From contig NZ_JAAKZI010000001.1 in assembly GCF_011045165.1 (NCBI RefSeq), forward strand, positions 248,001 to 312,000: a stretch of DNA of 64,000 bases. Reading direction: 5' to 3'. Source of the stretch: Arthrobacter silviterrae (GTDB taxonomy: Bacteria; Actinomycetota; Actinomycetes; Actinomycetales; Micrococcaceae). This document shows, in pieces, positions 1 through 64,000 of the stretch. The stretch's first letter is position 1. The number at the start of each line of letters is the position of its first letter. The notes beneath the pieces were generated by a model. That model had not been told where the DNA came from. It made no database searches and was given only the letters and a program-made list of their open reading frames with translations. The position numbers and the translations under genes were made by a program.

Positions 1-423
1 GCTGCCCACAAAAATAATCCGGCCCCAGCCCCGCTCCAGCATGCCGGGCATGATTTGCCTGGCCAGGCGCACGCCGCTCTGCACGTTCACCTCGAAGTAC
101 TGCCGCCATTCGTCGTCGGATATGTCTGCAAAGGCCTTGAGCCCAAAGAGCCCCACGTTGTTGATGAGCATGTCCACCTCGCCCAACTCGGCACACAGCC
201 TGTCCACCTGTTCCGGCTTGTCGAAGTCGGCCGCGATGGCCGAAACGGACGCGCCGGGCACCTCACTGCCCAGTTGCTCCACTGCCGCCGACAGCTTCTC
301 CCGGGTGCGCCCGTTGAGCACCACCTCAACCCCTTCCGCGGCAAGCCCCTTTGCGATGGCAAATCCAATTCCCTGGCTTGACCCGCTGATGAAGGCCCTT
401 TTCCCGCCAAGTTGCAGATCCAT
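1..423 (-). CDS. SDR-family oxidoreductase, 3' part outside the window
   Basis: The first 141 codons of a short-chain dehydrogenase/reductase, read leftward from ATG at 423 and cut by the window edge. The N-terminus has the glycine-rich nucleotide-binding motif ISGSSQGIG (about residues 12-20), followed by the NGR segment typical of NADP(H)-binding members and an LINNVG motif (SDR NNAG equivalent). The last visible residues, IIFVGS, reach the strand that carries the catalytic Ser. The Tyr-x-x-x-Lys motif would lie off the window. The substrate cannot be predicted. The gene is divergent from the BTAD regulator starting at 559, so the 135-bp gap probably holds both promoters and the regulator may control it. 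Confidence 0.85.
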   Translation of the reverse strand, partial: MDLQLGGKRAFISGSSQGIGFAIAKGLAAEGVEVVLNGRTREKLSAAVEQLGSEVPGASVSAIAADFDKPEQVDRLCAELGEVDMLINNVGLFGLKAFADISDDEWRQYFEVNVQSGVRLARQIMPGMLERGWGRIIFVGS

Positions 424-558
424 GTGTTGTCCCTTTCCCGCCGCGGGCAGCCGCGGCATCCTTCCCAGGCACCGGCCACTCCGGCGCACTTGCCGTCACT
501 CTGGCAGCCGTGGATCAGCGCCCGATCAGCGGGGTCCGCATCGAATTAGACTGGGCGG

Positions 559-2451
559 ATGAGTCCGCTTCGAATCCGCGTCCTTGGTCCCATCGGGGCG
601 GAGATCGGCGGCACTCCCCTGCAAATTTCCAAGCCGCGGCACCGTGAGCTCCTCGCCATAATGGTGGCTGCCCGCGGCGGAACGGTGTCCACGGCGCGGC
701 TGGTGGACGAGCTGTGGGAGGACGCTGCACCGGCCGGTGCCGTGGGCACTGTGCAAACTTTCATCGGCGAGCTGCGGCGGATCATCGAGCCGGGCCGGAG
801 TCCCCGCACGCCCCCGGCAGTCCTGGTGACGGCGGCCGGCGGCTATGCCCTCACCATCCCGGGAGCGGGCGTGGACCTGTGGCGGGCCGAGCAAGCCGTC
901 CGGGCCGCGGCAGGGCTGCCTGCTGCCGAGCGGGAACCGCTGCTGGCTGCCGCGCTGCAGGAGTGGCAGGGGCCTGCCTTCGAGGAATTCAGTTCGCGCC
1001 CATGGGCCCGGGACGAAAGGGCCTGGATTGCCGAACTTCGCGCCGGGGCGGTGGAGCAGCTGGCGTCAACGCGCCTGGAGCTTGGCCGGCCGGAGGACGT
1101 CCCGCCCCTGCTCAATACGCACATCGCCGAGCATCCCTGGCGGGAGGAAGGGTGGCGGCTGCTGGCGCTGGCCCTGTACCGCACGGCACGCCAGCGGGAC
1201 GCCCTCGCCGTGCTCGCCCAGGCCCGCACCACCCTCCGGGAAAACCTTGGCCTGGAGCCCGGCAGCCCGCTGGCCGGGCTGGAACGGGACATCCTGCGCC
1301 GTTCCCCTTCGCTGGACTTGCCCGACGGCGGCGGATCGATCCTGCTGCGGGCCGCCACGGCCACCGCCCACACCGGCGCGCGGTCCCAGCTGGAAAGCGC
1401 CACCGTGCTGCTGCCCCGACTGGCCGTTTCGGGCGCCGTCCGGTTTGCCGGGGAACAGCGCCTGGCCGCCATCGCCGCGGCGGAGGAATTTGGCGACCCG
1501 GATCTGGCGGCACGGGTCATCGGCGGCTTTGACGTGCCCGGCAGCTGGACCCGCTCCGACGATCCGGCGCAGTCGGCGGCCGTCGTCGCGGCTGCACTCC
1601 GGACGCTTGCAGCCCTGCCCCCGGAGGCCTCACCGCGGGTGAGGGCCCGGCTGCTGGCCACCGTGGCGATGGAGTCGCGCGGCACGGCGGGCCGGCTGGC
1701 CGAAGCTGCTGAAGCCGAGGCGATTGCCCGCCGGCTGGGCGATCCCGCCCTGCTGTGCCTGGCGCTCAGCGCGCGTTACCTGCAGACCTTCGGAAGAGCA
1801 GGGCTTGCGGGGTCACGGGAGGCTCTCGGCGCTGAAATCACTGCCCAGGCGGTGGAGGCGGAGCTGCCAACCTTCGAGATTGAGGGGCGGTTGGTCAGGA
1901 TGCAGGCTCTGTGCGCCCTCGGCAACATCCCTGCCGCAGCAGTCGAGGCCGACGCGATTGACGCCCTGGCCGCGCGGTTTGACCGAGGGCTTGCCTCCGT
2001 TTTCACGGCGTGGTTTCGCTGGACGTTCCTGGATGGCCCTGCACCGCCAGGGGGCAGTGAGATGCCCGGGTTCAGGACCGGGCTGCCCGAACTGGCGGCC
2101 CTCGCGGCTGCTGTTCGGGCGGGGACGGAGCTCCCGGATGGCCACTTCGGCCCGTATGAACCGTGGGTGCGCCCCCTCTTGCTGGTCCGAAGGGGCCGCC
2201 GTGAGGAGGCCGCCACGGCCCTCGGCGCGTTTCCCGATCCCCCGCAGGACCTGATGCTCGAGGTGTCGTGGTTCCTCATTGGCCGTGCCGCGATTGACGG
2301 CGCCCACCTGGACGCTGCCCGTCGCGCCCATGGCGCCCTGCTCCCGGCAGCCCGCGAGCGCGCTGCCGGGAGCGCCGCCGTCGACCTTGGACCCATTGCG
2401 CCCCTGCTGGCAGGGCTGTCGGAGCTGTGCGGCAGGGAGGGCCGCCTGTAG
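559..2451 (+). CDS. AfsR/SARP-type transcriptional regulator with BTAD domain
   Basis: A 630-aa protein with an OmpR-like winged-helix DNA-binding domain (about residues 4-95; the LVDELW segment is typical of the family). A bacterial transcriptional activator (BTAD) domain follows at about 96-250, seen in EHPWREEGWRLLALALYR and ENLGLEPGSPL. The remaining 380 residues are Ala/Leu-rich and helical, TPR-like in character, with no recognisable P-loop, so this is not a full AfsR with an NB-ARC module. Such proteins usually activate nearby genes. The divergent SDR gene and the downstream ABM monooxygenase (28 bp after the stop) are the obvious targets, by inference only. No antibiotic cluster is visible. 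Confidence 0.85.
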   Translation: MSPLRIRVLGPIGAEIGGTPLQISKPRHRELLAIMVAARGGTVSTARLVDELWEDAAPAGAVGTVQTFIGELRRIIEPGRSPRTPPAVLVTAAGGYALTIPGAGVDLWRAEQAVRAAAGLPAAEREPLLAAALQEWQGPAFEEFSSRPWARDERAWIAELRAGAVEQLASTRLELGRPEDVPPLLNTHIAEHPWREEGWRLLALALYRTARQRDALAVLAQARTTLRENLGLEPGSPLAGLERDILRRSPSLDLPDGGGSILLRAATATAHTGARSQLESATVLLPRLAVSGAVRFAGEQRLAAIAAAEEFGDPDLAARVIGGFDVPGSWTRSDDPAQSAAVVAAALRTLAALPPEASPRVRARLLATVAMESRGTAGRLAEAAEAEAIARRLGDPALLCLALSARYLQTFGRAGLAGSREALGAEITAQAVEAELPTFEIEGRLVRMQALCALGNIPAAAVEADAIDALAARFDRGLASVFTAWFRWTFLDGPAPPGGSEMPGFRTGLPELAALAAAVRAGTELPDGHFGPYEPWVRPLLLVRRGRREEAATALGAFPDPPQDLMLEVSWFLIGRAAIDGAHLDAARRAHGALLPAARERAAGSAAVDLGPIAPLLAGLSELCGREGRL

Positions 2452-2479
2452 CCATGGTCAATGTGGGAGAATCCCCGTC

Positions 2480-2758
2480 ATGAACACCATCACCCTGACG
2501 GGCCAGCTCATCTGCCAAGACGAAGGCGAGCTTGCCATCGTTGCAAAGCAGCTGCCCCGGCACATTGAAGCCACCCGTGCAGAACCCGGGTGTATCTCCT
2601 TCGAGGTGACCCAGACGGAGGATCCGCTGGTGTGGGACGTCTCAGAGTGCTTTCAGGACGTGCTGTCCTTTGAGTTTCACCAGGCGCGGGTCAAGGCAAG
2701 CGAATGGGGCCGGGCGACGGCAGGCATCAAGCGAAGCTATTTGGTGTCGGGCCTGTAA
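2480..2758 (+). CDS. Antibiotic-biosynthesis-monooxygenase (ABM/YgiN-like) domain protein
   Basis: A 92-aa single-domain protein starting at the ATG at 2480, 28 bp after the BTAD regulator, so probably co-transcribed with it. The pattern is that of a small ferredoxin-like ABM domain: a first strand (TITLTGQLIC), a helix, then EPGCISFEVTQTEDPLVWDVSE, which is the usual 'EPGC..Y.v..' core, and an ECF..HQ..VKAS segment. ABM proteins are cofactor-free dimeric oxygenases or quinol-oxidising enzymes, but many members have unknown substrates. An in-frame upstream ATG exists, but it lies inside the regulator gene and has no support. Confidence 0.8.
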   Translation: MNTITLTGQLICQDEGELAIVAKQLPRHIEATRAEPGCISFEVTQTEDPLVWDVSECFQDVLSFEFHQARVKASEWGRATAGIKRSYLVSGL

Positions 2759-2862
2759 CCCCGCTGTCCCGTTTCACGACAGTCGGACCAAAACCTCGAG
2801 TCCAGCCGGAAAGTCCGCGACGTCCTGCTGGAGCTAGCGCATCCATTTGTCGTCGATGGTCG

Positions 2863-4098
2863 TCACGACCCTGCTCCCGCTGCGCGTCCGTCGAGTAGAT
2901 TCTGCACGGTGGCATTCGTGTTCTCGGCCAACCCTGCCGCAGCCTGGGCAACAGGCTCCTCCCTGGCAGAGACGGCTTGCACCTGTTCGAGCGTGTCGTC
3001 CACGATGCTTTTAGCGCCGCGGAGGCCCCACCAGCTGAGCTCGCTGACGAGATCATCCCTGGTGACGGTCGCGTGCAGGTACTTCTTGTTCACAGCGAGG
3101 GCCAGCTTCCCGTCCAGCCCCTCGCGAAGACCGTGAGGTACAAAGTCGTACGCCGGCGCCAACGCAATGTGCCCATCGGCATGATGTAGGAGACCCAGGT
3201 TCTTCGCGTGCATGTCGAGGTTTGAAATGGCAACGCCGAGGGTTGTGATGACGGCAAGCTGGCGCATATCGCCCGCCTCACCATGGGTTCGCAGCACGTC
3301 AGCGATGCGCTTAAGATTCACGATGCCGCCGTACATCTGGTACTTCTGGTTCCCGCCCGCCCCGAGGACCTGGTTGAAGTCTTCTTGGTGAACTCTCCCA
3401 CCAGGGACTGCGAGATCGCGGTCGAACCGTTGGATTACGAGCGCGTCGGTTCCGCCAAAGTTTGCAAGATGCGTGTCAAAGCTGGCAACGCCAAGCGCAC
3501 GGGTGAACCGCGCCCCGTACTCTTCGTCGAATATTTCCGTGGGCCGGCTTGAAACCACCGGCTTCACGATGTGCGTTGAAGGGAAGCCGCCGAAGACTTG
3601 GTGCCACCTGCCGTCCAGTTGGGTAAGAACGATCTTCGGCTGCATGCCGGCGAGCGACGTCTTGCCCTGGACGCCGGAGTTCGCGAGCGGGTTCGCGGCG
3701 CGCTCAGTAAGCAGAACGTGCACGTCCTCCTCCGACACCGGTCGAGCTTCTGGGGTCTGCGGCTCCGTAGGATCGTCAGCGTCCCAGATCTGAAGCGCGC
3801 CGGCGATATCGCGCCCGAACCGGCCCAGGAACGCCAGGGTGTCGCGCCTGCGCAACCCGGCCATCGCCAGCATGAACTCAAGCTGGTCACCTTCCGAGAG
3901 GAGTTCCTCGAAGAAGTTTCGCCGCCGCGCCGCGTGCGCCTTGTTTGGCCGGGGGACCAATGGCACAGCGACGGATAAAGCCCGGCTACCCAGCCCGAAA
4001 TGGTCGATGGCGGCGCGCGCCGGCGTGAAGTCGAATGTGCGCTCGTCACCGTTCAGCTCCCCAATGAACTGCCCACACAGCTCAACGTGAAGCCTCAT
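2863..4098 (-). CDS. hipA: HipA-type Ser/Thr kinase toxin
   Basis: A 411-aa HipA-family kinase. Visible landmarks are the Gly/Gln-rich ATP loop SLAGMQPKIVL (about residue 145), HIVKP with the ATP-contacting Lys (about 172), the catalytic loop SNLDMHAKNLGLL (about 292) and the metal-binding PAYDFVP (about 315). All are intact, so the kinase is probably active. HipA toxins phosphorylate glutamyl-tRNA synthetase or related targets and induce dormancy; HipB neutralises them. The start overlaps the stop of the HTH gene by 4 bases (4095-4098), so the pair is translationally coupled with the antitoxin first. Confidence 0.92.
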   Translation of the reverse strand: MRLHVELCGQFIGELNGDERTFDFTPARAAIDHFGLGSRALSVAVPLVPRPNKAHAARRRNFFEELLSEGDQLEFMLAMAGLRRRDTLAFLGRFGRDIAGALQIWDADDPTEPQTPEARPVSEEDVHVLLTERAANPLANSGVQGKTSLAGMQPKIVLTQLDGRWHQVFGGFPSTHIVKPVVSSRPTEIFDEEYGARFTRALGVASFDTHLANFGGTDALVIQRFDRDLAVPGGRVHQEDFNQVLGAGGNQKYQMYGGIVNLKRIADVLRTHGEAGDMRQLAVITTLGVAISNLDMHAKNLGLLHHADGHIALAPAYDFVPHGLREGLDGKLALAVNKKYLHATVTRDDLVSELSWWGLRGAKSIVDDTLEQVQAVSAREEPVAQAAAGLAENTNATVQNLLDGRAAGAGS

Positions 4099-4364
4099 CG
4101 CGGTCCCCCACTCTCAGCGCTGCGAAGCGGGTCAGCACTGTCGTCCCACTCAGCAGTGATGGTCACACCGCATTCGCCCAAGAGCTTGAAAAGCCTTTCC
4201 GCGTAGAGGGTGTAGCTCTCGGACTCCAGATTGCTGATGGCGCTCTGGGTGACGCCGGTTCGAGCGGAAAGCTCCCTCTGGGACATCCCGGCCGCCAGCC
4301 TCGCCTGTTGCAAAGCCATCCCCAGATCAGCCGGTGAATGGATCTTCGCTATTTGTTTCGACAC
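4095..4364 (-). CDS. hipB: HipB-type XRE antitoxin
   Basis: An XRE-family helix-turn-helix protein of 89 aa. The HTH is seen in MSQRELSARTGVTQSAISN, followed by a C-terminal tail that in HipB proteins contacts the toxin. I chose GTG at 4364 because GGGGAGG (4371-4377 on the minus strand) sits 6 nt upstream. A longer GTG start at 4385 is possible but lacks a good ribosome-binding site. It precedes hipA with a 4-base overlap. An 18-bp imperfect palindrome lies 34 bp upstream and is the likely autoregulatory operator. Confidence 0.9.
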   Translation of the reverse strand: MSKQIAKIHSPADLGMALQQARLAAGMSQRELSARTGVTQSAISNLESESYTLYAERLFKLLGECGVTITAEWDDSADPLRSAESGGPR

Positions 4365-4397
4365 GTTGAGCCTCCCCAGCGACACGGGCGATGCCGT

Positions 4398-4415
4398 GAT
4401 ACGAATATTCGAATC
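4398..4415. promoter_or_regulatory. Putative HipB operator
   Basis: GATACGAATATTCGAATC matches its own reverse complement at 16 of 18 positions, with a perfect CGAATATTCG core at 4402-4411. It lies 34 bp upstream of the chosen hipB start in otherwise GC-rich DNA, as expected for an autoregulated toxin-antitoxin promoter. Binding is inferred. Confidence 0.6.
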
Positions 4416-4629
4416 ATAGCCGCTGATATGGTTTTTCGCATCAATTCGCGCGAGAGCTGGACGGGGAGCAGGACGAGGGTCAGTGTTTCGAAAGCGATCA
4501 TTGCTACGCTCCAGAACACCTCAACCAAAACAAGCGCGCGCAACCTGGCGCGAGGCAGATCATCTACCGAGGTTGAGCATGAAATCGCGTGGGCCGCCGA
4601 GCCAGCGCCCGTTGGCAGCCCAGAGGCAG

Positions 4630-6012
4630 TCAGCCGCCTGCCCAGGCGGCCACCGCCGAACCGTAGCCGCGTGCCTCCACGGATGTCCGGGCGGGCACGC
4701 CATCCACCACCACGGCCTGCGGCAGGCGTTGACCCGGTCCCCAGCCGGTGCTTTCAGCCTCCCACGCAAAGCTTTCAGCTGCCGGCAGGTCCGAAGCGTC
4801 CAGGGATGGCCCGGTCCGCATCAACTCCACGGCCGTCCGGGCCAGGGACAGCCGGGCATTTCGCACCCTGCCGTCCAGGCGCTCCCGCCACGCATCAATG
4901 GCCGCGGCGGCCGTCAAGTATCCGGTGGCGTGGTCCAGCGCCTGGACGGGAAGCGGGAAGGGCAGGTCCCGGCCAAAGTGTTCCATGCCGGCATGAGCGA
5001 TCCCGCAGCTCATCTGCACCAGCGAGTCGAAGCCGCGGCGCTGCGCCCACGGGCCCGTCCAGCCGTACGCGTCGAGGGCAACGTTGACCAGTGCCGGGTG
5101 CCGTCCGGCCAGCACTGCGTCGGAGAGCCCCAGCCGGTCAAGTGCGTCGGGGCGGTAGCCGTGGATGAAAATGTCGGCGCCCGCCAGCAGCTCCTCCAGA
5201 CGGGCCAGGCCCGACGGCGACTTCACATCCAGGCGGGCGCAATGCTTCCCCAGGGTCATTTCCGGCTCCAGGCCGGGCTCGATCCAGTCCGGCGGGTCGA
5301 TCCGCAGGACGTCGGCCCCGTACAGCGCCAGGAAGCGGGTGGCCACCGGGCCCGCAATGACGCGGGTCAGGTCCAACACGCGGACTCCCGCCAGGGGCCG
5401 GGCGGGAGTCACTGCAGGCCGCGGGCCAACCCTGCGGGCGCCGGCGTCGTGCCTGCCAAACGGCGGCACACGGCGTTCCGGTCCCCAGTGCACCAGCGGC
5501 TCGGCGGCGATCGCCGCCCCCTGGGGATGGGCCAGCCACTGCTGCCGGGAATGCATGACGGCGGCGCACCCGTTGGCGGCCACAATGGCATCCTCCAGCT
5601 CCACGCCGGACCGCGACGCCACAGCCCGGGCCACGTGTTCCCGCTCGGCACCGGCGGGCAGTCCCAGGACGGCGAGCGCCGCGGCCCGGTGGTGCGGGGC
5701 GTTGGTGTGGAGGCGGATCCAGCCGTCGGCCGTGGGGTAGTCGCCGGCGATGGAGTCCCAGACAGGCGGCAGGTCCCAGCCGTCGGGCCGGAAGGACAGC
5801 CCAAACCAGGCGGAGGCCAGGGCCCGGTCCACAGCCACGGCAGGAGTGAGGTTGCCGAGCCGGCCGCACAGCTGTGCCACGGCGGTTCCGGCGGCAGCCA
5901 TGGAGGCAACCGCCAGCCCCGTGACGTCAAAGGCGGATGGTAGCGAGCCGGTCCCTGTCAGCTGTACCCTGCTGTCCGTGGCGAAGTTTCCGTTGCCGAC
6001 CGTGAGGTTCAT
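4630..6012 (-). CDS. CaiB/BaiF-type (family III) CoA-transferase, domain order swapped
   Basis: A 460-aa protein related to formyl-CoA/carnitine CoA-transferases, which move CoA between carboxylic acids. The canonical N-terminal Rossmann part (PLAGVRVLDLTRVIAGP, then LYGADVLRIDPP) begins only at about residue 206. It continues through NVALDAYGWTGPW to ALDHATGYL, whose Asp (about residue 360) matches the aspartyl-CoA-forming Asp of FRC-type enzymes. The region that is normally C-terminal (DGWIRLHTNAPHHRAA, and SRQQWLAHPQGAA before the hinge) comes first. The order therefore looks circularly permuted. Start ATG is at 6012, divergent from the esterase at 6076. The acyl substrate cannot be predicted. 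Confidence 0.8.
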   Translation of the reverse strand: MNLTVGNGNFATDSRVQLTGTGSLPSAFDVTGLAVASMAAAGTAVAQLCGRLGNLTPAVAVDRALASAWFGLSFRPDGWDLPPVWDSIAGDYPTADGWIRLHTNAPHHRAAALAVLGLPAGAEREHVARAVASRSGVELEDAIVAANGCAAVMHSRQQWLAHPQGAAIAAEPLVHWGPERRVPPFGRHDAGARRVGPRPAVTPARPLAGVRVLDLTRVIAGPVATRFLALYGADVLRIDPPDWIEPGLEPEMTLGKHCARLDVKSPSGLARLEELLAGADIFIHGYRPDALDRLGLSDAVLAGRHPALVNVALDAYGWTGPWAQRRGFDSLVQMSCGIAHAGMEHFGRDLPFPLPVQALDHATGYLTAAAAIDAWRERLDGRVRNARLSLARTAVELMRTGPSLDASDLPAAESFAWEAESTGWGPGQRLPQAVVVDGVPARTSVEARGYGSAVAAWAGG

Positions 6013-6075
6013 GGCAACAGGCTACGCCGTGGCGCGGTTCCCGGGAACGGCCCCCGCAATCCGTAGCATGGAAGC

Positions 6076-7638
6076 ATGGCTGACGTGACTCCCCCGACCG
6101 ATTTCACCACGGCTCCCGAGGCCTCCACCACCGCAGGAAAGGTCCGCGGCAGTTGGCGTCCGTGCCCGGGCACAACGCCTGATCAGGCAAAATTCACGCA
6201 CTCGGCCGCCTTTCTGGGCATTCCCTTTGCGGAGGCGCCCGTCGGCGATCTCCGCTTTGCCGCCCCCGTGCGGCATGCCCCCTGGGACGGCGTGCGCAGC
6301 GCCGAGGAACACGGCCCCACCCCCCAGCGCCCCGGCCCGCCGGAACCCACCCTCATCCCGGAGCCCTCAGTGCCGGGCGGGTCCACCCTGAACGTGGACG
6401 TCTTTACGCCGGCGCCGTCCACGGCGGCCGCCCTGCCCGTCATGGTCTACATCCACGGCGGCGGCTACACGGCCGGCTCCCCCGCCAGCCCCTGGTACGA
6501 CGGCGCCGCGTTCAACCGCGACGGCGTGGTCACCGTAAACCTCTCCTACCGGCTGGGCTTTGACGGCTTCGGCAGGATCGACGGCGCCCCCGACAACCGT
6601 GCCGTGCTGGACTGGCTGCTTGCGCTGGAATGGGTGCAGGAGAACATCGCCGCGTTCGGCGGGGACCCTGCCAGGGTGACGATTGCCGGGCAGTCTGCGG
6701 GCGGCGGCGCGGTGCTGACATTGTTGGGCATGCCCCGGGCCCAGCCGCTGTTCGCGCAGGCCTGGTGCATCTCCGGGGCTCTGGGCGACGTCCCGGTCGG
6801 GAGGGCGCACGGGCTGGCCGAACGCCTGGCCGGGCTGGCCGGCGTCGAGCCTTCCCTGGCGGGGTTTGCCTCAGTGCCGGAGGGACGGCTGCTGGAACTG
6901 CAGCCCAAGGCACAGGAATCGCCGGGCGGCCGTGACGGCGTGTTCGGCATGCTCCGGCGCGTGGTTTCCGGTGGGCTGTCGTTGGGCCCCATGGTCGACG
7001 GCGAGCTCATCACCGCGCCCACGCCCAGCTCCCTCCTGGCCGGGGTCGGGGCGGACAAGCCGCTGGTCCTGGGCACTGCAGACGACGAATTCGCCATGGC
7101 CCTGGACGCCGTGCGGACCAAGCTTCGCCTGGTTCCCTCGCGCCTGTTGCTGGGCCAGGCAGGGCTGGAGCGGGGGCGGCGCAGCGCCTACCTGTCCGCC
7201 AACCGGGACCTGGCGCGGCTCGGCTCCGCGGCCGTACTGGGCAGGTACATCAGCGACGCCGTCTTCCGGAGCACCGCGTTGAAGGTTGCCGAGGCGCGGG
7301 CGGGGGCCGGCTCCGCGGGCACGTGGCTGTACCGCTTTTCCTGGCGCTCGCCCGTGTTTGGCCGCGCCGTGCACTGCCTGGATGTGCCGTTCTTCTTTGA
7401 CTGCTTGGGCGCGGGGCGCGTTGACGCACTGGCCGGAGGCAATCCCCCGCAGGCGCTGGCGGATGACGTCCACGCGGCCGCCGTCTCCTTCGTCTCGGGA
7501 GGGGATCCGGGCTCCATTTCGGGCCCTGGGGCCACGGGCTGGCCGCGCTACTCCGAGGGCCGCAGCACAAAGGTCTTCGACACGCCGTCGTCAGTGGTGG
7601 AGGACGGCTACGCTTCCGTGCGGCCGCTGCTGGACTGA
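6076..7638 (+). CDS. Type-B carboxylesterase (alpha/beta hydrolase)
   Basis: A 520-aa carboxylesterase of the para-nitrobenzyl-esterase type. The oxyanion-hole motif YIHGGGYTAGS is at about residue 125 and the nucleophile elbow GQSAGGGA at about 205 (Ser near 207). A likely acid lies in the TADDEFAMAL region (about 335), and the catalytic His sits in AVHCLDVPFFFD (about 432). There is no signal peptide, so it is probably cytoplasmic. Length fits the family. Its 3' end overlaps the convergent DMT-exporter gene by 31 bp. Confidence 0.88.
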   Translation: MADVTPPTDFTTAPEASTTAGKVRGSWRPCPGTTPDQAKFTHSAAFLGIPFAEAPVGDLRFAAPVRHAPWDGVRSAEEHGPTPQRPGPPEPTLIPEPSVPGGSTLNVDVFTPAPSTAAALPVMVYIHGGGYTAGSPASPWYDGAAFNRDGVVTVNLSYRLGFDGFGRIDGAPDNRAVLDWLLALEWVQENIAAFGGDPARVTIAGQSAGGGAVLTLLGMPRAQPLFAQAWCISGALGDVPVGRAHGLAERLAGLAGVEPSLAGFASVPEGRLLELQPKAQESPGGRDGVFGMLRRVVSGGLSLGPMVDGELITAPTPSSLLAGVGADKPLVLGTADDEFAMALDAVRTKLRLVPSRLLLGQAGLERGRRSAYLSANRDLARLGSAAVLGRYISDAVFRSTALKVAEARAGAGSAGTWLYRFSWRSPVFGRAVHCLDVPFFFDCLGAGRVDALAGGNPPQALADDVHAAAVSFVSGGDPGSISGPGATGWPRYSEGRSTKVFDTPSSVVEDGYASVRPLLD

Positions 7639-8585
7639 TCCAGCGGTTGCCGCTGGGCGGGCGCCGGCTTGCGCCGCCACCGGGTGATCGCTGCCAGCCG
7701 GCCTTGGCTGATGGCGATGCCTGCCACCACGACGACGGCGCCCACGGGCTGGTTCCAGCTCACGGGCTCGGCCAGGATGGCCACGCCCAGGCTGACGCCG
7801 ACAATAGGCGTCAGGTAGGTCACGGTGGAAGCATTGGCGGCTCCCCATGCGGCCACCAGGTTGGTGTTCCAAACGTATGCCAGGCCGGTGCCGGCCATGC
7901 CCAGTATGAGAATGCTGGCCACCACGCGCGGCGTCAGGTGGACGGGCGCCATGGCAATCCACGGCGTCAGGACCAGCATCATGACGGCACCCAGCCCCAC
8001 CTGCACCGTGGCGAGGGACAGCGAGGGCAGGCCGCGCGGCGAGACGAAGCGGCGGAGGTAGACGAAGCCCAGCCCGTAGCAGGCTGTGGCCGCCAGGCAG
8101 GCCGCCTGGGCGGCGAGTGAGCCGCCGCCCGCCCCGCGCCAGGGGCCCAGGACAATGAGGACTCCGAGGAACCCGGCCAGCAGGCCCAGCAACCTCACCT
8201 TGCTGGGCCGCTCCTGCGGCAGCGCCACGAGTGCCACCAGCGTGGTCATGAGGGGCGTGGTGGCGTTGTAGATGCTGGCCAGTCCCGAGCCGATGGTCTG
8301 CTCGGCCCAGGCGTACAGGAGAAAGGGCGCCACGCACAGCAGCACGGCGACGACGGCGAGGTGGGCCCACACCACGGGCTCGGCGGGCAGCTTTTGCCGC
8401 CTCACGAGGGAAATGGCGGCCAGTGCCACGGCTCCCGAGCCGAGCCGTCCCAGCACCACCTGTGCCGGCGACAGCCCCTCAAGGCCAATCGCGATGAACA
8501 GGAAGCTGGCACCCCAGACCACGGCCAGTGTGACAAATTGGGCCAGCGGCCACTTGTTGGCGAAACTCTTGTTCGACATTCGCAT
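7608..8585 (-). CDS. EamA/DMT-superfamily transporter
   Basis: A 325-aa, very hydrophobic protein with about ten membrane helices arranged as two EamA repeats (first begins LAVVWGASFLFIAIGLEGL; second begins near ACYGLGFVYLRRF). The family includes exporters of amino acids and other metabolites, and the substrate is unknown. The second ATG at 8579 (MSNKSF) has a better-placed GAAAG upstream and may be the true start. The C-terminus is a basic cytoplasmic tail. The 3' end overlaps the convergent esterase. Confidence 0.85.
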   Translation of the reverse strand: MRMSNKSFANKWPLAQFVTLAVVWGASFLFIAIGLEGLSPAQVVLGRLGSGAVALAAISLVRRQKLPAEPVVWAHLAVVAVLLCVAPFLLYAWAEQTIGSGLASIYNATTPLMTTLVALVALPQERPSKVRLLGLLAGFLGVLIVLGPWRGAGGGSLAAQAACLAATACYGLGFVYLRRFVSPRGLPSLSLATVQVGLGAVMMLVLTPWIAMAPVHLTPRVVASILILGMAGTGLAYVWNTNLVAAWGAANASTVTYLTPIVGVSLGVAILAEPVSWNQPVGAVVVVAGIAISQGRLAAITRWRRKPAPAQRQPLDQSSSGRTEA

Positions 8586-8696
8586 CTTTCGTTACAACAG
8601 CCGTTGGACGCCCTTGGATTCAGCGCACCTCCGCAATCGGGGCACCACTGTGCAGACGTTTGCCGAGGGCAAAGTGTGAGATTGCCGTTGTAGCTG

Positions 8697-9164
8697 TCAG
8701 GGCCGGGTGTATTCGGAGCCGTTGGAGTTTCGCGTCAGCAGGCCGTGGTCCACCAGGGCGCGGCGAAGCGTCGGGATGTCAGCCGTGACGGTTCGCAGCA
8801 GCAAGTTGATGTCCCGTTCGGCGAGTACCTCCCCTGCCGGGACCAGCCGCTCCGCCAGCTGTTCGAGTATCTGGAGTCGTACGGCAGGGTTTACCGGCAG
8901 GTGGGTCAACCGGCCGCCGTCGAAATACTTGTCACTGCCCTCTGGCTTGGGTTTCGTGTTCGCGGCCAGGACGGCGGCCAGCGCGCCGGGAACCGGCTCG
9001 AACGTGTCCTCCGCCAGCAGCCCCACCTGGACCAGCCGCCGCAGCTCCTTTTCCGAGGCCACATCTCCGATGCCCAGCACCCGCGTTGCGTACACCTTCA
9101 TTAGCTGGTCGTTGGCCAGCGCCGCGACCACGGGCTGCCACGGCGTGCCGCTTTGGCCCGTCAC
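8697..9164 (-). CDS. DUF2087-domain protein, probable HTH regulator
   Basis: A 155-aa protein with a C-terminal DUF2087-type module (about residues 85-153: LPVNPAVRLQILEQLAE, then AERDINLLLRTVTADIPTLRR and LVDHGLLTRNSNGSEYTR). The N-terminal half resembles an ArsR-like winged helix (ALANDQLMKVYATRVLG). I chose the GTG at 9164 because it overlaps the stop of the upstream VOC gene as GTGA; a longer ATG reading lies wholly inside that gene. Such proteins are usually annotated as transcriptional regulators. Coupling to the VOC protein suggests a shared role, not known further. Confidence 0.75.
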   Translation of the reverse strand: MTGQSGTPWQPVVAALANDQLMKVYATRVLGIGDVASEKELRRLVQVGLLAEDTFEPVPGALAAVLAANTKPKPEGSDKYFDGGRLTHLPVNPAVRLQILEQLAERLVPAGEVLAERDINLLLRTVTADIPTLRRALVDHGLLTRNSNGSEYTRP

Positions 9165-9574
9165 GGCTGCCCACCAGCCGGGACATTGCACACCAGCTGC
9201 CACACGTACCCGTCAGGGTCGGTGACCGTTCCGATGTACTGCCTGCGTCCGCTGGCGTGGTCAACGAGTTGCGGCTCCACCACCGTGCCCCCGGCGGAAC
9301 GGGCCGTTTCCAGCAGCCGGTCCACCTCGCCCGTGGACCCGATGGCGCAGCTGAGCACGCCGTCGCTGCGGCCGGCAGCCGAACCAGGCACCAGCCCCGT
9401 GTTCCGGGCAAAATCCTCCGGCTGGGCCAGGAACAACGTCAGCCCGGGCAGTTCAAGGCACACCAGGCCCAGCATCAGCCGGGCGTCCGCCATGCCCAGC
9501 CCGTCCCGGTAAAAGGCCAGCGAGCGGGCCGCATCCGCCACCACCCGCGAAAGCACCACACCGTCAGTTTCCAT
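9161..9574 (-). CDS. VOC-superfamily (glyoxalase-like) protein
   Basis: A 137-aa glyoxalase/bleomycin-resistance/dioxygenase-fold protein with two beta-alpha-beta-beta-beta modules. Markers are ARSLAFYRDGLGM at the start of module one and GTVTDPDGYVWQLVCN at the end of module two, where family members place a metal ligand. The function could be isomerase, lyase or resistance-type binding, and the sequence does not decide. It is the first gene of a two-gene operon with the DUF2087 protein (4-base overlap). Confidence 0.82.
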   Translation of the reverse strand: METDGVVLSRVVADAARSLAFYRDGLGMADARLMLGLVCLELPGLTLFLAQPEDFARNTGLVPGSAAGRSDGVLSCAIGSTGEVDRLLETARSAGGTVVEPQLVDHASGRRQYIGTVTDPDGYVWQLVCNVPAGGQP

Positions 9575-9612
9575 CGTCGCAATCCTTTCATCCTGGTCAT
9601 TGGCGCCGTCAC

Positions 9613-9705
9613 CTGGGTCTCGACAGGCTCGACCACCGGGACATGCTCGACCACCTGGGTCTCGACAGGCTCGACCACCGGGGTTTCGACAAGCTCGACC
9701 ACCGG
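9613..9705. repeat. Short tandem intergenic repeats, TCGACAGGCTCGACCACC type
   Basis: Two identical 28-bp units (9613-9640 and 9655-9682), a truncated unit (9641-9654) and a diverged third unit (9683-9705), all built on TCGACAGGCTCGACCACCGG. They lie between the VOC gene and the stop of the inositol-phosphatase-like gene. Elements with this core are, to my knowledge, common intergenic repeats in Micrococcales genomes. The function is unknown. Confidence 0.8.
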
Positions 9706-9718
9706 AGCGGCCACCCGG

Positions 9719-10561
9719 TCAGTGCGACGGCGCGAAGTTGCCTTCCAGCCCCGGCACGCAGGCGCCTGTCCACACGGACAGCGCCTCGTCGCGCGAGGGA
9801 AGCCCGTTGATGGCCGGGCTGAGTTCCGGCCGGTGCACCCAGGCCCCCGCCTCCTCGGCAATCAGCGCGGCCGCCGCGAAATCATGTTCAAAAAGCCCGT
9901 ATTCCAGGTACGCATCGACCCCGCCCTCGGCCACGGCGCACAGCTCCAGGGCCGCGGAGCCCAGCCGGCGGAAATCGCCGAAGTTGTCCATGCGCCCGTT
10001 CAGCTCGGACACCAGGCGGCGCCGCACCACAGGATCGTAGGTCAGGGCCGTTGACAGCAGCGTGCCGCCCCGGGCTTCCAGCGGCCCCCGCAGCCGGCGC
10101 ACATCCTGGGCGCCGTCGGCCCGGGTTTCGTCCAGCCACGCGCCGCCGCCGCTGGAGGCAAAATACGTCCGCCGCAGGGCGGGTGCGTTGACCACGCCGG
10201 CCAGCCAGCCGCCGTCGGGCCCCATCACGGCCACCGAGGTGCAGTGGTAGGCGATGTTGCGGATAAAGTTCATGGTCCCGTCCAGCGGATCGATGCTCCA
10301 CCGGTAGCCTGACGGTTCCGCGGGCAGGGCCGGTGCCAGCTCCTCCCCCGTGATGACGTCGTGGGGGCGGGCGTCGGTGATGACGGAGCGCACGGCCCTC
10401 TCGGCGGCGAGGTCGAAGGCGGTGACCCAATCGGCGTCGGAGGACTTTTCCGTGGCCCCAAATCCCTCCGGGTCGCGCGCTGCCAACACGGCAGCCCCGG
10501 CCGCAGCCGCACGCAGCGCCACTTCCAACAGTTCATCAACGGATACGGAATGGGGTGTCAT
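9719..10561 (-). CDS. Inositol-monophosphatase-family phosphatase
   Basis: A 280-aa Mg-dependent phosphatase of the IMPase/FIG superfamily. Metal-site motifs are visible: GEE at about residue 72, SIDPLDGTMNF at about 88-98, and the third metal Asp in LFEHDFAAAALIAEEAGA at about 225 (here HD rather than the common WD). Members act on inositol-1-phosphate, histidinol phosphate, PAP or fructose-1,6-bisphosphate, and the sequence does not decide between them. Start ATG is at 10561. A repeat array lies 14 bp beyond the stop. Confidence 0.88.
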   Translation of the reverse strand: MTPHSVSVDELLEVALRAAAAGAAVLAARDPEGFGATEKSSDADWVTAFDLAAERAVRSVITDARPHDVITGEELAPALPAEPSGYRWSIDPLDGTMNFIRNIAYHCTSVAVMGPDGGWLAGVVNAPALRRTYFASSGGGAWLDETRADGAQDVRRLRGPLEARGGTLLSTALTYDPVVRRRLVSELNGRMDNFGDFRRLGSAALELCAVAEGGVDAYLEYGLFEHDFAAAALIAEEAGAWVHRPELSPAINGLPSRDEALSVWTGACVPGLEGNFAPSH

Positions 10562-10961
10562 GGCTGTCCTTCGCTGGGTCCAGGCGTGAAGCGTTCCACG
10601 AATCTTGGGGTTTCTCCACGCGGCACGTTTCCGCCTCCACTCTACGGGGTGCCGGGCTGCACGGCCGGAATGTCACCGGCAAAAAATTTGTCGGATGTAA
10701 GGCCGGGCTCCACGGCACGGCTCCCCTCAACCCGAACCGCTCGGCGCCGGCACCGGCACCGGCACCGCCCGCCCGCACAAAATAAGATGCAGCCTGGAAA
10801 TTTGGACGCACGGCGACACAAAGTGGGCCCGGCAGAGGAATGTAGGGAACTTCGTAGACATCGGATGTTATGCATGCCAAACTGTTTTCGAGTTGCGCAA
10901 CTCAAGTCTCTTGCGGGTTTGCGCCGTCAAACATCCGATCAATGTAGCTCAGGAGTTGTTC
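10562..10961. other. 400-bp non-coding region upstream of the GH95 gene
   Basis: No convincing gene. It holds a short CGGCAC tandem repeat (around 10744-10768), a perfect 14-bp palindrome at 10890-10903, a flanking pair of 10-bp inverted repeats (10860-10869 and 10930-10939), and a good ribosome-binding site (AGGAG, 10951-10955) for the gene at 10962. It probably contains promoters for the divergent phosphatase and glycosidase genes. Confidence 0.6.
10890..10903. promoter_or_regulatory. Putative LacI-type operator
   Basis: GAGTTGCGCAACTC is a perfect 14-bp palindrome with a central CG, the form of many LacI-family operators that control carbohydrate genes. It lies 58 bp upstream of the GH95 start. 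No LacI-type gene is in the window, so the regulator would be encoded elsewhere. Confidence 0.5.
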
Positions 10962-13900
10962 ATGACTTTCCCCCAACCCGACCGTCGCCAGATCCTCAAG
11001 CTGGGCGGCGCCCTGGCACTGACACCCCTCCTCACCCAGTTCCTGGCCCGGTCCGCCTCGGCCACGCCGACAGCGATGCCGACAGCAGTGCCGGCCGCCG
11101 TGCTGGCTCCCCATCCCGCCCTCTCCAAGCAGGCGCTGTGGTACCAGCTCCCTGCCACCGACTGGCAGTCCGGTGCCCTGCCCGTGGGCAACGGCCGGCT
11201 CGGCGCCATGTTTTTCGGCGACCCGTCCCGGGACAGGATCCAGTTCAACGAGCAAAGCCTGTGGGGCGGGGTGAACAACTACGACAACGCCCTGGCCGGG
11301 CTCGACGACGAAGCCTACGACACCTCCGTGACCGGTTTCGGCTCCTACCGCACCTTCGGCGACGTGGTGGTCACCTTCGCCGAACAGCCCGTGGTCACGG
11401 CGCCCGGAGGCCCCTACAACAACTCGTCCTCCGAAACATTCACTGCGACGATTGACGGGAACCCGGCCACCAAGTGGTGCATCGACGGCCCGCCCGCCAC
11501 GGTGACCTGGCAGGTCAGGCTGCCCTCCGCCGTCGCGGTTTCCAAGTACACCCTCACCAGCGCCAACGACGTCCCTGCGCGCGATCCCCAGCAGTGGACC
11601 CTCTCCGCCTCCAACGACGGCACGCAGTGGACCGCGCTGGACAGCCGCACCCTGCCCGCGCCGTTCGAGAGCCGCTTCCTGGCGAAGGACTTCACCGCCG
11701 CCAACACGGCTGCGTACAGCTGGTACAAGTTCGACTTCACCCCGAAGGCCGGCGTCAGCCACTTCCAGGTCGCGGAGATCGTCCTGGGCGGCGTCAGCTT
11801 CGGCGGCCAGTCCGCGCTCTACCTCTCCTCCCCCTCCGGCCAGGCCGACGGCGACGGCAGCGGCGCCGACATCATGCGCACGCTTGACGGAAGCACCGCG
11901 ACGGCGTGGGTGGCACCCCAGCCGGCTGCCGGCGTCGTCTGGCAGGCAGACCTTGGCACGGGCAGGGTGCTTACTTCCTACTCGCTCACCTCGGCCGCGG
12001 ACACCCCTGCCGAAGACCCCACGGCGTGGACCCTGGAAGGGTCCACGGACCGCCTGTCCTGGACCGTCCTGGACAGCCGGCAGCCAGGGGCGCCCTTCGC
12101 CTCGCGCGGCCAAACCCTGGCATTCACCCTCGCGGGCACCAAGGCGTACAGCTCCTACCGGCTCACCCTCCGCGGGAGCGCCGCCAATCTGCGCCTGTCG
12201 GGCGTGGGGCTGGCCGGCCCCGGCTTCGATTCCGGCACCGCTTCCGCCGTTGCCGAGTACAGGCGCGCCCTGGACCCGACCATCGGCGTCCATGTCACCC
12301 AGTTCGGCACCGCCGGGAACCGCGTGCTGCGCGAGGCGTTCGCCAGCCGCGCCGCTGACATCATCGTGTTCCGCTACGAAACCGAGCGGCCCGGCGGCCT
12401 CTCGGGCACCATTTCCCTGACCTCTGGCCAGGATGGCGTGGCCACCACGGCCAGCGCCGCTGCAGCCACGCTGGCCTATTCCGGCACCATGGCCAACCAG
12501 CTCAAGCACGCGGCCACCCTGCAGCTCGTGGACACGGACGGCACCCTGACGGCCGACGGCGCGTCCCTGCACATCGCCGGCGCTCACACCATGACACTGC
12601 TGCTGGACGCCCGCACCAATTACAAGCTCGACGCCGCCGCGGGCTGGCGAGGTGCCGACCCCGGGCCCGGCATCACCAAGGCTCTCGCTGCGGCCGCCGC
12701 CCGCCCCTACGCGGACCTACGTTCCGAGCACCAGGCGGACGTGGCCGCACTCATGTCCCGCGTCTCCGTCAACTGGGGGACGACGCCGGACGCCGCCGCC
12801 AAGGCCCCCACTGACCTGCGCCTGTTGGCCTACGGCGGCGGGGGCGAGGACCCTTCGCTGGAACAAACCATGTTCACCTACGGCCGCTACCTGCTCATCG
12901 GCTCCTCGCGCCCCGGCGGGCTTCCGGCAAACCTGCAGGGGCTGTGGAATGACAGCAACTCCCCCGCCTGGGCATCGGACTACCACACCAACATCAACAT
13001 CCAGATGAATTACTGGGGCGCGGAAACCACCAACCTTTCCGAGTCGCACCAGCCCCTCATCGACTTCATCGGCCAGGTGGCCGTGCCTTCGCGGCTTGCA
13101 ACGCGGAACGCCTTCGGCAGGGACACCCGCGGCTGGACGGCCCGGACCAGCCAGAGCATTTTTGGCGGCAACTCCTGGGAGTGGAACACCGTGGCCAGCG
13201 CCTGGTACGGACAGCACGTCTACGAGCACTGGGCCTTCACCCAGGACGGGGACTACCTCCGGTCCACCGCGCTGCCCATGCTCAAGGAAATCTGCCAGTT
13301 CTGGGAGGACCGCCTGGTGCCCGACTCCAACGGGCTGCTGGAATCCCCCAACGGCTGGTCACCCGAGCACGGCCCGCGCGAAAACGGGGTCATGTACGAC
13401 CAGCAGATCATCTGGGACCTGTTCCAGAACTACCTCGACTGTGAGGATGCCGCCAAGGACGACGCCGGCTACCGGGCCAGGGTGGCCTCCCTCCAGTCCC
13501 GGCTGGCCCCCAACAAGATCGGCAGGTGGGGCCAGCTGCAGGAATGGCAGGAGGACATGGATGATCCGAAGGACATCCACCGGCACACCTCGCACCTCTT
13601 CGCGGTGTACCCGGGCCGGCAGATCACCCCGGCGGGTTCCCCCGAATTCGCCGCCGCCGCCCTGGTCTCACTGAAGGCCCGCTGCGGCGAGCAGGACGGC
13701 GTGCCGTTCACCGAGGCCACCGTTTCCGGCGACAGCCGCCGCTCCTGGACGTGGCCGTGGCGGGCTGCACTGTTTGCCCGGCTGGGCGAGGCCGAGCACG
13801 CCCGCCTCATGCTGCGCGGGCTGCTGCGCTTCAACACCCTGCCCAACCTGTTCTGCAACCACCCGCCGTTCCAGATGGACGGGAACTTCGGCATCACGGG

Positions 13901-14177
13901 CGCCGTGGCGGAGATGCTGGTCCAAAGCCACACCGGCACCATCCACCTGCTGCCGGCACTTCCGGCAGCGTGGAAGGACGGCTCCTTCACGGGCCTGCGC
14001 GCGCGGGGCGGCTACGAGGTCAGCTGCACGTGGGCCGGCGGCAAGGTCACCTCGGTGACGGTGGTGGGCGACAGGTCCCCGAACCAGGGCAACATCACGG
14101 TCCGGATGAACGGGCAGGACTACAAGGTCAAGCCCACCCAGCCCGGGCACCAGCTCAAGCCCTTCTCGCCCAGCTAA
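10962..14177 (+). CDS. Secreted GH95-type alpha-L-fucosidase-like glycosidase with two inserted discoidin-like domains
   Basis: A 1071-aa exported glycosidase. The ATG at 10962 (AGGAG 6 nt upstream) gives a Tat signal, [14 protein letters not shown], then an Ala-rich cleavage region. GH95 signatures are [15 protein letters not shown] (about residue 75), [13 protein letters not shown] (about 660), [28 protein letters not shown] (about 800) and [15 protein letters not shown]. The GH95 N-terminal beta-sandwich is split. After FGDVVVTF (about 140) come two F5/8C-like domains (about 145-275 and 276-420), and the fold resumes at [15 protein letters not shown] (about 428). The family cleaves alpha-L-fucosides or alpha-L-galactosides, so this is probably an extracellular glycan hydrolase with built-in carbohydrate-binding modules. 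The exact sugar is not known. Confidence 0.85.
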
Positions 14178-14190
14178 CGGGGCAGGCCGG

Positions 14191-16611
<2,421 letters not shown>

Positions 16612-16709
16612 TCACACTGGCTCCCCCGGCGCGCGGGCCTTCGAGTAGCGTTGAAGGCGTTGCCTCAACGACGAGGCAGCCGGAAGACAATCAAAGGAAG
16701 CAACGGCGC

Positions 16710-16904
16710 ATGAGCTTTGAATCGCACTCCATGACCCTCAAGATCTGGGACCACTCCACCATGGAGCCCACCTTGGAATCTGCCATTACCCACATCTCCG
16801 CCCGGGCCAACGCCCCGAAGGAACATGTCAGGGTGGTCCGCAGCGGACCGAACATGTTCACGGTCAGCGTGGGCGAGGAATCACATGCGGGTTTCACCGT
16901 TTAA
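16710..16904 (+). CDS. Conserved small hypothetical protein
   Basis: A 64-aa protein from the ATG at 16710, with AAGGAAG about 9 nt upstream, and a strong terminator 18 bp after the stop. Both signals support a real monocistronic gene. The sequence (MTLKIWDHSTMEPTLESAI, then ARANAPKEHVRVVRSG) has no recognised domain, signal or membrane segment, and looks like a small soluble alpha/beta protein. Function unknown. Confidence 0.7.
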   Translation: MSFESHSMTLKIWDHSTMEPTLESAITHISARANAPKEHVRVVRSGPNMFTVSVGEESHAGFTV

Positions 16905-16922
16905 TCCCGCTGCCCAACGAAT

Positions 16923-16954
16923 GCCGTCGCAACTCCATGTTGCGGCGGCTTTTT
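16923..16954 (+). terminator. Intrinsic terminator after the 64-aa gene
   Basis: An 11-bp stem, GCCGTCGCAAC (16923-16933) with GTTGCGGCGGC (16939-16949) containing one G-U pair, a 5-nt TCCAT loop, and a run of T from 16950. This is the clearest textbook Rho-independent terminator in the window. Confidence 0.9.
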
Positions 16955-17014
16955 CGTCACCGAGCAGCAACGGCTGAAAGGCACAGTGTCCGAAATGGGA
17001 CCTTTGAACGGTTG

Positions 17015-17305
17015 CTAGTGGGGGCGGTGGTCCTTGCCGTCCAGCCACAACTCCGTGGACTCATCACGGTGCGTTCCGTCCGTGCCGACGCGCTTTTCGC
17101 TGATGGTTGGCCCGTTTTTGACGACATGCACAATGGCCATTGCATGGCCCCTTCCGAGTCCGTATTCCTCATTCAGCCAGTCAATGATTGCTCCGGCCCG
17201 CACCGGCGGTTCGGACAGCCCGCGCTCGTGTAACAAGGTGAGGAGTTCGCGCGGCGTGAGGCCGGTTTTTGATTCGATGGTGTCGAGGTATGCCTGGAAG
17301 GACAT
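17015..17305 (-). CDS. DUF4287-domain protein
   Basis: A 96-aa protein with the DUF4287 pattern: MSFQAYLDTIESKTGLTP at the start and AIIDWLNEEYGLGRGHAMAI in the middle. AAGGAG lies 9 nt before the ATG at 17305. The family is small, soluble and functionally uncharacterised, though often found beside DUF1801/AHSA1-type stress proteins. It is divergent from the TetR gene and probably shares its palindromic control region. Confidence 0.82.
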   Translation of the reverse strand: MSFQAYLDTIESKTGLTPRELLTLLHERGLSEPPVRAGAIIDWLNEEYGLGRGHAMAIVHVVKNGPTISEKRVGTDGTHRDESTELWLDGKDHRPH

Positions 17306-17368
17306 TATTTCCGTCTCCTTGAACTTGGCCTGCTAGTGAGGTGATAGACGTCACTGTATCCAAATGGT

Positions 17369-17378
17369 ACGGTACCGT
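17369..17378. promoter_or_regulatory. Putative TetR-family operator
   Basis: ACGGTACCGT is a perfect 10-bp palindrome in the 93-bp divergent gap between the DUF4287 and TetR genes, 20 bp before the TetR start. The position suits autoregulation of the TetR-cupin operon and possibly of the divergent gene. Confidence 0.5.
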
Positions 17379-17398
17379 CTAGTACTAAGGAGGCTTGG

Positions 17399-18067
17399 AT
17401 GGAGTCCGCCAGCGGGACCGGAAGGCGTAGTGAGGAAAAGCGCCAGGCCATCCTCGACGCCGCCCGCAGGGTGTTCACAGCCAATGGATATTTGGGGACC
17501 ACCACCGATCAGCTTGCAGCGGCAGCCTCGGTGTCCAAACAAACACTCTACAAGTACTTCCATGACAAGGAAGGCCTGTTCACTGCCCTGATCACCACAG
17601 TGAGCGACCGGATACACGATCCGTTTCAAGAACTCACTGCTGCAATGGGCACTGCCCCGGATTCCGAAGCCGCCGTCAGGATCCTGGCGGAACAATTCGC
17701 GCACTCCATCATGTCCGCACAGGTACAGCAAATCCGGCGGCTGGTCATTGCCGAAGCTGCCCGATTCCCGGACTTGGGACGGCTTTACTGGCAACGCGGA
17801 TTCGAAAGGGTCCTGGCGTCGGTCGCCGCTTGCCTGCGGGTATTGGCCGAGCGCCAACTGCTGGCAATCGCCGACCCCGCCGTCGCTGCGCAGCACCTTG
17901 CCGGAATATTGCTGTGGATCCCCAGCAACAGGGTCATGTTCTGCGGTATCCCCGATCAATTCGAAGCGGAGACCGAGTTGAAGGAGGTTATCGAACTGGG
18001 GGTCAAGGCTTTCATCTCGGCATACCGCTTTGAAATAACGGAGATACAAAATGCTCAACAAGGTTAA
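17399..18067 (+). CDS. TetR-family transcriptional regulator
   Basis: A 222-aa regulator preceded by AAGGAGG. The N-terminal HTH is classic: KRQAILDAARRVFTANGY, then SVSKQTLYKYFHDKEGLF (residues about 15-65). The C-terminal ligand domain resembles the AcrR/TetR_C-type group (QIRRLVIAEAARFPDLGRLYW). It overlaps the downstream cupin gene by 17 bp, so the two are co-expressed. Ligand unknown. Likely autoregulated through the palindrome at 17369-17378. Confidence 0.93.
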   Translation: MESASGTGRRSEEKRQAILDAARRVFTANGYLGTTTDQLAAAASVSKQTLYKYFHDKEGLFTALITTVSDRIHDPFQELTAAMGTAPDSEAAVRILAEQFAHSIMSAQVQQIRRLVIAEAARFPDLGRLYWQRGFERVLASVAACLRVLAERQLLAIADPAVAAQHLAGILLWIPSNRVMFCGIPDQFEAETELKEVIELGVKAFISAYRFEITEIQNAQQG

Positions 18068-18392
18068 GGCAAGTGAACTCGTCATCGGCTCCGGGCGCAC
18101 CGCCAAATTCGAAGGCCAAGGATACGGATCCGGAGTTTCCTTCTTCCTGGTCGACAACGACCCTGGCCAGGGACCGGATCTCCATCGCCATCCCTACAGC
18201 GAGACCTGGGTGGTTCTCGAAGGGACGGCGGTGGTCACCGCGGACGGGACGGACACCCTTGCGGAAGAAGGCGACATCCTCATTGTCGAAGGTGGGACGC
18301 CCCACCGATTCCGCGCCACAGGTGCGGGCAGGCTGCGCATGATGTGCATTCACGCGTCGCCGGTGTTCCTCCAGGAGAACCTCGGCTCGTGA
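18051..18392 (+). CDS. Small cupin-domain protein
   Basis: A 113-aa single cupin. Motif 1 is DLHRHPYSETWVVLEG (two His and the Glu metal ligands) and motif 2 is EGDILIVEGGTPHRF (third His). The metal site is complete. Small cupins of this kind bind ligands or act as dioxygenases or isomerases, and no substrate is evident. The start lies inside the TetR gene (17-bp overlap), so it is translationally coupled and probably under TetR control. Confidence 0.88.
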   Translation: MLNKVKASELVIGSGRTAKFEGQGYGSGVSFFLVDNDPGQGPDLHRHPYSETWVVLEGTAVVTADGTDTLAEEGDILIVEGGTPHRFRATGAGRLRMMCIHASPVFLQENLGS

Positions 18393-18426
18393 AGAACTTC
18401 CAGGCCGGGCCGGGCCATACGTGGGT

Positions 18427-19407
18427 TCAACCTGCCAGCGAACCCTGGAGCCACGCAAGTATGGTGTCGACACTTTCGGGGTCGAGCCGCGTGCCGGCGT
18501 CGTTATAGCCATTGCCCGGCGACGCGGCGACTTCGGCAGGGGTGCGGTGGTCTTCCTTGAACACGTGGTTGGCGTTGGCAGGGAAGGCAAATGTCACGTT
18601 CGCCATGCCGGCGGCAGCTTCCCGGAGGGGGCCGCCGTCGTCCTTGGCATCAATCTGCACGTCCCGCCGGCCGATCAGGACCAGCGTGGGAATCCGGACC
18701 TTGGCCAGCGCGTCGGTGGCGGATTCGTTCCACAGCTCGCGGGCCAATGGCAGGTTCGCCGGCGTCTCGAAGCTGGCAAGGACCATCTTGACGCTGTCGG
18801 GAAGGGCGGGATCGGGAGCCATGGGCTGCCCGGCCGAGTAGCGTGCCGCAGCCTCCTCCACCTTCCCCATCAGCTCAGTGCCGCCGGGGATCTGGGCGGA
18901 TTGGAGCGCCAGCTGGGACAGCAGCACTGCCTGGACCGGGCGTCCGGGCGGCGCGGCGAGGACGATCGCGGCGAACGGGACGGCCTGGGTGCTGGTGGCA
19001 TAGTGGAGCACGTGGAGGCTGCCCTCGCTGTTGCCGAAACCGGCAATCCGGGCGGGGTCCACGAAATCCTGGCCGGCGAGCACCTGGACGGCGGAAACCA
19101 GTTCGTCCAGGTGCGACTGCATGCTCAGTTTCCCGATGAGCTTGGGGACATTCTCCATCGCGTGCGGGCCGGACACCCGCTTGTCGTAGCGCAGCGAAGC
19201 GATCCCGGCATTGGCGAGCGCCTCCGCGAAGAGCCGCCCGCTGCCGTTGCTGCCGGGGAGCATCGGGGAGCACCAGTCCCGGTCCGTGGGTCCGCTGCCG
19301 GCGACAAGGACCACCGCCGGGACTGGCCCCTCGCCGTCGGGTTTCACCACCGTGCCTTCCATGGTGATGCCGTCAAGCTGCCAGGACACCTCTTGGGAAA
19401 TTGCCAT
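18427..19407 (-). CDS. Alpha/beta-hydrolase (dienelactone-hydrolase/esterase type)
   Basis: A 326-aa hydrolase starting at the ATG at 19407 (MAISQEVSWQLDG); a longer reading to 19458 adds 17 unconvincing residues. The oxyanion region VVLVAGSGPTDRDW, the nucleophile elbow GFGNSEGS (Ser about residue 128), an acid in LVLIGRRDVQIDA and a His in FPANANHVFKED are all present. The overall form resembles the YdhC/Est-type acyl esterases that begin with GSGP.xRD. It is cytoplasmic, with no signal peptide. Substrate unknown. Confidence 0.85.
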   Translation of the reverse strand: MAISQEVSWQLDGITMEGTVVKPDGEGPVPAVVLVAGSGPTDRDWCSPMLPGSNGSGRLFAEALANAGIASLRYDKRVSGPHAMENVPKLIGKLSMQSHLDELVSAVQVLAGQDFVDPARIAGFGNSEGSLHVLHYATSTQAVPFAAIVLAAPPGRPVQAVLLSQLALQSAQIPGGTELMGKVEEAAARYSAGQPMAPDPALPDSVKMVLASFETPANLPLARELWNESATDALAKVRIPTLVLIGRRDVQIDAKDDGGPLREAAAGMANVTFAFPANANHVFKEDHRTPAEVAASPGNGYNDAGTRLDPESVDTILAWLQGSLAG

Positions 19408-19490
19408 GCCGCCAGTCTCACAGCGAATGGCTGCCCGGGCAAGGCGGGGCAGGACCACTTTCCGTACGGGAGCTGCCGGATGGTTGGTGG

Positions 19491-20009
19491 TTAGTGGGTG
19501 TCGATCCAGTAGCGGCGCTTGCCGTTGCGGCTGTCTTCGTAGACGCCGCCGTTCTTTTCAATGGTTGCCCGCGAACCGGCGTTGTCCTCGTCGCAGGTGA
19601 GCAGCACCCGCTTCAGGCCCAGCGCCTGGGCGATGGGCAGCGAGTCCTTGAGCGCCTGGGCGGCGTGTCCGCGGCGGCGTGCCGAGGGCCGCACGCTGTA
19701 GCCGATGTTCCCGCCCTCGTTGAGGAGGAATTCGTTGAGTTCGTGGCGGATGGCCAGGGATCCCAGGACGGTGCCGCCGTCGGCGATCCAGAGGTAGGTG
19801 CACGGCACATAGCCGGCTTTCCGGGGTGTTTCCGGCAGCGCGTCGGCAATGAGCTGGTCCACGAACCTGGCGAACTCCTCGGGATCCCGCAGCTTTTCCA
19901 GCGGCCAGTCCTCGCCGCCGCCGCCGTCCCTGTGGGCGCCCGCAAATTCCTCGGCGCCCTCCAACCAGGACGTGTGCAGGCGTGGGTCAGGTGTGATGAG
20001 TGTGGCCAT
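19491..20009 (-). CDS. GNAT-family N-acetyltransferase
   Basis: A 172-aa GNAT protein. The acetyl-CoA loop is seen in IGYSVRPSARRRGHAAQAL (R/Q-x-x-G-x-G/A type), followed by LPIAQALGLKRVLLTCDEDN, where the conserved Asn caps the cofactor site, and ATIEKNGGVYED, typical of the C-terminal strand pair. The closest general type is an uncharacterised small-molecule acetyltransferase of the YitI/RimJ style. It is divergent from the 75-aa gene across a 60-bp gap. Confidence 0.88.
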   Translation of the reverse strand: MATLITPDPRLHTSWLEGAEEFAGAHRDGGGGEDWPLEKLRDPEEFARFVDQLIADALPETPRKAGYVPCTYLWIADGGTVLGSLAIRHELNEFLLNEGGNIGYSVRPSARRRGHAAQALKDSLPIAQALGLKRVLLTCDEDNAGSRATIEKNGGVYEDSRNGKRRYWIDTH

Positions 20010-20069
20010 TACAAAATCGTATCCGAGAGTCCGGCTGACATCCCCCGTGGCCGGTGCCAGACTGGGGGG

Positions 20070-20297
20070 ATGAACATTCAGGACTGGTGGCCCCGGCTGG
20101 ACGCGCCAACGCAGCAGTGGCTGATCGAGAACAACGGTGACACCGTGCCGCCGGACATTCAGGCCCGGATTGCCACCGCCGCGGGCGCGCCGGCTGCGGA
20201 TTCTTCATGGCTTGGCGACGCCGACCCGGCCCATTTTTCCCTCTCCGACGAAGCCGTCGACTGGATCGAGGCTGTCGCGAACGGCGAAGATGGGTAG
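20070..20297 (+). CDS. Small acidic hypothetical protein
   Basis: A 75-aa acidic protein beginning at the ATG at 20070 with GGGGG just upstream. It has a Trp-rich start (MNIQDWWPRLDAPTQQWL) and acidic helical C-terminus (DEAVDWIEAVANGEDG). No domain recognised and no membrane segment. Coding character agrees with neighbouring genes. Function unknown. Confidence 0.6.
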   Translation: MNIQDWWPRLDAPTQQWLIENNGDTVPPDIQARIATAAGAPAADSSWLGDADPAHFSLSDEAVDWIEAVANGEDG

Positions 20298-20383
20298 CCC
20301 GTCCGCGTCAATGAATTGACCTGACGACGGCGGCAAACTTGGCAACCATTGACACCCTCGCGTTCACCGACGAGGGTTGCCCC

Positions 20384-20725
20384 ATGAGCCGGCCCATCCG
20401 CATCCTGTCATTCGTGGCCATTGCTGCTCTCATGGCGGCGGCCGCCGCGGTTGGGGTGCGGCTGTGGACCGTCCATCAACAAACCTCGGACTGGGCGTTG
20501 TGGCCCGCCGCTGTTCCATCGAAGGTGCAATTTTCCGGCCGCGTTTACAGCTGCCCGCATCCTGCATCGCCGGAGAACCAGTCGCTGGACGGATTGACCA
20601 TCCAGGGCCGGACCGCGGGCGGCGGCGACATCTACGCACACGCCGCTTCCCTGGGCCCAGGCACCACCATCGTTGTCCGAACGGATCGAGGGTTGTTTGG
20701 CTGCGTGCTGATCGGCGGACAATAG
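20384..20725 (+). CDS. Small membrane-anchored hypothetical protein
   Basis: A 113-aa protein from the ATG at 20384 (GAGG 7-10 nt upstream); a start at 20339 is possible but weaker. One N-terminal hydrophobic helix (ILSFVAIAALMAAAAAVGV) acts as signal anchor, leaving about 85 residues outside with two Cys (YSCPHP and LFGCVL) that could form a disulfide. No known domain. It is followed 14 bp later by the next gene, so they may be co-transcribed. Confidence 0.6.
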   Translation: MSRPIRILSFVAIAALMAAAAAVGVRLWTVHQQTSDWALWPAAVPSKVQFSGRVYSCPHPASPENQSLDGLTIQGRTAGGGDIYAHAASLGPGTTIVVRTDRGLFGCVLIGGQ

Positions 20726-20739
20726 CCAGGGCATAGGCT

Positions 20740-21210
20740 ATGGGCATGAGCGATCAAGTGGAGCCTGATGAGGCGTTGCAACGCCTTCCACCCGGGATGC
20801 CACGGCATTTCGCTGAATACAAGCCCGTTGCCGAAGCTGTTCCTGCGCCGCCTGTAACGAACGTCGGCGGCTATGACGAATTGCTCAACTATTTCCGCTC
20901 ACGAGGGGAAAGCCTGCCGCGCAGCAGGGAGGGTCTGGCCGCCGTCGATGCGGCGATCGATGGCGGCATTCCCGCCGAGGCGTTCCCAGACCTCGCCCGG
21001 TCCATTGGAATGTTTTACGGGGACGTCCTCACCCACAGCATTACCGGCGCGCATTGGAAAGTGGTGGCCAGTGGCTTCCCCGAGGTCCGTTTCACCGCAA
21101 AGGACTCCGTCGACGTCGTGCACGTGGCACAAAGGAGGCTCAGCCACAGCTACCCCAGCCTCGTGGAAAACTTCTTCCACGTACTCGAAATGGCCGCCGC
21201 GGCTATGTGA
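20740..21210 (+). CDS. DUF6278-like hypothetical protein
   Basis: A 156-aa soluble protein. The pattern YDELLNYFRSRGESLPRSRE, then ARSIGMFYGDVLTHSITGAHW, then KDSVDVVHVAQRRL resembles a family I know as DUF6278 (a 'LarEIGlFyGtVL' core). I cannot confirm this without a profile search. A second ATG at 20746 is an alternative start. Function unknown. Confidence 0.6.
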   Translation: MGMSDQVEPDEALQRLPPGMPRHFAEYKPVAEAVPAPPVTNVGGYDELLNYFRSRGESLPRSREGLAAVDAAIDGGIPAEAFPDLARSIGMFYGDVLTHSITGAHWKVVASGFPEVRFTAKDSVDVVHVAQRRLSHSYPSLVENFFHVLEMAAAAM

Positions 21211-21262
21211 GGGGCAGCGCCGCCCAGGCGGTGGATGCCACCCGAAGTCCCGCCGTCGGGCG

Positions 21263-21661
21263 TCAAGAGCGCTTGACTGCCCGGGAATTTGCCACGGACC
21301 ACACGGCAGTGAGCAGACATACCTGGACCATCGCCAGCGACAGCGACCGGTCAAGGACCACGGCCGCCACAAACTCAATCACTGACAGGATCAAGGCGGC
21401 AACGCCGACGGCGGCGAATCCGTGGCGCGCCAGGACACGGTCACGTTCATCCCTGTACTCCATCGCGTTGAGCCTGCTGATGTCCAGGGAATCCGGCCGG
21501 CGCGCATACACGGCGCACGCGAGTCCGCCCGCCCCGCACAGGAACAGGAGCAAAGCGCCGAACCAATTTCCGGCCAGCGCCGTGGCCGCGGCGCCAACCA
21601 CAAATGTGGCGACACGGACCTGGTTGATTCTCGAGATCGGAATGCGGCTAGTCAGCTTCAA
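21263..21661 (-). CDS. Small integral membrane protein paired with XRE regulator
   Basis: A 132-aa protein with about four hydrophobic helices (ATFVVGAAATALAGNWFGAL, LLFLCGAGGLACAVYA, FAAVGVAALILSVIEFVAAV, LAMVQVCLLTAVWSV) and an 'RDERD' loop. I chose the rare TTG at 21661 because GAGGAAG lies 9 nt upstream inside the XRE gene, giving a 14-bp overlap. No good ATG exists in this reading before the hydrophobic part. Such membrane proteins commonly accompany tiny XRE regulators in bacteria; their role is unknown. Confidence 0.6.
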   Translation of the reverse strand: MKLTSRIPISRINQVRVATFVVGAAATALAGNWFGALLLFLCGAGGLACAVYARRPDSLDISRLNAMEYRDERDRVLARHGFAAVGVAALILSVIEFVAAVVLDRSLSLAMVQVCLLTAVWSVANSRAVKRS

Positions 21662-21845
21662 TGCGAAACACTTCCTCAACGGCGGACCCGAAGAAACAGG
21701 CCAGGCGGACTGCCAGGACAAGGGAGGGATCATACCGCCCCGTCTCGATGGCGTTGATGGTCTGTCGCGAAACCCCCAAGGCCAAGCCGAGGGCTGCCTG
21801 GGACAGGCCGGCCTCCAGGCGTCTGCTTCTGACCTCGGAAATCAT
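21648..21845 (-). CDS. Small XRE-family regulator (YozG-like)
   Basis: A 65-aa protein that is almost entirely a helix-turn-helix: MISEVRSRRLEAGLSQAALG, ALGVSRQTINAIETGRYDPS, then VEEVFRIEAD. This is the short 'lambda-Cro-like' class usually found beside a membrane protein, as here. It probably represses its own operon through the palindrome 6 bp before its ATG. Confidence 0.9.
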   Translation of the reverse strand: MISEVRSRRLEAGLSQAALGLALGVSRQTINAIETGRYDPSLVLAVRLACFFGSAVEEVFRIEAD

Positions 21846-21850
21846 GTGAC

Positions 21851-21860
21851 AAGCATGCTT
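21851..21860. promoter_or_regulatory. Putative XRE operator
   Basis: AAGCATGCTT is a perfect 10-bp palindrome, extending imperfectly to 18 bp (21847-21864, 14 of 18 symmetric). It is only 6 bp upstream of the XRE start codon. Suggests tight autorepression at or downstream of the promoter. Confidence 0.45.
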
Positions 21861-21932
21861 TACAGCATTGATGGTGTCAGGCGCGCTTGTCCATTCCCGC
21901 CGTATTGGCGGGACCAGGTCCGGCGGCGCCCG

Positions 21933-22652
21933 TCAGACGACGGCGGTGTAGCGTGCAAAGGCTCCCAGGAGCTGGTTGGCGTAAATAGCGTTTGCGAACA
22001 TCAGCCCGTTGCGCCCCATGATGGGCAGCGGCAGGTCCACCAGCTGTCCGCTGCCGTTGTGGGACACCTGCATGGTCACGACGGGAAAGCGCCGTCGCCC
22101 GTTGGAGATAATGAAATGGTCCGGGTGCACGTAGGCAATGTCGGCCCACGACAACGTGGTGCCCGGTGTGCCTGAACGGGGCGAGCGCCACAACTCGATT
22201 CCCGCCAGACCAACAGTGACCACCGGCATCAAGCCAAGCCGCGGCCGTTCCTGGCCAATGGTTCCCAAGGCAGCGCGGAGCTCGGGCGTGCGTTGGCTCA
22301 AAAAGACCGCAGCATTGGGCCGGGCAGCCCTGGCCCCGGCCTGCTTCCGGCGCATGAACAAAACGACAGGTCCCAGGATCAAGGTGAAGATGGCTGCGGC
22401 CAGGACGAATCCAGTTCCCACGGCGAGGACCGGGAAAGCCACGTCGCGCGGTGCGGAGGCCCCATCCGCGATTGTAAGGACTGCCGTCAGAAGGAAAACA
22501 GACAACACGAGGGCAAGCAGTCCCCACAGCATCAGCTTTTGCTTGGCCCTGGCACCCGGAATCTCCACGAACCGCGGCGGACAATGTTCCGCGGGAGGCA
22601 GAAATGCCCCGGTGGCGGTTCGGAAGGGGTCAGGCAGCGAATCCTCTGGCAT
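21933..22652 (-). CDS. Membrane protein of unknown function
   Basis: A 239-aa protein with two membrane helices close together (LMLWGLLALVLSVFLLTAVL, and FVLAAAIFTLILGPVVLFM) between a Pro-rich N-terminal tail and a soluble C-terminal domain of about 135 residues. The latter has WADIAYVHPDHFIIS followed by RRRFPVVTMQVSH, a beta-rich, PH-like pattern. No recognised family. Start ATG is at 22652; the ribosome site is weak. Confidence 0.65.
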   Translation of the reverse strand: MPEDSLPDPFRTATGAFLPPAEHCPPRFVEIPGARAKQKLMLWGLLALVLSVFLLTAVLTIADGASAPRDVAFPVLAVGTGFVLAAAIFTLILGPVVLFMRRKQAGARAARPNAAVFLSQRTPELRAALGTIGQERPRLGLMPVVTVGLAGIELWRSPRSGTPGTTLSWADIAYVHPDHFIISNGRRRFPVVTMQVSHNGSGQLVDLPLPIMGRNGLMFANAIYANQLLGAFARYTAVV

Positions 22653-22786
22653 GTGAACGAGTCTATTTGCCCTTGGCCACCCACTGGCGCCGACGACGGC
22701 GGCCGCCGTCGGGCCTTAACCTATCCAAGCGCCACTGAGGTGGGTACCGTATTGATACAGCGGGCAAGGCTTGGGGAGCGGGGAAA

Positions 22787-23242
22787 ATGATGCGCAGGGG
22801 AATTGCTTTTGCAGTTGTTGGGGTGCTGCTTGTCCTGCTGCTGTCCGTAGGCGCGCAGCTTTGGCTGCTTCCCGCGGAAATCCGAAGCGTGGCCGCCACA
22901 TTCCCCGAAGTCGAGCGGCTCGCCGCGCCGGCCATCATCTGGGGCGTCGTCGCCATCGCCTGCTGGCAGGCCGTTGCCCTCATCGCCTTGCGGCTTGCCA
23001 TGCCTCTTCGCCGCGGGGAATTTGGTCCCGCCTGGTACGGCTGGCTGCGCGGCATGCTGGGGTGCCTGCTGGCATTCCTGGCGCTGGTGGTTGCCGCGTT
23101 CATTGCGCTAAACGTGATGGGCTACGCCACGCCGGGAGTCGTGCTGGGACTCCTGGGTTCCGGCATCATTGCCGCAGTTGGGGCCGGTTCCCTGGCGTTG
23201 TTTCTGGCGAGCCGGCCTCAGGCCCATTTTCGGCACGCCTAG
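22787..23242 (+). CDS. DUF2975-type membrane protein
   Basis: A 151-aa protein with four membrane helices. After the first helix it has the pattern typical of DUF2975: AQLWLLPAEIRSVAATFPEV, then APAIIWGVVAIACWQAVALI. Function unknown; family members in other bacteria often precede a small XRE regulator, which is not the case here. GGGGAAA precedes the ATG, and a second ATG follows directly. The last 77 bp overlap the 3' end of the convergent DMT exporter gene. Confidence 0.78.
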   Translation: MMRRGIAFAVVGVLLVLLLSVGAQLWLLPAEIRSVAATFPEVERLAAPAIIWGVVAIACWQAVALIALRLAMPLRRGEFGPAWYGWLRGMLGCLLAFLALVVAAFIALNVMGYATPGVVLGLLGSGIIAAVGAGSLALFLASRPQAHFRHA

Positions 23243-24149
23243 GCTGGTCCCTTCGCGGCCGGGGGTTTGAATGCGGCTTGAGTTCGCTGACGAGCACACT
23301 GACCACAATGAGCGCCGCACCCACCAGCGCCAGTCCAGGGAGACGGTCGCCGGCAATGCGTCCGATGATGCCTGCCCAGACGGGCTCACCCGTGTAAATG
23401 ATTGTGGCCCGGGCGGGCGTCACTGACTTTTGCGCCCAGTTCATGGTGGCCTGGATGACGCAGCTGGCCACGCCCAGCCCCACCGCTGTCACCACCCAGC
23501 CCCAGGAAAACGCGGGAACGGCCTCCCCCGTCACCGGCACCGCAGCAAAGCCCAAAATGCCGCACACCAGCAGCTGGACTACGGTAACCCGACCCAGGTT
23601 GACCCTGCCGGCGAAGAGGCTGATCAGGATAATCTCGCCCGCTATCGGCAGGGTGCTGAGCACGGTTGCAACCTCCCCCGGGCCCAAGCCGACGTGAACG
23701 GCGTCGGGCCCAGCCAAAAGAACCAGCCCTGCGAAGGCGAGGACCACCCCCACGAATGTCATGGCCCGCGGCCGCTTCCGGAACACCGCCCATTGCAGCA
23801 ACGGCACGATGGGCACGTAGAGGGCGGTCAGGAACGCGGAGGTGCTGCTGGCGATGGACTGCAGGCCGAACGTCTGGAGCCCGTAGCCGAAGAAGATCAT
23901 GACGCCGATGGCCGCGCCCGCGCCGACGTCGGCCCAGCCCATCCCGCGCAGGGACCGGCGGAACAGGATGCAGGCTGCCAGCCCGGCGACGGCGAATCTC
24001 AGCCCCACAAAGAACATGGGCCCGCTGTGCTGCATGGCAACATGGACGGCCAGGAACGTCCCGCCCCAGACGGCAGTGATCGCCACGAGGGCCAGTTCCT
24101 GCCGGCTCAGCGGGGACTTTCGCGCCCCGGCCAACACCCGGTCCCACAT
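23166..24149 (-). CDS. EamA/DMT-superfamily transporter
   Basis: A 327-aa protein with ten predicted membrane helices in two EamA repeats (LVAITAVWGGTFLAVHVAMQ opens the first; EIILISLFAGRVNLGRV opens the second) and a charged 40-aa C-terminal tail. I chose the ATG at 24149; ATGs at 24155 and 24158 are also possible. It is divergent from the XRE-cupin regulator, with only a 46-bp dyad between them. The regulator therefore probably controls this exporter. Substrate unknown. Confidence 0.85.
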   Translation of the reverse strand: MWDRVLAGARKSPLSRQELALVAITAVWGGTFLAVHVAMQHSGPMFFVGLRFAVAGLAACILFRRSLRGMGWADVGAGAAIGVMIFFGYGLQTFGLQSIASSTSAFLTALYVPIVPLLQWAVFRKRPRAMTFVGVVLAFAGLVLLAGPDAVHVGLGPGEVATVLSTLPIAGEIILISLFAGRVNLGRVTVVQLLVCGILGFAAVPVTGEAVPAFSWGWVVTAVGLGVASCVIQATMNWAQKSVTPARATIIYTGEPVWAGIIGRIAGDRLPGLALVGAALIVVSVLVSELKPHSNPRPRRDQPRRAENGPEAGSPETTPGNRPQLRQ

Positions 24150-24192
24150 GTGCATCATTCTGCACATTTTATGGTGCAGAATAGTGCACATG
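24147..24192. promoter_or_regulatory. 46-bp dyad operator spanning both divergent start codons
   Basis: Two 19-bp arms (24147-24165 and 24174-24192) match at 17 of 19 positions around an 8-bp spacer. The inner 9 bp (ATTCTGCAC / GTGCAGAAT) are perfect. The outermost triplets are the start codons of the DMT exporter (24149) and the XRE-cupin gene (24190). CAGAAT sits at the -10 distance from each ATG, so both messages may be leaderless. Confidence 0.7.
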
Positions 24193-24744
24193 CAAGACAA
24201 CCCTGCCGCCACCGTCCTGGGACATGTCGGGAGCAACCTCCGGCGCTTCCGCCGCGACGCCGGCCTGAGCCAGTCAACGCTGGCCGAACGCTCCGGCATC
24301 AGCCGCCGCACCATCATCAACCTTGAGGCGGGCGAGGCAAACATCAGCCTGTCCGGGCTGGACCGCCTCGCCGACGCGCTCGGGACCACCTTCGCCTTGC
24401 TCGTCGCATCACCCACGGCGCCCGCCGCGGCAATCAATGAAGTTGCCTGGCGGGGGCGGGCTCCGGACAGCGTCGCGACGCTGCTGAGCTCGACGCCGGC
24501 GTCCCACGAAGCCCAGCTCTGGACGTGGGCGCTTGGCCCGGGCGACCGCTACGACGCCGAACCGGATCCCGCGGGCTGGCACGAAATGATCCTTGTCATC
24601 GAGGGCCGGCTGCGCATCGACTTCGAGGGCAGCTCCCTCCAGCTCAGCGCAGGCGAGCACGCGATGTACGCCAGTTCCCAGCCCTACGCCTACATCAACG
24701 ACGGCGGCAAAACTGTCCGCTTCGCCCGGACCGTGGTGTCGTGA
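24190..24744 (+). CDS. XRE-HTH/cupin fusion regulator
   Basis: A 184-aa regulator: an N-terminal XRE helix-turn-helix (NLRRFRRDAGLSQSTLAERS, then GISRRTIINLEAG; residues about 12-66) and a C-terminal cupin (about 105-180) with WHEMILVIEGRLRIDF and LSAGEHAMYASSQPYAY. This architecture is typical of regulators of amino-acid or amine export and catabolism. The cupin senses a small ligand. It is divergent from a DMT exporter across a shared dyad, a common regulator/transporter arrangement. No ribosome-binding site is possible if translation starts at the ATG at 24190 on a leaderless message. Confidence 0.9.
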   Translation: MQDNPAATVLGHVGSNLRRFRRDAGLSQSTLAERSGISRRTIINLEAGEANISLSGLDRLADALGTTFALLVASPTAPAAAINEVAWRGRAPDSVATLLSSTPASHEAQLWTWALGPGDRYDAEPDPAGWHEMILVIEGRLRIDFEGSSLQLSAGEHAMYASSQPYAYINDGGKTVRFARTVVS

Positions 24745-24852
24745 CGGGGCGGCAATTTTTGCGGGTCCAGTGCCGCGAAGCGATTCTTCCCTTGAGCAGG
24801 TGTTGCACATCCCTTGCCGCGGCGGGCAAGTCCAGGGACGTTCCTGGTTGTT

Positions 24853-25119
24853 TCAGTGGCTCCTGTAGACCTCGCGCCGGTGTGCTGCACGGAAGATCAC
24901 AACCAGTAACTGGCCGTCGTGGATCTCATACAGCACCCGGTAATCCCCGATGCGGATCCGCCAGGCGTTGTCGTCTCCGGCGAGTTTCTTCACCCCGTCC
25001 GGTCTCGGGTTCTCTTCCAGCAGGGTGATTGCGGCGAGGATGCGTTGTCGGAGCGGTTTGTCGAGCTTGTTGAGCTCCTTGACGGCGGCTCGGGTGAAGT
25101 TGACGGTGTATCGGCTCAA
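24853..25119 (-). CDS. RelE/ParE-family toxin
   Basis: An 88-aa toxin of the RelE/ParE superfamily. MSRYTVNFTRAAVKELNKLD is the usual N-terminal strand-helix, followed by RPDGVKKLAGDDNAWRIRIGDYRVLYEI and the C-terminal IFRAAHRREVYR, close to canonical RelE with its basic ribosome-facing residues. RelE enzymes cleave mRNA in the ribosomal A site. It lies second in the operon with a 4-base overlap after the antitoxin. Confidence 0.93.
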   Translation of the reverse strand: MSRYTVNFTRAAVKELNKLDKPLRQRILAAITLLEENPRPDGVKKLAGDDNAWRIRIGDYRVLYEIHDGQLLVVIFRAAHRREVYRSH

Positions 25120-25385
25120 CGGGTGATGCCGTTCGCAGCCAGCACCTCGTCCAGGCTGATTCTTTCGCCGTCGTCTTCCACCCGGGCACGGCGGAGGGCT
25201 GCCAGGTCCTCTCGGTCCTCCAGTCTTTCGAGCATTTCCAGGTCCTCCGGGCCAATGAGGACGGCCGCAACCTTGCCGCGACGGGTGATGCCGATGCGTT
25301 CGTGGCCGAAAGTGGCTCGGCTGATTGCATCAGATAAGCCGGCGCGCAGCTCGGCAACGCTCATGGTGCTGGAAATCTCAGTCAT
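25116..25385 (-). CDS. Phd/YefM/RelB-type antitoxin
   Basis: An 89-aa antitoxin. The N-terminal Phd/YefM fold (SVAELRAGLSDAISRATFG, then RIGITRRGKVAAVLIGPEDLEML) dimerises and binds DNA; the acidic tail (VEDDGERISLDEVLAANGI) would wrap the toxin. Start ATG is at 25385; an internal ATG at 25364 (MSVAEL) is possible. A 31-bp dyad lies 22 bp upstream and is the probable autoregulatory site. Confidence 0.92.
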   Translation of the reverse strand: MTEISSTMSVAELRAGLSDAISRATFGHERIGITRRGKVAAVLIGPEDLEMLERLEDREDLAALRRARVEDDGERISLDEVLAANGITR

Positions 25386-25406
25386 GCTTCAACACTACTC
25401 TCAGAT

Positions 25407-25437
25407 GTACAAACCCACCAGACTGGTTACTTTGTAC
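25407..25437. promoter_or_regulatory. Putative RelBE-type operator
   Basis: A 31-bp dyad centred at 25422: GTACAAA (25407-25413) pairs with TTTGTAC (25431-25437), and ACCAG (25417-25421) with CTGGT (25423-25427), giving 12 of 15 symmetric positions. It lies directly upstream of the antitoxin gene, in an AT-richer patch. Confidence 0.6.
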
Positions 25438-25641
25438 GCCCGCGCCACAATGTGAGCCATGGATCCTCAGCAATGTATTGGCAAAGCGTCGTTCCCCGCC
25501 GTCGTCGTCCTATTCCAGATAGCCCAGGGCGCCTCCCGGTTTTCCCGATTGCTCGGCAGATGTCGCTCTGGGCGTACCCGAGGCTGTTCAATGCGGCCCG
25601 TCGCCACGCGCCTGGGCTTTGAGCGGCCGGGGCCGCAGCCG

Positions 25642-26544
25642 CTATTTGCTGAGGAGGTATTCGAGTTCGTCGGGGAGTGTCATGGCGAGGTCGCCTTCGA
25701 AGACCTCGGTGATGGGCTGGACCGGGCCGCCGTTCCACCAGTAGAGGTGAGGACTGAGGCTGTGGGGCATGTCGTCGTACTGCGCCCGGGTCACCTGGGT
25801 CATGAAGAACAGGTCCTTCACGCTGGTGTCGTCGTTGATGACGTGCAGGTTCAGCGCCGTCGCGGCGGGGACGGACATCAGGATCCCCTTGGGCCCGGCC
25901 GTCAGTTCCAGGGCCTGGAGGAGGTCGGCCGGGTAGGCCAGCCAGGTGGACTGGAAGAGTGACTCGCCCATGATGCCCAGGAACGAGGCGCCGTCGGTGC
26001 CGGTGGCCTGCTGGGGCGTGCCGGTTCCTTCGGCGAGCAGGTTGGCATAGGCCGTCCTCCAGGCCAGGTCTTCGCCGACGCGCTCAACGTGGTCGTCCCG
26101 CAGGTAGTTGACGGTTTCTTCCCCGTCATAGGCCATGACGAGGGGAAGCAGGCCCACCCATTGGGTGTACTTGTAGTGCCGGTCGCCGTCCTCCTCGGTG
26201 ATCAGGGTCGGGTCGATGATCTTGGCCGTGGTCCTGGCCAGCAGCTCTTCGGCGGGCATTTGGTCAAGGATGGAGCGGCCGGTCTTGGCGGTCATCCGGG
26301 CGAAGTAGTCCTCGATCATGTCTTTCCATTCCCGCTCGGGTGCCTTGGGCATTGTCCGGGCAATGGTTTCCAGGCCGAACATGCGGCCGTCGGAGAGCGC
26401 GACGTGGTCCTCGGCGAGTTCGACGGCGTGGCCCATGCCGGTCAGCGTCTCGACACAGATGCGACGCATCGTTTCCCCCTGCTGCCGGGTCAGCTGCGGG
26501 AATGTCGCGTCGGGGTCCTTGGGTTTCCTGCGGAAAAGTGCCAT
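25642..26544 (-). CDS. Conserved hypothetical protein, 300 aa
   Basis: A soluble 300-aa protein of unrecognised family. It starts with a basic MALFRRKPKDP tail, then MGHAVELAEDHVALSDGRMFGLETI and EREWKDMIEDYFARM, a pattern I associate loosely with DUF1444-like proteins but cannot confirm. No signal peptide or membrane helix. It lies 102 bp downstream of the tandem paralogue array on the same strand, so the four genes may form one accessory cluster. Function unknown; an immunity or stress role would be a guess. Confidence 0.7.
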   Translation of the reverse strand: MALFRRKPKDPDATFPQLTRQQGETMRRICVETLTGMGHAVELAEDHVALSDGRMFGLETIARTMPKAPEREWKDMIEDYFARMTAKTGRSILDQMPAEELLARTTAKIIDPTLITEEDGDRHYKYTQWVGLLPLVMAYDGEETVNYLRDDHVERVGEDLAWRTAYANLLAEGTGTPQQATGTDGASFLGIMGESLFQSTWLAYPADLLQALELTAGPKGILMSVPAATALNLHVINDDTSVKDLFFMTQVTRAQYDDMPHSLSPHLYWWNGGPVQPITEVFEGDLAMTLPDELEYLLSK

Positions 26545-26646
26545 GGGGTGGTTGTTTCCTTGCTCATCAGTGATGACTTATTTGATCTGGGTGGTGAATG
26601 AAATTGGGCGGACGTGACCCCGGGGATCTGGTGGGGTTACGGCCTG

Positions 26647-27753
26647 TCAGGGCCCGTACGGGGTGGCGAGTTCCTGGGGGATCCAGGGCCGGGTCGGGTC
26701 CGGCAGCAGCCCAGCGAGCTGGTCCCGGTCGATGGGCTTCTCTGCCAGGACATGGAGGAGGTGGTCGCCATGCTGCTCTCGGCGACCGGTCAGGTACGGG
26801 GACACGATCTTGATCTGCTCCGGTCCGAACCAGGTCCAGGACTGCGGGTAGGGAACGAATCCCTTCCATTCGCCAATGTGGATCGGCCAGATCTCGTCCT
26901 CGGCCCCGGGCCGCTGTTCGTAGGACCGGGATCCCCATTCATAGTTCCTCAGCACCTCGACTGAGGCAAAGAAGCTTTTGGATTCCAGCGCGAACGCCAC
27001 GAAGAACCGTCGCAGGCCATCCAGCCACCCCGGATCGGCAAGCGCCGCATTATCCAGGTGCAGGCTTGTGCGCCCGACAGATCTATTTCGCTGTGGACCA
27101 TTCATTGATCCTCTCGCTATAGGGTACTCGCACTTGAAGAACAGAATACTGTTGGGATTTTCCAGCCACATATCAGTGAATGCCTGGTCCCCATCCCGGT
27201 CCAGTTTGCCCTGATGTGGTTCATAGGTGCCAAAACGCGTAGGGAGCGCCTCGGGCAGGTACTTGCGCGCCAACGCCAGATAGTTGCGGGGCAGATCCTC
27301 CGGCAGCTCGGCCGTGAGTGTATAGAAGTTTACGGTCACGAGCTCGGTGGGCCGCGCCGCCTCACGGGGCCGTGCGACGCGGTTGCCCTTGGGCCACACC
27401 TCGTCGGTTTGTTCATCCAACAGGGCGCCGCCGGTGGCCTTGGCAAGCTTCCGGGCAAACTTCACGGCGTGGGGAATCGAGGGTTCCTCGCTGCCCTCAA
27501 CCAACACCTGGTACAGGGCCTTGGCGCCAATCACCGACGCCGTAACCTCTTCCGGCACGTCCTCCGGTTCCACCCTGAACGGGCCGTCAATCGTGAAGCA
27601 GTACGCACGGCGTGCGCCCCGGACCACCGTCAACGACTGGGCATCGCTGGAAGGCGAACCGTCGACGTCGAGCCCGGCAGCGCTCCGCACCAGCGCGAGC
27701 AACCCCTCAAAGGACAATGGCGCCGGAGCATAGACGGACAGGTCATAGGACAT
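26647..27753 (-). CDS. Tandem paralogue A, unrecognised ~370-aa family
   Basis: A 368-aa soluble protein and the last of three tandem paralogues. It opens with MSYDLSVYAPAPLSFEGLL, has VRGARRAYCFTIDGPF near residue 45, IPHAVKFARKLAKATGGALL near 95, and a C-terminal half with WFGPEQIKIVSPYLTGRREQ and LLPDPTRPWIPQELATP. There is no known domain, signal or membrane helix. It is closest to paralogue C; most differences fall in a short block at about residues 195-225, which is visibly AT-richer in DNA. Family role unknown. Confidence 0.8.
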   Translation of the reverse strand: MSYDLSVYAPAPLSFEGLLALVRSAAGLDVDGSPSSDAQSLTVVRGARRAYCFTIDGPFRVEPEDVPEEVTASVIGAKALYQVLVEGSEEPSIPHAVKFARKLAKATGGALLDEQTDEVWPKGNRVARPREAARPTELVTVNFYTLTAELPEDLPRNYLALARKYLPEALPTRFGTYEPHQGKLDRDGDQAFTDMWLENPNSILFFKCEYPIARGSMNGPQRNRSVGRTSLHLDNAALADPGWLDGLRRFFVAFALESKSFFASVEVLRNYEWGSRSYEQRPGAEDEIWPIHIGEWKGFVPYPQSWTWFGPEQIKIVSPYLTGRREQHGDHLLHVLAEKPIDRDQLAGLLPDPTRPWIPQELATPYGP

Positions 27754-27902
27754 GAGAAAAACCTTTGGTGGGTGGGCAATGCGGGGAGGTAGGAAGAACT
27801 CAGCACCATGTGGATACTGGGCAAGCGACAGACGCCGTACGGGAAGGAAGGCACATTAGGAAGCAATGATGATCCAGGTCCACGCTCCCGACGTTCCGGC
27901 CG

Positions 27903-29021
27903 TTATTGGAGGCGTGCCGGAATAATTTTGGCGTAACTATTAATGATGTCGTCTTCGTCGGCGCCGAAAGTAAAGACAGTAGGCAGCCAGGGCCGGGAAG
28001 GGTCGGGAAGCACGGCCGAGATTTCGTCCCGATTCAGGGGCTCCTCAGCCCAGGAATGGAACAAGCACTCACCGAAGCGCTCACGATTGCCAATCAGGTA
28101 CGGTGACACCAAATCCGCGTACTCGGGGCCAAACCAGGCCCACCACTGCGGATGGGCATGAAGGCCGGCCCACTTGCCGGGATTGTTGGGATGCTGGGAT
28201 CGTTCGGAGTCACCGGTTCCGTAGTAGGTGCCTGATTTCCAGATGAATCCCCGTCGCACCTCGGCACTTGCATGAAAGCTTCGGGTGGCCTGGGCAAATT
28301 CAATGAAAAAGGCCTTCAAGGACTGGCGCACGGCGGGGTCGGTCAGCCCGGCCTTGTCGAATTCAAAAGAAATATAGGAAACTCGATTCTTACTGTCCAA
28401 CGGATTGTAGGAAACAGCCCCAAGCGGGTACCCGCCTTTCACCAAAACGCCGTAAGTATCGGCGTTGGCACATGCGTTCAGGAATCCCTTGTCGTTGAAG
28501 TTGGCTGGAAGCATGGCCGGAAAGAACTCCCGCGCCGTCCGGATGTAGAGTTCCGGAAGGTCCGCCGGCCTGTCCTCATTGAGCATGTAGAAACGAACCG
28601 CAACCATATCCGTCCTGCGTTCCTCCGCCGGAACCAACACTCGATTTGGCTTCGGCTTGGGCCAGACATACCCGGTTTGTTCATCCAACATGGCCCCGTC
28701 GGTGGCCTTGGCGAGCTTCCGGGCAAACTTCACGGCGTGCGGAATCGAGGCCTCCTCGCTGCCCTCCACCAACACCTGGTACACGGCCTTGGCGCCAGTC
28801 ACCGAAGCTGCAACCTCCTCGGGGACGTCATCGGACTCCACCTCGAAGGGCCCGTCAACAGTGAAGCAGTAAGCCCGCCGTCGTCCCCGGACCACCATCA
28901 ACGATTCGGCATCGCTGGAAGGCGAACCCTCGACGGCGAGCCCGGCAGTGCCCCGCAACAACTCCAGCAACCCCTCAAAGGACAATGGCGCCGCAGCATA
29001 GACGGACAGATCGTAGGACAT
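27903..29021 (-). CDS. Tandem paralogue B, divergent centre
   Basis: A 372-aa middle copy. The first 120 residues are nearly the same as in copies A and C (MSYDLSVYAAAPLSFEGLL, IPHAVKFARKLAKATDGAML). From about residue 130 to 290 it is very different (FYMLNEDRPADLPELYIRTA, KGGYPLGAVSYNPLDSKN). It converges again at WFGPEYADLVSPYLIGNRE and LPDPSRPWLP, and ends with a unique 22-residue acidic tail. The start context (AAAGG, 8 nt, ATG) and at least 20 bp of leader match copy A. The centre is AT-richer than its flanks, suggesting replacement by recombination. Function unknown. Confidence 0.8.
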   Translation of the reverse strand: MSYDLSVYAAAPLSFEGLLELLRGTAGLAVEGSPSSDAESLMVVRGRRRAYCFTVDGPFEVESDDVPEEVAASVTGAKAVYQVLVEGSEEASIPHAVKFARKLAKATDGAMLDEQTGYVWPKPKPNRVLVPAEERRTDMVAVRFYMLNEDRPADLPELYIRTAREFFPAMLPANFNDKGFLNACANADTYGVLVKGGYPLGAVSYNPLDSKNRVSYISFEFDKAGLTDPAVRQSLKAFFIEFAQATRSFHASAEVRRGFIWKSGTYYGTGDSERSQHPNNPGKWAGLHAHPQWWAWFGPEYADLVSPYLIGNRERFGECLFHSWAEEPLNRDEISAVLPDPSRPWLPTVFTFGADEDDIINSYAKIIPARLQ

Positions 29022-29096
29022 GAGAAAAACCTTTGGTGGGTGGGCGATTCGGAAAGGACGGAATTACTCAAGAAAGTTTCGGTCACGGGCAGCGCG

Positions 29097-30209
29097 TCAG
29101 CGAGTGCAGGGCGTGGCGAGTTCCTTGGGGATCCAGGGCCGGGTCGGGTCCGGCAGCAGTGCTGTGAGCTGGTCCCGGTCGACGGGCTTCTCCGCCAGGA
29201 CATGGAACAGGTACTCGCCATGCTGTTCGCGGCGACCGGTCAGATACGGGGACACGATGCCAGCCTGCTCCGGTCCAAACCATGTCCAGGACTGCGGGTA
29301 GGGAACGAATCCCTTCCATTCGCCAACATGGATCGGCCAGATCTCCTCCTCGGCCCCGGGCAGCCGTTCGTAGGACCGGGACACCCACTCATAGTTCCGC
29401 AACACCTCCACCGAGGCAAAGAAACTGTTGGATTCCAGCGCGAACGCCACGAAGAACCTGCGCAGGCCATCCAGCCACCCCGGATCGGCAAGCGCAGCCC
29501 CGTCCAAATATAAGCTTGCATGCCATACAGAACTGGGGTATTCAGGCCCAGGTATCGCTCCCCAAGCAATCGGATAATCGCACTTGAAGAAAAGTCTGCT
29601 TCTAGGATTCTCTGACCACATATCGGTGAAGGCCTGGTCCCCGTCCCGGTCCAGCTTGCCCTGATGTGGTTCATAGGTGCCAAAACGCGTAGGGAGCGCC
29701 TCTGGCAGGTACTTCCGGGCCAGGGCAATGTAGTTGCCGGGCAGATCCTCCGGGAGCTCACTCATGAGTGTGTAGAAGTTGACTGTCACGAGCTCGGTTG
29801 GCCGAGCCGCCTCACGGGGCCGGGCCACGCGGCTGCCCTTCGCCCTGGGCCACACCTCGTCGGTTTGTTCATCCAACAGGGCGCCGCCGGTGGCCTTGGC
29901 GAGCTTGCGGGCAAACTTCACGGCGTGCGGAATCGAGGCTTCTTCGCTGCCCTCCACCAACACCTGGTACACGGCCTTGGCGCCAATCACAGAGGCCGTC
30001 ACGTCCTCCGGCACGTCCTCGGCCTCCACCCCAAACGGCCCGTCAATCGTGAAACAGTAAGCCCGGCGTGCGCCCCGGACCACCATCAAGGATTGGGCAT
30101 CGCTGGAAGGCGAACCGTCGACGTCGAGCCCGATGGTGCCTCGCACCAGCCGAACCAAGTCGTCGAAGGACAGGGGCCCGGCAGCGTAGACGGACAGATC
30201 GTAGGACAT
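29097..30209 (-). CDS. Tandem paralogue C, unrecognised ~370-aa family
   Basis: A 370-aa copy, first in transcription order. It is highly similar to copy A along its length (MSYDLSVYAAGPLSFDDLV, WFGPEQAGIVSPYLTGRREQ, LPDPTRPWIPKELATP). The region of about residues 195-225 is much more different than its surroundings, while the flanking LDRDGDQAFTDMW and ADPGWLDGLRRFFVAFALES are identical. A 12-bp palindrome (30219-30230) overlaps its Shine-Dalgarno region and replaces the leader seen in A and B. Soluble; function unknown. Confidence 0.8.
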   Translation of the reverse strand: MSYDLSVYAAGPLSFDDLVRLVRGTIGLDVDGSPSSDAQSLMVVRGARRAYCFTIDGPFGVEAEDVPEDVTASVIGAKAVYQVLVEGSEEASIPHAVKFARKLAKATGGALLDEQTDEVWPRAKGSRVARPREAARPTELVTVNFYTLMSELPEDLPGNYIALARKYLPEALPTRFGTYEPHQGKLDRDGDQAFTDMWSENPRSRLFFKCDYPIAWGAIPGPEYPSSVWHASLYLDGAALADPGWLDGLRRFFVAFALESNSFFASVEVLRNYEWVSRSYERLPGAEEEIWPIHVGEWKGFVPYPQSWTWFGPEQAGIVSPYLTGRREQHGEYLFHVLAEKPVDRDQLTALLPDPTRPWIPKELATPCTR

Positions 30210-30218
30210 GAGAAAAAC

Positions 30219-30230
30219 CTTTGCGCAAAG
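30219..30230. promoter_or_regulatory. Palindrome overlapping paralogue C leader
   Basis: CTTTGCGCAAAG is a perfect 12-bp palindrome 10 bp before the paralogue C start, overlapping its AAAGG ribosome-binding site. It could be a repressor site or a small RNA hairpin occluding translation. Confidence 0.35.
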
Positions 30231-30272
30231 AGTGGCGGGGGCGAACGACGGCCAGTCTTTGGCAGCAAGGAA

Positions 30273-30297
30273 AAGTGTCTAACCCCCAAAGACACTT
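30273..30297 (-). terminator. Inverted repeat between MocR gene and paralogue C
   Basis: AAGTGTCT (30273-30280) and AGACACTT (30290-30297) are perfect 8-bp arms around a 9-nt loop. On the minus strand the hairpin is followed by TTCCTTG, so it may end the MocR transcript. An operator for paralogue C, 64 bp further on, is the alternative. Confidence 0.4.
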
Positions 30298-30356
30298 GAG
30301 CCTATCAAGGACTGTCCGCGGTGTCTTTTCCACTAAATTGCGGGGCGGGCCGGGAG

Positions 30357-31769
30357 CTACCGGCCGTTCCGTTCCAATGCCGCACCCAGGAGGCGCGCGC
30401 CTTCCCGGAACGCCCCGGGGTTGGGGCCCGAGTAGTTGAGGCGGATGAACGGCCCCGCTGCCTCGGCCGGGAACCAATCGGTCCCCGCCGCAATGATGAC
30501 GCCAGCATCCTCGCAGTCCCGCGTCAGCCGTTCCAGGTTGGTGCCGTCCGGCAGGCGCAGCCAGAGGTTCAGCCCGCCCTTGGGAATCTGCTCCAGGTGC
30601 GCCTGAGGCACGTGCTCCTGCACGCCGGCCACCATCAGGTCCCGGCGCGCCCGGAGCTGGTGGCGCAGGCTGCGCAGGTGCGTCTGCCAGCCCGGCTGCG
30701 TGACCACGTCCAGCGCGGCCGCCTGCAGCAGCCCGCTGACATACATCGTCTCTGCGCCGCGGTCCGCCAGGATCCGTTCGCGGGCCGGGCCCCGGGCAAT
30801 GGCTGCCGCTATGCGGATGGCGGGCGACACGCTCTTGGTCAGCGAGCGCGCATAAATGACGTGCCCCGAATCGTCCTGCCCGGCCACGGGGACGGGGGTG
30901 GAATCAATGCCAAAGTCATGCGCCCAGTCGTCCTCCACCAGGAACGCACCATGCCTGCGCACCACCTCCAGGATCTCCGCGCCCCGCCCCGGCGCCCATT
31001 GCGTGCCCGTCGGGTTGGCATAATGCGGCTGCGCGTAGAACATCCGCGCACCGGTTTCCTCCAAGGCCCGCTCCACGTCCTCCGGTGCCGGGCCGCCCAT
31101 CCCGCTGGGCACCGGAACAAGCTCGACGCCGGCGTTCCTGGCCGCCAGGATGGCACCCCAATAGCTGGGCGACTCAATGAGCAGGGGGCGCCCGCGTCCC
31201 ACCAGGGCACTGAAAATGGAGCTCAACCCGCCCTGGCTCCCCGGCAGCACAATGACGTCACTGGGCGCCGGCGGATTGATGCCCGACGGCGTCGCAGCCC
31301 CGAGTTCACGCGCGAACCAGGACTGCAGCTCCGGCAGCCCGGCCACCGGCGGGCGGGACAGGGCCTCGTCACTGCGGGCAGCCCGGACCAGCGCCGCCTG
31401 GACCAGCCGTTCCGGCAGCAGCTCGCGGTCCGGATACCCCGAATGCAGGGCAATGGCGTCATTGGGGACGCTGCGCATGGTGGCGGAGGCAGCCAGCGGC
31501 GGCATGGGGGCGGCGCCCAGGGCGGCGCTCTGCCAGCCATAGTCCGACGGCCGGGCCGTCCGCGCCGCCCGCACAAACGTCCCAACCCCGGGCCGGCTCT
31601 CCACCAGGCCCTGCACCGCCAGCGCCTGCAGGGCCTTCTGGACCGTAACGGGGCTGGCCTGGAACTCCGCAACCAGCGAGCGGCTCGACGGCAGGCGCGA
31701 CCCCGGGGACGACCGGGCGATCCGTTCCTTCAGTCGCGCCACGATCCGGGAACTGCTATCGTTGTTCAT
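30357..31769 (-). CDS. MocR-type GntR regulator with PLP aminotransferase-like domain
   Basis: A 470-aa regulator. It has a GntR winged helix (about residues 1-70: RLKERIARSSPGSRLPSSRS, then PVTVQKALQALAVQGLVES) fused to a fold-type-I aminotransferase domain. The latter shows LPGSQGGLSSIFSAL, YAQPHYANPTGTQW, LVEDDWAHDFG and the PLP-Lys motif YARSLTKSVSPAIRIA (Lys about residue 310). MocR proteins sense PLP or amino compounds and regulate a divergent neighbour, here a DMT exporter. The start at 31769 shares the CATG 31767-31770 with the start codon of that exporter. Confidence 0.93.
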   Translation of the reverse strand: MNNDSSSRIVARLKERIARSSPGSRLPSSRSLVAEFQASPVTVQKALQALAVQGLVESRPGVGTFVRAARTARPSDYGWQSAALGAAPMPPLAASATMRSVPNDAIALHSGYPDRELLPERLVQAALVRAARSDEALSRPPVAGLPELQSWFARELGAATPSGINPPAPSDVIVLPGSQGGLSSIFSALVGRGRPLLIESPSYWGAILAARNAGVELVPVPSGMGGPAPEDVERALEETGARMFYAQPHYANPTGTQWAPGRGAEILEVVRRHGAFLVEDDWAHDFGIDSTPVPVAGQDDSGHVIYARSLTKSVSPAIRIAAAIARGPARERILADRGAETMYVSGLLQAAALDVVTQPGWQTHLRSLRHQLRARRDLMVAGVQEHVPQAHLEQIPKGGLNLWLRLPDGTNLERLTRDCEDAGVIIAAGTDWFPAEAAGPFIRLNYSGPNPGAFREGARLLGAALERNGR

Positions 31770-31785
31770 GAGAACCAATGATAGC
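31755..31785. promoter_or_regulatory. MocR operator containing both divergent start codons
   Basis: GCTATCGTTG (31755-31764) and CAATGATAGC (31776-31785) pair at 9 of 10 positions around an 11-bp centre holding the CATG shared by the two start codons. TATCGT and, on the other strand, TATCAT sit at -10 distance from the two ATGs, so both messages may be leaderless. Confidence 0.6.
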
Positions 31786-32700
31786 GCTACTCTTCTGGTG
31801 CGTGATGTGCTACCTCGCCGCTCCCCCGCCGGACTGTGGTGGGGCCTGCTGGGCGTGGCCGCCTTTTCTTTCACCGTCCCCCTGACCCGAGTGGCCGACG
31901 GCGGCCTGTCGCCCCTGTTCGTCGGCTCCGGCCGGGCCGTGGTTGCCGGCGCACTGGCGGTGCTGGCCCTGGCGTTGACGCGCCAGCAGCTTCCGCAGGG
32001 GAAGCAGTGGCTGCGCCTCGCGGTCATCGCCGGCGGCATCGTGGTGGGCTTCCCGCTCCTGACGTCCTTCGCCCTCGCCACCGCACCCGCCAGCCACGGC
32101 GCCGTGGTGGTGGCACTCCTGCCGGCCGCAACGGCCACCGCCGCGGTGCTGCGCGGGCGTGAGCGCCCCTCGGCTGCGTTTTGGGCCGCCACCGCTGTCG
32201 GCGCCCTGGCCGCCATCGGCTTCGCCGTCGTCCAGTCGGGCGGCCTCGGCACCATCGGCGTGACCGACATACTGCTGTTCGGCGCAGTGCTGGCCGCGGC
32301 CATCGGGTACGCCGAAGGCGGCCTCTTGGCCCGCGAACTGGGTGCCTGGCAAACCGTTTCGTGGGCCCTTGTTGTCGCCTTGCCGCTCATGGCGGTGCTG
32401 GCCGGTGCCACCATGGCCAGCCAGCCGCCGTCGGCCTCGCCAATGCAGTGGGCAGCCTTTGCCTACCTGGGCGTGGTGAGCATGTTCCTGGGCTATTTTG
32501 CCTGGTACCGCGGGCTGGCGCTGGGCCCTATGGCGCCGGTCAGCCAAACGCAGCTGGTGCAGCCCGTCCTCAGCCTGGCCTGGGCGTGGCTGCTGCTGGG
32601 CGAAAGCCTCAGCTGGACTACAGTTTTGGGCGGAGCCGCCGTGGTGCTGTGCGCGGGCACGGCTGTCCGGGTGCGCCTCGCTCCCCCTGCCCGGCCCTGA
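31768..32700 (+). CDS. EamA/DMT-superfamily transporter under MocR control
   Basis: A 310-aa protein with ten membrane helices in two EamA repeats (GLLGVAAFSFTVPLTRVADG near the start, and LLFGAVLAAAIGYAEGGLLA for the second). The second repeat ends in a WAWLLLGESLSW motif common in this family. The ATG at 31768 overlaps the start codon of the divergent MocR gene. By analogy with other MocR/DMT pairs it may export amino acids or vitamin-B6-related compounds; this is inference. It is followed 25 bp later by the PaiB-like gene. Confidence 0.87.
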   Translation: MRTNDSATLLVRDVLPRRSPAGLWWGLLGVAAFSFTVPLTRVADGGLSPLFVGSGRAVVAGALAVLALALTRQQLPQGKQWLRLAVIAGGIVVGFPLLTSFALATAPASHGAVVVALLPAATATAAVLRGRERPSAAFWAATAVGALAAIGFAVVQSGGLGTIGVTDILLFGAVLAAAIGYAEGGLLARELGAWQTVSWALVVALPLMAVLAGATMASQPPSASPMQWAAFAYLGVVSMFLGYFAWYRGLALGPMAPVSQTQLVQPVLSLAWAWLLLGESLSWTTVLGGAAVVLCAGTAVRVRLAPPARP

Positions 32701-32725
32701 ATCCACCACAAGGAAAGGAACTTCC

Positions 32726-33343
32726 ATGTACATTCCCCAACACTTTGCCGCCACGCCCGCTGCCACGGCGAGGCTGCTCAGCGCGCCGTCCGCAGCGAAC
32801 CTGGTCACGATGACTTCCCGGGGGCTGCTTGCCACCTTGCTGCCGTTCCACTTCGACCCCTCCGTGGGGGAACACGGCGCGCTGCAGGCACACATGGCCC
32901 GCAACAACCCGCAATGGTCCGAGCCCGCGCTGGGCGAAGCACTGGCCATTGTGCAGGGCCCGGACGCGTACATTTCGCCGCAGTGGTACGCCGCCAAGGC
33001 CGAGCACGGGCGCGTGGTCCCCACCTGGAACTACACGACGGCGCACGTTTACGGCCGGCTTCTCATCCACGACGACGCCGCCTGGCTCGGCGCCCACGTC
33101 CGCGCCCTGACCGACGCCAACGAGGCCGGATTTGCAGAGCCCTGGGCCGTGGAGGACGCTCCCGAAAAGTTCGTGGCCGGACAGCTGCGGGCCATCGTGG
33201 GGCTGGAGCTGGTCATCACGCGGATTGAGGCGAAGGCCAAGTTGAGCCAAAACCGGCCCGCAACTGACATTCCGGGCATCGTGGCCGGGCTGGAGGGGCG
33301 CGGCTGCCCGGAAATGGCCGCCGCAGTGCGCGACGCCCCGTAA
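32726..33343 (+). CDS. paiB: PaiB-like FMN-binding protein
   Basis: A 205-aa protein of the PaiB/FMN-binding negative-transcriptional-regulator family, with a split-barrel fold. Family marks are MYIPQHFAA at the start, PFHFDPSVGEHGALQAHMAR (about residue 40), GPDAYISPQWYAAK, VPTWNYTTAHVYGRL (about 100) and LSQNRPATDIPGIV near the end. AAGGAAAGGAA lies upstream of the ATG at 32726. Bacillus PaiB affects sporulation and protease genes, but the biochemical role is unclear. It is probably co-transcribed with the DMT exporter. Confidence 0.92.
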   Translation: MYIPQHFAATPAATARLLSAPSAANLVTMTSRGLLATLLPFHFDPSVGEHGALQAHMARNNPQWSEPALGEALAIVQGPDAYISPQWYAAKAEHGRVVPTWNYTTAHVYGRLLIHDDAAWLGAHVRALTDANEAGFAEPWAVEDAPEKFVAGQLRAIVGLELVITRIEAKAKLSQNRPATDIPGIVAGLEGRGCPEMAAAVRDAP

Positions 33344-33415
33344 AGTGGAGCCCCGTTGGCCCGCCAGGGTGCTCCACTTTACAAGTGGCGCATCACCAGG
33401 GGCCAACGGGGCTCC
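33342..33415. terminator. Nested inverted repeats between convergent paiB and EccC-type genes
   Basis: The outer arms, 33347-33362 and 33400-33415, are a perfect 16-bp inverted repeat. AAAGTGGAGC (33342-33351) can instead pair with GCTCCACTTT (33371-33380), and CCACTT (33374-33379) with AAGTGG (33383-33388). The region probably works as a bidirectional terminator; neither strand has a clean T tract. Confidence 0.6.
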
Positions 33416-33428
33416 CGTTCAAAGTGAC

Positions 33429-36400
33429 TTAGCGCTCGTGGTCCATGGTGGTGGCCACCTGAAGCTTGAACACCTTGCCGCGGCCCACAATGTAGCCGCG
33501 CCCGGGGATGAACTTGTTGTTGTACATTCGCCCCAGGGGCGTGCTCATGAGGGTGTCTCCCTCCAGATCGCCGGGATTCATCAGCAGCCCGCGCCGCCCG
33601 GACTTGAACAGCCCGGAGATGTTCCAGGCGCTGGACCAGGTGGACGATTCCGCCTCCCCCACCACAAAGTGGTTCGCCTTCACTGACGCCTTGATCAGGT
33701 TCACCAGGTCCATCTCCACCTCGGAATCGGCAAATTCGGTGACGCCCTCAATGAACAGCGCCACCTCCTGCGCCTCCGATTCCACCAGGTCAATCAGGCG
33801 CTGCAATTCCGGCTCCACGCCATGGTTGGTGGTGAACGCCTCGTCCCACACAGGCATGGTGGCCACGGCGGACTTCCTGGACCCGAGGTACACGCGACGG
33901 GTGCCCGGCGTCGAACGCTTAAGCGCTTCGGCGAGCGTGACGAGGGCCGTGGTGCGCCCGGAACCTGGCGGCCCCGTCAGCATGAGCGCGCCGCTGGCGG
34001 CCAGCCCGGCCGGTTCCAGGTTGTAGTCGTCCACGCCGATGACGGCCTCGCCGGGGCGCCCCGCCGGCAGGATGTTCAGGTCCAGCATTTCCGGCAGGGA
34101 TTCCACCCGCGGAGCCTGGCCCACCCCCTGGCGCCGGAGCGTGGCGGCCAGCTTCTCCACCTGGCGTGCCTGCAGGGCCAGGTTGGCGTTGCCCCCGAAG
34201 ACGGCCATCTGGACCTCACGGTTGTCGATGAGGCCGCGGCCGGGCGGGGAGGCGGCACTGAGCACGTCGCGCGGCAGGCCCAGGTTGGAGTAGTCGTCCA
34301 CCGTGGCCATGCGGAAAACCAGCAGGCGCTGCACGGAGGCCGCCAACGACGCCGGCAGCGACTTGGTGCTGTCGCCGGCAATGACAATGTGCACGCCCAT
34401 GGGACGGCCGTCCGTGGCGATCTGCTGCAGCGTTTCAAACTGGGTCATGCCCACGCGGAACTCGTACTGTTCGCGGAACGTGGCCAGCCCGTCCACCATG
34501 ATGATGATCCGGGGCTCGTCCGGCTTGCCCGCCAGGCGCCGGTACTCGGAGATGGTGCCGGCCTTTACTGCAGCGAACGATTCCGAGCGCTCCTCGATGA
34601 TGCCGCGCACGTAGCGCAGCAGCCGCCCCACGCGTTCGCCGTCCTCGGAGCTGATGATGCCGCCCACGTGCGGGAGGACCTCCAGCATGGCCAGCCCGTT
34701 GGAGGCCGCGTCAATGCCGTACACCTGCACGGGGCCGCCGCGCGGGGTGATGGCTGCGGCAATGGCAATGGTTCGCAGCGCCGCCGACTTGCCCGAGCCG
34801 CTGGCCCCCAGGATGGCCATGTTGCCGTCCTTGTCCGGTTCAAAAAACACCGTGGGCTGGGCCTGGTGTTCGGGATCGTCCATGACGCCCAGCAGCAGCT
34901 TCTCATCCGTACGGGGGTTGGGCAGCCGGGAGAAGTCATAGGTGTCAGGCAGCTCGCCCAGCCATGGCTTGCGGGGCGGCTTCACGCCAAGTTCGACGGC
35001 GGCCAGCGACACATTGGCCACCACCCTGGCAATGTCGTTGGGGCCGGCCACGTCCTCCACCGGCGCCGGAGCAAGTTCCTGCTCCCAAGCCGCACCGGAA
35101 CCGAAGTCCATCTCCACAATGTCAATGCGCGGGCGCTGCGGCGTGCGGCTGGTCCAGCCGCCCGCGTAGCCGGTCTGGAAGCCCTGGATGCGCCCCGGGC
35201 CGGTCTTGGCGGCGCCGCGGCCGGGAATGGTGGGGCTGAAGTATGCCGCCGTCGGCTCCCCCAGGATGTCCTGGGAATCGTCCACGTCAGCCATGCGCAG
35301 GGCGATGCGCATGTTGGTGTTGGCGCGCAGGTTGTCCTTGATGACGCCGGAGGGGCGCTGCGTGGCCAGGATCAGGTGCAGGCCCAGGGACCGCCCGCGG
35401 GCGGCAACATCCACCACGCCGTCCACGAATTCCGGCACTTCCTTGGCCAGGGCGGCAAATTCGTCCACCACAATGACCAGCGACGGCGGCGCCTCGGGGT
35501 CGGCTTCGCGCTCCATGGCCAGCAGGTCCTTGGCCTTCTTGCGGTTGAGCAGGTGCTCTCGGTAGTGCAGCTCGGCCCGCAGGGAGGTCAGCGCGCGGCG
35601 GACCAGGTGCGGGGACAGGTCGGTCACCAGGCCCACCGTGTGCGGCAGCTTGACACAATCGGCAAAGGCCGCGCCACCCTTGTAGTCCACGAACAGGAAG
35701 GAGAGCCGGTCCGGGCTGTACGCGGCGGCCATGCCCAGCACCCACGACTGCAGGAACTCGGACTTGCCGGCACCGGTGGTGCCGCCCACCAGCGCGTGCG
35801 GGCCCTCCGTCTTGAGGTCCAGGTACATGGGCTCCACGCCCTTGGAACCGACCAGGGCACGCAGGGAGCCCTGGTATTTGCGGTTCTTCACGGCACGGGA
35901 GGCCACGGAATTGTTTTCCAGCCAGCGGTCGGCAATGGAGGAGGTGCCCTCCACGAGCTCGTGCCCGGCCAGCGCCACATAGGACACGCTGCGCGGCAGG
36001 TCGGAGTCGTCGTCCACGGGCTTGCCCACGTCCACCACGGGCGCCATCATCCGGGCCAGCGAGGATGCCAGCTCCGCGGAGACACTCTCACAGCTCACGG
36101 GGTACGTGAGCCCGCCCAGGCGCACCTGGCCGGTGGTGGCTGCCTCGGACACGTGGACAAAGTCGCGGCACGCTGCCGGCAGGGCCTCGATGGAACCGGC
36201 CACCCACAGCACATGCACGCCGACGTCGGCCCCGTGCTCCACCAGGCGGGTCAGCCGGGCGCGGTCCACTTTGACGTCGTCCTCGACAACAACCAGCATG
36301 GCCGGGACCAGGGGTGCCGGGATTTCCAGCTTGTGCGGGTCAAGCGCGCCGCGGCGGGCCGAGGAATTGGCCTCGAGGCTGGCGCCGCGGGTCACAATCA

Positions 36401-37865
36401 GGTCCTCGAGCGCCGCCAGCAGCACGCTGGCGGCGCCCGTGCCCGCGGCGAGGTGGTCACCGGGCAGCGGCGAATGGACGGAGCCGGCGTGGGGCAGCCA
36501 CTGAAGCCAATCCCACCGCTGCTTCGATTCCATGGACGTCATGGCGGCCACGGCAAGCTCGGCCGGGGAGTGCAGCCCCACGGCCTGGAGCACCAGGCCG
36601 CGGGCCACGTCGTCGACCACGCCGCGCGGCCCGGCCACGCCCAGGGCGCCGCTGAGCCGGAGCTGGGCCACCACGGGCACGGCGTCCACGTCGCTGAATT
36701 CGGTTTTCAACTCCTGCACCTCGGCCATGTATTCCGGCAGCGTGTTGTTGTCCTGCGGCGCCTTGACGGGAGTGCGGGACGGCTGGCGGCCAATGCCCAG
36801 GCGTAGGCTGAGGAACGCCTGGTGCTCGGGGCGGTGGGTCCACATGAGCGGGCCCAGCTTGTAAATGGCGTCCGCCGTTTCGGCGGCGGAGGGGCATTCG
36901 GCCAGGCGCACGGCCCGCTCCACCTGCTGGCGGGCAGTCATTTGGCGGCGGAACTCCGCGGCGGCCGCCCGAAAATGCGCGATGTTTTCCAGCGTGTCCT
37001 TCTTCAGCTGGTGGCGCTGGTCCACGTAACTGCCAATCATCATGATCGGCATCATGGCCATGAAGATGATGCTGTACAGGCTCTTGGTGACGGCAAACAT
37101 GACGGCGCCCATCAGCACCGGCGCCATCATCATCAGGAGCGGGAACCGTTCACGCTTGGGCCGTTGCGGGCCGGCGGGCACCGTCTGTTCCTCGATCTCG
37201 AACTTCGGCACCACGCGCGGGGAGCGGTTGAACTCGACCAGGGGGCTGGTGGGGCCGGCGTGGGCGCCGCGGCCCAGCCCCACCACCGAGATGGCCGTCT
37301 CCCCCAACGTCACCTCGTCCGAGGATCCCAGCACGGCGCGGGAAATGTGGATGCCGTCCATCATGATGCCGTTGGCGGAGCCCGTGTCCGCAATCTCCAC
37401 CGTCTCCCCCACCGTGATGCGGGCGTGGCGCTTGGACATCATGGGGTCGCTGAGGCGCACGTCCACGTCAAAGTCCCGGCCAATGTAGCTGGTGCCCAGC
37501 GGCAGCGCGAACTCGCGGCCCATGTCGGGGCCGGCCATTACACGCAGGGTTGCGGCGGCCGGCCCCCTGTCCTGGTTCGGCACGTGGAAGGATTCGCTGA
37601 CCTGGGTCAGGGAGACTGTGGCGCCGGGGCGCAGCCCGGATTCAAGCAGGTTGCCGTCCGGGGGCAGGGTGCGCCCGCGCACGCCGCCCACCATGGACTC
37701 CTCCACCTTCAGCGAGAGCTGGGGCGGTGCAGCGGCGCCCTTGCGGGAGGGATCGGAAAGGTAGAGCTCGGTGGCGATGTCCCCCACCGTGGCCAGCCCG
37801 TCCACCGTGACCGCCAGGTTCTTGTCCTCATGCGGGGTGCGCTGGAGGGTGAGCCGAATCCTCAT
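33429..37865 (-). CDS. eccC: EccC/EssC-type FtsK/SpoIIIE ATPase with FHA domain (type VII secretion motor)
   Basis: A 1478-aa membrane ATPase. Residues 1-90 look like a ubiquitin-like or FHA-like fold ending SGLRPGATVSLTQV. An FHA domain follows at about 110-205 (YIGRDFDVDVRLSDPMMSKR, then GSANGIMMDG). Two membrane helices lie near 243-283. Three FtsK-type ATPase modules follow. Module 1 is intact (GGTTGAGKSE about 695; LVIVVDEFAAL about 795). Module 2 has GASGSGKSA (about 1023) but a weak Walker B, and module 3 has GPPGSGRTT (about 1298), with Arg for the Walker A Lys. The layout is that of EssC/EccC, which drives WXG100-substrate export. It is last in the operon, overlapping the FHA-HTH gene by 4 bases. 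Confidence 0.9.
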   Translation of the reverse strand: MRIRLTLQRTPHEDKNLAVTVDGLATVGDIATELYLSDPSRKGAAAPPQLSLKVEESMVGGVRGRTLPPDGNLLESGLRPGATVSLTQVSESFHVPNQDRGPAAATLRVMAGPDMGREFALPLGTSYIGRDFDVDVRLSDPMMSKRHARITVGETVEIADTGSANGIMMDGIHISRAVLGSSDEVTLGETAISVVGLGRGAHAGPTSPLVEFNRSPRVVPKFEIEEQTVPAGPQRPKRERFPLLMMMAPVLMGAVMFAVTKSLYSIIFMAMMPIMMIGSYVDQRHQLKKDTLENIAHFRAAAAEFRRQMTARQQVERAVRLAECPSAAETADAIYKLGPLMWTHRPEHQAFLSLRLGIGRQPSRTPVKAPQDNNTLPEYMAEVQELKTEFSDVDAVPVVAQLRLSGALGVAGPRGVVDDVARGLVLQAVGLHSPAELAVAAMTSMESKQRWDWLQWLPHAGSVHSPLPGDHLAAGTGAASVLLAALEDLIVTRGASLEANSSARRGALDPHKLEIPAPLVPAMLVVVEDDVKVDRARLTRLVEHGADVGVHVLWVAGSIEALPAACRDFVHVSEAATTGQVRLGGLTYPVSCESVSAELASSLARMMAPVVDVGKPVDDDSDLPRSVSYVALAGHELVEGTSSIADRWLENNSVASRAVKNRKYQGSLRALVGSKGVEPMYLDLKTEGPHALVGGTTGAGKSEFLQSWVLGMAAAYSPDRLSFLFVDYKGGAAFADCVKLPHTVGLVTDLSPHLVRRALTSLRAELHYREHLLNRKKAKDLLAMEREADPEAPPSLVIVVDEFAALAKEVPEFVDGVVDVAARGRSLGLHLILATQRPSGVIKDNLRANTNMRIALRMADVDDSQDILGEPTAAYFSPTIPGRGAAKTGPGRIQGFQTGYAGGWTSRTPQRPRIDIVEMDFGSGAAWEQELAPAPVEDVAGPNDIARVVANVSLAAVELGVKPPRKPWLGELPDTYDFSRLPNPRTDEKLLLGVMDDPEHQAQPTVFFEPDKDGNMAILGASGSGKSAALRTIAIAAAITPRGGPVQVYGIDAASNGLAMLEVLPHVGGIISSEDGERVGRLLRYVRGIIEERSESFAAVKAGTISEYRRLAGKPDEPRIIIMVDGLATFREQYEFRVGMTQFETLQQIATDGRPMGVHIVIAGDSTKSLPASLAASVQRLLVFRMATVDDYSNLGLPRDVLSAASPPGRGLIDNREVQMAVFGGNANLALQARQVEKLAATLRRQGVGQAPRVESLPEMLDLNILPAGRPGEAVIGVDDYNLEPAGLAASGALMLTGPPGSGRTTALVTLAEALKRSTPGTRRVYLGSRKSAVATMPVWDEAFTTNHGVEPELQRLIDLVESEAQEVALFIEGVTEFADSEVEMDLVNLIKASVKANHFVVGEAESSTWSSAWNISGLFKSGRRGLLMNPGDLEGDTLMSTPLGRMYNNKFIPGRGYIVGRGKVFKLQVATTMDHER

Positions 37866-38596
37866 TCATCGTCCGTTCCGCGCTGGGAGTCCAGCAGCGC
37901 CAGGTCGTCCGGGGTGACCAGATGGGATGTCACGGCGTGCTCCACCAGGCGGGCGCGCCGGTTGGTCGCCAGCTTGCCGCCGCCGCCGCGCAATCCCACC
38001 ACCCCCACGCGGTCCAGCTTGTCGCAGACATTGTCCAGCTTGCGGTTGAAGCGGGTCAGGGCCCAGCCCAGCCGCTTGGCGGCCTGGGCGGAGGACGGTA
38101 TGGCGCTGAATCCCGTCCCTTCGCGGCGCAGCATGGGCTCGGCCAGTGCCACGATCAGCGCCTTTTGCGAATCGGTGAAGACCACGGGGCCAATGGTGGT
38201 GGACCCGGCGGAGTCCTCCCCCCGGCTCTGCGCCATGAACGACGGCGTCTTCAGGTGCACGGAGAACTCATAGGTGGTGGGCCCTGCCGTGAAAATGACG
38301 TTCGTGTGCCCAAAGACCAGTGGAATGCGCGCGCCCGGGGCCATCCACGCCTGCATGCCCCCTGCGGCATCCGCAATGGTCGCCGACAGCATGGTGCCCG
38401 CATTCGTCAGCCACCAGATCCCGTCATAGCGGCTGATTTCCAGGAACTTGCGGTGCAGGTAGGGATTGTCGTCAATCTCCAGGTCCCCCTCGCGCCCAAT
38501 GCTGAACACCCCGTCCGGGGACGGCTCGTACCATTCACCACAAAAATCCACGGCCAGTTCCGCCACTGCATCCCCCTGCTTTTCCTTGTCCTGCAT
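37862..38596 (-). CDS. FHA-domain protein with C-terminal winged-helix-like region
   Basis: A 244-aa soluble protein. The N-terminal half is an FHA fold (GVFSIGREGDLEIDDNPYLH, then KFLEISRYDGIWWLTNAG), lacking some classic phospho-Thr contacts but with GR and the LHR segment. The C-terminal half (SQKALIVALAEPMLRREGTG, then SSAQAAKRLGWALTRFNRKL) looks like a winged helix of the kind found in signalling FHA proteins. The ATG at 38596 gives a 17-nt gap after the kinase gene. It is positioned between the kinase and the secretion ATPase, so it may relay kinase output. Confidence 0.8.
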   Translation of the reverse strand: MQDKEKQGDAVAELAVDFCGEWYEPSPDGVFSIGREGDLEIDDNPYLHRKFLEISRYDGIWWLTNAGTMLSATIADAAGGMQAWMAPGARIPLVFGHTNVIFTAGPTTYEFSVHLKTPSFMAQSRGEDSAGSTTIGPVVFTDSQKALIVALAEPMLRREGTGFSAIPSSAQAAKRLGWALTRFNRKLDNVCDKLDRVGVVGLRGGGGKLATNRRARLVEHAVTSHLVTPDDLALLDSQRGTDDE

Positions 38597-38613
38597 GTTG
38601 TCCGCCCGCCCCG

Positions 38614-40308
38614 CTAGGGGAAGCACTTTCGTGTTTCCGGGGACGTGCTGCCACTCTTGCGCACCAGCTTCACCGAAATGCACGACTGCCCGCCGGCGTT
38701 GTCGGTGACAAATATCTTCGGCGTCGCAACCGGCTTGAACTCACCCGAGGAGACTGCGCTGACGGCCGCCCACACGTAAAAGTCGCCCGGCTGCGGGTCC
38801 GGATTGCTCCAGCTCCAGTCGGCGCCGCCGTTGCCGGCCGTTGCCTTGAGGTTCGTCACGGCCGGCACGTCCGGCCCCACGATCACCGCGGGAGCCTGCG
38901 ACGCCGTCCTGGAGGCTTCCGGGTCCGCCGGCTTCGGCGCGCCCGCCGTATTGAAAACCACAATCCCAACCACGACGGCGGCCGCCAGCACCGCGCCCGC
39001 CCCCAGTCCCAGCCACCAGCGTTTTTTGCCGGGTGCCCGGGCAAGTTCCGGCGGCTGCCCGGACTGCTGCGCCGGCGCCTGCAACTCCTGCGGCGTCCCG
39101 CCGCCGCGCCTGACAGTGGATGCCAGCAGTCCTTCAGGCTGCCCTTGGGCTGCTGGCCGGACGGGATCCGCCCACTGCGGAGGGGACAGCTGCCCAGGCA
39201 GGGTGGAACCGTTTTGGGTCAGGCCGGATGTGCTGCCGCGGGTGCTGGTGGACACGCCCGGCACGGCGTTGATGTGCGGCGGCGCATCCTGTACCGGCTG
39301 GCCGATGTGGGGACCCGTCCGGAACGCGGAGGGAAAGGTCGGGGCGGAGGGCTGCGAGTCCGGGTCGATCGCGACGATGCTGCGCACGCGGGTCTCTTCA
39401 AAACCCCCGTCCGCCAGGGGTTCCTCCTGGACAATGTCTTCCTGGACCTCGAAGGGGGTGACGGACAGGTTCAGGTCCGCCTGCACGCGCATGAGGGCGC
39501 GGGCCAGTGCCTTCGCCGAGCGGTACCGCGACGCCGGGGACTTGGACATGGCCGTGGCCAGCACCAGGTCCAGGGCCTCGGGCACGTCGGCGCGGCCCAG
39601 CCGGGGCAGCGGCGCGGAGCCGATCCGGGCCATCAACTCGCGCTGGGAGTTGTCCCCGCCCGGCACCACGAACGGGGAATGGCCGGCCAGCAGCGTGTAG
39701 ATGGTGGCGCCGAGGGCCCAGATGTCCACCGTGACGCCGTCCGTGGCGCCGGCGGTGAAGGATTCCGGGGGCGACCACGGCACCGACATGCCGCCGTCGT
39801 CGTCGGGGGCGGAATCCATGGTGCCGGAAATGCCGAAGTCGGTCAGCGCCGGGCGGTTGTAGTCCGTGACCAGGATGTTGGCGGGCTTGATGTCGCGGTG
39901 GGCGATGCCTGCCCGGTGGGCGGTTTCCACGGCGGAGGCCACCTGTATGCCCACGCTGAGGGCCTCATCCACACTGAAGCGACCGCGCCGGGAGCGGACG
40001 TCCAGGCTGGGGCGGGAGCAGTATTCCATGGCCAGGTACGAGTGCCCGGCCGCCGTGATGTTTGCCTCGTAGATGGTGACAATGTAGGGGTGCGTGGAGA
40101 GCTGCGCCATGAGGTTGGCTTCAGACTCAAAGCGGCGGCGGGCGCCGTCGGTCTTCAAGTCCGAAAGCAGCACCTTGACCGCCACCCGGCGGCGCGGGCG
40201 GTCCTGCTCATACAGGTACACGTCCGAAAAGCCGCCGGACCCGAGGACGGAAAGAAAGCGGTAGCCGGGTATCTCCGGGGGCGGGGCCGGCGGGCGCTTG
40301 CTGCTCAC
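38614..40308 (-). CDS. PknB-like transmembrane Ser/Thr protein kinase
   Basis: A 564-aa kinase starting with GTG at 40308, overlapping the upstream FHA stop as GTGA. The kinase domain (about residues 15-280) is complete: GSGGFSDVYL loop, VAVKVL Lys, HRDIKPANIL catalytic loop (about 138) and TDFGISG (about 157). A Pro/Gln-rich linker follows, then one membrane helix (LGLGAGAVLAAAVVVGIVVF, about 430-450). An extracellular domain of about 110 residues looks FN3-like (VTNLKATAGNGGADWSWSNP) and carries two Cys (QSCISVK and RKCFP). It should phosphorylate FHA proteins of the same operon, and the PP2C gene would reverse this. Confidence 0.95.
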   Translation of the reverse strand: MSSKRPPAPPPEIPGYRFLSVLGSGGFSDVYLYEQDRPRRRVAVKVLLSDLKTDGARRRFESEANLMAQLSTHPYIVTIYEANITAAGHSYLAMEYCSRPSLDVRSRRGRFSVDEALSVGIQVASAVETAHRAGIAHRDIKPANILVTDYNRPALTDFGISGTMDSAPDDDGGMSVPWSPPESFTAGATDGVTVDIWALGATIYTLLAGHSPFVVPGGDNSQRELMARIGSAPLPRLGRADVPEALDLVLATAMSKSPASRYRSAKALARALMRVQADLNLSVTPFEVQEDIVQEEPLADGGFEETRVRSIVAIDPDSQPSAPTFPSAFRTGPHIGQPVQDAPPHINAVPGVSTSTRGSTSGLTQNGSTLPGQLSPPQWADPVRPAAQGQPEGLLASTVRRGGGTPQELQAPAQQSGQPPELARAPGKKRWWLGLGAGAVLAAAVVVGIVVFNTAGAPKPADPEASRTASQAPAVIVGPDVPAVTNLKATAGNGGADWSWSNPDPQPGDFYVWAAVSAVSSGEFKPVATPKIFVTDNAGGQSCISVKLVRKSGSTSPETRKCFP

Positions 40309-42620
40309 AAAAGGCCTTCAAAGAGAAGGGACACGCCGTCGCCCAGCTCCGCGATGTCGCCGTCGAGCAGGATGGCCTGTTCGCCCTGGCCCAGGCGTCG
40401 GGGCGCCTGGCCCTCCCGGACCAGGACGGTGCCGTTGGTGGCCTTCAGGTCAATGAGGAGCACGTCCCAGCCATCCAGGCGGACCTCCACGTGGGAACGG
40501 GAGATGTCCCCGCTGGCGCTTTGCACCTGCACCAGCCGCGGCACCCCGGCGCCCATGACGCGCGAAACCGACGGCTGGCGGCCGATGATCAGCGAATGGT
40601 CCAGGTCCAGGATCTCGCCCGTGGAGATGTGCATCCGGCCCAGGCGGGGGCGGCCCACCTCGCGCGGTTCGGAATTGATGGCGGCCCCGCAGTGCGAGCA
40701 CAGCGACCGCGTGGGTGGGTTGGCGTGGCCTGAAGGGCACAGCCGCGCCAGCACCATGGGGCCGGTGGGCGGGCGCGATTCAAGTTCCTCGGCCGCGGGC
40801 AGCTGGCTGCGGTTGACCATGATGGTTTGGCCGTCGTGGTCCGGGTCCTCGCCGTCGGCTCCGGGGGCCTGGCCTGCTGCGGGACCGGCGACGGCGGGAC
40901 CGGCGGCGGGACCGGCGACGGCGGCAGGACCGGCCTGGCTGCCGTCTTCTCCGCCGGCGTGGCTGCCGGCGGCTGGCCGGCCCGGGCCCCACGGCACCGA
41001 GTCAATGAGCACTCCCGTGGGCTCGGCCCAGGGGCCCGGTGCGGGGGTGCCCGCATTCGGCTCCTCTGAACTGGCCGGCATGCCTGCCAGCAAAGAGGCT
41101 TCCGGGCCGGCTGCAGCGGGGCCGGATGCAGGCATGCCGGGTGCGGGAATGGCCGGAGGCATTGCCGGAGGCGGCGGCAACATTGGAGCAGTGCCGGACT
41201 CCTTCGGGATCACCTGGCCGTTTTCGTCGAGGCGGATGGCCGCGTCCTCCACTGACCGCACTTCGGTTTCGCCGAAGAGGTGGTCGTAGTCGGTGGTGAA
41301 GCCGTCGTCCTGGCCGTCCGCTTCATCGCCGTAGTGCTGGTCGGCCCCGCTTTCTGCAGTGCCGCTGTCCGCAGTGCTGCTTTCCGCAGCACCGCTTTCC
41401 GGAGTGCCATGGTCCGGAGTGGAATTGACCAGTTCGCCGTTTTCCGGAGCCCCGGCAGACAGCCCTGAATGGGTGCCGTCCCCAATGTCCCCATCGCCTG
41501 TCGCGCGTGCTTCACCGGACGCCGGCGCCGCGTAGTCGGTGTCACCGTCCAGGCTCGGGAAAATGGTGTTGGCGAGATCCGAGTCAGCGATGCCGGCTTC
41601 AGCACTGCCGGGTTCATGGGTGCCGGATTCTACGCCGTTGCCGGGTTCGTCGACCCCCGGTTCATGGGAGTCGGGGCCGGAGGGCAGCTCGATGCCCGGG
41701 GGCAGGCTGAGTTCGCTGCTGTCGGGGCCGTCAAGCTCGGCGTTCCATTCCGCGTCTGAAGCCAGCGCGAAGCCGGCAAAGACGTCCTCCCCGTCGGCAT
41801 CTGTTTCGCCGGGAAAATGGTCACCCGCTGTGCCGTCAGGGTCCGGCTCCCCGTCTTCAAGGGCGCCAGCTTCCGCAGCGTCCGCTTCAACAGCGCCAGC
41901 TTCAGAAGCTCCAGCTTCAAAGACGACAGGCTGGAGCCCCGCAGGCGGGTGTACCGGCGACTCGGGCACCGCGCCGGGCACCGCGCCGGGCAGCGCAGGC
42001 GCGGACCATCCCGGGGCGGCTTCGGCCGGGGACACGACAGGGCTGAGAACAGTGTCGCCGTGTTCGGCGTCGAACCCGTCCCCTGCGGATGCGGCGCCGC
42101 CGGTTGGGGCGGCACTGGACGAGGCCGCACTGGAGACGCGCGCACCGCGGGCCAGCTGCTGCAGGCGGACCACACCTTCATGGAGGGGCAGCGCGGCAGC
42201 GTCCTGGCCGGATCCGCCGCCGTCGCCCGCTCCGTCGCCGTCGTCCAGGAACAGCTCCAGGGTCTCCGGCAGCGGAAGCGAGCGCTCGCTCCAGGTGGTC
42301 ACCTCGCGCCCGGACACCGTCGTCTCGGAGGCGCCGTTGCGCACCACCAGGGTCACGCCGCCGCGGAGTATGGCGTGCAGGCGGTCGGACTGGACCATGA
42401 TGGCAAAGGGCGGCATGCCCATCAGCGCGGTGCCAAAGTGGCCGGTCACGGCATTGAGCACGCCCTCGATGGTGGGCTCCTGCCGGCCCAGAAACTCCCA
42501 GAGCGCGTTGACGGTTTCCGGCGCGGTGCTGCCATCAAGGACGACGACGGCGTTGGAGCGCACAATTCCAAGCCAGGATCCGGGGCGGTACGTGGTGCTA
42601 TCCATGGTGATCGTCTCCAT
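40305..42620 (-). CDS. Large FHA-domain adaptor with zinc ribbon and low-complexity linker
   Basis: About 771 aa. An N-terminal globular domain of about 120 residues (RPGSWLGIVRSNAVVVLDGS, then VNALWEFLGRQEPTIEGVL) of unknown family is followed by a long acidic, Gly/Pro/Ser/Glu/Asp-rich linker (about 130-600). A Cys/His cluster of zinc-ribbon type comes next (CPSGHANPPTRSLCSHCG), then a C-terminal FHA domain (SLIIGRQPSVSRVMG, then SRSHVEVRLDGWDVLLIDL and TNGTVL). I chose the ATG at 42620 (GAGGGA 4 nt upstream); ATGs at 42632 and 42605 are alternatives. It overlaps the PP2C gene upstream and the kinase gene downstream. Likely a kinase-substrate scaffold. Confidence 0.85.
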   Translation of the reverse strand: METITMDSTTYRPGSWLGIVRSNAVVVLDGSTAPETVNALWEFLGRQEPTIEGVLNAVTGHFGTALMGMPPFAIMVQSDRLHAILRGGVTLVVRNGASETTVSGREVTTWSERSLPLPETLELFLDDGDGAGDGGGSGQDAAALPLHEGVVRLQQLARGARVSSAASSSAAPTGGAASAGDGFDAEHGDTVLSPVVSPAEAAPGWSAPALPGAVPGAVPESPVHPPAGLQPVVFEAGASEAGAVEADAAEAGALEDGEPDPDGTAGDHFPGETDADGEDVFAGFALASDAEWNAELDGPDSSELSLPPGIELPSGPDSHEPGVDEPGNGVESGTHEPGSAEAGIADSDLANTIFPSLDGDTDYAAPASGEARATGDGDIGDGTHSGLSAGAPENGELVNSTPDHGTPESGAAESSTADSGTAESGADQHYGDEADGQDDGFTTDYDHLFGETEVRSVEDAAIRLDENGQVIPKESGTAPMLPPPPAMPPAIPAPGMPASGPAAAGPEASLLAGMPASSEEPNAGTPAPGPWAEPTGVLIDSVPWGPGRPAAGSHAGGEDGSQAGPAAVAGPAAGPAVAGPAAGQAPGADGEDPDHDGQTIMVNRSQLPAAEELESRPPTGPMVLARLCPSGHANPPTRSLCSHCGAAINSEPREVGRPRLGRMHISTGEILDLDHSLIIGRQPSVSRVMGAGVPRLVQVQSASGDISRSHVEVRLDGWDVLLIDLKATNGTVLVREGQAPRRLGQGEQAILLDGDIAELGDGVSLLFEGLL
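41341..41430. repeat. 15-bp tandem repeats in the FHA-adaptor linker
   Basis: Six consecutive 15-bp units (41341-41430), in frame, resembling GCAGTGCCGCTGTCC with 2-6 changes per unit. They encode the ESGTAE/DSGAA-like acidic repeats of the linker, so linker length can change without a frameshift. A second degenerate pentapeptide block is at about 41860-41930. Confidence 0.8.
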
Positions 42621-43656
42621 AATTTCCCTCATCCGAGGATGGTTCCGGGCCGTCCGCAAGGCCTGCCGGATGATTGCTGGGGGTGAGCTGCGATGGTTCG
42701 TCCGTGGCTGCCGCGGCGTCCGGCCCCGCGTCCGGCGCCACGTTCGGCGCCACGTCCACGCGGGGCATGCGCGGAAGGGTGTCTTCCGCGGCGGAAACAG
42801 TGGAGGAATTCTCCAGCGTGGCCCCGGCGTCGCCCCCGTCAACGTTGCTGGCGTCAACCACCACCACTGTCACATTGTCCCGTCCGCCGGCGCGCAGGGC
42901 CGACTGGATGAGCGAATCCACGGCGTCCTGCGGGTGGTTGAGGGTGCTCAGGGCCCGGTGGATTTGTTCGTCCGTGACCTCATTGGTCAGCCCGTCCGAG
43001 CACACCAGGATCCTGTCGCCCTCCTCGACGGGAACCAGCCAAAAGTCGGCCTCCGTGTCGCTGCCGGTTCCCAGGGCCCGGGTCACCACATGGCGGCGAG
43101 GGTGGACCAGCGCCTGGCCCGGGGTGATGTAGCCGCCGTCCACCAGCTCCTGGACTTCCGAATGGTCCACGCTGACCTGGGCAAAGGTGCCCTGGCTCAG
43201 CCGGTAGGTGCGTGAATCGCCCACATTGAACACCAGCCAGTACGGTACTCCGCGTTCCTCCACCAGCGTTACACCCGTGACAGTGGTGCCGGCGCGGGCA
43301 TTGGAAATCTCGCGGATCCGGGCGTCTGCCTGGCGCAGGGCCTGTTGAAGGTCGACGGCGGTGGCCACGCGGGAGCCGTCCGAAAGGACCTGTTGCTGAC
43401 TTAGGACGCTAATGCATTCCCGGCTCGCCACCTCGCCGGCCTCATGCCCGCCCATGCCGTCCGCCACCGCAAAGATGGGGTCCGCGGCCAGGAAGGAATC
43501 CTCATTGAGCTCGCGCCTGAGCCCGCGGTCCGAGCCAAAGCCAAAGCTCAGGCGCACCCCCCGGACGCCGCTGTCACCGCTGTCACCGCTGTCGGCTGCG
43601 GCGCCGTCCTGCTCACGTGGCGCAACATGGGCTGCCTCGCCCGCACCAGGGCTCAT
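42598..43656 (-). CDS. PP2C-type Ser/Thr protein phosphatase
   Basis: A 352-aa phosphatase starting at the ATG at 43656, which overlaps the upstream stop as ATGA. The metal-binding and catalytic motifs are all present: NEDSFLAA, VADGMGGHEAGEVAS, NVGDSRTYRL, LVCSDGLTNEVTD and GGRDNVTVVVVDAS. The catalytic domain spans about residues 30-275 and the C-terminal 75 residues are acidic and disordered. There is no membrane helix, so it acts in the cytoplasm. It is the natural antagonist of the kinase in the same operon (PrpC/PstP role). Confidence 0.95.
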   Translation of the reverse strand: MSPGAGEAAHVAPREQDGAAADSGDSGDSGVRGVRLSFGFGSDRGLRRELNEDSFLAADPIFAVADGMGGHEAGEVASRECISVLSQQQVLSDGSRVATAVDLQQALRQADARIREISNARAGTTVTGVTLVEERGVPYWLVFNVGDSRTYRLSQGTFAQVSVDHSEVQELVDGGYITPGQALVHPRRHVVTRALGTGSDTEADFWLVPVEEGDRILVCSDGLTNEVTDEQIHRALSTLNHPQDAVDSLIQSALRAGGRDNVTVVVVDASNVDGGDAGATLENSSTVSAAEDTLPRMPRVDVAPNVAPDAGPDAAAATDEPSQLTPSNHPAGLADGPEPSSDEGNYGDDHHG

Positions 43657-45299
43657 GCCTGGCCCACCACGAAGGAACGGTCGCCAAAGTGCACGCGCGC
43701 GCCCACTTCCGCCAGGGCGGGCGTGCCGCCGGCCAGGCGGGACTTTTGCCCCGCGCGGTTGGTGATGGCGCTGCCGTTCGTGGAGTTTCTGTCCGTGACC
43801 CACAGGCCCTCCGCGCTGGCCCGCACATGCAGGTGCGTCTTGGACACCGAGCGGCTGGAATCGTGGACGGAAACGAGGCGTTCTATCATCTCCCCATCGT
43901 AACCGGCAGGATTGCGGCCGATGAGGGCCACGGTGGCGATGTCCTCGCTGCGGCCGTCGTCGAAGGTCAGGCGGATCGCCGTGCTGGGCGCCGGGGCGGG
44001 CGAGGAGGGGCGCACCCTGGTCTCGCCCAGATCGTCATCCCCGGGCGCCAGGCCGGGCGCGACCGGGTTGTACTGGGCCGGGTTGTGCTGGACAGGGTTG
44101 TACTGGGCGGGAGCTGCGAACGCCGGGCCGGCTTGGGCCGCTGGCGACGGGGCGAACGACGCCAGACTTGTGGCCGCCGCCGGAACTGTAGACGCCGCCG
44201 GCGGCGGGGCAAAGGAGTTCGCTGCTTCGGCAGGCCGGCTGGCACCCGGCACCGAGGTGATGGGCCCGGGCGCGGCTTCAACGGGTGCGAACCCGGACGG
44301 CTGGCCATAGGTGTTCGGCGTTTCGGGAGCGTGCGGACGTGCTGCCGGGATGGGTGACTGCACGGGGGAAATGCCCGTGACAGGCGCGGGTGCAAACGAC
44401 GTGCGCCCTGCAACGCCGCCGGTTTCCAGGGGATCGCGGCCGGCGGCAACATTAAACACGAGTGTGTGTGCCACCTTGTCGTGCCAGCCCTGCCGCTTGT
44501 CGTTGGAGTCCCAGGCGTTGGAGATGATGACCAGGATGGTGCCAAGGGTGGGCACGATGGAGCCAAGGGCAATGATGACGTAGCGCAGGAAAATGGCCAG
44601 CAATCCGGCCGGCCTGCCATCCATGCTGGTGGTGCGCAGACCCATCATGACGTTGCCGGGGGTCTTGCCGGACCGGGCCTCCCAGATCCACAACCACACG
44701 CCGTAGGCCAGGGACAGCAGCCATGCCGCCCCGCCCAGGACCAGCAGCCAGGTCAGGTTGATTTGCAGCTGCCCGGCCGTTTCCGTGGCTCCGGATATGG
44801 CCAGCGAGGTGCCCACGCCAAAGCCCACGGCGAGCAGGATCCCAGGCACCACGCCGTCGATGAGCTTCGCCACAAGGCGGCGGCCGGCGCCACCGGGCAC
44901 CAGTGCCGTGCCCATTTCCAGCCGGGCATCGCTGCCGTGCCGCTGCGGCGCCACGAGCGGCCCTCCTGCCAGGCCGCCCGGCTGATCGCCCTGTTGGCCA
45001 GCTTGCTGTCCGCCCACGGGGATGATGCCGGGTATCGACGGACCCGCCACCGGGGCCGTCACTCCGGCGCGGTGCCCGGGTGCGGCAATGATGGTGGCCG
45101 GCGGGGTGGGCGGGGCAGCAAACGGGCCCTGTCCGCCGTCGGGGTTGATGCAGGCGCCGTGGCCGCCCAGGGGCACCTCGGACGGGCCCGGGGAGGCCGC
45201 CCTGTTGGTCACCGCTGTCCCGCACAGCGTGCAGAACGCCGCACCCGGAGCCAGCTCAGCCCCGCAGTTGCGGCAGGTTTCCCCCGTTTTGCGCGCCAT
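43653..45299 (-). CDS. Zinc-ribbon/RDD-membrane/FHA protein
   Basis: A 548-aa protein. An N-terminal zinc ribbon (CRNCGAELAPGAAFCTLCG) precedes a Gly/Pro linker. An RDD domain follows (about residues 135-285) with membrane helices in GVVPGILLAVGFGVGTSLAI, TWLLVLGGAAWLLSLAYGV and AIFLRYVIIALGSIVPTLGT, and the RDD-type KTPGNVMMGLR loop. A second Pro/Ala linker leads to a C-terminal FHA domain (VALIGRNPAGYDGE, then SVSKTHLHV and NSTNGSAI) with all typical phosphothreonine-contacting residues. It could anchor phosphorylated partners to the membrane. Its start directly follows the transglutaminase stop (TAGATG). Confidence 0.88.
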   Translation of the reverse strand: MARKTGETCRNCGAELAPGAAFCTLCGTAVTNRAASPGPSEVPLGGHGACINPDGGQGPFAAPPTPPATIIAAPGHRAGVTAPVAGPSIPGIIPVGGQQAGQQGDQPGGLAGGPLVAPQRHGSDARLEMGTALVPGGAGRRLVAKLIDGVVPGILLAVGFGVGTSLAISGATETAGQLQINLTWLLVLGGAAWLLSLAYGVWLWIWEARSGKTPGNVMMGLRTTSMDGRPAGLLAIFLRYVIIALGSIVPTLGTILVIISNAWDSNDKRQGWHDKVAHTLVFNVAAGRDPLETGGVAGRTSFAPAPVTGISPVQSPIPAARPHAPETPNTYGQPSGFAPVEAAPGPITSVPGASRPAEAANSFAPPPAASTVPAAATSLASFAPSPAAQAGPAFAAPAQYNPVQHNPAQYNPVAPGLAPGDDDLGETRVRPSSPAPAPSTAIRLTFDDGRSEDIATVALIGRNPAGYDGEMIERLVSVHDSSRSVSKTHLHVRASAEGLWVTDRNSTNGSAITNRAGQKSRLAGGTPALAEVGARVHFGDRSFVVGQA

Positions 45300-47879
45300 C
45301 TACCGTTCACCTTTCCTAAAGTTCCCCAGCTTGCCGGCCAGTCCCGACCACAACCCGGGCCTGCCGCCGCGCCCAGCCCCGCCGGACACAGACCCGCCAG
45401 TCACCGGTCCCCCGGCGGCCGGTCCCTGGCCCGATGTTGCCTGCCCGGCCTTGGCTGTCGATGCGCGGGCGGCCTTGGCCCGTGCATCAACCAGCAGCGA
45501 CCGCACCGAGAACTTGGCCCGCTGCCGTTTCCAGAATCCTACCGACCCGTTCATGCCCTTCACAGAAGCGTCCACATGTTGCCAGTACTGCTCCACCTCT
45601 TCCTCGCTGGGCTGGCCCGGCCCGAAGATGGCGGCATCGGCCCGGGCGGCCAGCACCTCGGTGCCGGCCCGGTTCTCCGGGAATGCCCCGTTGAGCGCCA
45701 TGGCGGTCTCGCGGCGCGTGCCATTGCGTTCCATGGTGGTGCCGAGGTCCGTGGCCATGCTGACCACCTCGGACCAGCCTCCGCCCACGCGCTGCGCGGG
45801 CAGTCCTTCGCCCTGGCGTCTCTTCCGGCGCCGGCCCTTGAGCAGCAAGATCAGCAGCAGCGGCAGCGCAATGACCACCACGGGGATGGCCGCCACCCCG
45901 GCAATGAGCAAAATGGCCCCCAAAATGCCGGCGGGGTTGTTCTTCTTCCCGTCCGTGTTCAGCGCATCCGGGGCAGTGTCCGGCGGCAGGTCCGCCGGCT
46001 CCTGCGGCGGGGGCGGCGGCTGGAGCACCTGCGGCTTGGGCTTGGACGCGTTTTGCGGCTCCGGCGGATTGGGGATGTGGTCCTTGTCGGGCGTGGGGTT
46101 GAACGGCACCCAGCCGATCCCGGCGAAGTTCACTTCAACCCAGGCGTGGACGTCGGAACCCTTGAGTTGCACTTTGGAAGCTCCGTTGGCGGGGTCCTTT
46201 TCGTCCAGGTAAAAGCCCATGACCACGCGGGCCGGGATGCCCAGCTGGCGTGCCATCAGGGCCATGGCGGTGGCGTATTGTTCGTCGTCGCCCACCATTT
46301 CCTTGCCCGAGAGCAGCTTGGTGATGCGCGCTGCACTGTGCCCGGACATGCTGGGCACCTGGCCCTCCAGCCCGTTGCTGAACTTGCCTTCACGCTGCAG
46401 GGCGCCTTCCAGGGCCTGCACCTTCTTCAGCGGCGTGCCGGCCTCGCCCACAATGTCGTTGGCCTTGGTGGTCACCACCTGGGGCACGTTTTCCAGCTTG
46501 GGCAGGGCCACGGAGCCAAAGTCCGCGGAGGCCAGCTTGTTGGCATCGACTTGCGGCACCTGGACGTCCATGGTGTAGGAATCGCCCTTGGCCACGCCGG
46601 CCAGGTTCAGGGCACTGTTGGAGTCCTTGTTCAGGTACAGCGTGGGCGTGGGACCGCCCGGCGTCGAATAGCTCAGGCTCTGCTCCGTGGCCATGCTGGG
46701 AATCCACACGCCGGAGTAGCCGTCAACGGAAACGCCGACGGCGGTCCCGGCACCTCCCGAGCCCGGGTTCAGCGCCTTGGGATCCCCAATGGGGGAAAAC
46801 GAGGCCGAGCTGTTGGGGTCCACGTTGAAGACAACGCCGTCGTAGCTGTCCATGGCGGCAATGCGCACGCGCCCGTTTTTGGGCAGGCCGTCCACCGTGA
46901 ACAGGACGGTGTCCTTCTCATTCTTGACGTAGTCACGGAACTTGGTCAGCGGGGACGGCAAATTGTGCAGGTCCGGCGGCGGAATGACCGAATCCCGCAG
47001 CACGCTGCGGGTGGCGCTGGTGGTCAGGGCCGGGGCCGCGGCCATGGTCACGGCCCCCGCGACGAGGACGACGCCGGCAGCCGTGCCGATGCGGCGCAAG
47101 AGGGACGTGCGGGCCGCAGCCCTGTCCTGCACGGGCTGGTTTGCGGAGATGGCGCCGGCCGATTCGCGGCGTTCCATTTCCCGGCGGTAGGCCAGCCAGG
47201 CGATGGCGCCCACGGCCAGCAGGGAGCCCCGCAGCTCGGGCAGGAACAGCTGTGCGGTGCCGAAGATGATGGCGGTGACAAAGAGGGCCAGCACCGGAAT
47301 GACCGCCCAGTAGGCGCGGCGCAGCCGCCACGCGAGGGAGCCTGCCACGACGGCGGCAATGAAGGACGCCAGGTACGGCACCACCAGCACGTCCACGCTG
47401 GTGCCCACGGGGGCGGCCAGCGTCAGCAGCTGCTTCCAGGACAGCATGATGCCCAAAAGGAGGCCGCGCAGGGACGCCAGGCTCGGGAACACGCCAAGGG
47501 CTGCCTCCCCCGGGGCGGCCAGTGCGCTGCCGAACAGCATGTAGGCCACAAAGGACAGGCCGGCCATGGTGAGCAGGCCCAGGCGCCACCGCGCCCCGGC
47601 TGCAGCCACCAGCAGGCCCAGCAGAATCCCGCCAAAGCCGGCAATGAGGTACCTGCCGTCTTGGCCGAAGGTGGGGCCGAAGCCCAGCAGGCCAACGCCC
47701 AGGAGAATGGCCAGCACTGCGGCGTCAAGCCCGACATGCCAGAGCGGGCGTCCGCCCGCAAGCGGCCACCGGGTTCCGGGCGGCCTAGTCCCGGCCTGCG
47801 GGGTCCCGGCCTGCGGGGTTCCAGCCTGCTGCGTGCCTGTGCGCTGCGTCCCGGCCGCCGCGCTCCTGCGCCCGCTCAT
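45300..47879 (-). CDS. TgpA-like transglutaminase-fold membrane protein, catalytic Cys replaced
   Basis: An 859-aa protein. Its N-terminal PQAGT repeats (15-bp DNA units at 47790-47834) are followed by about six membrane helices (about residues 50-260, DUF3488/TgpA type), then an external transglutaminase-like domain. The core reads VGDDEQYATAMALMARQLGIPARVVMGF (about residues 522-549), where active enzymes have Cys in place of the second Asp. The His (DVHAWVEV) and Asp (PFNPTPD) remain. A further membrane helix near 660 and a cytoplasmic tail with a DUF4129-like helix follow. It is therefore probably a pseudoenzyme that keeps the fold. It overlaps the upstream DUF58 gene by 4 bases. Confidence 0.88.
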   Translation of the reverse strand: MSGRRSAAAGTQRTGTQQAGTPQAGTPQAGTRPPGTRWPLAGGRPLWHVGLDAAVLAILLGVGLLGFGPTFGQDGRYLIAGFGGILLGLLVAAAGARWRLGLLTMAGLSFVAYMLFGSALAAPGEAALGVFPSLASLRGLLLGIMLSWKQLLTLAAPVGTSVDVLVVPYLASFIAAVVAGSLAWRLRRAYWAVIPVLALFVTAIIFGTAQLFLPELRGSLLAVGAIAWLAYRREMERRESAGAISANQPVQDRAAARTSLLRRIGTAAGVVLVAGAVTMAAAPALTTSATRSVLRDSVIPPPDLHNLPSPLTKFRDYVKNEKDTVLFTVDGLPKNGRVRIAAMDSYDGVVFNVDPNSSASFSPIGDPKALNPGSGGAGTAVGVSVDGYSGVWIPSMATEQSLSYSTPGGPTPTLYLNKDSNSALNLAGVAKGDSYTMDVQVPQVDANKLASADFGSVALPKLENVPQVVTTKANDIVGEAGTPLKKVQALEGALQREGKFSNGLEGQVPSMSGHSAARITKLLSGKEMVGDDEQYATAMALMARQLGIPARVVMGFYLDEKDPANGASKVQLKGSDVHAWVEVNFAGIGWVPFNPTPDKDHIPNPPEPQNASKPKPQVLQPPPPPQEPADLPPDTAPDALNTDGKKNNPAGILGAILLIAGVAAIPVVVIALPLLLILLLKGRRRKRRQGEGLPAQRVGGGWSEVVSMATDLGTTMERNGTRRETAMALNGAFPENRAGTEVLAARADAAIFGPGQPSEEEVEQYWQHVDASVKGMNGSVGFWKRQRAKFSVRSLLVDARAKAARASTAKAGQATSGQGPAAGGPVTGGSVSGGAGRGGRPGLWSGLAGKLGNFRKGER

Positions 47880-49207
47880 GCCACTGCCTTTCGGAGGACT
47901 GCAGCCAAGTCCGTCAACTCACCCAGGGTGAGGACAGTGAGGTCGGCAATGTTGGCCCGGGCGGATTGCGCCCCGGAATAGCAGCGCACGGCAAAGCACC
48001 GCACGCCCGGCGGGACTGAGGCCGCCGCGCTGCGCAGCTGGGACGGGGTGACCCTGGAGCCCACCACCAGAAACACCACGGAGGCGTTGGGCACGGTGTC
48101 GGACAGCGTGCGGGCCAGGTCCACGGCCGTGCCGCGCCGGTTGTGGCCGGCCAGCCTGGTCATGTCATCCAGCATGTTCTTGCCGGTTTCGCAGCGGATG
48201 GGGCCGCGCTGCGTGACCACGCTGAGCTCCCGCGCCTCCTTGATGGCCTGCCGGCCCAGGGACGCTGCGGCGGAAATGGCCAATTCAAAGTCGTCGTCGC
48301 GTTCGTATTCGTCCGTGTTGACTGACAGGGCCACGGCCATGTGGGCCCGGCGCGTTTCCTCGAATTGGCGCACCATCAGCTTGCCGGTGCGGGCGGTGGT
48401 CTTCCAGTGGATGTGCCGGCGGTCGTCGCCCGGCACATAGTCGCGCAGGGCGTGGAAGGATACGTCGGCGCTGGAGAGCTCCGTGGTGGGAAGCCCCTCC
48501 AGGTCCTTCAGGAAGCCGGCCGCTGGACCGTCCAGTGCCGTGGTCCTCGGATGGACAAACAGGTCAGTCGGTTCGGTCCAGAGCACCTGTCGGCGCAGCA
48601 GCTGGAGGGGGTCGGAACGGACGGAACGCACCGGCCCCACCGTGATCACGGCACGGCGGGTGGTGGGGATGGTGAACAAGTCCTCATGGGTGTCCCCCGC
48701 CTTCATGCGGGGCAGGTGGAACAGGGCCGTGGCTCGTCCCACGGGCAGTTCCAATGCGGACGGCAGCACCGTGCGGGGAGCATTGTTCGTCACGGCAATG
48801 CTGCCCACGGCGTTGTCCCCGACCGCCACGCGCGTGCGGGCCAGGTCCAGCTTGACCGCGTACATGGACCGTCCCAGGATGAAGGCGATGGCAATCAATA
48901 TCAGCACGGTGGCCAGCAGGGCGGCCACTTTCGCTTCCTGCCAGCCAAAGGCGGCACCGAGGATCCAGAGAAGCACGACGGCGCCAATCACCACCGCGCC
49001 CAGCCCGCTGACGGTGCCAAGTACAGGGCGCACATAGCGGTCCAGCCATTGTCGGACCTTTCCCCACACGGGCGCCAGGTACAGCCCGGCCACTTTCACG
49101 GCCTCCGCCCACAGGGACGTGGGGTGGAGGCGCGTGGGGGCGCCGTCGCGGTGGAACGGCCGGGCCAGCAATGCCCCGGCCTTCCCTGCGGTGGATTTAA
49201 TGCTCAT
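47876..49207 (-). CDS. DUF58-family membrane-associated protein
   Basis: A 443-aa protein with two adjacent membrane helices (about residues 66-110) and a C-terminal DUF58 domain with a von Willebrand A-like fold. The signature is HALRDYVPGDDRRHIHWKTT, then ARTGKLMVRQFEET (about 255-285). DUF58 proteins are almost always encoded with MoxR ATPases and transglutaminases, as here, and are thought to be assembled or activated by the AAA+ partner. AAGGAACACTC precedes the ATG at 49207. It begins the strictly overlapping block of the operon. Confidence 0.93.
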   Translation of the reverse strand: MSIKSTAGKAGALLARPFHRDGAPTRLHPTSLWAEAVKVAGLYLAPVWGKVRQWLDRYVRPVLGTVSGLGAVVIGAVVLLWILGAAFGWQEAKVAALLATVLILIAIAFILGRSMYAVKLDLARTRVAVGDNAVGSIAVTNNAPRTVLPSALELPVGRATALFHLPRMKAGDTHEDLFTIPTTRRAVITVGPVRSVRSDPLQLLRRQVLWTEPTDLFVHPRTTALDGPAAGFLKDLEGLPTTELSSADVSFHALRDYVPGDDRRHIHWKTTARTGKLMVRQFEETRRAHMAVALSVNTDEYERDDDFELAISAAASLGRQAIKEARELSVVTQRGPIRCETGKNMLDDMTRLAGHNRRGTAVDLARTLSDTVPNASVVFLVVGSRVTPSQLRSAAASVPPGVRCFAVRCYSGAQSARANIADLTVLTLGELTDLAAVLRKAVA

Positions 49208-49245
49208 GAGTGTTCCTTATGCTGCGCGGGTGCGCGGGTGTGGAC

Positions 49246-50217
49246 TTAGACGCCGGCGCGCTGCTGGGGTGCGGCAACTTCGGCCAGCACGCGGCGCAGC
49301 ACCACCTCCGGGGTGGAACCGGCAAATTCGGCTTCGGGGTCCATGACAAAGCGGTGGGTCCACACGTAGGGGGCCAGCTCCTTGATGTCGTCCGGAAGCA
49401 CATAGTTGCGGCCCTTCGCGGCGGCCCACACCTTGGCCATGCGCACCATGGCGATGGCTCCGCGGACGGAAACTCCCAGGCGGGTTTCCGGCGCGTTGCG
49501 TGTCTCTTCGCACAGGCGGGAGACGTATTCCAGCACGGCGGCATCCGTGTGGGTGGTGGCTGCGAGGTCCGCCATCTCGGCCACGGCCTGCGGCGTGATG
49601 ATGGCCTGCAGGGTGGAGGTCCTGTCCCGCTGGCTGGAGCCGGAAAGCAGCTGCACCGTGGAGGCGTGGTCCGGGTAGCCGATGGAGGTCTTGATGAGGA
49701 AGCGGTCCAGCTGGGCTTCGGGCAGACGGTACGTGCCCGCCTGCTCGATGGGGTTCTGGGTGGCCAGCACCATGAACGGGCGCCCCGTTTCATAGGTGGT
49801 GCCATCCACCGTCACACGGGACTCCTCCATGACCTCCAGGAGGGCCGACTGCGTTTTGGGTGAGGCGCGGTTGATCTCATCGGCCAGCACGATCGTGGCA
49901 AAGATGGGGCCCTTGTGAAACTCAAAGACCTGCGTTTTTTGATCGTAGATGGTGACACCTGTGACGTCGGAGGGCAGCAGGTCCGGGGTGAACTGGATGC
50001 GCGAATGCGTCCCCTTCACGGTGGCCGACAGGGCCCGGGCCAGCATGGTCTTGCCCGTGCCCGGCGCGTCCTCGAACAGGACGTGCCCCTCGGCCAGCAT
50101 GGCGGAAAGCGTCAGGCTGATGACATGGGACTTGCCCAGGACGGCCTGGCCAACGTTGGCAACCAGCTTCTCAAAGGTTCCGGCGAACCAGGTGGCTTGT
50201 TCCGGCGTCATGGACAT
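49246..50217 (-). CDS. MoxR-family AAA+ ATPase
   Basis: A 323-aa AAA+ ATPase of the MoxR group. Walker A is EDAPGTGKTMLARAL (about residue 48), Walker B TIVLADEINRASPKTQSALL (about 107), sensor 1 VLATQNPIEQAGTYRLPEAQ, and the C-terminal lid carries RLGVSVRGAIAM (sensor 2). MoxR proteins act as chaperones that load or activate VWA/DUF58 partners. GAGGAAG lies 7 nt before the ATG at 50217. A 131-bp gap separates it from the giant gene upstream, the only space in this half of the locus where a second promoter could lie. Confidence 0.95.
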   Translation of the reverse strand: MSMTPEQATWFAGTFEKLVANVGQAVLGKSHVISLTLSAMLAEGHVLFEDAPGTGKTMLARALSATVKGTHSRIQFTPDLLPSDVTGVTIYDQKTQVFEFHKGPIFATIVLADEINRASPKTQSALLEVMEESRVTVDGTTYETGRPFMVLATQNPIEQAGTYRLPEAQLDRFLIKTSIGYPDHASTVQLLSGSSQRDRTSTLQAIITPQAVAEMADLAATTHTDAAVLEYVSRLCEETRNAPETRLGVSVRGAIAMVRMAKVWAAAKGRNYVLPDDIKELAPYVWTHRFVMDPEAEFAGSTPEVVLRRVLAEVAAPQQRAGV

Positions 50218-50348
50218 GGTGTGCTTCCTCTTTCAGTCATGTTTCATTGCAATCACGCTCTTGCGGGGCACAGGGGGCGGAAAAACCTGGATTAGTTTAT
50301 CCAATAGATGGTGTTGCCAGCCATGGGGACAACTTCCCTTGCTCATGG

Positions 50349-53300
50349 TCAGCATCCGGGCAGCCCCGCCGTGGAGCCCTGGATGATGTTGACGGTGGGC
50401 GGGTGGACGTAAAAGCCGGCCAGGCGGCCAGTCTTCATGTGGTACCACGGGATCTGCCCCGGCCACGGCACGGTGCAGCTGTCGATTTCAATTGCGCCGT
50501 AATTGCTGCTGTCTTCGAGAGTCAGCCAGTTGCCGCCGGGCTGGCCGGCAGTGTTAACCACGCCGTGGCAGGTGGCGGGCGGGCCCTTGACCCAGTAGAA
50601 GTCGCCCCCCGATGCGGGCACCGTGCAGGTGTGCCCGCCCGGTCCGGGATCGGTATTGACGATCATGGGCACGCGGCCGCCGCTGGAGGCCGTTGCCTCC
50701 GCGACGGGACCCCAGTCGCCCTTCGAGTTCCTGGACTGGATCTTGATGGTGCGGCTAATGTTTGGCCCGCCCAGGTTGACTGAGCCGCTGCCGGACTTGG
50801 CCGTGATTTCCCCGCCAAAACCACCGCCCTCGTCGATCCGGACGGCCACGGAATCCGTGTTGGAACCTGGCGCAGACCAGCTGTAGTGCATCTGGTTGTC
50901 GCCCTGGGCCCCGTTGCTGGCATTGATCGACGGCGTCCCTGCCGTCCCGTAGGGCGCCACGGAGCCGGACTGTACGGCTCCTGACGTTTCCTGGGTGGCT
51001 GCGGAGCGCACCACGATGGTCACCGTGGTGCCGGTCCCGTTGGGTGCGTCCATGACCTGGCCGGGGACGATCGAGGAGGTGGCGCCCGTGCTGGAGACGG
51101 TGGCCTGGTAGCTCAGTTCACCACTGGTGGATCCGCCCATGGCTCCTCCACTGGGCGGAGTGAAGCTGACCTTGATCTGCCGTCCCGCCGCCGCCGTGTT
51201 GGTCGCGGCGGTGGACAGTCCCGTGACGGGCCCGGGCCGGCTGACCGAGCGGCGCGCAGTGGACTGCGGGCTCAGGTCTGAGATGTCCACCTCGGTGGAG
51301 GCGGACACGGCGAAGGTGTAGTTGCCGGTGCCGTTGGGCAGCGAGGCCGTGGCCGTGTTTTGCGTGGTGGTCACCACGCCCTGCGCGGCACCGTCCAGGT
51401 ACTTGGTCAGCGTGTAGTTCTTCAGCACGCCGCCGTTGAGGTCGGGTTGGGTCCAGTCGAGCCGGACCTGGTTCTGGCTCCCCAGGGTGTCCAGCACCGT
51501 CAGCACAGGCGCGGCCGGCGTGAACGGCTTGCCGGCCGGCTTGCCGGCCAGCGAGTACTGGCTCCATGCGGACGGTTCCGGGGCACTGTTCACGGCCTGC
51601 ACCCGGAAGGTGTAGTCGGTGCCGTTCGTGAGCCCCGTCCAGCTCAGGGTGGTGCCCGCAATGCCGGTTTTTTGCGGGTTCTGCCCGGCCGGGGCCGGCG
51701 AGATTTCCACGTTAAATGTCTTGACAGGCGAGTACTCGCCCGTGGGGGCCACCCAGCTCAGCGCCAGTTCCCCGTCCCCCCGTTTGACAGCGGGCGGTGC
51801 AGGGGTGTCCGGCGAGGCGTCCGGTGTGGCGGAGGCGGACGGCTTGGAGTAATCGGAGCTGCCCACGGCATTGTTGGCCTTGACCGTGAAGGTGTAGGGC
51901 TTGGCGTTTGTCAGCCCGGTGACCAGGCACGTGTTGGTGGCGCAGTCCTGGGTGCCGCCGTCGTTCTTCATCACGGTGTAGCCGGTGAGCGGGGAGCCGT
52001 TGTCCGCCGGGGCGGCCCACTGCAGCATGACCTGCTTGCTCTTGACCTCCTGCACCCTGGGCGCGGCGGGCACGGCAGGCTTGCCCTTGACATTGAGGGT
52101 GATGCGCCCGTCCACGCGGCGGTTTTTGTCGCCCGTCTTGTCCTCCACGGTGTAGCCGACCACCACATTGCCGGTGAAGTTCTCCGGGGCCGTGACCTTC
52201 ACCTTGTCCGACAACTTCTCCACCACGGTGCCGTTGGCGCCCGTGATGAGCTTGACGTCCACCAGCTTCAGCGGAGTGTCAGGGAACGGGTTGGTGTCAT
52301 TGGCCAGGACGGCGACGACTTCCGGCCGGCCGGCGTGCGCGTCGGGAACGACGTCCTCATTCGCCACGGCTAGCGGCTTGGTGGAGGAGACCACGCGCAG
52401 CGTGACCACGGCCTTGGCGGGGCTGTTCCTGCCGTCGCTTGCCTCAAAGCCCACTGTTTGCAGCGAGCCGGGAACCGCGTTTTTCGCGGCATTCAAGGTC
52501 AGGACCGTGCCGCTGAGCGTGGCAGCCACAGTGGCCGGCTGCGGACCGGAGAGCTTGAACGTGAGCTTGTCATTCTCCGGGTCGCTGGCCAGACGGGAAA
52601 GGTCCAGGGTGGCCGATTCGAGCTGGGCCACGTCCAGTTGCGTGCCGGTGGCGGTGGGCGGCTGGTTCTTGGCGGGCGACGGCGACACCTCGGTCATGAC
52701 TGTCAGCGTGGACTTGAGCCCCTGGGGATCGTCGGGGCCGGTGCCGTCCGTGACCTCGAAGGTGATGGAGCCCGGGCCGTAGAAGTCCGGGTTGGCGGCG
52801 TACTTGATGCCGCCGTCGGCCGTCACCGACTGCTCCGAGGGGGCGCCGATGAGCTTGACCTTGTCCGCCTGGGTGAGCCGCGGCGTGCGGCCCGCCCGGA
52901 CCTTGACGTAGTCGCCAAGGTTGAAGACGGCGGAGCTGCCGGCCTTGACCTTGAGGGGGCCGCTCTTTTTCAGCACGGGGTACTGCTGGCCCGTGCCGGG
53001 CACCCAGATGATGGCCGTGGCGGTGAGGTGGTCCCGGTCCGTTACGGTGTACGGGATCATCTGGGGCACGGCCAGCAGGTTGACGCGGACGGAGCCGCCG
53101 GGCAGCACGCTGGCAGTATCCGTGGGCCGGGTGAGGGTGACCTTCAGATCCTCGGCCACGCCGTCGGGGTCCTCGTCGTTCTTGAGCACCGGCACGTCCA
53201 CGGTGTTTTTCCCCAGCGCCTCCTGCACGGAGACGGAGTCGTCGCGGGCGATGGGGGCGCGCAGCGGGGCGTCTGGGCTGACCGTCAGGCGGACGTTGGC

Positions 53301-56300
53301 CTTGGCGGTGGCCCCGCGCGGGTCCGCCACGGTGTAGTTCAGGGTTGCCGTGCCGGCCGTGGACGGTGCCGTGACCAGCACGCGGCCCTGTTCGGTCACT
53401 GACTGATTCATGTCCGCGGGGCCGGTGAAGCCGTTCCGGACCACGGCGAGGGGGTCGCCGTCGGGGTCGGAGTCGTTGAGGACCACGTCCAGGGCCACTC
53501 GGCGTCCGGGGCGGATGGTGATGTAGTCGTCCTGTGCCTGGGGCGGGTGGTTGACGGCCTCGACGGGGGCGATGCCCACCTGCACGGTGCCCACGGCTTC
53601 CGCGCCGAGGCGGTCCCTGACCCGGTAGGTGAAGGAGTCGGTGCCGGCGGAGTTGCCCGCGGCCGTGTAGCTGATGAAGCCGTTGCCGGCCACGGCGGTG
53701 CCCAGTGTGGGGGCCGTGTCCAGCCCGGCCAGCTGGACGGAGTCGCCGTCGGGGTCGATGCCGTCCAACGGGATCTGGATGCGGGTGGTGGAGCCGGCCA
53801 GCACCCGTCCTTGCACGTTTTTGGGTGCCGGGGGGAGGTTGCGGGCCGGGTCGGCGGCCACCACGTGGATGGTCACGGGGGCGGAATCCGACTGCCCGGA
53901 GCTGTTGCTCACCTTGTAGATGGCGGAAACGGTGCCGGCCGTGGGCCCGGCCAGGAAGCGAAGGGAGTCCTGGTCCACCCACAGCTTGCCGGCGGAGGCG
54001 TCCGGCCCCTGCGTGATTTCGGGGTGCTTGAGGACGTCCCCATTGGGGTCGGTGTCGTTGGCCAGGACGGGGATGCGCACCACGTCACCCACCCGCACGG
54101 TGACTTCGTCGGCCTTCGCCACGGGCGGCTGCAGGGTGGAAGGTGCCGGAATCTGCACCACGGCGATGCTGCCCACGGCGGTGCCGTGGCCGTTTGAGAT
54201 AGTGTATTTGAGGGTGCTGGGCTGGCCGCTGCTGCGCATGTCGGTGATCTTGACCAGCCGGTGGTCCAGGACCGTGGCGGACAGCCCGGAATTCTCCGGC
54301 ACGTCCACACCGCGGACCACCAGGAGGCCGCCGGCGGGGTCGCTGTCATTGCCCAGCACGTCCACCAGGGTGGACCCGCCCGTGGGCAGCATGGCCGTGT
54401 CCTTGACGGCGATGGGTGCCAGGGTGTTGTCAGCAGCCACCACGTCAATGCGGATCAGGCCGGTGGAGCTTTGCGGGCCGTTGGTGACCTGGTAGCTCAG
54501 GTACGCCGTGCCCGGAGTGGCTGAGGTGTAGCTGAACGTGCCGTTGTCGGCCATGGGGGACGCCTTCCCCAGTGTGGGCTTGTCGACGCTGGCCAGGCGC
54601 AGCTGGCCGCCGCCGGGGTCCTGGTCATTCTTCAATGGCGCCACCAGTGCCGTCCTGCCGGCCACCACGCGGACGTAGTCGGCGTTGGCCACGGGAGGCA
54701 CGCCGCCGCGGGGCTTGACCGTGAAAGTGATCTTCTTTTCCGTCACGGCCCGGTTGTCGGAAACGGTCACCGTGACGGTCTTGGGCCCGGTGGTCTGCCC
54801 GTTGTCAATGTACGTCAGTTCACCGTCCGGGCTGAACTTCACCTGGGCCGTGTCGTCGCCGGCCTTGGCGCCCACCAGGAAGACGTTGTCGCCGTCGGGG
54901 TCGGACATGTCGGCGAGCACGTTTTGGCTGATGGCCTGCCCCTGGACCACCACCATGCTGGTGGCCCGGAGCGAGACGGGCGCCGCGTTTTCGGAGTCGG
55001 GGACCACCCGGACCGTGACGGTGGCCTGGGCGCTGCCGCCGCGGCCGTCGTCGGCGGTGTAGCTGAAGGACTCGGTGCCGGGCTTGGTCCCGGGCGGAAC
55101 GGCCAGCTGCAGCCCGGTGCCGCCGTAGATCACCTGGAGCTCACCCATGGCCAGCTTGTCCGTGACGCCGCGCACCGTCAGGACGTCGCCGTCGGGGTCG
55201 GAATCGTTGTAGAGCACCGGCAGGATGGTGGTGGCGCCGGCACGCACGCCAAAAGTGTCCGCGACGGCAACGGGCGGCCGGTTCGGCTTGGTGCGGTCCG
55301 GCAGCGTGTTGACCACATTGGGGTCGGTGGAGTCCTTGTTGGGGTCGTTCGACTTGTTCTGGTTGGCCTGGATGTCATCCCAGTTGTTGACCAGCATCAT
55401 GTTCTGGTTGACCAGCCACACGTCGCCGCCATTCGTGTCATTGAGCACCACCACGTCCCGGTTTTGGCGGAACACCATGCGGGACTGTCCGCCCGCCTTG
55501 GGAATGGGCGCAGTTTTCGCCCCGGCGCCGGCGCAGAAGTGCAGGTACTGGTTCACGCCGGACCAGGCGGCGTGGATGCAGCCGTCCTGCTGGACGGGGG
55601 CAATGGGCACGCCGGTGCCGGTGATGGCGGCCTGCTGCGGCGCCCCTCCCCCCAGCGGCTGCACCACCAGGCCTGCGGAGGTTTCCACCGCCACGGAGTT
55701 GCCGGAGGCACTTGGCTGCTGGATACGCCCGTCGCGCCCATGGTCCACTGCCACCTTCTTGTTGCCGGGCAGGAACAACGTGCCGGTGTCCGGGTCCAGC
55801 ACCGCAGCCTGCTCCCCCACGGCCGTCAGCTGGAGCTTGCCTGAATCCGGCAGTCCGTCCACCTTCGCCACCTTGGAGGACAGCGTCTGCCCGTCCGGGC
55901 CCACCGTCAGGGTGGTCAGTTCGGCTGCCTTGGGGTTGAGCACAAAGACTGTGCCGGCTTCCGTGCTGCCGCCAAGCCCGACGACGGCCGTTGCGTTGGG
56001 CACGCCCGCCAGGCTGGGCTTGGTGGTCTTGTCCCCGAACGAGGTGGCATTGGCGGCCCCCACCACCCACACCTTGCCGGCGGCCGGGTCTGCCAGTGCC
56101 ATGACGGTATTGCCGAGGGAGACCTGCTTGGAGCCGGCCATTGCGTTGTCCTGGCCCAGGGCCATGTCCGCCACGTCCACCTGGTTCAGGAGCGTGCCTG
56201 TTTCGTTGCCCATGAAGACGGTCGCGGCGCGCTGGAGGACGTCGAAGTTGTCGGTGGTGGCCGTGAAGCCGCCGTCGAGCACCTTGGACTGCACATTGAG

Positions 56301-56489
56301 GTGCCCCACCATGTTCACGGAGCGGTTGGTGACCCACACGCTGCCGTCATTGAGGGCCACGTCCGCCGTGGTGAACCCGGGGTAGATGACGGCGCCTGCC
56401 ACCACTGTCGCGGCCACCGCCGCCATGCCGGTGATCCCCAGGAAGCGTTTGTTGCGCAGCGTGGAGGCGCGCAAGGACGCTAAAGACAT
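50349..56489 (-). CDS. Giant Ig-like/FN3 surface protein, copy 1
   Basis: A 2046-aa protein with one N-terminal membrane anchor (LGITGMAAVAATVVAGAVI, about residues 17-35). A beta-propeller-like domain follows (about 40-390) with repeated DGSVWVTNR/GKVWVVG-type strands and a Cys pair (DGCIHAAW, LHFCAG). About eleven Ig/cadherin-like modules (about 400-1470) each open with a PPVA.AD.-type strand and carry LPVLYNDSDPDGD-type loops. Some five FN3-like modules (about 1475-1930) and a C-terminal domain with four Cys complete it. It is probably a long stalk displayed outside the cell. GGGGG precedes the ATG at 56489. Bifidobacterial PFNA clusters encode an analogous FN3 protein. Confidence 0.88.
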   Translation of the reverse strand: MSLASLRASTLRNKRFLGITGMAAVAATVVAGAVIYPGFTTADVALNDGSVWVTNRSVNMVGHLNVQSKVLDGGFTATTDNFDVLQRAATVFMGNETGTLLNQVDVADMALGQDNAMAGSKQVSLGNTVMALADPAAGKVWVVGAANATSFGDKTTKPSLAGVPNATAVVGLGGSTEAGTVFVLNPKAAELTTLTVGPDGQTLSSKVAKVDGLPDSGKLQLTAVGEQAAVLDPDTGTLFLPGNKKVAVDHGRDGRIQQPSASGNSVAVETSAGLVVQPLGGGAPQQAAITGTGVPIAPVQQDGCIHAAWSGVNQYLHFCAGAGAKTAPIPKAGGQSRMVFRQNRDVVVLNDTNGGDVWLVNQNMMLVNNWDDIQANQNKSNDPNKDSTDPNVVNTLPDRTKPNRPPVAVADTFGVRAGATTILPVLYNDSDPDGDVLTVRGVTDKLAMGELQVIYGGTGLQLAVPPGTKPGTESFSYTADDGRGGSAQATVTVRVVPDSENAAPVSLRATSMVVVQGQAISQNVLADMSDPDGDNVFLVGAKAGDDTAQVKFSPDGELTYIDNGQTTGPKTVTVTVSDNRAVTEKKITFTVKPRGGVPPVANADYVRVVAGRTALVAPLKNDQDPGGGQLRLASVDKPTLGKASPMADNGTFSYTSATPGTAYLSYQVTNGPQSSTGLIRIDVVAADNTLAPIAVKDTAMLPTGGSTLVDVLGNDSDPAGGLLVVRGVDVPENSGLSATVLDHRLVKITDMRSSGQPSTLKYTISNGHGTAVGSIAVVQIPAPSTLQPPVAKADEVTVRVGDVVRIPVLANDTDPNGDVLKHPEITQGPDASAGKLWVDQDSLRFLAGPTAGTVSAIYKVSNSSGQSDSAPVTIHVVAADPARNLPPAPKNVQGRVLAGSTTRIQIPLDGIDPDGDSVQLAGLDTAPTLGTAVAGNGFISYTAAGNSAGTDSFTYRVRDRLGAEAVGTVQVGIAPVEAVNHPPQAQDDYITIRPGRRVALDVVLNDSDPDGDPLAVVRNGFTGPADMNQSVTEQGRVLVTAPSTAGTATLNYTVADPRGATAKANVRLTVSPDAPLRAPIARDDSVSVQEALGKNTVDVPVLKNDEDPDGVAEDLKVTLTRPTDTASVLPGGSVRVNLLAVPQMIPYTVTDRDHLTATAIIWVPGTGQQYPVLKKSGPLKVKAGSSAVFNLGDYVKVRAGRTPRLTQADKVKLIGAPSEQSVTADGGIKYAANPDFYGPGSITFEVTDGTGPDDPQGLKSTLTVMTEVSPSPAKNQPPTATGTQLDVAQLESATLDLSRLASDPENDKLTFKLSGPQPATVAATLSGTVLTLNAAKNAVPGSLQTVGFEASDGRNSPAKAVVTLRVVSSTKPLAVANEDVVPDAHAGRPEVVAVLANDTNPFPDTPLKLVDVKLITGANGTVVEKLSDKVKVTAPENFTGNVVVGYTVEDKTGDKNRRVDGRITLNVKGKPAVPAAPRVQEVKSKQVMLQWAAPADNGSPLTGYTVMKNDGGTQDCATNTCLVTGLTNAKPYTFTVKANNAVGSSDYSKPSASATPDASPDTPAPPAVKRGDGELALSWVAPTGEYSPVKTFNVEISPAPAGQNPQKTGIAGTTLSWTGLTNGTDYTFRVQAVNSAPEPSAWSQYSLAGKPAGKPFTPAAPVLTVLDTLGSQNQVRLDWTQPDLNGGVLKNYTLTKYLDGAAQGVVTTTQNTATASLPNGTGNYTFAVSASTEVDISDLSPQSTARRSVSRPGPVTGLSTAATNTAAAGRQIKVSFTPPSGGAMGGSTSGELSYQATVSSTGATSSIVPGQVMDAPNGTGTTVTIVVRSAATQETSGAVQSGSVAPYGTAGTPSINASNGAQGDNQMHYSWSAPGSNTDSVAVRIDEGGGFGGEITAKSGSGSVNLGGPNISRTIKIQSRNSKGDWGPVAEATASSGGRVPMIVNTDPGPGGHTCTVPASGGDFYWVKGPPATCHGVVNTAGQPGGNWLTLEDSSNYGAIEIDSCTVPWPGQIPWYHMKTGRLAGFYVHPPTVNIIQGSTAGLPGC

Positions 56490-56565
56490 GTGATTCCCCC
56501 GGTTGTGATCAAGACCCCCACGTATTTTCGCAGAAAGTCCATCGTCTTGACAAACTTTTTCTCAC

Positions 56566-56626
56566 CCCGAACCGGCACTTAACGTGGATGTTGCTCTGAA
56601 ACATCCACGTTAAGTGCCGGTTCGGG
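56566..56626 (-). terminator. 27-bp perfect hairpin between the two giant genes
   Basis: Arms 56566-56592 and 56600-56626 are exact reverse complements over 27 bp with a 7-nt loop (GCTCTGA). The hairpin begins at the base directly beyond the stop codon of giant copy 2 (56627-56629). There is no T tract on the minus strand, so it fits an I-shaped actinobacterial terminator or a 3'-end stabiliser. Confidence 0.8.
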
Positions 56627-59600
56627 CTAGCACCCCAGGCTATTGCCGATGCGGTCCACCGTATCTGCCTTGACCCAGCGACTGGACTGCGGGCCCGAGG
56701 TCATGTGGTAGTAGCTCGGGGTTGGGCCGCCGTAGGGGTTCCCGCAGCGGTCCACCGTGACATAACCGTCGGCGTAGTCCAGCCAGTGGCCGCCCAGATT
56801 AACGTTGCCGCCGGGCGACACGTTGCCGTCGCAGGTTGCCGGCGGAGAACTGAACTTCCCGTCGCTGCCGTTAGTAGTGCACGAATGCCACGTGCCAGCC
56901 TGCACCCGCACCGTGGTTACAGGTGGTGGAGGTGGCGGGGCTCCTCCGCTGGAGAGGGTCTTGGATGCCGTCGGCCCATAAGTGCCCACCGAGTTGACCG
57001 AACGCACTGAGACCGTGACGGACCTGTTGTAGCCGCCCGTATCATAGCTGGCGCTGCCGTTGCCGCCCTTGGACACCCAACTGCCGCTGCCCACCTTGAC
57101 CTGGATGGACTGGGCGTCAACGGCCCCGCTGGGATAGCTCCAGCTGTAGGTGAACGAGGTGCTGCCCGTTCCCCCGTTGCTGCCGCCCACCCCTGCCTGG
57201 CCCGGCGTGCCGTAGGGCGTGACAGCGTTCGACCGGCTCGACGCGTCCCCCGCCGTGGCAAAGGCGGACGATTTCGCGTAGACGGTGACAGTGGTGGAGG
57301 TGCCGTTCGGCGCGGGAACAGTGCCTCCGGGAGCAACCACCACGTCCGCCCCCGTGGACGAGACCAGCGCATGATAGCTCAGCTCACCGGCCGTGGAGCC
57401 GCCGGTGGCCGTGCCGGACAGAGGGGTGAAGTTGACGGTGACCCGGCCTCCGGCGGCCCCCGTGTTGGCGGGGGCAATGGACACGCTTTGCACCGTGCCG
57501 GGCTTGCTGACGGACCTCCGGGGCGCCGATGGCGTGCTGGGGTCCGACGACGACACCTCCGTGGTGGCCGTGACCGTGAAGGTGTAGTTGCCGGTGCCGT
57601 TGGGCAGGGACACCGTGGCGGTGGTGTTGGTGGTTGTGGTGGACTTCTGCGCCGCGCCGTCCAGGTACGTGGTGAGCGTGTACTCCTTGAGCACGCCGCC
57701 GTTGAGGTTGGGCTCGTTCCAGTCCACCCGGACCTGGTTTTGGCTGCCTACGGTGTCCACCAGCGTGGTGGTCGGGGCTGCGGGGGCATAGGGCTTGCCC
57801 GCCGGCTTGACGGGGACGGCCGTGTACTGGCTCCAGCCAGACGGCTTTGGCGCACTGTTGACGGCCTGAACCCGGAAAGAATACGCAACGCCGTTCGTCA
57901 GCCCCGTCCAGGTCAGATTGTTGCCGGTGACGCCGCTTTTTTGTGGATTCTGGCCGGCCGGCACCGGGGAGATTTCCAGGTTGTAGCTCTTCACCGGCGA
58001 GTACTCGCCCACAGGCGTGACCCAGCTGACGTCCAGCTTGGTGTCTCCCCGCACCGCAGTGGGTGCCGCCGGGGTGTCCGGCTGCTGGTCCGGGGTGGCC
58101 GAGGCCGAAGCCGGTGAGTACGCGGACTCTCCCACGGCGTTCGTGGCGCTCACCGTGAAGGTGTACGGCTGGTTGTTCGTCAGCCCAGTGATGAGGCAGG
58201 TGTTCGTGACGCACGCCTGGGTGCCGCCGTCGCTCTTTTTCACTGTGTAGCCCGTGATGGGCGCACCGTTGTCAACGGGGGTGTTCCACTTGAGCATGAC
58301 CTGCTTGCTGGTCACCTCCTGCACGCGGGGTGCGTCAGGGGTGCCGGGCTTGCCCTTCACGTTCAGGGTGATCCGGCCCGTAACCTGCCGGGCCTTGTCG
58401 CCCGTGGCGTCCTGGACGGTGTAGCTGACCACGACTGTTCCGGTGAAGTCATCCGGGGCCGTGACGTCCACGGATGCGCCCATGGGGGCCACTCGGGTGG
58501 CACTGGCTCCAGAAATTATGGCCGTGTTGACAATTTTCAGCGGCGTGGCCGGGAACGGATTGACGTCATTCGCGAGCACCGGCACGCTTTCCAGCCGCCC
58601 GGCATGGGCGTCGGGCACGGAATCGTCATTGGCCACGGCCAGCGGCTTCGTGGAGGACGTGACGGTGATGGTGACGGTGGCCTTGACCGGCGGGTTGTGC
58701 CCGTCGTTGACCTGGATGCCCAGCGTCTGCACGGAGCCCAGCGCCGCCGACTTTTCGGCAGCCACTTTCAGCGTGGCGCCGTCGAGCTGGGCCTTGATGC
58801 CTGCCGGCTGGTCGCCAGAAAGCGCAAACGTGAGCGGGTCCTTTTCGGGATCGCTGGCCAGCTGCGAAAGGTTGACCTCGGAGGATTCCAGCTGTGCCAC
58901 ATTGATGGCGGTGCCGCTCAGCTTGGGCGGCAGGTTCTTGGCCGGCGACGGCGTGACGTCCGTCATGACGGTCAGCGTGGACTTCAAGCCGTTGGGGTCA
59001 TCCGGGCCGGAGCCGTCCGTGACCTCAAAGGTGATGGAGCCGGGTCCGTAAAAGTCGGCGTTGGCCCTGTAGATGATGGAGCCGCCGTCGCCGGAGAGGA
59101 CGTTGCTGCTTGAGGCACCGATGAGCCTGACTTTGTCCGCCTGGGTGATCCGGGGCGTGCGGCCGCTGCGCACCTTGACGTAGTCCTTCAGGTTCAAGGT
59201 GGCCGTGTTGCCTGCCTGGACCTTGATGGGATCGGTCTTGGCCAGCACGGGGTACTGCTGGCCCAGGCCCGGCACCCAGACAATGGCGGTGGAGCTGAGG
59301 TGGTCCGGATCCGTCACGGTGTACGGCACCATCTGGGGTGCCTGGGTGAGCTGGACCTGCAGCGTGCCGTCCGCATTGACGGAGGCCGTCGGGGTGTTTC
59401 GGGTCAGGGTCACCTTGAGGTCGTCGGTGACGCCGTCCGGGTCCTCGTCATTTTTCAGCACGGGGACGTTGACGGTGTTCTTCCCCAGCGCCTCCGCCGT
59501 GGTGACGATGTCGTCCCGGGCGATGGGGGCACGCAGGGGCGCGTTGGCCGTGACGTCCATGCGGATGTTGGCGTGCGCAGTGGCACCTGAGGGGTCGGTG

Positions 59601-62600
59601 ACGGTGTACCCCATGGTGGCCATGCCGGGGGTGGCCGGGGCCGTCACAATGACCCTGCCCTGCTCGCCCACATGCGGCGCCATGTCTGCGGGGCCGCTGA
59701 AGCCGTTCTTGACCACGGCGAGGGGGTCGCCGTCGGGGTCTGAATCGTTAAGGAGCACGTCGACGGCCACCTGGCGCCCGGGCCGCATGGAAATGAAGTC
59801 GTCGGCGGCCTGGGGCGGGTGGTTCGTGGTGCCTGCCTTGGCGATGCCCACCTTCACGATGCCGGTGGCTTCGGCGCCGAGGCGGTCCTGGACCTTGTAG
59901 GTGAAGGTGTCGGTGCCGGCCGAGTTGCCGGCGGCCGTGTAGGTGATGAAGCCGTTGCCTGCCACCGCCGTGCCCAGGGAGGGCGGGGTGTCGATGCCCA
60001 CCAGGCGCACGGAGTCGCCGTCGGGGTCGATGCCGTCGAGCGGGACCTGGATGCGTGTCTGCGAGCCGGCAATGACGCGGCCCTCCACGCTCTTGGGCGA
60101 CGGCGGGAGGTTGTGCTGGGGGTCCGGGGCGATGATGTTGATGGTCACGGACGCGGAATCCGACTGTCCGGAGTTGTTGGTGACCTTGTATACGGCGGAG
60201 ATGGAGCCGGCCGTGGGGCCGGCCAGGAAGCGCAGCGTGTCCTGGTCCACCCACAGCCTGCCGGCGGCCGCATCGGGGCTTTGGGTGATTTCCGGGTGCT
60301 TGAGGACATCCCCGTTCGGGTCGGTGTCGTTGGCCAGCACGGGTATGCGCACCACATCGCCCGCGCGGACGGTGACCACGTCGGGGCGGGCAACGGGCGG
60401 CTGCAGGGTGGAGCTGCTGGGGATGCGCATCACGGAGATGGCACCCGTGGCGGTGCCCTGGCCGTTGGCCACCGTGTAGGAAATGGTGACGGGCTGGCCC
60501 GGGTCATTGACGTCCGTCAGCTTGACCACGTGGTGGTCAAGGACGGTGGCCGTGAGGCCGGCACCTTCCGGAACTGTCACGGACTTGACCACCAGCACGC
60601 CGCCGGAGGGGTCGGTGTCGTTGCCCAGCACGTCCACCAGGGTGGAGCCGCCCACGGGCAGCCGGGCGATGTCCTGCACGGCGATCGGCACCTGGTCAGC
60701 CTGGGCCGGCACCACGTCAATGCGGATCAGGCCCGTGGCGCTTTGCGGGCCGTTCGTCACCTGGTACGGCAAGTAGACAGTGCCCGGGGTGGAGGAGGTG
60801 AAGGTAAAGGTGCCGTTGTCCGCGATGGCGGAAACAGAGCCCGTGGCGGGCTTGTCCACGCTGGCCAGGCGCAGTTCCCCGCCGGAGGGGTCCTGGTCGT
60901 TCTTCAACGGTGCCACGGTGGTGGCCTGGCCGGCCACGGCGCGCACAAAGTCGGCGTTGGCCACGGGCGGCACGCCGCCGGACTTGACGGAAACCTTGAT
61001 GGTCTTGTCGGTGACGGCCCGGCCGTCGGAAACCTTGATGGTGACGGTCTTGATGCCGCTGCCCTGCCCGTTGTCAAGGTAGGTCAGTTCGCCGTCGGGC
61101 GTGAACTTGACCTGCCCCGTGGCGTCCCCGGCCGCGGCGCCCACCAGGAAGAGGTCGTCGCCGTCGGGATCGATCATGTCCGCCAGCACGTTCTGGGTGA
61201 TGGACTGCCCCTGCGCCACCACCATGGTGGTGGCCCGCAGTGAAACCGGCGCGGAATTTTCCGAAGGCGGCACCACGCGGATGGTGACGGGGGCGCTGGC
61301 GGTGCCGCCGCGGCCGTCACTGGCCGAGTAGCGGAACGTTTCGCTGCCCGCCTGCGTGCCGGCGGGGACGGCCAGCTGCAGGCCCGTGCCGCCATAGACG
61401 GTTTGGAGTGTGCCGGCCTTGATGGCGGCCGGGTGGTCGCCCACGGTGAGCACGTCGCCGTCGGGGTCGGAATCGTTGTACAGGACCGGCAGCAGGGTGG
61501 TGCGCCCGGCACGTACGCCAAAACTGTCAGGATTGGCTATGGGCGGGCGGTTCGGCTTGGTCCGGTCCGGCAGGGTGTTGACCACGTTCGGGTCGGTGGA
61601 TTCCTTCTTGGCGTTGTCGGCGTTCTTTTGGTCGGCCGTCAAGTCCTTCCAGTTGTTGACCAGCAGCAGGTTTTGGTTCACCAGCCACACGTCTCCGCCG
61701 TTCATGTCATTGAGCACCACCACGTCGCGGTTTTGGCGGAACACCAGGTCAGCCTGGCCGGCGGCCTTGGGCAGGTCCACCGGCTTGGCGTCCTGGCCGG
61801 GGCAGTAGTGGAGGTACTTGTTGGAACCGTTCCATGCAGCGTGCACGCAGCCGCCCTGCAGTACCGGGGCGATGGCGCGCCCGGTGCCGCCGGCATCCAC
61901 GGTGGTGCCCTGGCCGCCGTCGAGCGGCTGGACCAGGAGCCCGCGTGAGGTCTCCACAACCACTGAGCTGCCGCCGGCACTGCGTTGCTGCAGGCGCGCG
62001 TTTTGGCCGTTCGGGACGGTAATTTTCTTGTTGCCGGGCAGGAACAGGGTGCCGGTGCCCGGGTCCAGGACCACCGGCTTGTCCCCCACCACGCTCAGCT
62101 CCAGCTTGCCTGTGTCAGGCAGGCCGTCCAGCGTGGTCTTGGAGGTGGCCTGCGTGCTGCCGTCAGCGGCGACCTTGGCCGTGGTCAATTCGCCGGTCCG
62201 CGGGTCGAGCACGAACACGCTGCTGCTGCCGGAGTCCGTGACCAGCCCGACGGCGGCCTGCGCGTTGGCCACTTTGGACAGGAGCGGTTTGCTGGTCTTG
62301 TCGTCGAACGATGCCACCGCGTTGCCGGGAACCGCCCAGACCTTGCCCGCGGCCGGATCCGTGATGGCCACCAGCTCGCTGCCGAGGGAGACCTTCTTGG
62401 CTCCGGAGAGCGACGTGTCCTGTGAAAGGGCCATGTCCGGCACGTCCACCTTGTTCAGGAGCGTGCCGGAATCGTTGTCCATGTAGACGGTGCCGGCGTT
62501 TTGCAGCACGTCGAAGCCGGGGGTGGTGGCCGTGAAGCCGCCGTCGAGCACCTGGGATTGGGCGTTGAGGTGGCCCACCATGTTCATGGTGCGGTTGGTG

Positions 62601-62758
62601 ACCCAGACGCTGCCGTCGTTGAGGTCCACGTCGGCGGTGTTGAAGCCGGGGTAGATGACGGCGCCCGTCACCAGGGCAGCGGCAACTGCGGCGGTTCCCG
62701 TGATCCCCCAAAGCTTTCTTCCGCGCTGAGACCGGTTGACAAGTCGTGGCAAAGCCAT
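56627..62758 (-). CDS. Giant Ig-like/FN3 surface protein, copy 2
   Basis: A 2043-aa paralogue of the next gene downstream, with the same module order: a membrane anchor (GITGTAAVAAALVTGAVI, about residues 18-35), a beta-propeller-like region with GGCVHAAWNGSNKYLHYC, about eleven Ig-like modules from about residue 404, about five FN3-like modules from about 1474, and a C-terminal domain after a Pro-rich turn (APPPPPPVTT, about 1936). The body is closely alike in both, but the C-terminal 110 residues differ in sequence, with Cys kept. Copy 2 is first in the locus. AGGGG lies before the ATG at 62758, directly after a leader hairpin. Confidence 0.88.
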   Translation of the reverse strand: MALPRLVNRSQRGRKLWGITGTAAVAAALVTGAVIYPGFNTADVDLNDGSVWVTNRTMNMVGHLNAQSQVLDGGFTATTPGFDVLQNAGTVYMDNDSGTLLNKVDVPDMALSQDTSLSGAKKVSLGSELVAITDPAAGKVWAVPGNAVASFDDKTSKPLLSKVANAQAAVGLVTDSGSSSVFVLDPRTGELTTAKVAADGSTQATSKTTLDGLPDTGKLELSVVGDKPVVLDPGTGTLFLPGNKKITVPNGQNARLQQRSAGGSSVVVETSRGLLVQPLDGGQGTTVDAGGTGRAIAPVLQGGCVHAAWNGSNKYLHYCPGQDAKPVDLPKAAGQADLVFRQNRDVVVLNDMNGGDVWLVNQNLLLVNNWKDLTADQKNADNAKKESTDPNVVNTLPDRTKPNRPPIANPDSFGVRAGRTTLLPVLYNDSDPDGDVLTVGDHPAAIKAGTLQTVYGGTGLQLAVPAGTQAGSETFRYSASDGRGGTASAPVTIRVVPPSENSAPVSLRATTMVVAQGQSITQNVLADMIDPDGDDLFLVGAAAGDATGQVKFTPDGELTYLDNGQGSGIKTVTIKVSDGRAVTDKTIKVSVKSGGVPPVANADFVRAVAGQATTVAPLKNDQDPSGGELRLASVDKPATGSVSAIADNGTFTFTSSTPGTVYLPYQVTNGPQSATGLIRIDVVPAQADQVPIAVQDIARLPVGGSTLVDVLGNDTDPSGGVLVVKSVTVPEGAGLTATVLDHHVVKLTDVNDPGQPVTISYTVANGQGTATGAISVMRIPSSSTLQPPVARPDVVTVRAGDVVRIPVLANDTDPNGDVLKHPEITQSPDAAAGRLWVDQDTLRFLAGPTAGSISAVYKVTNNSGQSDSASVTINIIAPDPQHNLPPSPKSVEGRVIAGSQTRIQVPLDGIDPDGDSVRLVGIDTPPSLGTAVAGNGFITYTAAGNSAGTDTFTYKVQDRLGAEATGIVKVGIAKAGTTNHPPQAADDFISMRPGRQVAVDVLLNDSDPDGDPLAVVKNGFSGPADMAPHVGEQGRVIVTAPATPGMATMGYTVTDPSGATAHANIRMDVTANAPLRAPIARDDIVTTAEALGKNTVNVPVLKNDEDPDGVTDDLKVTLTRNTPTASVNADGTLQVQLTQAPQMVPYTVTDPDHLSSTAIVWVPGLGQQYPVLAKTDPIKVQAGNTATLNLKDYVKVRSGRTPRITQADKVRLIGASSSNVLSGDGGSIIYRANADFYGPGSITFEVTDGSGPDDPNGLKSTLTVMTDVTPSPAKNLPPKLSGTAINVAQLESSEVNLSQLASDPEKDPLTFALSGDQPAGIKAQLDGATLKVAAEKSAALGSVQTLGIQVNDGHNPPVKATVTITVTSSTKPLAVANDDSVPDAHAGRLESVPVLANDVNPFPATPLKIVNTAIISGASATRVAPMGASVDVTAPDDFTGTVVVSYTVQDATGDKARQVTGRITLNVKGKPGTPDAPRVQEVTSKQVMLKWNTPVDNGAPITGYTVKKSDGGTQACVTNTCLITGLTNNQPYTFTVSATNAVGESAYSPASASATPDQQPDTPAAPTAVRGDTKLDVSWVTPVGEYSPVKSYNLEISPVPAGQNPQKSGVTGNNLTWTGLTNGVAYSFRVQAVNSAPKPSGWSQYTAVPVKPAGKPYAPAAPTTTLVDTVGSQNQVRVDWNEPNLNGGVLKEYTLTTYLDGAAQKSTTTTNTTATVSLPNGTGNYTFTVTATTEVSSSDPSTPSAPRRSVSKPGTVQSVSIAPANTGAAGGRVTVNFTPLSGTATGGSTAGELSYHALVSSTGADVVVAPGGTVPAPNGTSTTVTVYAKSSAFATAGDASSRSNAVTPYGTPGQAGVGGSNGGTGSTSFTYSWSYPSGAVDAQSIQVKVGSGSWVSKGGNGSASYDTGGYNRSVTVSVRSVNSVGTYGPTASKTLSSGGAPPPPPPVTTVRVQAGTWHSCTTNGSDGKFSSPPATCDGNVSPGGNVNLGGHWLDYADGYVTVDRCGNPYGGPTPSYYHMTSGPQSSRWVKADTVDRIGNSLGC

Positions 62759-62770
62759 TTAACACCCCTG

Positions 62771-62800
62771 GTTTGCCGCCCCTGAAGCCTGGCGGCAAAC
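62771..62800 (-). promoter_or_regulatory. Leader hairpin upstream of giant copy 2
   Basis: GTTTGCCGCC (62771-62780) and GGCGGCAAAC (62791-62800) are perfect 10-bp arms around a 10-nt loop, lying just 5' of the AGGGG ribosome-binding site on the minus strand. It may stabilise the long mRNA or tune translation. The rest of the 257-bp gap (62759-63015) should contain the main promoter; I cannot place it. Confidence 0.5.
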
Positions 62801-62999
62801 TGTTAGATTCCTTTTTTACTCTGTGCGCGGCACCGGTTGGGCAGCCACCGCGGCTTGGTTCCCCGCCAAGTCACTACACAGTTTCCCCGAAATCCCGGGA
62901 TGCATGCAATGGGGAGCACTTCCCATGGGGAATTTCGCCGACATGCACGCAGTGAAGTACGACCACAATCGTAACCGATTGCTCCAGTTGGTGGGTTAA

Positions 63000-63031
63000 T
63001 TATTTCCTGGCCCGGTTATTTCCTGCCCCGG
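63000..63031. repeat. 16-bp direct duplication across a stop codon
   Basis: TTATTTCCTGGCCCGG (63000-63015) is followed directly by TTATTTCCTGCCCCGG (63016-63031), with one mismatch. The second unit contains the stop codon of the ROK gene, so the duplication leaves the reading frame intact. Confidence 0.75.
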
Positions 63032-64000
63032 CGCAGTCCCGCCGCCCGCGGCACCAGTTCCAGCGCCCTGTCCTCCACGTGGTTCAGGGCCAGCCGCACG
63101 GCGCCCAGCGTCACAATGGCGTCGCCCAATGGTGAAACCTCCACGCGCGGCGGGGCGGACATGAAGCTGGCGAGTTCCTCCCGCAGGGGCGGGAGCAGGA
63201 CGGCCGACGACGCCGCCACCGCGCCGCCGATGACCACCAGTTCCGGGTCCAGAAAGGTGGCGAGCAGGGCGATGACCCTGCCCATGCGCCGGGCGACGGC
63301 GTCCAGCACGCTCACCGCGGTTTTGTCGCCGCGCGCCGCCGCCTCAAAGACCTGCTCCGCGCTGACGCCGCCCTTGTCTTTGCGGGCAAATTCGGCCAGC
63401 AGGGAGCGGGCAGCAGCGCCGGGACGGGTGGCGCGTGGCCCGGTGGCCACCGCCTCGGTGGCGAGCGTCCGCACCAGGGCCGCAATCCCATCCGGCGACC
63501 CGACGCCGCTGACCAGTTCCAGCGCGCCCACCTCGCCGGCGCGACCCGTGGCGCCGTGGAGGAGTTCCCCGGACGACATCAAGCCAAAGCCGATGCGCTC
63601 CCCCGCCAGCATGACGGCCAGGTCCCCAACCCCTTCACCCGTACCCATCCAGTGCTCGGCCATCGCCGCCAGGTTGGCATCATTGCCCAGCAGCACAGTC
63701 CAGCCGTAACGCTCCTGCAGGTATTCACTGACGCCGATGTCAAAGTTCTCCCAAAAGGCCTGGCTGCGCGGAATGCCGCCGTCGTCGTCCACCGGCGCGG
63801 CAATGCCCACACCCGCCACCAACACGGCATCCTGCCCCGCGCCTGCCGACTCCAGGGCTGACTGGACGGCCTTGCCCATGGTGTCGAGGCGCTCGGCGGC
63901 CGGGGCCGTAAAGTCACCAAAAATCTCCGTGGCCCTGCCCAGGATGGCGCCCCTCAGGTCCGCAACCACCGCCGTCGTCTTGGCCACGCCAACGTCAAGG
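63016..64000 (-). CDS. ROK-family sugar kinase/regulator, 5' end outside the window
   Basis: At least 327 residues of a ROK protein; the 5' end is cut by the window edge. The phosphate-binding loop appears as LDVGVAKTTAVVADL, followed by the catalytic LGNDANLAAMAEHW (Asp of the active site) and LMSSGELLHGATGRAGEVG, then VIALLATFLDPELVVIGGAVA. The Cys-rich zinc motif (CxCGxxGC) usual after AGEVGH is absent here (LELVSGVGSPDG). A full-length NagC/XylR-type regulator with an upstream HTH is the likeliest form, so it may no longer phosphorylate sugar. It is separated from the giant-protein locus by 257 bp. Confidence 0.88.
   Translation of the reverse strand, partial: LDVGVAKTTAVVADLRGAILGRATEIFGDFTAPAAERLDTMGKAVQSALESAGAGQDAVLVAGVGIAAPVDDDGGIPRSQAFWENFDIGVSEYLQERYGWTVLLGNDANLAAMAEHWMGTGEGVGDLAVMLAGERIGFGLMSSGELLHGATGRAGEVGALELVSGVGSPDGIAALVRTLATEAVATGPRATRPGAAARSLLAEFARKDKGGVSAEQVFEAAARGDKTAVSVLDAVARRMGRVIALLATFLDPELVVIGGAVAASSAVLLPPLREELASFMSAPPRVEVSPLGDAIVTLGAVRLALNHVEDRALELVPRAAGLRRGRK

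What the first reader, a model, noticed from the sequence alone, without database searches (positions are those of the whole stretch)
33429..37865. EccC/EssC-type ATPase without visible ESX partners
The 1478-aa ATPase has FHA, two membrane helices and three FtsK modules, the plan of the type VII secretion motor. Yet no WXG100, EccB, EccD, EccE or MycP-like gene appears in the flanking 30 kb, while FHA and kinase genes do. It may serve a reduced secretion system or move other substrates such as the giant proteins.
Basis: partly seen in the sequence, partly recalled or inferred. Interest (0 to 1): 0.7.

Follow-up and report, generated by a model that had tools for sequence, protein, structure and literature searches.

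The report
Kinase-linked type VII-like secretion motor
The gene encodes the motor of what looks like a stripped-down version of a known bacterial protein-export machine; its small partner proteins are in the genome after all, but moved away and mostly too altered for standard searches, and the motor is built into an operon type described in bifidobacteria.

Summary
In detail: 33429-37865 (-) encodes a 1478-aa EccC/EssC-type ATPase (beta-grasp-like domain, FHA, two TM segments, three FtsK modules), and no WXG100 gene is detectable in the window. 'Without partners' does not hold for the system. In 36 of 72 orthologous loci with enough downstream sequence a diverged WXG100 gene follows the ATPase, often with larger WXG-headed, effector-like proteins after it. 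Two tested members score 23-24 bits in Pfam (cut-off 27.3); the group lacks the YxxxD/E export motif (0 of 28). The window's genome has six clear members at other loci, including two identical copies of the gene that sits beside the ATPase in close kin. The group tracks the ATPase (34 of 55 genomes with it, 17 of 143 without). No EccB, YukD/EccD or EssB was found in the genome. The ATPase closes an operon (Ig/FN3 giants, MoxR, DUF58, TgpA, RDD/FHA, PP2C, FHA, kinase) whose gene set matches the bifidobacterial PFNA cluster; the two PFNA papers searched do not mention such an ATPase. Best reading: motor of a reduced, kinase-gated WXG-FtsK type VII-like exporter, a new variant of a known kind. 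Secretion and gating are inferred, not shown.

The parts
33429..37865 (-). EccC/EssC-like ATPase: beta-grasp-like domain (about 1-90), FHA (about 103-198), 2 TM (about 241-281), three FtsK modules (Walker A 694-703, 1019-1028, 1296-1305)
37862..38683 (-). 273-aa protein (an ATG lies inside); no Pfam match; homolog directly precedes the ATPase in 79 of 80 orthologous loci; its N-terminal half reads like a degenerate FHA domain (sequence reading only)
38614..40308 (-). Ser/Thr protein kinase
   Evidence: Pfam Pkinase 6e-40, PknB-like
40305..42857 (-). FHA-domain protein with zinc-ribbon-like cysteines and a long acidic linker (sequence reading); true start probably internal
   Evidence: Pfam FHA 5e-6
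42598..43803 (-). PP2C-type Ser/Thr phosphatase
   Evidence: Pfam, Stp1-like
43653..45299 (-). Zinc ribbon + RDD membrane domain + weak FHA match (17.6 bits, cut-off 20.7)
45300..47879 (-). TgpA-like membrane transglutaminase
47876..49207 (-). DUF58 protein
49246..50217 (-). MoxR AAA+ ATPase
50349..56489 (-). 2046-aa Ig (Big_9)/FN3 surface protein
56627..62758 (-). 2043-aa paralog of the former, 64% identical
32498..33343 (+). FMN_bind_2 (PaiB-like) gene, convergent, at the place where kin carry the WXG100 gene; not part of the system

Best explanation
The ATPase is the motor of a reduced type VII-like export system. It is anchored in the membrane by two TM helices; module 1 is a complete ATPase and the C-terminal modules receive substrates. 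Substrates are small WXG100 proteins of a group of their own and larger proteins with the same WXG domain at the N-terminus. In the window's genome these genes are scattered; the ATPase-adjacent copy has moved away. Kinase, PP2C phosphatase and FHA domains (one in the ATPase itself) would gate assembly or activity by phosphorylation. MoxR-DUF58-TgpA and the Ig/FN3 giants form the envelope/surface part of the same operon. Shown by sequence: gene content, order, orthology, co-occurrence, relocation. Inferred: secretion, phospho-gating, substrate range.
For: (1) Profile of 14 orthologs matches solved EccC/EssC chains along the length: YukB 9qks (205-976), 4nh0 (396-1476), EccC5, and the EccC3 stalk (234-464). 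(2) The 47 sampled orthologs are one side of a branch, SH-aLRT 93 (46 of them: 100), apart from labelled EccC and EssC and from other actinobacterial EccC-like ATPases. (3) WXG100 gene within 2 kb downstream in 36 of 72 loci, none upstream; also directly downstream in 7 of 7 further loci picked for being WXG-positive, one of them by the generic profile only. (4) Predicted fold is a helical hairpin, pLDDT 90.6; 13 of the first 14 PDB rows are Esx/WXG100 entries. (5) Own genome: members at C24 and C38 (identical coding sequence), C19, C11, C1, C47. (6) Presence tracks the ATPase: 34/55 with ortholog, 15/51 with only another EccC-like, 2/92 with neither, Fisher p=6e-12; inside the window's family 8/8 against 0/7, while a PF06013 match is in all 15. 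(7) In Antribacter (L134) the order is ATPase, WXG100, then homologs of the own genome's unlinked C19 effector (35%) and its partner gene (39%). (8) Kinase and 273-aa homolog directly upstream in 79/80 close loci; FHA positions R130, S144, N165 invariant in 37 of 37 rows.
Against: No secretion data. No EccB/EccD/EssB, so the channel is unknown. 36 of 72 loci lack an adjacent WXG100; all 36 are titled Arthrobacter, Pseudarthrobacter or Paenarthrobacter. 21 of 55 ortholog genomes lack a match to the WXG profile, though 7 of the 12 such loci viewed have small helical ORFs there (by eye; script stopped early). Outside close kin the operon link is weaker: of 27 more distant ortholog loci the kinase homolog is found in 6, TgpA in 12, either in 13 (single-sequence search, about 9.5 kb upstream seen). 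The own genome has a second, degenerate EssC-like ATPase (C15). Co-occurrence is confounded by kinship.
Confidence: 0.72

Rival explanations
1. Complete ESX-4-like type VII system whose other parts lie elsewhere in the genome; this ATPase is its EccC.
For: A mycosin-like S8 protease is present, unlinked (C96, 234.8 bits; EccB-linked mycosins of three control genomes score 235-261); genes of the system are clearly scattered in this genome.
Against: No EccB, YukD/EccD or EssB found. EccB occurs in only 2 of the 28 ortholog genomes searched. The C96 protease sits in an eno-divIC-ppx-ndh-like locus (sequence reading).
Confidence: 0.07
2. The ATPase does not export proteins; it is a kinase-controlled envelope ATPase of the PFNA-type operon that handles the giant Ig/FN3 proteins or cell-wall material, and the WXG100 proteins are cytoplasmic or regulatory.
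For: Tight linkage to TgpA, DUF58, kinase, PP2C and FHA genes in close kin; WXG100 gene absent from the locus in the window and in 36 of 72 loci.
Against: Full-length EccC/EssC architecture; WXG100 adjacency and co-occurrence; effector-like multidomain WXG proteins; in distant orthologs kinase or TgpA is found in only 13 of 27 loci.
Confidence: 0.14
3. The second EssC-like ATPase (C15) drives the WXG proteins and the window ATPase has lost its partners.
For: C15 exists in the same genome; the adjacent WXG100 gene is gone from the window locus.
Against: C15 has lost Walker A2/B2 residues and is very divergent (branch 2.4), with no WXG match on its contig; the window ATPase is an intact ortholog of WXG-linked ATPases.
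Confidence: 0.07

Closest known systems
Type VIIb secretion ATPase EssC/YukB (Bacillota)
   Same: Best NCBIfam match (554.8 bits); FHA + 2 TM + three FtsK modules; WXG100 genes
   Different: Below the curated cut-off; no EssB or YukD gene found in the genome; a beta-grasp-like domain is fused in front of one FHA; WXG100 group without YxxxD/E
Type VIIa/ESX-4 EccC (actinobacteria)
   Same: Module plan and stalk region shared with EccC3/EccC5/4nh0
   Different: No EccB/EccD found; separate branch from labelled EccC; FHA N-terminus
WXG-FtsK clusters proposed as the precursor of ESX (PMC4791881, passages seen)
   Same: ATPase + WXG100 without EccB/EccD
   Different: Actinobacterial, not Bacillota; in close kin wired to kinase/PP2C/FHA and MoxR-DUF58-TgpA-FN3
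PFNA operon of bifidobacteria (PMC8430577, PMC6803598; passages seen)
   Same: pkb2, fn3, aaa-atp (MoxR), duf58, tgm, prpC, fha in one operon
   Different: Here with RDD/FHA, a 273-aa protein and the ATPase; both papers have 0 mentions of FtsK, EccC or type VII; gene order differs (kinase near the end, not first)

Membership tests
EccC/EssC ATPases | TM-anchored protein with three tandem FtsK-type modules, module 1 with full Walker A/B | tested here: met
   (K701 and E802 in 47 of 47 orthologs)
EccC/EssC ATPases | Curated equivalog cut-off of TIGR03928, TIGR03924 or TIGR03925 | tested here: not met
   554.8/778.4, 351.5/509.15, 302.9/346.55 bits
Type VII secretion system (any) | WXG100 genes linked to the ATPase | tested here: met
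   36 of 72 loci and 7 of 7 selected further loci; in the window itself not linked but present in the genome
Type VIIa (ESX) | EccB and EccD | tested here: not met
   0 in own genome, with positives in control genomes
Type VIIa (ESX) | Mycosin (MycP) | tested here: inconclusive
   three unlinked matches in own genome, best C96 at 234.8 bits; no match passes the cut-off 278.75 in any of the 5 genomes searched
Type VIIa (ESX) | EccE | not tested
Type VIIb (Ess) | EssB and stand-alone YukD/EsaB | tested here: not met
   0 in own genome
Type VIIb (Ess) | EsaA and EssA | not tested
   -
WXG100 superfamily (linked gene) | About 100 aa, helical hairpin with central WxG | tested here: met
   W43 and G45 invariant in 28 of 28 rows; model
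WXG100 superfamily (linked gene) | Pfam PF06013 cut-off 27.3 bits | tested here: not met
   linked small genes L117 and L148: 24.2 and 23.2 bits; own C38 gene: no match. Of 10 WXG-domain proteins scanned one passes: own C11, 29.5 bits (31.7)
Type VII substrates | C-terminal YxxxD/E | tested here: not met
   0 of 28 rows; 28 of 29 generic WXG100 rows have it
Secretion | ATPase-dependent export | not testable with these tools
   -
PFNA cluster | kinase, FN3 protein, MoxR, DUF58, transglutaminase in one operon | tested here: met
   (co-directional neighbours; co-transcription not tested); order differs from PMC8430577

The most novel reading that the evidence does not exclude
The PFNA cluster, described as a bifidobacterial host-communication operon, is in much of its actinobacterial range a kinase-gated type VII-like secretion island in which MoxR, DUF58, TgpA, RDD and the Ig/FN3 giants take the place of EccB/D/E as envelope passage. 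It has its own WXG100 group with a QxxTS C-terminal signal in place of YxxxD/E and a module 3 in which the Walker lysine is usually arginine. Bifidobacterial PFNA would be a derivative that lost the motor (not tested here).
Probability: 0.3. Interest if true: 0.82.

Novelty: new variant of a known kind. Interest (0 to 1): 0.62.

Why it matters
It points to an actinobacterial WXG-FtsK system without EccB/EccD/EssB in culturable soil bacteria, so it can be asked directly what the smallest working type VII exporter is and whether phosphorylation gates it. It would connect two literatures (type VII secretion and PFNA) and helps to explain why standard profiles can report 'no WXG100' at such loci.

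Tried and rejected
Complete ESX elsewhere: searched EccB, YukD/EccD and EssB, none found in own genome; mycosin gave three unlinked matches below cut-off (C96 234.8 bits; C13 140.6 bits with a stop inside; C43 32.1 bits). The generic orphan WXG100 (C17) as partner: rejected, since 184 of 198 genomes have a PF06013 match whether or not they have the ATPase. A relic of the WXG100 gene in the window: none found. EspG-like chaperone for the genes after the C11 and C19 effectors: Pfam gives none. N-terminal beta-grasp domain: the fold search was filled by FHA hits and did not test it; Pfam shows no YukD match in the window protein; so it rests on the strand/helix order of the model (mean pLDDT 80.2, pTM 0.50) and on weak sub-cut-off YukD hits at or near the N-terminus of two other EccC-like ATPases. 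Module 3 K-to-R as an invariant signature: it looked invariant in 14 sequences but is 35 R and 12 K of 47 in the wider set. Giants as substrates: no support.

Limits: order-wide WXG counts rest on a first look capped at 26 scored candidates per genome, and on a profile built from loci of the same group. The tree is a quick one, with long branches flagged (the EccC and EssC references join by long branches). The 20 loci L164-L183 were picked because their genomes were WXG-profile-negative, L192-L198 because positive. In one search the generic WXG100 rows were cut to the Pfam match, so the QxxTS comparison is one-sided.

Full report
OBSERVATION. The window lies in contig C1 (248001-312000) of a 4.29-Mb, 106-contig genome rated 100% complete; its nearest named kin by this gene are Arthrobacter. 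ORF 33429-37865 (-) encodes 1478 aa with FHA, two adjacent hydrophobic segments and three FtsK-type modules. Best NCBIfam matches are EssC (554.8 bits), EccCa and EccCb, all below curated cut-offs. A profile of 14 orthologs matches solved YukB, EccC3, EccC5 and 4nh0 chains, the membrane-proximal stalk included. A model of residues 1-210 (mean pLDDT 80.2, pTM 0.50) gives strand/helix order bb-a-bb-a-b over 2-88, read here as a beta-grasp domain, followed by an FHA domain (FHA Z 17.6, rmsd 1.8, 98 aligned, against GarA). The beta-grasp reading is inference.

OPERON. Upstream on the same strand: two 64%-identical giant Ig/FN3 proteins, MoxR, DUF58, TgpA, RDD/FHA, PP2C, FHA, kinase and a 273-aa protein. 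In 80 orthologous named loci (the best 80 of 576) homologs of the kinase and the 273-aa protein directly precede the ATPase in 79, and all seven genes TgpA to ATPase are found in 75; the other five (L081, L089, L107, L135, L146) have under 6.2 kb of upstream sequence. This is the gene set of the bifidobacterial PFNA operon (pkb2, fn3, aaa-atp, duf58, tgm, prpC, fha; PMC8430577, passages), in another order. PMC8430577 and PMC6803598 contain no mention of FtsK, EccC or type VII. A Bifidobacteriaceae MAG (L146) has ATPase, kinase, FHA, PP2C and Ig homologs and four WXG ORFs together. Further out the link thins: in 27 more distant ortholog loci (L164-L183, L192-L198) the kinase homolog is found in 6, TgpA in 12, either in 13 (one-sequence queries and about 9.5 kb upstream, so a lower bound).

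PARTNERS. A profile made from generic WXG100 proteins found weak hits just downstream of the ATPase in many of these loci. Aligned, they form a group of their own (A2, 28 rows: invariant G7, W43, G45, D47, F51, W56, Q84, S88), predicted as a helical hairpin like Esx proteins (for helical hairpins Z values of 9-11 are not decisive alone). Two linked members scanned score 24.2 and 23.2 bits against PF06013, cut-off 27.3, and the own C38 copy gives no match, which is why the partner is easily missed; one own member, C11, does pass (29.5 bits; 31.7). In 36 of 72 loci with at least 1.5 kb downstream such a gene lies within 2 kb of the ATPase; none lies upstream. The 36 loci without are all titled Arthrobacter, Pseudarthrobacter or Paenarthrobacter. 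In many loci a larger protein with the same N-terminal domain follows, with glycine-rich, hydrophobic or hydrolase-like C-terminal parts. None of the 28 rows has YxxxD/E near the C-terminus and 27 of 28 have Q-x-x-[TASV]-S; 28 of 29 generic WXG100 rows have YxxxD/E.

THE OWN GENOME. Seven matches at E<=1, six of them at 4e-17 or better: C24 and C38 (identical coding sequence within a 496-bp repeat of 95.8% identity), C19 and C11 (WXG domain at the head of proteins of about 330-360 aa), C1:99384 (about 148 kb from the window's edge), and C47 (a WXG-headed alpha/beta-hydrolase-like protein followed by a lipoprotein). The C24/C38 gene and its leader are 77% identical over 390 bp to the stretch that begins about 45 bp after the ATPase stop in Arthrobacter sp. 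GMC3 (L077). So the adjacent gene appears to have moved rather than never existed; in the window a PaiB-like gene now converges on the ATPase. In Antribacter (L134) the ATPase, a WXG100, and homologs of the own C19 effector and its partner gene are contiguous (35% and 39% identity), which ties the scattered own genes to this ATPase.

DISTRIBUTION. Among 198 genomes of the order, 55 have an ortholog (870 bits or more), 51 only another EccC-like protein (E<=1e-100), 92 neither. The WXG100 group (E<=1e-6) occurs in 34/55, 15/51 and 2/92 (Fisher for ortholog against the rest p=6e-12, not corrected for kinship). In the window's family it is 8 of 8 with and 0 of 7 without the ATPase, while a PF06013 match occurs in all 15. 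Of the 21 ortholog genomes without the group, 20 were fetched: the generic or A2 profile finds a WXG ORF just downstream in L171, L181 and L182, 3.5-4.5 kb downstream in L164, L168, L174 and L175, and on the upstream side in L176 and L177; L164, L165, L168-L172 show small helical ORFs of about 100 aa directly after the ATPase (judged by eye; the script stopped after 12 loci, the other 5 of which showed none). Orthologs also occur in other classes of the phylum (G328, G401, G291). A quick tree puts all 47 sampled orthologs on one side of a branch (SH-aLRT 93; 46 of them 100), apart from labelled EccC and EssC and from other actinobacterial EccC-like ATPases.

MISSING PARTS. EccB: 0 in own genome; 8 of 48 genomes positive, among them 2 of the 28 ortholog genomes. 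YukD/EccD: 0 in own; 8 of 19 positive, among them all 6 classical genomes and 2 of the 13 ortholog genomes. EssB: 0 in own, B. subtilis control rings. Mycosin: three unlinked matches in own, best 234.8 bits, inconclusive. EccE, EsaA and EssA were not searched.

HOW IT MOST LIKELY WORKS. Shown by sequence: an intact module 1 (K701 and E802 in 47 of 47), module 2 with K in 46 of 47, module 3 with R in 35 and K in 12 of 47; an FHA domain with R130, S144 and N165 invariant in 37 of 37 rows (that these bind phosphothreonine is recalled knowledge of FHA domains) next to kinase and phosphatase genes. Inferred: WXG100 or a WXG100-effector pair docks on the C-terminal modules; phosphorylation of a partner read by the FHA domains licenses assembly; export goes through an unknown membrane passage.

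COMPARISON. PMC4791881 (passages) proposes WXG-FtsK clusters of Bacillota as the ancestor of ESX-4. The present system looks like an actinobacterial WXG-FtsK lineage without EccB/EccD and is not a member of T7SSa or T7SSb by the defining parts tested, though it would work like them. Nine searches of open-access papers for the combination listed none that by title, abstract start or the passages read describes it (passages seen in PMC8430577, PMC6803598, PMC1779556, PMC3935865, PMC4791881 and PMC12067865). Most subscription papers and preprints were not covered. PMC12067865 notes that the mycobacterial moxR operon resembles PFNA.

VERDICT. Observation right, 'no partners' wrong in substance, 'reduced system' right. 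New variant of a known kind; function untested.

Noticed in passing
G000 C17 (L004:9939-10232, -): Generic 97-aa orphan WXG100 beside a sensor kinase and response regulator; a PF06013 match occurs in 184 of 198 genomes of the order.
   Followed up: partly
G000 C15 (L012:10489-15018, +): Second EssC-like ATPase (1509 aa) with Walker A2/B2 lost, beside UDP-galactopyranose mutase, galactofuranosyltransferase and PdtaS-like kinase genes.
   Followed up: partly
G000 C47 (L187:7069-8935, +): WXG-headed alpha/beta-hydrolase-like protein followed by a small lipoprotein-like gene, an arrangement like an effector with its immunity lipoprotein.
   Followed up: no
G000 C96 (L227:9376-10875, +): Mycosin-like S8 protease in an enolase / DivIC-like / Ppx / NADH-dehydrogenase-like neighbourhood (neighbours read by eye).
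   Followed up: partly
window 50349-62758: Tandem pair of giant Ig/FN3 proteins, 1327 of 2058 aligned positions identical: a duplication of the PFNA-type fn3 gene.
   Followed up: partly
L075: A record titled Sporosarcina beigongshangi (Bacillota) carries the operon from DUF58 to an 81% identical ATPase; mislabelling or contamination is likely.
   Followed up: no
L164, L165, L168-L172, downstream of the ATPase: Diverged clade with small helical ORFs lacking WxG and, in several loci, a 390-490-aa helical protein after the ATPase: possibly a further substrate family.
   Followed up: partly
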